Shown: positions 1 through 25,932 of the stretch, piece by piece | Numbering within the stretch: position 1 is the first letter of the stretch | Layout of the letters: each line of letters begins with the position of its first letter | Assembly (NCBI GenBank): GCA_934338765.1 | Contig: CAKRHL010000011.1 | Coordinates: forward strand, 1-25,932 | From: an uncultured Lachnospiraceae bacterium | GTDB lineage: Bacteria > Bacillota > Clostridia > Lachnospirales > Lachnospiraceae | Length of the DNA: 25,932 nt | Direction of reading: 5' to 3' | The notes under the pieces: model-generated | Told to the model about the DNA's origin: nothing | Database searches by the model: none | Seen by the model: only the letters and a program-made list of their open reading frames with translations | Program-made: the position numbers and the translations under genes

Positions 1-2
1 GA

Positions 3-707
3 CTAATGTCTCAGCCACAACAGTTTTAAGATCAGAATAACAAACTCCACGGCACCAAATCCAATCAACAGGGCAATTCCGCGATTCTGCGGCTTCTTGA
101 TCTGTATTTTGGACAGGAAGAAAAGTCCTGTCAGGATCATCACTCCAAAGTAAAGGAGTGTCAGATCGGCGCGAAGTAGAAGGTGGAACAGAAGTACCGC
201 AGGAAAGATCAGGGCTGCAGTTGTCACAGGCAGACCGGTGTATATCTTGGCTCCCGTCTCATCGCGGTTCTGATCCTCCTCCTCCATGACATTGAAATAT
301 GCAAGACGGATCATTGCCGCCAGCACATACAGTACAGCGATAAAGGTCAGGACGATCTGTGTGGATTTCTGATAATGTGTCAGCACATAACAGGTAAATC
401 CGGAAAGTCCCGGCGTGCGGATAGCGTATCGGAGCATGGAAATCCCAATACAGGCAGGAAGCAGACCGAATGCAACCAGATCCGATAAAGAATCAATCTG
501 AATACCGAAGTTTTTCATCTGGTCGGTGCGGTTCTTTTTGGTGCGGGCGACCTTTCCGTCAAAGGTATCACATAATCCCGAAAAAAGCAGAAAGAACATT
601 CCCAGATAAGGGTGTCCTATTCCGTTCAGGCAAAGCATAATACCGGTTGCCCCCGACATCAGTGAAAGGTAGGTAAGAACTACTGTGTAATCATAAAATC
701 CAATCAT
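3..707 (-). CDS. pssA: CDP-alcohol phosphatidyltransferase, PssA-like phosphatidylserine synthase
   Basis: Predicted integral membrane enzyme, about 234 aa, that would transfer phosphatidyl from CDP-diacylglycerol to serine. The family signature D-x2-DG-x2-AR...G-x3-D-x3-D is complete: D47, D50, G51, A54, R55, G68, D72, D76. The stretch between R55 and G68 is 12 residues, somewhat longer than the usual 8. Later blocks (MIRLAYFNV, then YTGLPV) match the PssA pattern, which favours serine over glycerol-phosphate or inositol as acceptor. Several hydrophobic segments follow the active site. Two starts are possible: ATG at 713, which overlaps the upstream stop as ATGA, and ATG at 707, which has better spacing (8 nt) from GGAG. 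I chose 707. Either way it is translationally coupled to the upstream membrane protein. Acceptor specificity is inferred. Confidence 0.8.
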   Translation of the reverse strand: MIGFYDYTVVLTYLSLMSGATGIMLCLNGIGHPYLGMFFLLFSGLCDTFDGKVARTKKNRTDQMKNFGIQIDSLSDLVAFGLLPACIGISMLRYAIRTPGLSGFTCYVLTHYQKSTQIVLTFIAVLYVLAAMIRLAYFNVMEEEDQNRDETGAKIYTGLPVTTAALIFPAVLLFHLLLRADLTLLYFGVMILTGLFFLSKIQIKKPQNRGIALLIGFGAVEFVILILKLLWLRH

Positions 708-709
708 TT

Positions 710-1789
710 TCATTTCTCCATTTTCATTTTTCTTTTGCGAAGTACAATGTAACCTGCGATCACCGTGACCAGACTCACGAGAATGCAGACATAGAAAGAG
801 AGTCCGCGGCTTAAGATCTCCAGCCGGAATGCCTCTTCCCTCGGCATAAGCCGGCAATAGCCCTTTAGCATCAGATAATCCGTGACTCCCATGCCTCCGG
901 GGATCGGTACGCAGTTTGATCCCAGCACCACGTAGATCTGTGTAGCCAGCAGATGAGGCAGCTTGCGCAGGTCACCATGCATGGCACCGAAGGAAAATAA
1001 GGTCACAATGATCTGCGACATGCGCTGCAGCACATTGAGAATGTACACTTTCCATAGCATTTTGCGTCCCCCTAGTACGGCATCCACACAATGGCTGTAC
1101 TTTTCCAGAGAGGCGGAGAGCTTACGTTCCATGCGTCCGGCAAGCCGGTGGCAGTGAAGCCGGTGAAGTGATCCGGCAATACCGAGGCAGATGGACTTCA
1201 TAAGAGTCTGCTTCCGGAGCAGCATATAAAATAATATGCCAAGTCCGGCCAGGATCACGCCTCCCGCCACGATCAGAATACGACAGGCAATGCTGAAATT
1301 CAGAAAGATCTTTGGGAATATCAGAATGTCCGCAATGCTAATACTGATGATCGCCAGTGTGTACATGATCAGATTCAGCAGAAGAGCAGTCATAACTGCT
1401 GTCACCGGAATGCCATCCTGTACCATAAAAAATGCGCTGGCAGGCTGTCCGCCGGAAGCGGAAGGGGTAATGGCAGAAAAATATACGTCTGCCGCAGAAT
1501 AAACAAATCCCTGAGTCCGCTTCACAGGATATCCCATATGCCGCAGGATCACCCGCAGAGCATCTCCCTCAAACCAGATAAATCCAAGCATGCTGATACC
1601 GGCCGGTACGATGCCGCCCGGGGACGATTCCCGGAGACCGGCAGCCAGTTCATTCAGCGAAATACCGCTTCCCTTAAATACAGCGTAGATGGTGATCAAA
1701 GCGAGAATCAGGGTGACGATAAAACAGATAATTTTATTTGTATTTTTATATATTATATCTTTCATATATCGACGGTTATGTAAATACAC
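710..1789 (-). CDS. LPG-synthase-type transmembrane protein (YbhN/UPF0104-like, PF03706)
   Basis: About 359 aa, polytopic, with seven or eight hydrophobic segments. Two landmarks of the lysylphosphatidylglycerol synthase transmembrane (flippase-like) family are visible: TPSASGGQPA at residues 108-117 and PIPGGMG at 295-301. There is no C-terminal soluble aminoacyl-transferase domain, so this is the stand-alone membrane form, not MprF itself. Family members are thought to move or modify lipids in the cytoplasmic membrane; the substrate here is unknown. Its end overlaps the start of the PssA-like gene, so the two probably act on the same lipid supply. The start is uncertain. GTG at 1789 lies too close to AAAGGA, and the next ATG at 1765 has no clear ribosome binding site. 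A degenerate copy of the operator found at 2235 and 2291 lies 30 bp upstream. Confidence 0.75.
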   Translation of the reverse strand: MYLHNRRYMKDIIYKNTNKIICFIVTLILALITIYAVFKGSGISLNELAAGLRESSPGGIVPAGISMLGFIWFEGDALRVILRHMGYPVKRTQGFVYSAADVYFSAITPSASGGQPASAFFMVQDGIPVTAVMTALLLNLIMYTLAIISISIADILIFPKIFLNFSIACRILIVAGGVILAGLGILFYMLLRKQTLMKSICLGIAGSLHRLHCHRLAGRMERKLSASLEKYSHCVDAVLGGRKMLWKVYILNVLQRMSQIIVTLFSFGAMHGDLRKLPHLLATQIYVVLGSNCVPIPGGMGVTDYLMLKGYCRLMPREEAFRLEILSRGLSFYVCILVSLVTVIAGYIVLRKRKMKMEK

Positions 1790-1797
1790 GATCCTTT

Positions 1798-1835
1798 AGT
1801 ATAGATAATGATAATAAGTTACCGTAATACTATAA
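1798..1835 (-). promoter_or_regulatory. Candidate promoter -10 with degenerate TTATCG-type operator
   Basis: On the minus strand TATACT (1798-1803) could be the -10 box for the lipid-gene pair. The sequence TTACCGTAATACTATAA at 1819-1835 matches the palindromic operator copy at 2291-2307 in 15 of 17 positions and would cover the -35 region. No good -35 hexamer is visible, so the promoter itself is weakly supported. Confidence 0.35.
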
Positions 1836-1923
1836 CATAAAATAAATGATAAAGGGGGCGTTATCATTAAAAAGAAGAAAAATTTAATAAATAAAAAAAA
1901 TTTTAAAGACTCTATCAAAGAAA

Positions 1924-2136
1924 TTATGACGGCAAAATAAAAAGCAGGCAAATGAAATGGGCAGGATGACCGCCGCAATGATAGTGATAGCTTCCCAAAC
2001 CGCTGACATTGCGATAGTCATGATGGCCGCCGTAAGCATCTGTTCTTCCTGAATGAGCACCACAGACGGTGTAGGGAATAAGCAGGCAGACGCAAAGTAA
2101 TGTTACCATAAGTTTTCGTAATCTTTGATTTTTCAT
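1924..2136 (-). CDS. Small secreted YHYH-motif protein, C-terminus apparently truncated
   Basis: A 70-aa protein with a lysine/arginine start and a hydrophobic signal segment ending near VCGAHS. The mature part contains AHSGRTDAYGGHHD and GSYHYHCGGHPAH, which I recognise as the YHYH/HPAH module of small secreted Firmicutes proteins of unknown function. In relatives as I recall them, HPAH continues as a short L-H-x-x-G-V-C-P-Y tail. Here it becomes FICLLFILPS and stops, so the end looks lost or replaced. The start ATG at 2136 is set by AGGAGG six bases upstream and by a minus-strand promoter at 2174-2202. The gene sits alone in an AT-rich stretch. It may be a decaying gene that still carries its expression signals. 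Confidence 0.6.
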   Translation of the reverse strand: MKNQRLRKLMVTLLCVCLLIPYTVCGAHSGRTDAYGGHHDYRNVSGLGSYHYHCGGHPAHFICLLFILPS

Positions 2137-2173
2137 AATCTTCCTCCTTTTTTGATAAATCAGTATACATTCA

Positions 2174-2202
2174 ATTATACTACAATTAAAATAGTATTGC
2201 AA
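2174..2202 (-). promoter_or_regulatory. Sigma-A promoter for the YHYH gene
   Basis: Read on the minus strand, TTGCAA (2197-2202) is followed after 17 bp by a perfect TATAAT (2174-2179). It lies about 40 bp upstream of the small secreted gene. Confidence 0.7.
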
Positions 2203-2234
2203 CTTCAAGATGGGAAAGTTTGGATAAATGTTCC

Positions 2235-2251
2235 TTATCGCAACACGATAA
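2235..2251. promoter_or_regulatory. Palindromic operator copy 1, TTATCG-N5-CGATAA
   Basis: Perfect 6+6 bp inverted repeat with spacer CAACA. It lies between the divergent promoters, just upstream of the plus-strand -35 box. Confidence 0.7.
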
Positions 2252-2258
2252 TAAATTA

Positions 2259-2286
2259 TTGACAAATACAAACATACTGCTATAAT
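2259..2286 (+). promoter_or_regulatory. Sigma-A promoter for the 2.4-4.0 kb operon
   Basis: TTGACA at 2259-2264 and TATAAT at 2281-2286, both perfect consensus, with a 16-bp spacer. An operator copy lies on each side, a layout typical of a strongly repressed promoter. Confidence 0.85.
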
Positions 2287-2290
2287 GTTG

Positions 2291-2307
2291 TTATCGTAAT
2301 ACGATAA
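2291..2307. promoter_or_regulatory. Palindromic operator copy 2, TTATCG-N5-CGATAA
   Basis: Perfect 6+6 bp inverted repeat with spacer TAATA. It begins 5 bp after the -10 box, so it covers the expected transcription start. Its centre is 56 bp from that of copy 1. Confidence 0.75.
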
Positions 2308-2373
2308 ATAATCATTGTGTCATATAAAACCGGCCGGCAAGGATATGACACATCAGGGGGATGATTTTCTATA

Positions 2374-2916
2374 TTGAAAGCAGACATATTACAAACAAAA
2401 ATGAAACAACGCTCGAAACAAAAAGTATTGGTTTTCATTGCGTTTCTGGCAGTGGTACTGATCGCGGGGATATTTATTTCGGAACGAAAAACATTGCAGT
2501 CGCAATTTCCGTTGGGAGCGGATGCCGTTTGCTTCCGGGATACCGGACAGTATCTGGATGTGGTGAGTTATGAATATAAGGGACGTATTTATGTCCCCTA
2601 TGGGAGACGAAAGGATGGCTGGGGAAAGCCGCGGGTCCGGGAGATTGAAAGGTGTATTGGATATGTGGAGGATGAGACAACAGCACAGGAGAATCGGACG
2701 AAAGACATGGACACTGCTGACAGCGGAGTATATGTTTATACAATGGAGGGGGATGAGGAACATAATTTTCTGATGGAGTATGTTGAAACCGGATTGATGG
2801 ATGAGCCGATATATCTCCGGGCAGTCGATACAAAGGGGGAAGCTGCCGGACAAGTGGGACTTCCGGATTATGTAGAGCCGGAGGAGGCAGATGCCATGGC
2901 ATCGGTCTGGAAATAG
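2374..2916 (+). CDS. Membrane-anchored protein of unknown function
   Basis: About 180 aa, not recognised. One hydrophobic segment near residues 17-35 follows a basic start, so it is probably a signal anchor with an extracytoplasmic domain rich in acidic residues and tyrosines. No lipobox cysteine is seen. It is the first gene behind the operator-flanked promoter and precedes the DUF2975-like and XRE genes, so it probably belongs to the same regulated operon. The start is uncertain. TTG at 2374 lies 13 nt after an AGGGGG ribosome binding site, while the in-frame ATG at 2401 has no site at all. The ATG at 2361 is in another frame and forms part of the extended Shine-Dalgarno sequence. Confidence 0.65.
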   Translation: MKADILQTKMKQRSKQKVLVFIAFLAVVLIAGIFISERKTLQSQFPLGADAVCFRDTGQYLDVVSYEYKGRIYVPYGRRKDGWGKPRVREIERCIGYVEDETTAQENRTKDMDTADSGVYVYTMEGDEEHNFLMEYVETGLMDEPIYLRAVDTKGEAAGQVGLPDYVEPEEADAMASVWK

Positions 2917-2963
2917 AGACCGGGATTTGGAAGACAATAAAAACTATATACGGAAAGGAATGG

Positions 2964-3452
2964 ATGATTATAATGGAACAGAAAACATTAGCAGCATGGT
3001 TAAAAATTATTATTATCGGTACAGGAATCTGTGGCATCGTGATCGGAGCACTGCTTCTGCCGGAGGTGGGACGGGAGATTGTTGTGGCCAATAAGGAGTT
3101 TGCCTCCTGGCTGATGCCGTGGCTTGTTTTTATATGGCTGGGGATGATCCCGTGTTATGTGGCACTGGTATTTAGCTGGCAGATCGCAGACCGGATCGGC
3201 CGGGATCAGTCGTTTACTGTTGAGAATGCATTGCGTCTCGGCTGGATATCCAGACTGGCGGCGGGAGATACGGCTTTCTTTTTTGTGGGAAATATAGTAT
3301 TGTGGTTATGTGGAAAAAATCATCCCGGGATTTTGCTGGGAGCATTGTTTATCTGCTTTGTGGGGATTGTGATCGCCGTGGCAATGGCGGTGTTGTCGCA
3401 TCATACAAGGAAAGCGGCTGCGCTGCAGGAGGAAAATGACCTGACGATCTGA
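2964..3452 (+). CDS. DUF2975-like four-helix membrane protein
   Basis: 162 aa with four hydrophobic segments, at about residues 12-32, 47-67, 93-113 and 118-142, and the motif IGRDQSFTVENALRLGWIS between the second and third. Size, helix layout and this loop fit the DUF2975 family, whose biochemical role is unknown. The next gene is a YozG-like XRE regulator, the usual partner of DUF2975 in Firmicutes, which supports the call. The start may be ATG 2964 or ATG 2973, both behind GGAAAGGAA. The protein ends in a short charged cytoplasmic tail. Confidence 0.7.
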   Translation: MIIMEQKTLAAWLKIIIIGTGICGIVIGALLLPEVGREIVVANKEFASWLMPWLVFIWLGMIPCYVALVFSWQIADRIGRDQSFTVENALRLGWISRLAAGDTAFFFVGNIVLWLCGKNHPGILLGALFICFVGIVIAVAMAVLSHHTRKAAALQEENDLTI

Positions 3453-3509
3453 TGCATTGGTATGAGTAAAAGATCCGACAGGAGGATTTCAGATAGAGAT
3501 GAGGAAGGA

Positions 3510-3749
3510 ATGAACGGCATTATGGAAGAATTATTACCGGGAGAGATTATATTTAATATCGATGTGATGCTGGCGAAGCGCAAGATGAGCGTGACGGAGC
3601 TGGCGGACCGGGTGGGAATCACCCTTGCCAATATGTCCGTTCTCAAAAACGGCAAGGCAAAAGCATTGAAGGTGTCAACACTGATCAAGATCTGCCATGC
3701 GCTGGACTGCCAGCCGGGGGATATTTTGGAATACCGGGAAGAGGAATAA
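3510..3749 (+). CDS. YozG-like XRE-family helix-turn-helix regulator
   Basis: 79 aa. A single HTH fold fills most of the protein: VTELADRVGITLANMSVLKN holds helices two and three, followed by STLIKICHALDCQPGDIL, typical of short Cro/CI-type regulators of the YozG group. I placed the start at ATG 3510 because GAGGAAGGA lies directly upstream; the longer reading from 3462 has no ribosome binding site. It lies 57 nt after the DUF2975-like gene, and its GAGGA-containing end supplies the ribosome binding site for csoR. It is the most likely candidate to bind the two TTATCG-N5-CGATAA operators upstream of its own operon, but the sequence alone does not show that. Confidence 0.8.
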   Translation: MNGIMEELLPGEIIFNIDVMLAKRKMSVTELADRVGITLANMSVLKNGKAKALKVSTLIKICHALDCQPGDILEYREEE

Positions 3750-3752
3750 CAA

Positions 3753-4025
3753 ATGAAGCGTTGTATGGATTCGGAAAATCTTCACAGAAGATTAAAAAAG
3801 ATTATCGGCCAGGTCAAGGCCATTGACCGGATGGTGGATGAGGATGTGCCCTGCGAGGATGTGTTGGCGCAGCTCAATGCGGCAAAGTCCGCACTGAATA
3901 AATGCGGTCAGGTTGTGCTGGAGGGACATATCAATCACTGCATTAAAGACGCCATTGAGAAGGGGGACGAGGAGGAGATCAAGAACTTCACAAAGGCGAT
4001 CGAGCGCTTTGCAAATATGCAGTAG
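3753..4025 (+). CDS. csoR: CsoR-family metal-sensing transcriptional repressor
   Basis: 90 aa, all-helical, beginning with the family hallmark RLKKIIGQVKAIDRMV. The metal-site pattern is C34, H59, C63 (C...H-x3-C), the ligand set of Cu(I)-type CsoR and close relatives. It starts 3 nt after the XRE gene, so the two are co-transcribed and coupled. A perfect 20-bp palindrome just downstream, in front of a heavy-metal ATPase fragment, is the expected target. The partner ATPase is broken, so the repressor is either relaxed or serves another promoter. The metal is not certain: the ligands fit copper, whereas the ATPase fragment resembles cadmium/zinc exporters. Confidence 0.85.
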   Translation: MKRCMDSENLHRRLKKIIGQVKAIDRMVDEDVPCEDVLAQLNAAKSALNKCGQVVLEGHINHCIKDAIEKGDEEEIKNFTKAIERFANMQ

Positions 4026-4140
4026 ATTTTGATTCAGGAAACGAAGGATGAAATGGAAGCTCCTGCAGATAAGAGGACTTGAAAATAACATACAGACTGA
4101 TTTGTTGGAAGTGTATCGGTTTTCGTGGATTATTGTGGGG

Positions 4141-4194
4141 TTGACAAGCCTATACCTCCATAGATATAACGAACCCATACCCATATGGGTATGG
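4141..4194 (+). promoter_or_regulatory. Promoter with perfect 20-bp CsoR-type operator
   Basis: TTGACA at 4141-4146 and TATAAC at 4165-4170 (18-bp spacer; ATATAA with 17 bp is the alternative). Directly after it, CCATACCCATATGGGTATGG at 4175-4194 is a perfect palindrome with the TACCC...GGGTA arms typical of CsoR-family operators. It overlaps the expected transcription start. The 115 bp before it (4026-4140) hold no supported gene. Confidence 0.75.
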
Positions 4195-4207
4195 AAAGGA
4201 TGGTTTG

Positions 4208-4360
4208 ATGAAACAGAAAATTGACAATATAACAGAAAAAATCGAGGAAATCATGGAATGGGGAGGAACCGGAAGGGATATTACACTGCTGGTGATCTCG
4301 GCGGTAGCGCTGATGGTCAGCATCTTTCATCTGGTGCCGGGGCTGCCCTTTGATGCGTTA
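4208..4360 (+). pseudogene. 5' remnant of a heavy-metal P-type ATPase
   Basis: ATG at 4208, seven bases after AAAGGA, opens a reading frame whose first ~50 residues (GGTGRDITLLVISAVALMVS, then HLVPGLPFDA) look like the N-terminus of clostridial heavy-metal-translocating P-type ATPases, whose next residues are usually A-W-x-A-I-x-L-C-G. Here the match stops near 4358. The frame then runs antisense through the end of the LytTR gene to a stop at 4486, giving a 92-aa chimeric peptide. No phosphorylation motif DKTGT, no CPC/CPx motif and no ATP-binding domain are present anywhere nearby. The promoter, CsoR-type operator and ribosome binding site are intact, so the deletion removed only the functional body of the gene. 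The family call is from memory of related N-termini. Confidence 0.6.
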
Positions 4361-4363
4361 CAA

Positions 4364-5071
4364 TTATCGGAACATATAAGAGAAATACGCTTCCTTAAAG
4401 GCGGCGTAATTATTTCGGGAAATAGGAATATTTGTCCCGTTTTTGGTACTGATCTGAGTCTTGGTAAACTGTTCCACACAGTTTAGATTTACGATGTAGC
4501 TTCTGTGGCATTTGAAGAAACCCTTCTTCAGGCAGAAGATTTCCTCACATTTAGAAAAAAGCTCCCGTATCTCTAAGATCGTGTCGTTGGACAGGGATAC
4601 CAGGACTCGTTTGTTTTGTGCCTCCAGATATTCAACATCCTCCAGAGTGATCCGGCAGAAGCCGGTGCCCGTCTGTGCCGTAAATGACTCCGGGGAAGAG
4701 TGGGTTGAGGAGAGAAAGTCGTCCAGAACCCGGAATAAATGCTCTGACTCAATAGGCTTCATCAGATAATGGAATGCCTTTACCTCATAGGAATCAACGG
4801 CATATTCACGGGAGGAGGTCAGAAAGACGATCGGAACCGTCTGGTAATCCTGACGGAGTTCTCTGGCGGTATCCATACCATTGAGCAGAGGCATGATGAT
4901 ATCCAGAATGATCAGGTCCATACAATATGTCTGATGTGCCTGGATCAGATCATCCCCGTTGGTGAAATGATATAATGTTACATCGATCCTGTGCTGGTCG
5001 GCCCACTGTGTCAGAAGTTGTTCCAGTTCATTTATAAATTGAATCTCATCATCACAGATTGCTATTTTCAT
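4364..5071 (-). CDS. LytTR-family response regulator (AgrA-like)
   Basis: 235 aa. The N-terminal receiver has acidic pocket D7-D8, phospho-acceptor D57 in LIILD, T85 and K105 in LMKP. The C-terminal LytTR DNA-binding domain spans about residues 135-232, with LEDVEYLEAQNKRVLVSL and FFKCHRSYIVNLNCV as landmarks. It would be phosphorylated by the kinase encoded 20 nt upstream and regulate promoters carrying paired LytTR sites. The ribosome binding site GAGG lies 11 nt from the ATG. Its 3' end lies about 5 bp from the broken metal-ATPase fragment on the opposite strand, so transcription from the CsoR-controlled promoter would run antisense through it. Confidence 0.93.
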   Translation of the reverse strand: MKIAICDDEIQFINELEQLLTQWADQHRIDVTLYHFTNGDDLIQAHQTYCMDLIILDIIMPLLNGMDTARELRQDYQTVPIVFLTSSREYAVDSYEVKAFHYLMKPIESEHLFRVLDDFLSSTHSSPESFTAQTGTGFCRITLEDVEYLEAQNKRVLVSLSNDTILEIRELFSKCEEIFCLKKGFFKCHRSYIVNLNCVEQFTKTQISTKNGTNIPISRNNYAAFKEAYFSYMFR

Positions 5072-5091
5072 AATCCCGGTACCTCAAAAGC

Positions 5092-6360
5092 TTACACGAT
5101 AATTCTAAGTATAAATATATGGTTCAGTACAGAAAAGTGGTACTGACCATGTAGCTGCTCTACATAGTATACAATACTTTTAACTCCAATTCCATGCCCT
5201 TTTTGATCAGATGCAGGAATACCATCAATAAATTTTGGTGTTGAGTCAACGGGATTTTCAATTTCAAGCAGCAGCTGGTGATCCTTTTGGGTAAGAGAAA
5301 GCCGGGCCCATCGGTTGCCGGACTGCAGTTTTTCCAGAGCGTGCATGGCGTTTTCGAGGGCATTGGAAAGAATCGTGCAGATTGCAAGATCAGAGCAGGG
5401 GAGGGATTCTCCGGTCTGGATAGTGCAATGCAGGGTAAAGCCCTTGTCAGAAAAACGCATCTGATAAATAGAAATTACAGAATTGATCATTTCATTGCGG
5501 CTGTAGCGCTCAATGACCGTTTCGTCATAAGCCTCTCCGATCTCTTTGATATACTTCCGTGCCGGCTCCGTGGAATCCTCCTGCAGCAGTGTCAGCAGGA
5601 TATTCAGATGGTGCCGCATATCGTGGCGCAGGATGGACAGTTCCTGGCGGCTGTTTCGAACCTGATCGATCTCCTTCTGTATCGAATGAAGCTGGATCTC
5701 CATGAGCTCGCTGTACTGGCGGATCTCCTGTTTTTTTTCAAACTCCCTGTAGTATACCAGCAGAAAGATCAGATAGGCAATGCAGAAAGCAAAGCCCATA
5801 AACTCTACGACTGCCTTGTTGCCGGAGTAGAGCAGGCTGGAGAACTTGGTGGTCGTGTAGTCGAAAACATAATACAACAGAGGCAGAAAGCCGATCACGC
5901 AAAGCTCCCGCTTCTCCTTTGCAAAAATGGCGGCTGTTGTGCGGCAGACAAAACGGCATAGCAGTATAAAGGTTACAAAGGTCGTAACGATACGGGCGGT
6001 GTAATAGCACCAGTCCTGCCCGGTCAGGCTGAATACGAACATGCCGATCCATGTACTCACCTGGCAGCCCAGATATGCCGAAAAGACAGAAGTAAAGCAG
6101 GATAACAATGGATATTTATAATATAAATGAAGAAAAAGAATCAAAGGCAGATGGATGATCAGCGGATAGATCTGTCTGGCAAATACATCGCTGACCGTCA
6201 GGGAGAAGAAGAGATAGAGGAGTCCCTCGCAGCAGAAAAATAAAAAAAGCATACCACTATTCCTGCGGTTCTGCCGTATCCCAAGGAAAAAGGCGGAAAT
6301 ATAAATGCCGAATAATAACGTAGTAATATCATGTGTCATGGATAAAATTTCAACTAGCAT
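5092..6360 (-). CDS. Agr-type sensor histidine kinase with GHKL ATPase domain
   Basis: 422 aa. The N-terminal half has six or seven membrane segments (about residues 1-205), as in AgrC-type peptide-sensing kinases. A coiled-coil linker leads to the H-box LRHDMRHHLN with H246, then the N-box LSNALENAMHA (N333/N337) and the G-box GHGIGVKS at 388-395. Start ATG 6360 is preferred over ATG 6366 because it is 8 nt from GGAGG. It forms an operon with the LytTR regulator. No AgrB protease or AgrD propeptide is encoded in the flanks, so its signal is either made elsewhere or is not an Agr peptide. The neighbour transcribed in the opposite direction is a large secreted protein. Confidence 0.92.
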   Translation of the reverse strand: MLVEILSMTHDITTLLFGIYISAFFLGIRQNRRNSGMLFLFFCCEGLLYLFFSLTVSDVFARQIYPLIIHLPLILFLHLYYKYPLLSCFTSVFSAYLGCQVSTWIGMFVFSLTGQDWCYYTARIVTTFVTFILLCRFVCRTTAAIFAKEKRELCVIGFLPLLYYVFDYTTTKFSSLLYSGNKAVVEFMGFAFCIAYLIFLLVYYREFEKKQEIRQYSELMEIQLHSIQKEIDQVRNSRQELSILRHDMRHHLNILLTLLQEDSTEPARKYIKEIGEAYDETVIERYSRNEMINSVISIYQMRFSDKGFTLHCTIQTGESLPCSDLAICTILSNALENAMHALEKLQSGNRWARLSLTQKDHQLLLEIENPVDSTPKFIDGIPASDQKGHGIGVKSIVYYVEQLHGQYHFSVLNHIFILRIIV

Positions 6361-6389
6361 TCGCATTTCCTCCTTTATGTCATAAGTTG

Positions 6390-6418
6390 ATTATAAAAGA
6401 ATTTTATAGGAAATACAA
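6390..6418 (-). promoter_or_regulatory. Candidate promoter for the kinase-regulator operon
   Basis: On the minus strand TTGTAT (6413-6418), 17 bp, TATAAT (6390-6395). The -10 is perfect and the -35 weak. The same 180-bp intergenic region must carry the plus-strand promoter of the 6544 gene; TATACT at 6491-6496 is its best -10, without a good -35. Confidence 0.5.
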
Positions 6419-6543
6419 TGATATTCGGTGACCATTCACACCATATTTACGCCGTTCGCGCCAAAAACAGTAACAATAATGCAAAAATGTTATACTCATA
6501 TCAGTGGAGTTATGCAAACAATTTAAAACAAGGAGGAATATGC

Positions 6544-9500
6544 ATGAAAAGATTACTAATATGTTTCATGATGTTATTAAGTCTGACTGTGTTTATGCAG
6601 GTAACACCTGTAAGTGCAGCAGATGATCAGGAGGTAACGATCTATGACATGAGAAGTGATTATGACAGCAAGATCGTTGTACCTAATACGTTGCCAAGAA
6701 CGTATCAGATTCCCCAGAAGGGAGACGGTGTCAGCTATAAGGTAGTATCCGGAAGCAAATCCGTTGAAGTTTCTGATGCCGGTCTGGTGTCAGCCAAGAA
6801 AACCTACTGGAAAGTTATATCCGGAGGCTATGTCTATGTAGGAACGGCTGATGACCATGACTATTACACAATCTACAGCGGTGACGCAGAGGTTGAGATC
6901 ACGACGCCGGAGGGGACACAGACCCTGACGGTACATTTGCTCAATTACCTCACCATTTATCAGAATGATGTTCTGCAGAAGTATATTGACAAGAATATCA
7001 CAGAGGATATGAGCGATGATGAGCTGGCAGATGCGATCGCCAAATTCCCGGCAACATATGATTACGATAAAAACTATTCTACATTTCTGGACATGATCCT
7101 CAACGGCGGCGGTGACTGTGTGGCAAGCACACAGGCTATCATAAAGCTGGCAGAGAAGCTTGGCTATAAGGCATGGAGCCGTGATGGCAGCCGTGATGCA
7201 GGCGCAGGTTCAGCCCATGTCAATGCCATGGTAGATATCAATGGCCAGCTTTACCAGCTGGATGCAGGATATAATGAAAGTGTTGGTGCATCCGGATACC
7301 GGAAGTATGATGTGCAGAAGAGAAACTCTTTATTCAGCTATAAGCTTGTAGATGACGACCAACATGCATGTATCTTGTCCTATGATGCAAAGGACACCTC
7401 CGGTGTTGTGGAGGTACCGTCTGAAATTGACGGGTATCCGGTGACACAGATTGCATGGAGAGGTATGTCAAAACTGGAGTGTTCCAAGATTGTTCTGCCG
7501 GATACGCTGAAAACTTTAGATGCAGTATCCTTTTATTACTGCGACAAACTGAAAGAGCTGGAGATCCCGGCATCTGTTGAAGAGATCGGTTCCTCTCTCA
7601 TTCAGGGCTGCAGCAGTGTGGAGAAGCTTACGGTAGCAAAGAACAATGCAGCTTATATGTCTGAGGACAATGCAATCTACAGTAAGGACGGCACAACACT
7701 TGTCGCTGCGACAATGGTTTCTGAGTTTAAGATTCCGGATACCGTTACGGAGATTGGTCCGGGTGTATTTTTTGAGAATAAAAATCTCATCAGCATTGAG
7801 ATCCCGGCAAATGTAAAGAAGATATCCGATACGGCATTCAATAGCTGTAGAAATCTCAGAAGTGTACAGTTTTCCGAGGGCTTAAAGGAGATCGGTGAAA
7901 ACTGTTTCTGGGGAGATTCCGCCTTATCGGTCATCCGTATCCCATCTACGGTAACCAATATTGGATACGGTGCATTTCTTGCCTGTAAAGGACTGGTGGG
8001 AGCATATTTCTATGGTGATATTCCGGAGTTCCAGTCTACAATGCCAACGCGTGCAAACAACATCTTCAACAGCTGTGACAGTCTTAAGACGGCATATTAT
8101 CCAAAGGGCAATACGTCCTGGGAAAATGCCAGTGCCAAACTTCTGTCATATCAGGGAAATGCATCACTTCAATGGGCAGCATGGGATAAAGATGCAGCAC
8201 AGTCCATTTACGATGCAGAGATCACAGTCGCTGCAGGAAGGTATATATATACCGGCAGAGCATTTACGCCGGATGTGAAAGTGACACTGCAGGGAACCAC
8301 TTTATTAAAGGATACGGATTATGTTGTAAGATATTATAATAATGTAAACGCAGGTGCTGCATATGTGCAGATCTTCGGATGTGGAATTTACGAGGGTGAA
8401 AAGCAGACGATCTTCCAGATCGAAAAGGCAACATTGACCATTCGGGCATATCTGTCAGGAAAAGTGACGGTTGGTCAGAGTATCAGTTTTATCAGTATAG
8501 CACCATCCGGATATGACTATGAGTTTAGTTCTTCCTCAGATGAGATCGCAACGGTAACAACAGGTGGTGTGATCACAGGAGTAGCGCCGGGAGTAGTTAA
8601 GATCAAGATACGTTATCCGGGTGATGACAATTATCAGGCGGCAGAGGTAGAAAAGACCGTTACGGTAGTCAGGGATCCGTCTGCTACTGAGGCACCGGTT
8701 AAGACAGCAACACCGGGAGCAGTAACAACGCCAACACCGGGAGCTGTTAAGACACCGACACCGGGAGCGATCAAGACACCGACACCGGGAGCGATCAAGA
8801 CACCGGTACCGGGAGGCATCAAGACGCCGACGCCGGGAGCAGTTACCACAGCACCGGTTGAGAGCGGCAAGCCGGATAATCCGACCCAGACACCTGTAGA
8901 GAGCGACGAGCCGACAGCAACACCGGTTGAGAGTGAGGAGCCGGGTACACCGACAGCAACGCCGGGAGAGAGTAATACACCGGTTGTGCCAACAGCAGCA
9001 CCGGGAGAAAGCGACAAGCCGGTTGTGCCGACCCAGTCACCGGTAACGAGCAATAAGCCGGCTAATCCGACAAAATCTCCGGATGCAACAAAGACACCGA
9101 CCCAGTCACAGACACCAACGGCAACGAAAAAGCCAAGTACAACGGAAGATACCGGAAGTACCGTAGCGGTTGGAAAGACAGTTACCATCAAGAATGCAAA
9201 GTATCGTATTACAGGAAAGAATACAGCAGAATTTGTTGGACTTGTAAAAGGAAAGACTGTTAATATACCAAATACCATTACCGTGGGAGGGAAGGTTTAT
9301 AAGATAACCTCTATTGCAGCTAAAGCCTGCAGGGAGAATAAAAAGATCACGAAGCTTGTAATCGGAAAAAATGTCAAAAAGATTGGAAAAGAAGCGTTCT
9401 TTAACTGCGTGAAATTAAAGAACATTAATTGCAAGAGTAAGCTTCTGAAAGTCGGAAGTATTAAGAAAAATGCGTTTAAGGGAATAAATAAAAAGGTAGT

Positions 9501-9555
9501 TCTTAAGGTGCCGAAGGCGCAAAAGGTTCTCTACAAGAGCTTGTTTATCTTTTAA
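6544..9555 (+). CDS. Secreted surface protein: transglutaminase-like, LRR_5 (BspA) and Ig-like domains
   Basis: 1003 aa with a signal peptide (MKRLLICFMM... to about VSAAD, residue 26). In order: a transglutaminase/protease-like domain, with Cys-His-Asp triad C192 (GGGDCVAST), H225 (SAHVN) and D240 (YQLDAGY); BspA-type leucine-rich repeats at about 270-545, with repeated IPxxVxxIGxxAF units; a Y-x-G-x-x-x-TPxVxV beta module at 555-625; a Big2-like module at 632-710; a Thr/Pro linker at 715-873 with TPTPGAIK repeats; and a second LRR_5 block at 885-1003. No LPXTG motif or C-terminal anchor is visible, so it is probably secreted or held non-covalently. Start ATG 6544 follows AGGAGG; upstream in-frame codons lack a ribosome binding site. 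It may cross-link or trim extracellular or host protein, inferred from domains only. Confidence 0.88.
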   Translation: MKRLLICFMMLLSLTVFMQVTPVSAADDQEVTIYDMRSDYDSKIVVPNTLPRTYQIPQKGDGVSYKVVSGSKSVEVSDAGLVSAKKTYWKVISGGYVYVGTADDHDYYTIYSGDAEVEITTPEGTQTLTVHLLNYLTIYQNDVLQKYIDKNITEDMSDDELADAIAKFPATYDYDKNYSTFLDMILNGGGDCVASTQAIIKLAEKLGYKAWSRDGSRDAGAGSAHVNAMVDINGQLYQLDAGYNESVGASGYRKYDVQKRNSLFSYKLVDDDQHACILSYDAKDTSGVVEVPSEIDGYPVTQIAWRGMSKLECSKIVLPDTLKTLDAVSFYYCDKLKELEIPASVEEIGSSLIQGCSSVEKLTVAKNNAAYMSEDNAIYSKDGTTLVAATMVSEFKIPDTVTEIGPGVFFENKNLISIEIPANVKKISDTAFNSCRNLRSVQFSEGLKEIGENCFWGDSALSVIRIPSTVTNIGYGAFLACKGLVGAYFYGDIPEFQSTMPTRANNIFNSCDSLKTAYYPKGNTSWENASAKLLSYQGNASLQWAAWDKDAAQSIYDAEITVAAGRYIYTGRAFTPDVKVTLQGTTLLKDTDYVVRYYNNVNAGAAYVQIFGCGIYEGEKQTIFQIEKATLTIRAYLSGKVTVGQSISFISIAPSGYDYEFSSSSDEIATVTTGGVITGVAPGVVKIKIRYPGDDNYQAAEVEKTVTVVRDPSATEAPVKTATPGAVTTPTPGAVKTPTPGAIKTPTPGAIKTPVPGGIKTPTPGAVTTAPVESGKPDNPTQTPVESDEPTATPVESEEPGTPTATPGESNTPVVPTAAPGESDKPVVPTQSPVTSNKPANPTKSPDATKTPTQSQTPTATKKPSTTEDTGSTVAVGKTVTIKNAKYRITGKNTAEFVGLVKGKTVNIPNTITVGGKVYKITSIAAKACRENKKITKLVIGKNVKKIGKEAFFNCVKLKNINCKSKLLKVGSIKKNAFKGINKKVVLKVPKAQKVLYKSLFIF
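8700..8860 (+). repeat. Tandem 24-bp repeats coding TPTPGAIK
   Basis: About five near-identical 24-bp units (ACACCGACACCGGGAGCGAT then CAAG and variants) in the linker of the surface protein, followed by looser PVESxEPxTP units to about 9160. The unit is a whole number of codons, so copy-number change would keep frame. Confidence 0.8.
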
Positions 9556-9586
9556 CAAACAGACGCAGAAAGATCAATAAACGTGA

Positions 9587-9620
9587 AACAAGGGCTGTGC
9601 CGTCAGGCACAGCCCTTGTT
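9587..9620. terminator. Strong hairpin after the surface-protein gene
   Basis: A perfect 15-bp stem, AACAAGGGCTGTGCC with its complement, around a GTCA loop, starting 32 bp after the stop codon. There is no long T-run after it, so termination is likely but not textbook. The same stem would work on both strands. Confidence 0.65.
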
Positions 9621-9661
9621 GGATCTATCCGGAAACCGCAGGACTTTTCCCGCCTGGAAAA

Positions 9662-9690
9662 TAAAGAAAAAACGGGAATCAGCCGATTAT
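9662..9690 (+). promoter_or_regulatory. Candidate sigma-28 (SigD/FliA) promoter
   Basis: TAAAGAAA at 9662-9669, then 12 bp, then GCCGATTAT at 9682-9690, close to the motility-sigma consensus TAAA-N15-GCCGATAA with one extra spacer base. It is about 80 bp upstream of the coiled-coil gene. No sigma-A boxes compete nearby. Confidence 0.5.
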
Positions 9691-9771
9691 CATAGTAGTA
9701 TGCAACCGGAAGCGTGGACATGGAGGGAACAGTGCGTGAAAGCAGCGCATATTCAAGGAGGATGAAATAAA

Positions 9772-10935
9772 ATGAATCAGGGAATGATATCGGGGAATGC
9801 GGAGGATGCTTACCGTCGGAAACAGACCGGCGTATCGGGAGCTGCCGGCAACAGGAAAACATATAAAACTAAGACGAAAAAAACATCGTCAAAATCGCAG
9901 CAGACGGAACGGACCAATAAAAGGGACAGTGGCAGGGACGGCGAAGGATTATATGAAGAGGGTGTGCGGTATGATGTGTCCAATGGCAGGAGCAGGGTGG
10001 CACAGATCCTGAGTCAGCAGCAGAGCCTGTATTCTTATGAAGAGGATGATTTCCAAACGGCAGCAGAGAAAACATCGAAAACCCAAACAACAAAAGCCGG
10101 ACAGACACAGGCTGCAGCAGAAAGTGGAACGGAGATGGACGGGGCGGACGACCAGTCGGAAAACATTGATACCCAGGGATATTCCGTGTCAGATATTGAG
10201 TATATGGAACGTCTTTTGGAGCGTATGAGGGAGAGTCAGAAAAACATAACCAAGACAAAAACGACGTCAAAGAAAGCTGTAACTTATAATTATCGCAAGG
10301 TGTCCGGTGCGATCATGCGTGCAAAAACGCGGGTGCAGGCGGGCAATGCACTCAGCTCTGCAAAGTCGGAGCTTTCCAGTCTGAAACGGAAAGCCGGATC
10401 CGGGCAGTATAAGGATGAGGAGCTGCAGATGGCTATTAACCATGTCAATAAGATGATCCGTACAGCACGCAAAAAGATGTCTCATTTAAAGCTGGAGGAA
10501 ATGCGTAAAAAGGGAGATCAGGATACCGTTAAAGGCAGAGAACGCAAAAATCAAAATATAAAGAAGGATAAGGCATTACAGAGCAATACACCTGCAAAGG
10601 CAGAGCTGGATCGACAGGTGCTTGAGCTGAAAAAGAAATTAAAACAGATCACTAAGACAGAGAAAAACGGCCACCGCCGTTCGGAAAATTATGAATTGCT
10701 GCAGGCGGACATGGAGTATTTAAAGAGCAAGATCCAGATGATGCGTCAGGAGCAGTCAGGCCAGGGCACGGATACATCACAGCAGAGTGAGTTTGGAAGT
10801 GCCGGCACAGCGGATAATGGAGCAGTCACATCCAATACGTCTGCTGTTACAGCGGCTGTGGACAACATGGTGGGCGGTGCAGAAGGAAATGCTTCTGCTG
10901 CAGAGCTGGCACAGCAGGGAATGTCTGAGATGTAG
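9772..10935 (+). CDS. Basic coiled-coil protein of unknown function
   Basis: 387 aa, not recognised. Residues 1-140 are low complexity, rich in Lys, Thr, Ser and Gln, with KTKTKKTSSKSQQ near the start. Residues 145-310 are strongly helical with heptad-like patterning (SDIEYMERLLERMRE; KAELDRQVLELKKKLKQI). The tail is Ala/Ser/Gly/Thr-rich and has no basic residues. There is no signal peptide or membrane segment, so it is cytoplasmic unless exported by another route. Start ATG 9772 is fixed by AAGGAGG 10 nt upstream. It appears monocistronic, behind a candidate sigma-28 promoter and between two hairpins. That would place it in the motility or late-chemotaxis regulon, for instance as a cytoplasmic structural or scaffold protein, but this is inference. 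Confidence 0.75.
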   Translation: MNQGMISGNAEDAYRRKQTGVSGAAGNRKTYKTKTKKTSSKSQQTERTNKRDSGRDGEGLYEEGVRYDVSNGRSRVAQILSQQQSLYSYEEDDFQTAAEKTSKTQTTKAGQTQAAAESGTEMDGADDQSENIDTQGYSVSDIEYMERLLERMRESQKNITKTKTTSKKAVTYNYRKVSGAIMRAKTRVQAGNALSSAKSELSSLKRKAGSGQYKDEELQMAINHVNKMIRTARKKMSHLKLEEMRKKGDQDTVKGRERKNQNIKKDKALQSNTPAKAELDRQVLELKKKLKQITKTEKNGHRRSENYELLQADMEYLKSKIQMMRQEQSGQGTDTSQQSEFGSAGTADNGAVTSNTSAVTAAVDNMVGGAEGNASAAELAQQGMSEM

Positions 10936-10942
10936 ATTAAAA

Positions 10943-10974
10943 GCACACCGTTTTATGTGAGCGGACCGGTGTGC
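10943..10974. terminator. Hairpin between the coiled-coil and OPT genes
   Basis: GCACACCG and CGGTGTGC form an 8-bp stem 7 bp after the stop codon at 10935. No T-run follows on the plus strand; on the minus strand it is followed by TTTTAAT. A weak or bidirectional terminator. Confidence 0.4.
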
Positions 10975-11003
10975 AAATTAGCATATATGAACAATGGAGT
11001 ATA

Positions 11004-11032
11004 ATGACATTACTTGAAAAATGTGGTATACT
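11004..11032 (+). promoter_or_regulatory. Sigma-A promoter for the OPT transporter
   Basis: ATGACA (11004-11009), 17 bp, TATACT (11027-11032), about 60 bp before the start codon. Five of six positions match consensus in each box. Confidence 0.65.
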
Positions 11033-11091
11033 TTGAGGGACAGACAAGCATAATATAAACATCATGAATATATTATGAATAGAGGTCTGTT

Positions 11092-12990
11092 ATGAATAAA
11101 AATGAAAATATGAAACCTATTGTTCCGGCAGACAAGACACTGCCGGAATTTACACCCATTTCTCTGGTGTTGGGACTGATCCTGGCAGTTGTATTTGGTG
11201 CGGCGAATGCATATCTTGGACTGCGGGTGGGGATGACGGTATCAGCGTCGATCCCGGCAGCGGTGATCTCCATGGGGATTCTGCGGTACGTGCTTCACAG
11301 AGACTCTATTTTGGAGAATAATATGGTCCAGACCATTGGATCTGCCGGAGAGTCGCTGGCGGCAGGGGCAATCTTTACTATGCCGGCATTGTTTATGTGG
11401 GCAGAGGAAAGCAACGAGGTGGCAATGCCGTCCTTTACCGAGATTGCAGCCATTGCGGTCTGCGGCGGTCTGCTGGGTGTCCTGTTTATGGTACCTCTTC
11501 GCAATGCACTGATCGTAGAGGAGCATGGTGTGCTGCCATTCCCGGAGGGGACAGCATGTGCAGAAGTGCTTATGGCAGGAGAAGAGGGCGGCGCAAAGTC
11601 CAAAGTTGTCTTTGCAGGCTTGGGGATTTCGGCGCTGTATAAGTTTATTACAGATGGCTTAAAGCTTTTTCCGTCGGAAGTACATTGGAATATCCGTCCG
11701 CTCCGGACAGGCTTTGGACTGGATGTACTGCCTGCGCTTGCGGGAGTTGGTTATATCTGTGGACAGCGTGTAGCGGCCAATATGTTTGCCGGAGGGGTTC
11801 TTGGCTGGTTTGTACTGATCCCGGCGATCATGCTGTTTGGTGGGGATAATGTAGTTGCTCCGGCAAAGGAGATGATCTCGCGTATGGATGTTCTGAGCAT
11901 CTGGGGAAGCTACATTCGTTATATAGGAGCAGGTGCAGTGGCGGCAGGCGGTATTATCAGCCTGGTCAAGACATTTCCGGTTATCATCAGAACTTTCACA
12001 AAGGCGGTTGGGGGGATAGGTGTCAGAAGGCAGGATGCTCTGCGCACATCAAAGGAGATCCCTATGGGGATCGTGCTTGCGGGAGTGCTGTTGATCGCGG
12101 TTGTGATTTGGCTTCTTCCATCGGTGCCGGTACGGTTATTTGGTGCGATGCTGGTGATCCTGTTTGGCTTTTTCTTCGCGACAGTATCCAGCCGTATGGT
12201 AGGGCTGGTAGGTTCCTCCAATAACCCGGTATCCGGAATGGCGATCGCGACGCTGCTGATCTCAACAGCCCTGCTCAAAGGAACCGGTATGACAGGCTAT
12301 GTGGGTATGGTATCCGCCATATGTGTGGGGACGGTGATCTGTATCGTAGCGGCGATGGCAGGAGATACGTCACAGGATCTGAAGACGGGCTTTATCGTGG
12401 GAGCGACACCCATGTGGCAGCAGATCGGAGAGCTGATCGGTGCGGTCGTGGCGGCGCTTACCATTGGCGGGGTGATGTATCTGCTTCATAAAGCATGGGG
12501 CTTTGGCAGCTCAGCACAGCTTCCGGCACCTCAGGCGACATTGATGAAGCTTGTGGTGGAGGGCGTTATGGGAGGAACGCTTCCGTGGGGACTTGTATTT
12601 TGCGGTGTATTTGCAGCCGTGGTGATCGAGATCCTTGGACTCCCTGTTTTGCCGATCTCCATCGGTCTTTATCTGCCGATCCATCTGTCGGCACCGATCT
12701 TTGTGGGAGGTCTGGTCCGAAAAATGGTAGAGTCCCAAAAAGCGGACACAGAGGAACAAACAGCCCGCAGGAAAGAGCGGGTGGAAAAAGGACTTTTATA
12801 CAGTTCCGGTCTGATCGCGGGAGAGGGATTGATCGGTATTTTACTTGCCGTTCTCGCAGTGATCCCGATGCGGGGCGAAACGGTGGCGCAATATATACAA
12901 CTTAATTTTTCATTAGGGAATGCAGGAGGCATTGCGTTTTTTATTCTGCTGGTGCTTTCGTTTTTTGGTGCAATGGGAAAACGCTCGTAA
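11092..12990 (+). CDS. OPT-family oligopeptide transporter
   Basis: 632 aa with about 14-16 hydrophobic segments. The opening FTPISLVLGLILAVVFGAAN followed by AYLGLRVGMTVSASIPAAV is the signature of the OPT family (TIGR00733-like bacterial branch). Other family features are PFPEGTACAEVL near residue 150 and MAGDTSQDLKTGFIVGATPM near 425-445, an extended loop region important in substrate transport. It would import short peptides by proton symport across the cytoplasmic membrane. Start ATG 11092 follows AGAGG. The following gene encodes the dipeptidase PepD, making a sensible uptake-and-cleavage pair, though a hairpin separates them. Length and start agree with the family, and no damage is seen. 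Confidence 0.92.
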   Translation: MNKNENMKPIVPADKTLPEFTPISLVLGLILAVVFGAANAYLGLRVGMTVSASIPAAVISMGILRYVLHRDSILENNMVQTIGSAGESLAAGAIFTMPALFMWAEESNEVAMPSFTEIAAIAVCGGLLGVLFMVPLRNALIVEEHGVLPFPEGTACAEVLMAGEEGGAKSKVVFAGLGISALYKFITDGLKLFPSEVHWNIRPLRTGFGLDVLPALAGVGYICGQRVAANMFAGGVLGWFVLIPAIMLFGGDNVVAPAKEMISRMDVLSIWGSYIRYIGAGAVAAGGIISLVKTFPVIIRTFTKAVGGIGVRRQDALRTSKEIPMGIVLAGVLLIAVVIWLLPSVPVRLFGAMLVILFGFFFATVSSRMVGLVGSSNNPVSGMAIATLLISTALLKGTGMTGYVGMVSAICVGTVICIVAAMAGDTSQDLKTGFIVGATPMWQQIGELIGAVVAALTIGGVMYLLHKAWGFGSSAQLPAPQATLMKLVVEGVMGGTLPWGLVFCGVFAAVVIEILGLPVLPISIGLYLPIHLSAPIFVGGLVRKMVESQKADTEEQTARRKERVEKGLLYSSGLIAGEGLIGILLAVLAVIPMRGETVAQYIQLNFSLGNAGGIAFFILLVLSFFGAMGKRS

Positions 12991-13031
12991 TGCAGTGTGC
13001 ATCAAGGGCAAAACACCGGTTTTGCCCTTTT
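12983..13031 (+). terminator. Rho-independent terminator within a 49-bp repeat (copy A)
   Basis: AAGGGCAAAAC, loop ACCG, GTTTTGCCCTT and TT after it: an 11-bp stem at 13004-13029 with a T-run on the plus strand, directly after the OPT stop codon. The 49-bp segment is nearly identical (43 of 49) to 22511-22559, in the same orientation. Confidence 0.8.
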
Positions 13032-13062
13032 GGATGATTTTTAGAAAGGCGTGATAATTATT

Positions 13063-14505
13063 ATGGCAGTATTAGAAGGACTGGAACCCCGGGAGGTATT
13101 TCGATGGTTTGAGGAGATCTGCGGGATCCCTCATGGATCGTCAGATACCAAACGGATCAGTGATTTTCTCGTGGATTTTGCAGTCAGGAGAGGGCTCCGG
13201 TATCGTCAGGATCAATGGAATAATGTGATCATCTGGAAGGACGCTTCCCAGGGATATGAAGCTTCCGCACCTGTGATGCTTCAGGGACATATGGATATGG
13301 TCTGCGAGAAGGAAGCGGACTGCGATATTGATTTTGCCACAGAGGGACTTCGGTTGCAGCTTCAGGACGGCGTGATCTCGGCAGATGGAACGACACTGGG
13401 CGGAGATGATGGCATTGCGGTAGCGTATGCACTGGCCATTCTGGATGCGGATGATATCCCGCACCCTCCTCTGGAGGCCGTCTTTACAGTAGACGAGGAG
13501 ATCGGCATGCTTGGAGCGGCAGCAATGGACTGCTCGGATCTGAAATCGCGGATCATGCTGAATCTGGACTCAGAGGATGAGGGACACCTTCTGGTAAGCT
13601 GTGCCGGCGGAGTGACCACAGAGGCGCATTTGCCGGTAGAATGGGACAACGACGAGGGAGAGCTGATCAGACTGATGGTTACCGGGCTTCAGGGAGGCCA
13701 TTCCGGTGTGGAGATAGACAAAGGACGTGCCAATGCCTGCCGGATTTTGGGAAGAACGCTTTATGAGCTGAAGGAAGAGTGCTCATTCCGTCTGCTTCGT
13801 GTGGATGGCGGCTTAAAGGACAATGCCATACCGAGGGAGGCTGTGGCAGAGCTTTTGTGTAAGGCGGGAGACGGCAGCAGGATCATAGATCATATGAAGG
13901 AAGTGTACCAAAAAGAGTACAGACAAACGGATCCGGATATTGATATATTGTGGCAGAGTGAAGGGAGCAGAAAAGGACAGAGAGTCATGTCAGACTCATC
14001 CACAGACCGGGTCATTGCTGCTCTGGTCAATCTGCCGGGAGGGATCCAGCGGATGAGCTTTGATATTCCGGGACTGGTCCAGACATCACTGAATCTGGGG
14101 ATCATGGTAACGAAGGAAAAGGAGGTATCCTTTTCATTTTCTGTCCGGAGCAGCATCGGTTCAGAAAAGGAGGAGCTGGTACAGAGGATACGTTGTCTGA
14201 TGGAAGCTTTGGGAGGAAGTGTGACCTGTACGGGAGCCTATCCTGCATGGGAGTTTCGTCAGGATTCGCCGCTGCGGGAGCTGATGATCCGGATCTATGA
14301 GGAGCAATATGGAGAGAAGCCTGTGGTAGAGGCACTTCATGCCGGAGTGGAATGTGGTTTGTTTGCCGGAAAGCTGCCGGGGCTTGATTGTGTATCCTTT
14401 GGACCGGATATGGATGACATTCATACGCCGAAGGAGTCCATGAATGTGGACAGTGTACGCCGCACCTGGCAATATGTCCTGGAGATATTGAAGCGGTTAA
14501 AGTAA
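13063..14505 (+). CDS. pepD: Cytosolic dipeptidase PepD (aminoacyl-histidine dipeptidase, M20 family)
   Basis: 480 aa, the usual PepD length. It hydrolyses dipeptides using two zinc ions in the cytoplasm. Zinc and catalytic residues visible are H76 and D78 (LQGHMDM), D115/D116 in GGDDGIAVAYA, catalytic E145 with E146 (VDEEIGMLG), D169 (NLDSED) and H454 (DDIHTPKESMNV). The lid/dimerisation domain with GGHSGVEIDKGRAN lies in the middle. I chose ATG 13063: the GTG at 13051 is only 1 nt from AAAGG and is best read as part of the extended Shine-Dalgarno sequence AAAGGCGTGAT. It follows the OPT peptide importer, whose cargo it could process. Confidence 0.95.
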   Translation: MAVLEGLEPREVFRWFEEICGIPHGSSDTKRISDFLVDFAVRRGLRYRQDQWNNVIIWKDASQGYEASAPVMLQGHMDMVCEKEADCDIDFATEGLRLQLQDGVISADGTTLGGDDGIAVAYALAILDADDIPHPPLEAVFTVDEEIGMLGAAAMDCSDLKSRIMLNLDSEDEGHLLVSCAGGVTTEAHLPVEWDNDEGELIRLMVTGLQGGHSGVEIDKGRANACRILGRTLYELKEECSFRLLRVDGGLKDNAIPREAVAELLCKAGDGSRIIDHMKEVYQKEYRQTDPDIDILWQSEGSRKGQRVMSDSSTDRVIAALVNLPGGIQRMSFDIPGLVQTSLNLGIMVTKEKEVSFSFSVRSSIGSEKEELVQRIRCLMEALGGSVTCTGAYPAWEFRQDSPLRELMIRIYEEQYGEKPVVEALHAGVECGLFAGKLPGLDCVSFGPDMDDIHTPKESMNVDSVRRTWQYVLEILKRLK

Positions 14506-14601
14506 AGGATACGGCACAAGACCGGAAAGGGCCTGCTATCGTGGAAATCAGGAGGCAGGAAAGCCGGCTGCATACAGGGTGTTAAGAAATGGGGAATGGT
14601 T

Positions 14602-15393
14602 ATGGGAAAGTATTTAATTGTTTCCAGAGTGGAGACACTCCGGGAGCATATGGCACTGAGCAGGCAATATGATGTTGGGTTTGAGATCAATGATTTCTTT
14701 GACCCGGAGGTGTTAGACGATCCGGAAAGACAGCAGAGGATTATAGAAGCGTATCTTGAAATGGGGCTTCCGGAGGGGAGCACGATGCATGGAGCGTTTC
14801 TGGATGTGGTGGTGTTCAGTCAGGATCCTCTGGTGTGTCAGGTGTCAGAACAGCGCATGAGACAGAGCATGGAGATTGCCAGAAAGCTACGGGTGAAGGG
14901 TGTGGTATTTCACACCAACGTCAATCCGATGCTTTCCTCCAGAGAATACGACATGCGGGCGATTGATATGACAACAGATTATCTCAGGATACTTCTGACC
15001 GATTTTCCGGACATTGAAATTTATCTGGAAAATATGTTTGATGCTTCTCCGGATATTATGGTAAGGATCTCGGAGAGACTGAAAGATTTTCCGAATTACG
15101 GAGTATGCTTTGATTATGCCCATGCGGTGATCTACGGTTTTCCCGTGGCAATATGGATCCGTCAGCTGGCACCCTATATGAAGCATATACATATTAATGA
15201 TAATGATCTGAAGCACGATCTTCATCTGGCACTGGGAAAAGGCAAGATCATCTGGAGTCAGTTTTTTGATTATTACGATACGTACTTTAGTAACTGTTCG
15301 GTACTGATCGAGACAACACCGCCGGAGGCGCAGAAAATATCATTGGAGTTTTTGACAGAGATGGAAAGGCATGGTTATTTATATGGAGAATAG
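14602..15393 (+). CDS. TIM-barrel sugar phosphate isomerase/epimerase-like protein
   Basis: 263 aa, of the xylose isomerase-like/AP-endonuclease-2 superfamily. Alternating beta strands and helices carry likely metal ligands: MHGAF near residue 56, YLENMFD near 143, CFDYAHA near 175, KHIHINDND near 200 and VLIETTPP near 240. These match the Glu/Asp/His/Glu ring of the family, which uses a divalent metal to isomerise or epimerise sugars or inositols. The real substrate cannot be told. ATG 14602 is preferred over ATG 14596 because of its spacing from GGGG. It lies 96 nt after pepD and overlaps the next gene by 11 bp, so it is the first member of a coupled run into the diguanylate cyclase and TIR genes. 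Confidence 0.8.
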   Translation: MGKYLIVSRVETLREHMALSRQYDVGFEINDFFDPEVLDDPERQQRIIEAYLEMGLPEGSTMHGAFLDVVVFSQDPLVCQVSEQRMRQSMEIARKLRVKGVVFHTNVNPMLSSREYDMRAIDMTTDYLRILLTDFPDIEIYLENMFDASPDIMVRISERLKDFPNYGVCFDYAHAVIYGFPVAIWIRQLAPYMKHIHINDNDLKHDLHLALGKGKIIWSQFFDYYDTYFSNCSVLIETTPPEAQKISLEFLTEMERHGYLYGE

Positions 15394-16393
15394 ACGGGTA
15401 TTAAATGCAGAGGAGCTGTTGGAAAAGATATTCTATTTTATGAATGAGATGGTAGACACAAAGGATTTTGGTTCCACGATCCTGCTTTTGACAGAGCTGG
15501 GGCGGACACTGGCCAACTCTGAGAGAGCCTCCTTCTGGTATTGGGACAGAGCCAAGAAACAGTACTGGACTCTGGTGGCATTAGACAGTCCCCGGATCGT
15601 GGTGCCGGAGGGCAGCGGCATTGTGGGAGCTACGATAACCGGCAACAAGACGATCCTGATCAATGATCCTTATCAGGATGAGCGTTTCAACCAGGAGGTG
15701 GACAAGGAGACCGGTTATCAGACCAGATCGATTCTCTGTATTCCGGTGACCAATTCCAAGGGAGAGGTTATCGGGGCATACCAGGCGATCAATAAGATGG
15801 ACGATCAGGGTTATTGGTATTTTGATGACAGGGACGAAAAGCGTCTGGCGATGGCTGCGGTATTTTGCGGTAAGACACTGGAGTCCCAGATCTTGTACAG
15901 TGAATCACAGCTGGATCAGCTGACCGGCTTAAAGAACCGCCGGGGATATTATGAATATTATGAAAAGAATATTCATCCATATCTGTTGAAGCAGTCCTGC
16001 TCCATTGTGATGGCGGATATTGACTTTTTTAAGCGGGTCAATGATACATATGGACATAATGCAGGGGATGTTGTGCTGAAATGTATCGCGTCGATCCTCA
16101 GAAATGCGGCAGGAGCCTCCGGCGAGGTGATACGGTGGGGCGGCGAGGAGTTTGTGATCCTGTTAAAGGATTGCGCTGTATCACAGGCCGCTGCATTTGC
16201 GGAGAGCGTACGCAAAAAGGTGGAGTCATCGATCTGCTATTTTGAAGATGTACCGATCCGCGTGACCATGTCGTTTGGGGCAAAGGAGCTGGATTCCCAT
16301 TTGTCACCGGAGGAAAATGTAAAGGGCGTGGATGAAAAGCTTTATGAGGCAAAAACGGCAGGACGCAACCGGGTTGCGGTGGATGAAATCTGA
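15383..16393 (+). CDS. GAF-GGDEF diguanylate cyclase
   Basis: 336 aa, soluble. A GAF sensor domain covers residues 12-168. The GGDEF domain at 172-336 has LDQLTGLKNRRGYYE, metal-binding D212 in ADIDFFKRVND, and active-site GGEEF at 253-257, so it should make cyclic di-GMP from two GTP. The inhibitory I-site RxxD, expected just before GGEEF, is absent (GASG there), so product inhibition by this route is unlikely. ATG 15383 overlaps the stop of the preceding gene; the ATG at 15371 is 1 nt from GGAAAGG and probably part of the extended ribosome binding site. The next gene, a TIR protein, starts 21 nt downstream. Confidence 0.92.
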   Translation: MENRRVLNAEELLEKIFYFMNEMVDTKDFGSTILLLTELGRTLANSERASFWYWDRAKKQYWTLVALDSPRIVVPEGSGIVGATITGNKTILINDPYQDERFNQEVDKETGYQTRSILCIPVTNSKGEVIGAYQAINKMDDQGYWYFDDRDEKRLAMAAVFCGKTLESQILYSESQLDQLTGLKNRRGYYEYYEKNIHPYLLKQSCSIVMADIDFFKRVNDTYGHNAGDVVLKCIASILRNAAGASGEVIRWGGEEFVILLKDCAVSQAAAFAESVRKKVESSICYFEDVPIRVTMSFGAKELDSHLSPEENVKGVDEKLYEAKTAGRNRVAVDEI

Positions 16394-16414
16394 TGTAGGG
16401 GGATGATTTTTGAT

Positions 16415-17428
16415 ATGGGAAAATCCGTTTTTATCAGTTACAGCTCAAAGGATGAGCGTTACATAAAGAAAATGATACAGATGCTGGAGAAAATGGGGAT
16501 TTCATACTGGATCGCACCGGATATGATACCGGCAGGATCAAATTATGCGAGGGAGATACCCAAAGCGATCAGGGATTGCGAGATATTTTTACTAGTGCTT
16601 TCCCAGGCATCACAGCAGTCTATCTGGGTTGAGAAGGAGATCGACAGTGCGATCTATTATCGCAAAACCATCGTACCGTTCCAGATCGATGACAGTGCCA
16701 TGACGGATATGTTTCGTTTTTATCTGAACAATGTACAGACAATACGCTGTGCAAACCGGCCCAAGGAAGCCATTGAGGAGCTTAAACAGCGGTTAAGATC
16801 TCTTCTTATGGGGCCCAAGGAGGTTGCGGGGAGAGCTGCCGGTCTTAACAGAGCTGTCCCAGATCATGGACAGGGCAGTGGATCAAAGGATAAGGAACCG
16901 GTGGCACAGAAGACGTCTGTACCGGACAATAAAAAGGAACCGGAACAGATGGCAGAGAAAGCAGTACCAAAAACGGGACAGAAGAAAGAGGCAGATGACG
17001 AGGAAGAAAAAACACCTTCTCCGAACCGGAAAAAGAGATCATCCTTTCTTCGTTCCAATGGTATCCCTACGGAGTGCCGGTACTGTGGGGGCGATGTAGA
17101 GAAAATATCCCAGGGAGTGTACCGCTGTAAGAAATGCGGCAAAGAGAATTATGATTATTTCAGGACAGTGCGTAATTATCTTCAAAAACATGGTGCAAAG
17201 CCTGCGATCATTATTGAGAGAGAAACAGGAGTACCAAGGTATGTGATCGAGCAGCTGATCTCTCAGGAGTATCTGGAGATCCCGAAGATGGAAACTGCCA
17301 GACTTTCCTGCTCCCGGTGTGGAGCGTCGATCCGGACGGGAACTCTGTGTGACCGCTGCAAGGCAATCGGCATCCGTGTAGGCAATTCTTCGGAAACGGG
17401 AGGATGGCGTTCTTCCAGACGAAGATAA
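16415..17428 (+). CDS. TIR-domain protein with two zinc ribbons and a helical DNA-binding-like module
   Basis: 337 aa, soluble. Residues 1-130 form a TIR domain: KSVFISYSSKDERY box 1, then IFLLVLSQASQQS and WVEKEID. The Trp-x3-Glu pair W71/E75 matches the catalytic-glutamate region of TIR NADases, so NAD cleavage or cyclic ADP-ribose-type signalling is possible. A charged linker (135-210) leads to a zinc ribbon (C221, C224, C238, C241). A helical segment at 246-290 (YFRTVRNYLQKHG, then ETGVPRYVIEQLISQEYLEI) resembles the HTH of YvyF-type flagellar-operon proteins, and a second zinc ribbon follows (C299, C302, C312, C315). The start is ATG 16415, 12 nt after AGGGGG. It lies between a GGDEF and a class III cyclase gene, which argues for signalling rather than a lone effector. 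Confidence 0.85.
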   Translation: MGKSVFISYSSKDERYIKKMIQMLEKMGISYWIAPDMIPAGSNYAREIPKAIRDCEIFLLVLSQASQQSIWVEKEIDSAIYYRKTIVPFQIDDSAMTDMFRFYLNNVQTIRCANRPKEAIEELKQRLRSLLMGPKEVAGRAAGLNRAVPDHGQGSGSKDKEPVAQKTSVPDNKKEPEQMAEKAVPKTGQKKEADDEEEKTPSPNRKKRSSFLRSNGIPTECRYCGGDVEKISQGVYRCKKCGKENYDYFRTVRNYLQKHGAKPAIIIERETGVPRYVIEQLISQEYLEIPKMETARLSCSRCGASIRTGTLCDRCKAIGIRVGNSSETGGWRSSRRR

Positions 17429-17502
17429 CAATGTATTTCAAAACGTTCTCTGCCGGGAAAGCCCGGGGCATGCAGCGGCAGGACGTTGGAATGGAGAAGA
17501 TC

Positions 17503-19023
17503 ATGGGGAGAAATATTTGGGTGATCGGCAATGATCGTCAGGAAATGATAGATGCACAGCGTAGGATCAATTCCACCGGAGGTATGCGGGCTGTCTGCAA
17601 GCTGTCTCTGGAGTCTGTGCGCAGAGCGATCGGGGAACGTGTCCTGGCGGAAGCGGCGGGGCAGGAGTGGCGTGAGATGCCTTCTCTGATCATTGTGGAT
17701 TACAATATGTCCCAAAAAGAGGACTTTGAAACGGTATCCTTTATAAAAAAACAAAAGGATCTTGCCGGAGTCCCTCTCTTTTTTATGACGGAAACAAGGA
17801 CAAAGGAGCTCGACAGGGAGTGTTACTCCTGGGGAGCTACCGTGGTTTTACATAAGCCCTTGTCCAGAGAGGGGATCATGCGTATTGAGCAGACTGCGTG
17901 GCAGCATGATGTCACCAAAAACTACGAAAAGCTTCTGGTACAGCAGGCAAATCATCTGCGGGAACAGGAAGAGATCGTGAAATTGAACCGGCAGCTGGAA
18001 GCGAGAAACAGCCTGCTGCGACAGGTGTTCGGACAGTATTTTTCTGATGATATATTCAATGAGATCCTGAAAAATCCCGAGGGAGCTGCGATTGGCGGAA
18101 AGAAGCGGGAGCTGACGGTTATGATGGCAGATCTCAGAGGCTTCACCTCGATCTCGGAGGGACTTTCTCCGGAAAAGGTTACAGATGTGCTGAATTATTT
18201 CTTTCAGAGTATGCTTCCTCCGTTGACGGAGCACAAGGGTACCGTGATCGAGTATCTGGGAGATTCGATTCTGGCTGTTTTTGGGGCGCCGATCGCTTCA
18301 GAGCACCAGACGGAAAATGCCATTGCGGCAGCGATCAAAATGCAGAATAATATGGAGCAGGTCAACGAATACTGCGTCCACAACGGATATCCGTTAATGG
18401 AAATAGGCATTGCGATCCATCGGGGAGAGGCATTTATCGGCAATGTGGGTTCGGAACAGCTGATGCGTTATAATGTGATCGGCAGTGTGGTCAATGAGTG
18501 TTCGCGGATTGAGAGCTTCAGTGTGGGAGGTCAGGTGCTGGCTTCCAAGGAGTGTCTGAGTCACATCAATGCTCCCGTGGAGATCTCAGACCGGCAGGAG
18601 ATTCAGGCGAAGGGACTGCAGTATCCTATTACCGTATGCGAGATAAGATCCATCCGGGGAGATTATGATTGCCACATCCGGGAGCAGAAAAATGACGTAT
18701 TATATCCGGTGGATCGGTGGGTGTTGTTTAATATGTATCCCATCGAGGAAAAGCTCATCCAGGATGTGTGTGTCACGGGGAGACTGTGCCGGTTCTCGTA
18801 CAAGAGAGCTCTGGTGCAGCTGGATGAAAAGGAGGAATATGATCTTCGTGTGGGGATGGATGTGGAGATATTTGCGGCAGGAGAGGACGGCAGGGCATTA
18901 TTCACAGAGATCTATGCCAAGATCATCGAGATCAGGGAGGGATTTTTAACCCTGCGCTTTACCCATGTAAATCGAAGCTTTCGCAGCTTTGCAAATCAGA
19001 TATGGGAGAAACAGGAGGAGTAA
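17503..19023 (+). CDS. Receiver-domain class III adenylate/guanylate cyclase
   Basis: 507 aa, soluble. The N-terminal CheY-like receiver (1-130) has phospho-acceptor D66 (LIIVDYNM) and K118 (HKP), but its first acidic pocket is weak (IGNDRQEM). A coiled coil (138-175) joins it to the cyclase homology domain (200-385): metal-binding D210 (MMADLRGFTS) and D254 (YLGDSILAVFGAP), and N331/R335 (VVNECSR) for the transition state. The purine-selecting positions are E250 and N324; Glu at the first is typical of guanylate cyclases, Lys of adenylate cyclases. A C-terminal beta-rich domain (about 410-505) is not recognised, though PilZ-like is conceivable. Start ATG 17503 follows GGAG with 6-nt spacing. 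It ends TAATG with the next gene's start. Confidence 0.88.
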   Translation: MGRNIWVIGNDRQEMIDAQRRINSTGGMRAVCKLSLESVRRAIGERVLAEAAGQEWREMPSLIIVDYNMSQKEDFETVSFIKKQKDLAGVPLFFMTETRTKELDRECYSWGATVVLHKPLSREGIMRIEQTAWQHDVTKNYEKLLVQQANHLREQEEIVKLNRQLEARNSLLRQVFGQYFSDDIFNEILKNPEGAAIGGKKRELTVMMADLRGFTSISEGLSPEKVTDVLNYFFQSMLPPLTEHKGTVIEYLGDSILAVFGAPIASEHQTENAIAAAIKMQNNMEQVNEYCVHNGYPLMEIGIAIHRGEAFIGNVGSEQLMRYNVIGSVVNECSRIESFSVGGQVLASKECLSHINAPVEISDRQEIQAKGLQYPITVCEIRSIRGDYDCHIREQKNDVLYPVDRWVLFNMYPIEEKLIQDVCVTGRLCRFSYKRALVQLDEKEEYDLRVGMDVEIFAAGEDGRALFTEIYAKIIEIREGFLTLRFTHVNRSFRSFANQIWEKQEE

Positions 19024-20072
19024 TGGGAGAAGAGAAAAAAACAAAATGGGAATATATACAGGATATGGGACATGATATGCTTCCCCGGGCAGAAATCTGC
19101 TGCAGAGACCGGGAAGAACAGCTGGTGGCGGCACAGATATCGGAGGAGCAGGCGGCGGACTTTCTGAAAAATTCAGAGACAGAGCAGGACAATGAAGTCT
19201 GGAATCCGGTCTGGCTGAGGAAAAAGCTCGATATACTCCGGGCAACCGGCAACCACTTTCTGCTGCTTTTATGGGGAGAGCATGAGGAAAAATGTCTTTT
19301 ATTTCTGAGTGATACAAAGCGGGTGCGTCCGTTAGAATTTCTGGATTATCTCATGCCGGAGTTTGGACTGATCCGGGGAGACGTGTCCTGTGCCAGCGTG
19401 CGGGTATCGTCAGTTATATTGAAGCTGCAGATGGAGGCACAGGGAACAGAGAAGACTATAGAATATCTGATGGATCAGGCAGAGTCCTATTTTCGGGACT
19501 GTGATTGGATCGATGCAAAGGAGTACGGAACATCTCACAGAGAAGAGATCAAAGAATTTGATTATTATCAGAAAAAAAGAGTGGCATGGGCCTATGTTAA
19601 GACAACAGATGTTGTGCCTGCCGGAAAGACCCTGTGGATACGGTCGCTGGAAAATGAGTCCGGTCTGGAGATCACAGCGGCGGAGGATACTTATATCATG
19701 ATCGGCTGCAAGGGCGAGATCTATGATATTGAGCGTCAGAAGTTTGAGAACAGCTATGAGATTACAAAAGAGCCATTGGATGTATTTGCGCAGATGATGG
19801 ATTTCTGGCCGGAGATTCAGAAGCTGCCGGAGCAGGAGTTTATCAGTATTGATGAATATGCCCATTTATGTTATCCGAAACAGGAGGCAGGGATTTTTGC
19901 CCGCCGTCTGGAAAAGAGGACCAAGATATTTCCGGTGGGCAAAAGCCACGAGTATTTCCTTGGCAGAAGGGGAGATTATATGGCGGTGCGGCCCGATGAT
20001 CTGACAGATATCTATGTGATCCGGGGCGATATTTTTGAGCAGACCTATCTATCCCAAAAATCGGACAGATAA
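19023..20072 (+). CDS. Unknown protein with two copies of a beta-rich module (PGDYG-like)
   Basis: 349 aa, soluble, no signal peptide. The first 170 residues are helical/mixed and unrecognised (GNHFLLLLWGEHEEKCLLFL is a buried strand pair). The rest holds two similar modules. The first, at about 190-260, ends in EDTYIMIGCKGEIYDIERQKF and ENSYEI; the second, at about 290-345, ends in GDYMAVRPDDLTDIYVIRGD and IFEQTY. The shared pattern D-Y-x-[MA]-x...[ID]-Y-x-I-x-x-x-x-F-E-x-[ST]-Y resembles the PGDYG domain, recalled rather than tested. Start ATG 19023 shares one base with the cyclase stop codon (TAATG) behind AGGAGG, so the two proteins are made together. It is probably a partner or effector of the cyclase. 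Its last 28 bp overlap the convergent helicase gene. Confidence 0.75.
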   Translation: MGEEKKTKWEYIQDMGHDMLPRAEICCRDREEQLVAAQISEEQAADFLKNSETEQDNEVWNPVWLRKKLDILRATGNHFLLLLWGEHEEKCLLFLSDTKRVRPLEFLDYLMPEFGLIRGDVSCASVRVSSVILKLQMEAQGTEKTIEYLMDQAESYFRDCDWIDAKEYGTSHREEIKEFDYYQKKRVAWAYVKTTDVVPAGKTLWIRSLENESGLEITAAEDTYIMIGCKGEIYDIERQKFENSYEITKEPLDVFAQMMDFWPEIQKLPEQEFISIDEYAHLCYPKQEAGIFARRLEKRTKIFPVGKSHEYFLGRRGDYMAVRPDDLTDIYVIRGDIFEQTYLSQKSDR

Positions 20073-22477
20073 TTGCCTATGGAGTCCGGGTTGACGACTT
20101 CATAAGGAAACCACTCCCTTGGAAATAATGATTGATAGCTGTTTTGCAGGAAACGTTCATCCAGCAGCAGGATGGCGCCCCGGTCGGAATCTGTGCGGAT
20201 CACACGGCCGGCAGCCTGCAGGACTTTATTCATGCCCGGGTACTGGTACGCGTAGTTGAAACCGGTACCCTTTTTTTCGTCAAAATAATTCCGAAAAAGC
20301 TCATTCCGGGTACAGACCATAGGGAGCCCTGTGCCAACGATCACGGCGCCGATCAGGCGGCTGTCCTTCAGATCGATTCCCTCGCCAAAGATACCTCCCA
20401 TCACACAAAGTCCCAGAGTGGTTTTGGAAGGTGTGTCCTTAAAATGGGACAGGAAGTCTTCGCGTTCCTTCTCAGTCATGGAGGTTTCCTGGATATAGAT
20501 ATCTGCGCATTCCCGGCAGTATGGAGCGTTTTCGATATATCCACGGACATCCTCCAGCATACGGTAGGATGGGAAAAAGATCAGGTAATTTCCCGTTTTT
20601 GACTGAATAAAACGGACAATGTAATCACTGATGCGCTGATATTCCGCCGGGGTACGTCTGGTATATTTGGTGCTTACATCCCTTGCGATCATCAGAAGCC
20701 GGTTGGAGGAGGAAAACGGCGACGGAGCATAAATGGCATAGTCATCCTCTCGGCCTGCCAGCTGGTCGCGGTAATATTGTACCGGAAGCAGTGTTGCGGA
20801 AAAGAAGACGGCGCAGCGTCCCCGTTTCAGGTAGCTGTCCAGATTGCCGGAAGGATCCATGCACTGGAGATGAAGATAAAAGGCTCCGGCCGGATCATAA
20901 TCTCCGTAAATAATATATTTTTCATCAATTGTTTCGTAAATCGTCAGAAAATACCGAAGTTCAAAATAAAATGCCAGTACCTCTTCTCTCGCCTCGCTGT
21001 CCAGAGGAAGCGCTGCGGGATCCCCCGGCGTAATGTCAGGAAGTGCAGTGTAATCTCCGGAGTCCGTCCGGCTGTGGAGATATTCTTCCAGCAGCGAAGA
21101 GAGACGCAGTGCCTTCATGACAAAGGGCTCAATCTCAATGGAATCGTAGATCTTTTGCTCCTCACATTCCCGTTTTAATTCCAGAAGCTCTTTATTGCAG
21201 CGTTCCAGACTGCGGGCGATTTTGCGGGAGTGGGTTGTCATGATCTTTTTGATCTTGAGAAAATCCTCCTTGACCAGTGTGGAAGAGTACATTTCCCGGG
21301 CGCGGTCCACCAGATTGTGTGCCTCGTCGATCAGGAATACGTAAGGATTCTCTGTCTCCTGGGCAAAGAAGCGTTTCAGGCATGCGGTGGGATCAAAGGC
21401 GTAGTTGTAGTCACCGATGATGGCGTCGCACCAGAGGCTGACATCCAGTCCCATCTCAAAGGGACATACATTGTGCTTTTCTGCATAGGTCAGGATGTGC
21501 TCTCTGGAAATGAAATCCTCATGGGTGAGTACGTCATATACGGCGTTGTTGATCCGGTCAAAATGCCCCAATGCTCGGGGACATGCCTGAGGGTTGCACT
21601 GTGGTTTGTCTAAGATGCAGATTTTTTCCTTGGCGGTCAGTGTAATATATTTTAAGCGCATCCCCTGATCTGCAAGGATGGAGAAGGTTTCCTCTGCGAC
21701 GGTTCTCGTAATGGTTTTGGCCGTGAGATAGAAAATCTTCTCGGTGATGCCCTCTCCGATGGATTTGACCGTGGGAAAGATGGTGGAGATTGTCTTTCCT
21801 ACGCCGGTAGGTGCTTCGATGTAGAGGCGTTTTCTGCGCAGTATGCTCTGGTAGACACCCTTCACCAGATTTTTCTGACCTTCCCGGTACTCAAAAGGGA
21901 AGGTTATCTCACGGATGGTGGCATTGCGCTTTTCCTGCCATCGGATCTCCCAGGCGGCCCATTTGGCATACTCCTGCACCAGATCCAGAAACCAGTTTTC
22001 TATCTGGCGGAAAGGAATACGTTCTTCAAAGAGACGGACCTCCTCTGTGGGGATATGACAGTAGGTCATCCGGATACCGATATCCTTAAGCTTATTCTCC
22101 TTTGCATAGATGTAGCCGTAGCACATCGCCTGTGCTTTGTGTACGAGGACCGGCTCCTTCAGACGGGAGACATGGCGGTAGATCCCCTTGATCTCATCGA
22201 TGGTCATGCCGCTGCCGTCCTTTTCCGGGAAAATGCCGTCGGCACGCCCCTCCACCATAATCTCCAGTGACACCTCATCGTAGGTGACGGGAACAGTGAT
22301 GGACAGAGGAACCTCTGCCTGGTAGGTAGAACCCATGCGCTTTTGGAGCTTTTTGTGGATCCTTGTGCCCTCCTGCATGGCATCAGGGTCGGCAAGTCCG
22401 CTTTCGGAGGCGACAATATCGCCACTTCGCAGAATAAACTCTACGAGGTTACGTACGGAAATTTTGACGCAGTGCAC
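20045..22477 (-). CDS. XPD/DinG-like iron-sulfur DNA helicase with N-terminal Cas4/RecB-like nuclease
   Basis: 810 aa. Residues 1-190 carry a PD-(D/E)XK nuclease core: H41 (GTRIHKKLQ), D80 (GRADGIF), E95-x-K97 (IDEIKG) and HKAQAMCYGYIYA at 113-125. The helicase follows: Walker A APTGVGKT at 222-229, iron-sulfur cysteines C287, C294, C299 and C338, DEAH at 384-387, and motif VI QAAGRVIRTDSDRG near the end. It should unwind DNA with 5'-3' polarity like XPD/DinG and may also cut it, acting in repair or on branched or RNA-containing substrates. The start is GTG 22477, fixed by the excellent site AGAAAGGAGG 8 nt upstream. It converges on and overlaps the signalling cluster, with no terminator between. 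An Mrr-type nuclease gene lies upstream on the same strand. Confidence 0.9.
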   Translation of the reverse strand: MHCVKISVRNLVEFILRSGDIVASESGLADPDAMQEGTRIHKKLQKRMGSTYQAEVPLSITVPVTYDEVSLEIMVEGRADGIFPEKDGSGMTIDEIKGIYRHVSRLKEPVLVHKAQAMCYGYIYAKENKLKDIGIRMTYCHIPTEEVRLFEERIPFRQIENWFLDLVQEYAKWAAWEIRWQEKRNATIREITFPFEYREGQKNLVKGVYQSILRRKRLYIEAPTGVGKTISTIFPTVKSIGEGITEKIFYLTAKTITRTVAEETFSILADQGMRLKYITLTAKEKICILDKPQCNPQACPRALGHFDRINNAVYDVLTHEDFISREHILTYAEKHNVCPFEMGLDVSLWCDAIIGDYNYAFDPTACLKRFFAQETENPYVFLIDEAHNLVDRAREMYSSTLVKEDFLKIKKIMTTHSRKIARSLERCNKELLELKRECEEQKIYDSIEIEPFVMKALRLSSLLEEYLHSRTDSGDYTALPDITPGDPAALPLDSEAREEVLAFYFELRYFLTIYETIDEKYIIYGDYDPAGAFYLHLQCMDPSGNLDSYLKRGRCAVFFSATLLPVQYYRDQLAGREDDYAIYAPSPFSSSNRLLMIARDVSTKYTRRTPAEYQRISDYIVRFIQSKTGNYLIFFPSYRMLEDVRGYIENAPYCRECADIYIQETSMTEKEREDFLSHFKDTPSKTTLGLCVMGGIFGEGIDLKDSRLIGAVIVGTGLPMVCTRNELFRNYFDEKKGTGFNYAYQYPGMNKVLQAAGRVIRTDSDRGAILLLDERFLQNSYQSLFPREWFPYEVVNPDSIGNYLSDFWDR

Positions 22478-22510
22478 AGGGATCCCTCCTTTCTTAATGT
22501 ATAGGAAAAT

Positions 22511-22559
22511 GCTGGTAACGTAGTGTGAATCAAGGGCAAAACGCTGGTTTTGCCCTTTT
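22511..22559 (+). repeat. 49-bp repeat, copy B, with terminator-like hairpin
   Basis: Same 49-bp segment as 12983-13031 (43 of 49 identical, same orientation). The 11-bp stem AAGGGCAAAAC/GTTTTGCCCTT lies at 22532-22557 with a T-run on the plus strand. Both flanking genes are on the minus strand, so the T-run faces the wrong way to terminate them. The stop codon of the Mrr-type gene lies in the T-run. Confidence 0.75.
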
Positions 22560-23113
22560 TACAGCATCTTCTCCAGCATATCACGGTCCCAGAGGACGAC
22601 TCCGATCTTGTCTGCCAGCTTCCTTGCGGCAGGGGTAAAATATTGGTTCGTCAGAACCATGGCAACGTGACATTCATAAAATGCGCGGCCGGCATACACC
22701 TGCTGGACCGCTTCAATGCCCACATCATAATTGTACCGCTTGCACTGGATCGCAAAAGAGATGCCGTCCCGGTAAGCAAGCACATCTACACCAAAATCGC
22801 CGCTTGCCTTGGTGCTCTCTGCCAGTTCAAAGCCGTTGGAGGCGAGAATGTCACAGGTCAGAGCCTCAAAATCCACGCCGGAGATATCATCCAGGTCCGT
22901 CAAAGACCAGTCTCCGCGAATGTAACGGCTGCGGGAACGAAACAGAGAATGGATCTTGCATAAGCAAAAGATCATAAAAAGAAGTCCTGCGCAGACTGCC
23001 GGGGCGAAAAAATCCCGCGGTGCCCCCAGAAACAGAAATACCAGTCCCACGGGAACCAGCGCGGCCAGCATACCCCACAAAAATATATATAAAGTCAGTC
23101 GTTTGTGTCTCAT
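22559..23113 (-). CDS. Membrane-anchored Mrr-type nuclease
   Basis: 184 aa. Two hydrophobic segments at about 8-30 and 36-55 anchor the protein. A cytoplasmic restriction-endonuclease-like domain follows at 70-184, with E83 (DFEALTCDIL), D110 (GDFGVDVLAY), Q123-x-K125 (FAIQCKRY) and the usual tail AMVLTNQYFTPAARKLA. This is the complete PD-(D/E)XK site of the Mrr_cat family, so DNA cleavage is expected; the target is unknown. ATG 23113 is preferred to ATG 23119 because it is 7-8 nt from GAGGA. Two-helix anchored Mrr proteins are common in Firmicutes and are not linked to a known methylase; none is seen here. It lies upstream of the nuclease-helicase, separated by the 49-bp repeat. Confidence 0.88.
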   Translation of the reverse strand: MRHKRLTLYIFLWGMLAALVPVGLVFLFLGAPRDFFAPAVCAGLLFMIFCLCKIHSLFRSRSRYIRGDWSLTDLDDISGVDFEALTCDILASNGFELAESTKASGDFGVDVLAYRDGISFAIQCKRYNYDVGIEAVQQVYAGRAFYECHVAMVLTNQYFTPAARKLADKIGVVLWDRDMLEKML

Positions 23114-23291
23114 AATCATGTCCTCGGTGTATTTACAGAATGTTTGTTCGGTAAAGAATATATTACAGGATGAATGGGGAAAATGCAAGGCGAGGAAGGT
23201 GAAAAAAACGGAAAGAAAATGAAACCATGTGTATGGTACACTAGTTTTGTTACGTATTGTTATGATATGAAAACATAAGGAGGAATTTTTT

Positions 23292-25265
23292 ATGAAAAAG
23301 GGTTATAAGGTGATCGCAGTGACTCTTAGTATGGTGCTGGCATTGACCGGCATTGTTGGAGAAGCTTCTGTGAACAGCCAGGCAAAAGCCAAAATTAGAC
23401 TGAACAAGAAAAAGGTAACATTGACTGTAGGAAAAAGTGTGAAGCTTAAGCTCAAGGGAACCGGTCAAAAAGCAAAGTGGTCATCCAGTAAAGAAAGTGT
23501 TGCTATGGTGAGCAGCACAGGTAAGGTTATAGCTGTGAGTGTGGGAAAGGCCAAAATAACGGCTAAAATTAAGAAAAAGAAATATTCCTGCAGTGTAACG
23601 GTTAAAAGGAAAGCAACAGATTCAGAGGTATTTTATACTGCAATACCGACAAAGACACCGGTTGTTACCAAGGTGCCGGCAACAACGGCGCCTGCAGGTA
23701 AGACGAATGCTCCGTCAAATACAAATAACCCGGCAGGAACCGATAAGCCAAATGGTTCTAATGCACCGGGAAAGACAGAAACACCGGAAGTAACAAAGAC
23801 GCCGGTTAAGACAGAGGAACCGGGAGAGACAGAGACTCCGGTTAAAACAGAGGAACCGGGGGAGACAAAAGCGCCTGTTAAAACTGAAAAGCCAGAGGAG
23901 ACAAGGACACCGGCCAAGACAGAGGTGCCGGAAGTGACCAGGAAACCGGAAAAAACAGAGGAACCGGAAGAGACAATATCACCGGTTAAGCCGAGAGTCG
24001 TATATCAGTTTGTCGGAAGCGTAACAGGCTGGGCGGGACCGGATACCTATCCATCTTCCAAGGATCATGAGCAGGGAGACGGCGAATCCAACTCCGTAAA
24101 TGAGAGCCTTACAAACATCAAGGTAGAACTCGGCAGCTATAAGTGTGGTCTTGAGCTTATGAACAAATACAGTGACAACTTTACCGGAGCATCCAATGAG
24201 CTGTCACAGATCATTAAGGGAATGACAGATCCTGTCATCCGTGTAACATTGGAAAACGGTGGTACCGCATCCGCTTATAACTGGTATGATGAGCTGAAAT
24301 GCCCAAGCGGAAAGGAAGTATCTCTGACCCAGGAATTCCTGAGAAATGAGTACGTTGGTCTGTTCGGAAATGATGATACCATCACAAAGGTAGAGATCTA
24401 TGACCGTGCCGCTACAGTAGTAGAGCCGGAGCAGCCGGATGAGACCAAGGAGCCGGAGAGGACAGAGGAGCCGGAGAGAACAGAGGCACCGGAGGAGACC
24501 AAGAAGCCGGAGAAGACAGAGACACCGGAGGAGACCAAGAAGCCGGAGAAGACAGAGGCACCGGAGGAGACTGAAGAGCCGGATGAGAGCTATACGCCGG
24601 ATATTCCGGTTGTAACACCGGGAACAACGGATGTGGAGAATGAAACGCTGGCAAGTAATATGAAGGCATGCCTTCAGAAGCTGGCCGATGGTCATGTACT
24701 GATGAAGCTGGTCAATAATAATGATGTGACAGTAAATTGGTTTGCAATAGAAATCACTTGGAAGGATGCCCAGGGAAATGCTTTTACCTGGGAGACTTCG
24801 GATGGTGAGACATACACATATACGACTTCTTTGGAGGGATATTTCCTGGAAAAGAACGGATCGTACTATAATTCTTCCTATCTTGATTCCTTAGGCTTTG
24901 AAGACAAGATAGATCTGTCAAAGAGTGAGATTAGCATTATGGTAGGCGAGGATGTCAGTGAAACTCCTTTAACCTCCAAGATATCTGTGACAAGCAAGAA
25001 AGAAGATGCGGATGGATGGATTGCGGTTACATATGATGTTAAGAATGATGATTCAAAACGAGCCTCTGTGGATCTGTGTATATTGTATAAGGATGCTCAG
25101 GGAAATGTAATCGGAGCTAAGGCGAGTTCTTTTTGTGTGGATTCGGGAGAAACCTATAATGAAAGTCAGTCAGCCCCATATGATGAGAACACGGATGAAT
25201 ATATCGACTTTGCATCCTATGAGGTGTATATCAACGGATACATGACAGAGGCTTCTGAAAGCTAA
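23292..25265 (+). CDS. Secreted Big2-domain protein with Pro/Thr/Glu/Lys repeat linkers
   Basis: 657 aa. A signal peptide (about 1-32, ending near VNSQAKA) is followed by one Big2 Ig-like domain at 34-112 (LNKKKVTLTVGKSVKLKLKG, then SSTGKVIAVSVGKAKITAK). A linker of ET/EP/VKT repeats (about 120-235) leads to a beta-rich domain at 237-376 beginning VVYQFVGSVTGWAGPDTYP. A second linker of PEETKKPEKTE repeats (380-435) precedes a C-terminal domain (450-657) with WFAIEITWKDAQGN and LCILYKDAQGN, two similar strands suggesting an internal duplication. No LPXTG or SLH motif is visible. The central and C-terminal domains are not recognised; carbohydrate binding would be a guess. ATG 23292 follows AGGAGG at 8 nt. 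It appears monocistronic, with hairpins downstream. Confidence 0.85.
   Translation: MKKGYKVIAVTLSMVLALTGIVGEASVNSQAKAKIRLNKKKVTLTVGKSVKLKLKGTGQKAKWSSSKESVAMVSSTGKVIAVSVGKAKITAKIKKKKYSCSVTVKRKATDSEVFYTAIPTKTPVVTKVPATTAPAGKTNAPSNTNNPAGTDKPNGSNAPGKTETPEVTKTPVKTEEPGETETPVKTEEPGETKAPVKTEKPEETRTPAKTEVPEVTRKPEKTEEPEETISPVKPRVVYQFVGSVTGWAGPDTYPSSKDHEQGDGESNSVNESLTNIKVELGSYKCGLELMNKYSDNFTGASNELSQIIKGMTDPVIRVTLENGGTASAYNWYDELKCPSGKEVSLTQEFLRNEYVGLFGNDDTITKVEIYDRAATVVEPEQPDETKEPERTEEPERTEAPEETKKPEKTETPEETKKPEKTEAPEETEEPDESYTPDIPVVTPGTTDVENETLASNMKACLQKLADGHVLMKLVNNNDVTVNWFAIEITWKDAQGNAFTWETSDGETYTYTTSLEGYFLEKNGSYYNSSYLDSLGFEDKIDLSKSEISIMVGEDVSETPLTSKISVTSKKEDADGWIAVTYDVKNDDSKRASVDLCILYKDAQGNVIGAKASSFCVDSGETYNESQSAPYDENTDEYIDFASYEVYINGYMTEASES
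23770..23990 (+). repeat. Tandem repeats coding PVKTEEPGET-type units
   Basis: Ten-codon units of about 30 bp, six to seven imperfect copies, forming the first linker of the secreted Big2 protein. Confidence 0.7.
24435..24590 (+). repeat. Tandem repeats coding PEETKKPEKTE units
   Basis: Near-identical 36-bp units (a 12-codon PEETKKPEKTET/A unit plus shorter PERTEE units). Two copies at 24490-24570 differ at only a few bases, so recent duplication or slippage is likely. Confidence 0.75.
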
Positions 25266-25327
25266 ATAGTCCGACAGTCTGCATTTTTACAGACATTACA
25301 GAAAAAATATACGAAACCTTTTAAAGG

Positions 25328-25355
25328 GCGCATATCGAGCTGCTTCGATATGCGC
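25328..25355. terminator. Hairpin downstream of the Big2 protein gene
   Basis: GCGCATATCGA, loop GCTGCT, TCGATATGCGC: a perfect 11-bp stem 62 bp after the stop. The T-run on the plus strand comes only about 20 bp later. A weaker GTCTG/CAGAC hairpin lies at 25277-25294. Confidence 0.5.
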
Positions 25356-25380
25356 TCAAACTTTGAGGTGGCATTTTTGT

Positions 25381-25409
25381 TTGACAGGAAAATTGTAGAA
25401 GAGTATAAT
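25381..25409 (+). promoter_or_regulatory. Near-consensus sigma-A promoter for the AAA ATPase gene
   Basis: TTGACA at 25381-25386, 17-bp spacer, TATAAT at 25404-25409: a perfect match to consensus. Such a strong promoter usually needs a repressor, and an AT-rich operator array follows directly. Confidence 0.85.
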
Positions 25410-25450
25410 TTAATTCAAATGAATTTAATTCAAAATGATTTGAATTAAAT
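25409..25450. promoter_or_regulatory. Operator array of three TTTAATTCAAA half-sites
   Basis: TTTAATTCAAA occurs at 25409-25419 and 25424-25434 as a direct repeat with 15-bp period, and inverted at 25439-25449. The last two form a perfect inverted repeat with 12-bp arms and a 4-bp spacer (25423-25450). The array begins on the last base of the -10 box and covers the start of transcription. Confidence 0.65.
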
Positions 25451-25498
25451 CGATCTGAACAAAACGGACTGAAATGATAGAAGGGAGAGGTGAGAGGG

Positions 25499-25932
25499 AT
25501 GTTTATAGGCAGAGAAAAGGAAATGGCGGCATTAAATGAATATTATCATGCGGCAGGTTTTCAGATGACCATTATGTACGGACGCCGCCGGATCGGAAAA
25601 TCGACTTTGATCATGGAGTTTATAAGAGACAAAAAGTACATTTATTATACGGCAACAAGGGTGGGAAAGCAGCGTAATCTGGAGCTGCTCACCCGTCAGA
25701 TGCTGGATGTGCTGGAGCCGGGGATGAAGAAAGCATCCTTTACGGATCCGGAGGATCTGTTTGACTATTTTACCACGAAGCTTGAGGATAAAGGAACCGG
25801 AGAAAAGCTGATTTTTGTGATCGATGAGCTTCCTTATTGGGCGGAAAAGGATGAAGGTCTTTTGTCCACCTTGCAAAAATACATTGATAATGAATGGGCG
25901 GACAAAAATCTGTATATTATTCTTTGCGGTTC
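25499..25932 (+). CDS. Archaeal-type AAA ATPase (PF01637/DUF234 family), 3' end beyond the window
   Basis: The first 144 residues are present and no stop is reached. MFIGREKEMAALNEYY is the family's opening F-x-G-R-E-x-E motif, GRRRIGKSTL the Walker A loop (K36) and LIFVIDELPYW the Walker B strand; LYIILCGS begins the sensor strand. Full-length relatives are about 450-480 aa and often carry a C-terminal DUF234 nuclease-like domain, which cannot be checked here. The start ATG 25499 follows GGGAGAGG and AGAGGG. It is controlled by a consensus promoter with an AT-rich operator array. Genes of this type are often mobile or accessory, and their cellular role is poorly known. Confidence 0.88.
   Translation, partial: MFIGREKEMAALNEYYHAAGFQMTIMYGRRRIGKSTLIMEFIRDKKYIYYTATRVGKQRNLELLTRQMLDVLEPGMKKASFTDPEDLFDYFTTKLEDKGTGEKLIFVIDELPYWAEKDEGLLSTLQKYIDNEWADKNLYIILCG

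Follow-up and report, generated by a model that had tools for sequence, protein, structure and literature searches.

A conserved gene set joining a predicted guanylate cyclase, a TIR protein and, usually, a GAF-GGDEF diguanylate cyclase in flagellin-bearing Lachnospiraceae

A fixed set of neighbouring genes in some flagellin-carrying gut and rumen bacteria seems to pass a signal between small nucleotide messengers, and includes a TIR protein of the immune type. The set was analysed in a window of 25,932 nt (the whole stretch of DNA under study) from an uncultured Lachnospiraceae bacterium (GCA_934338765.1, contig CAKRHL010000011.1, positions 1 to 25,932, forward strand). Three core genes, encoding a TIR-YvyF protein, a receiver-cyclase-PilZ protein and a protein termed here ORF4, stay together, usually after genes for an EndoIV-like protein and a GAF-GGDEF diguanylate cyclase. 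Judged from the sequences, the set could quite possibly be a regulatory module, carried on the chromosome of flagellin-bearing Lachnospiraceae, in which the signal of one cyclic nucleotide is passed on to a second; we put this reading forward tentatively. That the module serves regulation rather than defence is probable.

An earlier note had described four adjacent genes, for a GGDEF protein, a TIR protein, a cyclase and a last protein, and all four were found on the + strand. The spacing that it gave was also confirmed, with 21 nt between the diguanylate cyclase stop (16393) and the TIR ATG (16415), 74 nt between the TIR stop (17428) and a cyclase ATG at 17503, and a TAATG at 19021-19025 shared by the cyclase stop and the ORF4 start. 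An in-frame ATG at 17491 is an alternative cyclase start, also compatible with the orthologues. The preceding EndoIV-like gene (14602-15393) overlaps the diguanylate cyclase gene by 11 nt. A promoter and terminator scan gave no clear excess of sites over shuffles, and the two + strand promoter-like sites both fell within ORF4; the promoter scan is compatible with a single transcript for the cluster, without proving one. At the Rfam gathering threshold no c-di-GMP riboswitch was found in the window and six loci, the only matches being a TPP riboswitch (L010) and a tRNA (L026).

The grouping proposed by the earlier note held in related genomes, where the homologues were neither scattered nor arranged in an order specific to one strain. 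The core order was kept in all 29 loci uncut by a contig end (L017 and L023, at contig ends, are omitted from the linkage counts). In a family sample of 397 evenly drawn genomes of Lachnospiraceae, a TIR plus YvyF-like match occurred in nine, ORF4 in exactly those nine, and the cyclase between both in 9/9; five of these carriers were already in the ORF4 scan and four were newly found. Fusions of cyclase to ORF4 in three loci (L018, L022 and L055; protein P0115 is another, perhaps of the L018 lineage) and of the EndoIV-like protein to the diguanylate cyclase in two (L013 and L027) indicate that the parts of the cluster belong together. Trees of the module conflicted with RpoB at 8-9 of 16 supported RpoB splits, as computed for 27 of 31 genomes (RpoB was unmatched in G485, G488 and G491 and fragmentary in G482), and simple vertical inheritance as a housekeeping unit was therefore rejected. 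The module travels horizontally as one unit and its distribution is patchy. A class-wide search with the cyclase alignment matched 2 of 331 genomes, namely the centre, G001, and one in which the match covered only positions 170-434 of 503.

The product of the first gene (14602..15393, + strand; Pfam AP_endonuc_2), labelled an isomerase in the earlier note, appears to be an EndoIV/CbiR-like TIM barrel. Nine residues (H63, H104, E143, D171, H174, H197, D206, H208 and E237), which we take to be the EndoIV-type metal ligands, were invariant in 17/17 sequences, and the closest solved structures were TTHB071 and MJ1311; on these two grounds a sugar isomerase identity was dropped. The protein is a candidate metal-dependent phosphodiesterase.

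The diguanylate cyclase (15383..16393, + strand) consists of a GAF domain (15491-15877) and a GGDEF domain (15908-16372). As claimed previously, its GGEEF is intact and no RxxD of an I-site is seen upstream of it in the sequence; GGEEF was present in 19/19 aligned diguanylate cyclases and also in L053, L055 and L056. Solved matches of the GAF domain were the cyclic-nucleotide phosphodiesterases PDE5, PDE2A, PDE10 and PDE6, the CyaB2-type 1ykd, and 4mcw. PDE5 tops this list because the scores of its two GAF domains are summed, while by single domain 4mcw (98.5 bits), presumably an HD-GYP-type protein and by its name no cyclic-nucleotide enzyme, outscores the first GAF of PDE5 (75.9 bits), and the similarity therefore falls short of assigning cGMP binding. 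In the NKxnFx3DE motif the N, K, F and D were kept in 19/19 sequences, the last E only in the window and L001. By similarity the GAF domain is assigned to the PDE/CyaB cyclic-nucleotide type, and a cyclic mononucleotide is its putative ligand. The diguanylate cyclase was present in 22 of the 29 evaluable loci; of the seven genomes lacking it at the locus, three carried a full-length orthologue elsewhere and four had none (E <= 1e-20). Since it is absent from 7/29 loci, a relay through it cannot be the entire function of the module. A hybrid histidine kinase with Hpt occupies the place of this gene in L054. At a contig end in L057, left out of the module count, a GAF-GGDEF protein with a degenerate YHDDEF adjoins a TIR-less YvyF-like protein.

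The TIR protein (16415..17428, + strand) comprises a TIR domain (about 16427-16783), a linker that is hypervariable across loci, and a YvyF-like region (about 17066-17377). The W-V-x-K-E motif reported earlier was recovered as W-V-E-K-E, corresponding to W75/E79 counting from 16403, and both the upstream Trp and the catalytic Glu were kept in 26/26 TIR proteins (25 loci and the window). The protein thus carries the intact W/E pair of TIR NADases, and NAD cleavage is predicted. Its description as TIR-zinc ribbon was right as to the zinc ribbon but incomplete, as the C-terminus forms a YvyF-like zinc ribbon, HTH and zinc ribbon; the TIGR03826 YvyF match reached 56.5 bits (E 2.9e-15), under the curated cut-off of 124.15. 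No CNBD model was matched in a Pfam profile search. A second TIR gene adjoins the module in L056.

The third protein (17491..19023, or from 17503, + strand) was correctly called a class III cyclase, whereas the linked receiver matched at 27.2 bits, under the Pfam cut-off of 30.2, and a PilZ-fold C-terminus (18673..19020) had been missed. The phospho-acceptor Asp of the receiver was kept in 30/30 sequences including the window (L023 is truncated there and falls outside this count), while the acidic pair is mostly lost, likewise in L054. Both metal Asp and the transition-state N/R pair of the cyclase were kept in 31/31 sequences (30 loci and the window), in all of which the first purine-specifying position (Glu283 numbered from 17404, codon 18250..18252) is E and the second N, where Cya2 has G. 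Six class III cyclase paralogues, compared from among 15 extra matches in module genomes, had K and T at these positions (6/6), and 18 of the 31 module genomes gave no further class III cyclase match. In Cya2 the exchange E488K converts a guanylate cyclase into an adenylate cyclase (passages of PMC5995499). By its metal Asp, N/R pair and first-position E, the module cyclase is a predicted guanylate cyclase of the Cya2 type. Its PilZ fold was found through structure only; Pfam gave no match to the C-terminus in the window or L006 pieces and a single weak, irrelevant one in the L010 piece. The domain lacks RxxxR and [DN]xSxxG of the classical c-di-GMP-binding motif, with SxKRA in their place in most orthologues.

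ORF4 (19023..20072, + strand) had been presented as a double beta-module protein of unknown function. The C-terminal modules, two PGDYG-like beta modules (about 19554-20054), stand, but the N-terminal half is a DHHA1-type fold (about 19056-19502), and the protein is now related to DHH phosphoesterases while lacking the DHH catalytic domain. Neither DNPDAD nor GGGH occurred in any of the 120 compared homologues, as against 113 (DNPDAD) and 119 (GGGH) of 120 DHH relatives, and an active phosphoesterase role was rejected on this ground. Pfam, PADLOC and PHROGs gave no strong match; the fold-search matches cover residues 23-166 and thus say nothing firm on the C-terminal modules. Uncharacterised viral proteins were matched in BFVD. 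ORF4 was found neither in plasmid records nor in viral contigs.

A flagellin match was present in all 31 ORF4-carrying genomes (30 above the cut-off), and in 213 of the 397 family genomes as against 9/9 module carriers among them (hypergeometric P = 0.0034, kinship ignored). In the closest genome a stand-alone YvyF-like gene lies about 5 kb or less from two FlgEFG-family genes and a CheY-like gene. Of 122 Pfam families in 144 flanking ORFs from 21 loci, the 25 listed are dominated by metabolic, transport, two-component and chemotaxis domains; some ORFs matched PADLOC models (mad3 in four and ZorD in two of the 144, others single). The flanks look unlike defence islands.

We propose that a signal at the degenerate receiver, together with ligands of the PilZ-fold and pseudo-DHH parts, would tune the cyclase, which would produce cGMP; this would bind to the diguanylate cyclase at its GAF domain of cyclic-nucleotide type and so set c-di-GMP synthesis. 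The step from cyclase-made cGMP to a responding GAF-GGDEF protein is offered as a cautious suggestion. The EndoIV-like protein, linked by fusion to the diguanylate cyclase, is a candidate for hydrolysing the cyclic mononucleotide or a degradation product, and TIR-YvyF could place genes, most likely those for motility, under the control of NAD consumption or of a TIR product, although the step from TIR to its target is the weakest of the mechanism. Its fullest form, in which a receiver-cyclase-PilZ protein held by a nucleotide-sensing pseudo-phosphodiesterase feeds a cGMP-gated diguanylate cyclase while an NAD-cleaving TIR protein with a flagellar-type zinc/HTH domain controls motility genes and not immunity, perhaps as the first cGMP pathway of Clostridia, is doubtful as a whole.

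The earlier note had also allowed for a TIR-based defence system. Infection would switch on the cyclase, the product would activate TIR, and NAD depletion would halt the cell in a Pycsar- or Thoeris-like manner. An intact W/E TIR and a class III cyclase within one unit would suit this reading, as would the occurrence of the module in just 9/397 genomes, its movement as a unit against RpoB, the hypervariable TIR linker, the second TIR gene beside L056 and the PADLOC matches in the flanks. The cluster proteins themselves match the PADLOC profiles PycC (1.7e-19, a match that class III cyclases in general can be expected to give) and ThsB (2.9e-11). However, we know of no Pycsar- or Thoeris-like system that accommodates diguanylate cyclase and EndoIV-like genes. 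ORF4 is missing from plasmid records and viral contigs, and the single phage record matched by the TIR protein covers 30% of the query. The TIR is N-terminal and no CNBD was found, whereas PycTIR joins a CNBD to a TIR (passages of PMC11224242). Defence is thus unlikely, and regulation fits better because of the cyclic-nucleotide-type GAF, the flagellar-type domain that the TIR protein carries, the flagellin genes of the carriers, the lack of a CNBD-TIR effector and the non-defence flanks.

Within a regulatory reading, two independent units might merely share a promoter, the EndoIV-like and GAF-GGDEF proteins forming one sensor and TIR-cyclase-ORF4 another, so that cGMP would never reach the diguanylate cyclase. 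The core trio in 29/29 loci against the diguanylate cyclase in 22/29, the fusions, which stay inside each unit with none bridging, and the four genomes without a full-length diguanylate cyclase orthologue all point this way. Yet a PDE/CyaB-type GAF adjoins the predicted guanylate cyclase in 22/29 loci, and in 18/31 module genomes it is the sole class III cyclase matched; we regard two units as rather unlikely. A relay in which the product bound by the GAF is cAMP, or a pyrimidine cNMP, is quite unlikely. It would accord with N at the second purine position, unlike Cya2, and with the CyaB2-type 1ykd among the GAF matches; moreover, some cyclases with guanylate cyclase-like residues produce cAMP, such as CyaG of Arthrospira. 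Lcd1 also works with cAMP (passages of PMC8846402). Against it stands the E found in 31/31 sequences at the position where, in Cya2, E confers GTP use; the six paralogues compared have K and T instead.

Should the regulatory relay hold, a bacterial lineage of animal guts would gain a cGMP pathway, cGMP, c-di-GMP and NAD chemistries would be combined in one unit, a TIR protein would have a role beyond defence, and a phosphoesterase fold would have been redeployed without its catalytic half.

As the earlier note supposed, the combination seems undescribed: searches of the open-licence PMC literature turned up no account of it. DHH-DHHA1 phosphoesterases with a PGDYG-like tail, some named NrnA at source, agree with ORF4 in the DHHA1-type fold as well as in the two modules at the C-terminus, but possess the DHH domain and GGGH that it lacks. 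Among PADLOC matches of the five proteins scanned (EndoIV-like excluded), ThsA of Thoeris and the CD-NTase of CBASS were absent. Pycsar with PycTIR likewise pairs a class III cyclase with a TIR protein, but passages of its description give a CNBD plus TIR (PMC11224242), in contrast to TIR, linker and YvyF-like region plus three more nucleotide-related genes here; the TIR protein here matches no CNBD model, and neither a CNBD-TIR nor a transmembrane Pycsar effector was encountered. Synechocystis Cya2 (PDB 2w01) belongs to the closest solved cyclase family and shares Glu at the first purine position, but is CHASE2-linked with G at the second, while the module cyclase has an N-terminal receiver, a C-terminal PilZ fold and N (passages of PMC5995499). 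XC_0250/XC_0249 of Xanthomonas campestris also links a class III guanylate cyclase to a cyclic-mononucleotide-regulated GGDEF protein, whose c-di-GMP synthesis is raised by cGMP. Its sensor is a cNMP-binding domain and its cyclase carries TPR, as against GAF, receiver and PilZ fold in the module; the N/R pair kept in the module cyclase is absent from XC_0250, and a TIR, PilZ fold, EndoIV-like or pseudo-DHH protein goes unmentioned in the abstract and passages of that paper (PMC3770947). Lcd1 of Leptospira is a diguanylate cyclase of GAF-GGDEF build that, as proposed for the module, a cyclic mononucleotide activates, although this is cAMP and the predicted one here cGMP (passages of PMC8846402). 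XC_0250/XC_0249 and Lcd1 provide precedents for the proposed relay.

The cluster in the window (14602-20072) comprises five genes, all on one strand, and the coordinates and motifs that the earlier note had assigned to it proved correct. The gene for an EndoIV-like protein (AP_endonuc_2 TIM barrel) overlaps a GAF-GGDEF diguanylate cyclase gene by 11 nt; next come the TIR gene, the gene for the receiver-linked class III cyclase and finally ORF4, encoding a pseudo-DHH protein and starting within a TAATG overlap. A DinG/Rad3-like helicase gene (20045-22477, - strand), with a weak N-terminal PD-(D/E)XK match, is convergent with ORF4, covers the final 28 nt of that gene and also occurs in L001 and L002. 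The window further encodes long proteins whose repeats are Thr/Pro-rich and Glu/Thr/Pro-rich, secreted-looking by eye (6418-9555 and 23292-25265), and a response regulator-histidine kinase pair, LytTR/AgrC-like by eye (4364-6366, - strand).

A scan with an ORF4 alignment, using one genome per species, yielded 27 loci, two of them at contig ends (L017, L023), from records titled as Lachnospiraceae, Clostridium, Clostridiaceae or Eubacteri(ace)ae MAGs, with one Bacteroidales exception (L009). The nearest genome found, G001 (locus L001), a MAG titled uncultured Lachnospiraceae bacterium, has an ORF4 98% identical and the same genes on its flanks. In order to avoid selection by ORF4, a TIR alignment was used to search 397 evenly drawn genomes from the family of G001, and matches spanning the TIR and YvyF-like (flagellar family TIGR03826) regions were found in nine, those in G129 and G291 leaving the final ~40 of 306 positions unmatched. 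The cyclase gene adjoined the TIR gene in all nine, with ORF4 next in order (in G018 as a fusion with the cyclase); the linkage that the earlier note had proposed seeking with TIR homologues is conserved in 9/9 carriers, although this test was not fully independent, as G001 was the centre of the sample and five carriers (G001, G002, G004, G412, G129) contributed rows to the alignment, leaving G257, G279, G018 and G291 as new carriers. The reverse search with ORF4 recovered precisely these nine at E <= 1.8e-96; another 58 of the 397 genomes gave weaker matches (5.8e-55 at best), most of them in reading frames of ~500 aa, which is as long as the DHH phosphoesterases, and the domain scan of these weaker matches covered a single one, from G129 (L014). 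Adding the four new loci and setting aside the contig-end loci gave 29 evaluable loci, all of which retained TIR-cyclase-ORF4, with the GAF-GGDEF gene adjacent in 22; the EndoIV-like gene lay immediately upstream in 21 of the 27 loci having sufficient upstream sequence.

Fusions were found between the EndoIV-like and GGDEF genes (L013, L027) and between the cyclase and ORF4 (L018, L022, L055 and protein P0115). At L054 the position of the GGDEF gene, directly upstream of TIR-cyclase-ORF4, is taken by a hybrid histidine kinase (9082-11703) that has a 7TM region, a receiver and an Hpt domain; this may point to a phosphorelay, although the receiver of the cyclase at this locus lacks the acidic pair. 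L056 carries a second TIR protein, with DUF6273 (7302-8720), directly upstream of the diguanylate cyclase gene, and at L108 a GAF-GGDEF orthologue forms a fusion with a domain of the metallo-beta-lactamase superfamily that weakly resembles Apyc1 (2224-4107). L057 holds a GAF-GGDEF gene with a degenerate YHDDEF site and then a TIR-less YvyF-like protein (6397-8029), shortly before the contig end; this arrangement may represent an earlier state of the two genes. A DHH-DHHA1 phosphoesterase bearing both ORF4-type C-terminal modules lies ~4 kb downstream of the module at L014 (11834-13333) and suggests the source of ORF4; it has 3817 relatives at E <= 0.001, the organisms, where given among the 120 listed, being Clostridia, Lachnospiraceae or Acetatifactor. 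Module-carrying genomes also encode ~600-aa class III cyclases with adenylate-type K/T residues (L100, L101, L102, L103); that of L100 has a Pfam CHASE2 domain, and the other three look alike.

Across 27 genomes the cyclase, TIR and ORF4 trees were mutually consistent (0-2 conflicts among 11-12 supported splits) but disagreed with 8-9 of the 16 supported splits in the RpoB tree; thus either the module moves between relatives as a unit or some MAGs are mis-binned. In the flanks (144 ORFs from 21 loci), the commonest of the 25 Pfam families shown of 122 were Response_reg (6), MatE (5), Fe-ADH, ABC_tran and MCPsignal (4 each), with AAA_21 found three times; PADLOC at 1e-15 returned mad3 (4), ZorD (2) and others singly among the 25 of 37 shown.

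All 31 genomes with ORF4 had a flagellin match, 30 above the cut-off and G477 below it. In the family sample flagellin was found in 213 of 397 genomes, including all nine carriers (hypergeometric P = 0.0034, relatedness ignored). Within ~5 kb of a putative stand-alone YvyF-like gene, the nearest genome has two FlgEFG-family genes, a weakly FlgJ-like gene and a CheY-like gene.

At the residue level, the E/N site and the contrast with paralogues support a cyclase that would produce cGMP. Support at the family level exists for the next step, in which the PDE/CyaB-type GAF of the diguanylate cyclase would be gated by this cGMP; precedents are XC_0250/XC_0249 (PMC3770947) and the cAMP-activated GAF-GGDEF diguanylate cyclase Lcd1 (PMC8846402). 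From linkage and folds we infer the remaining roles: the EndoIV-like protein, given its fusion and metal ligands, may remove the mononucleotide or a breakdown product; ORF4, fused and with catalysis lost, may be a nucleotide-sensing subunit of the cyclase; and TIR-YvyF may be the output, perhaps acting on motility genes. Since seven of the 29 loci are without a linked diguanylate cyclase, such a relay cannot be the whole function of the module; in four of those seven genomes (MAGs, perhaps incomplete) no full-length orthologue was found at E <= 1e-20.

Among the papers listed by searches of open-licence PMC literature, none describes a cluster composed in this way, and the core of TIR-YvyF, receiver-cyclase-PilZ and pseudo-DHH was likewise not found in these searches; to call the core categorically new would be the bold reading. 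As cGMP-to-c-di-GMP logic is already known in Xanthomonas (PMC3770947) and the core was not found in these searches, we class the module as variant nucleotide signalling.
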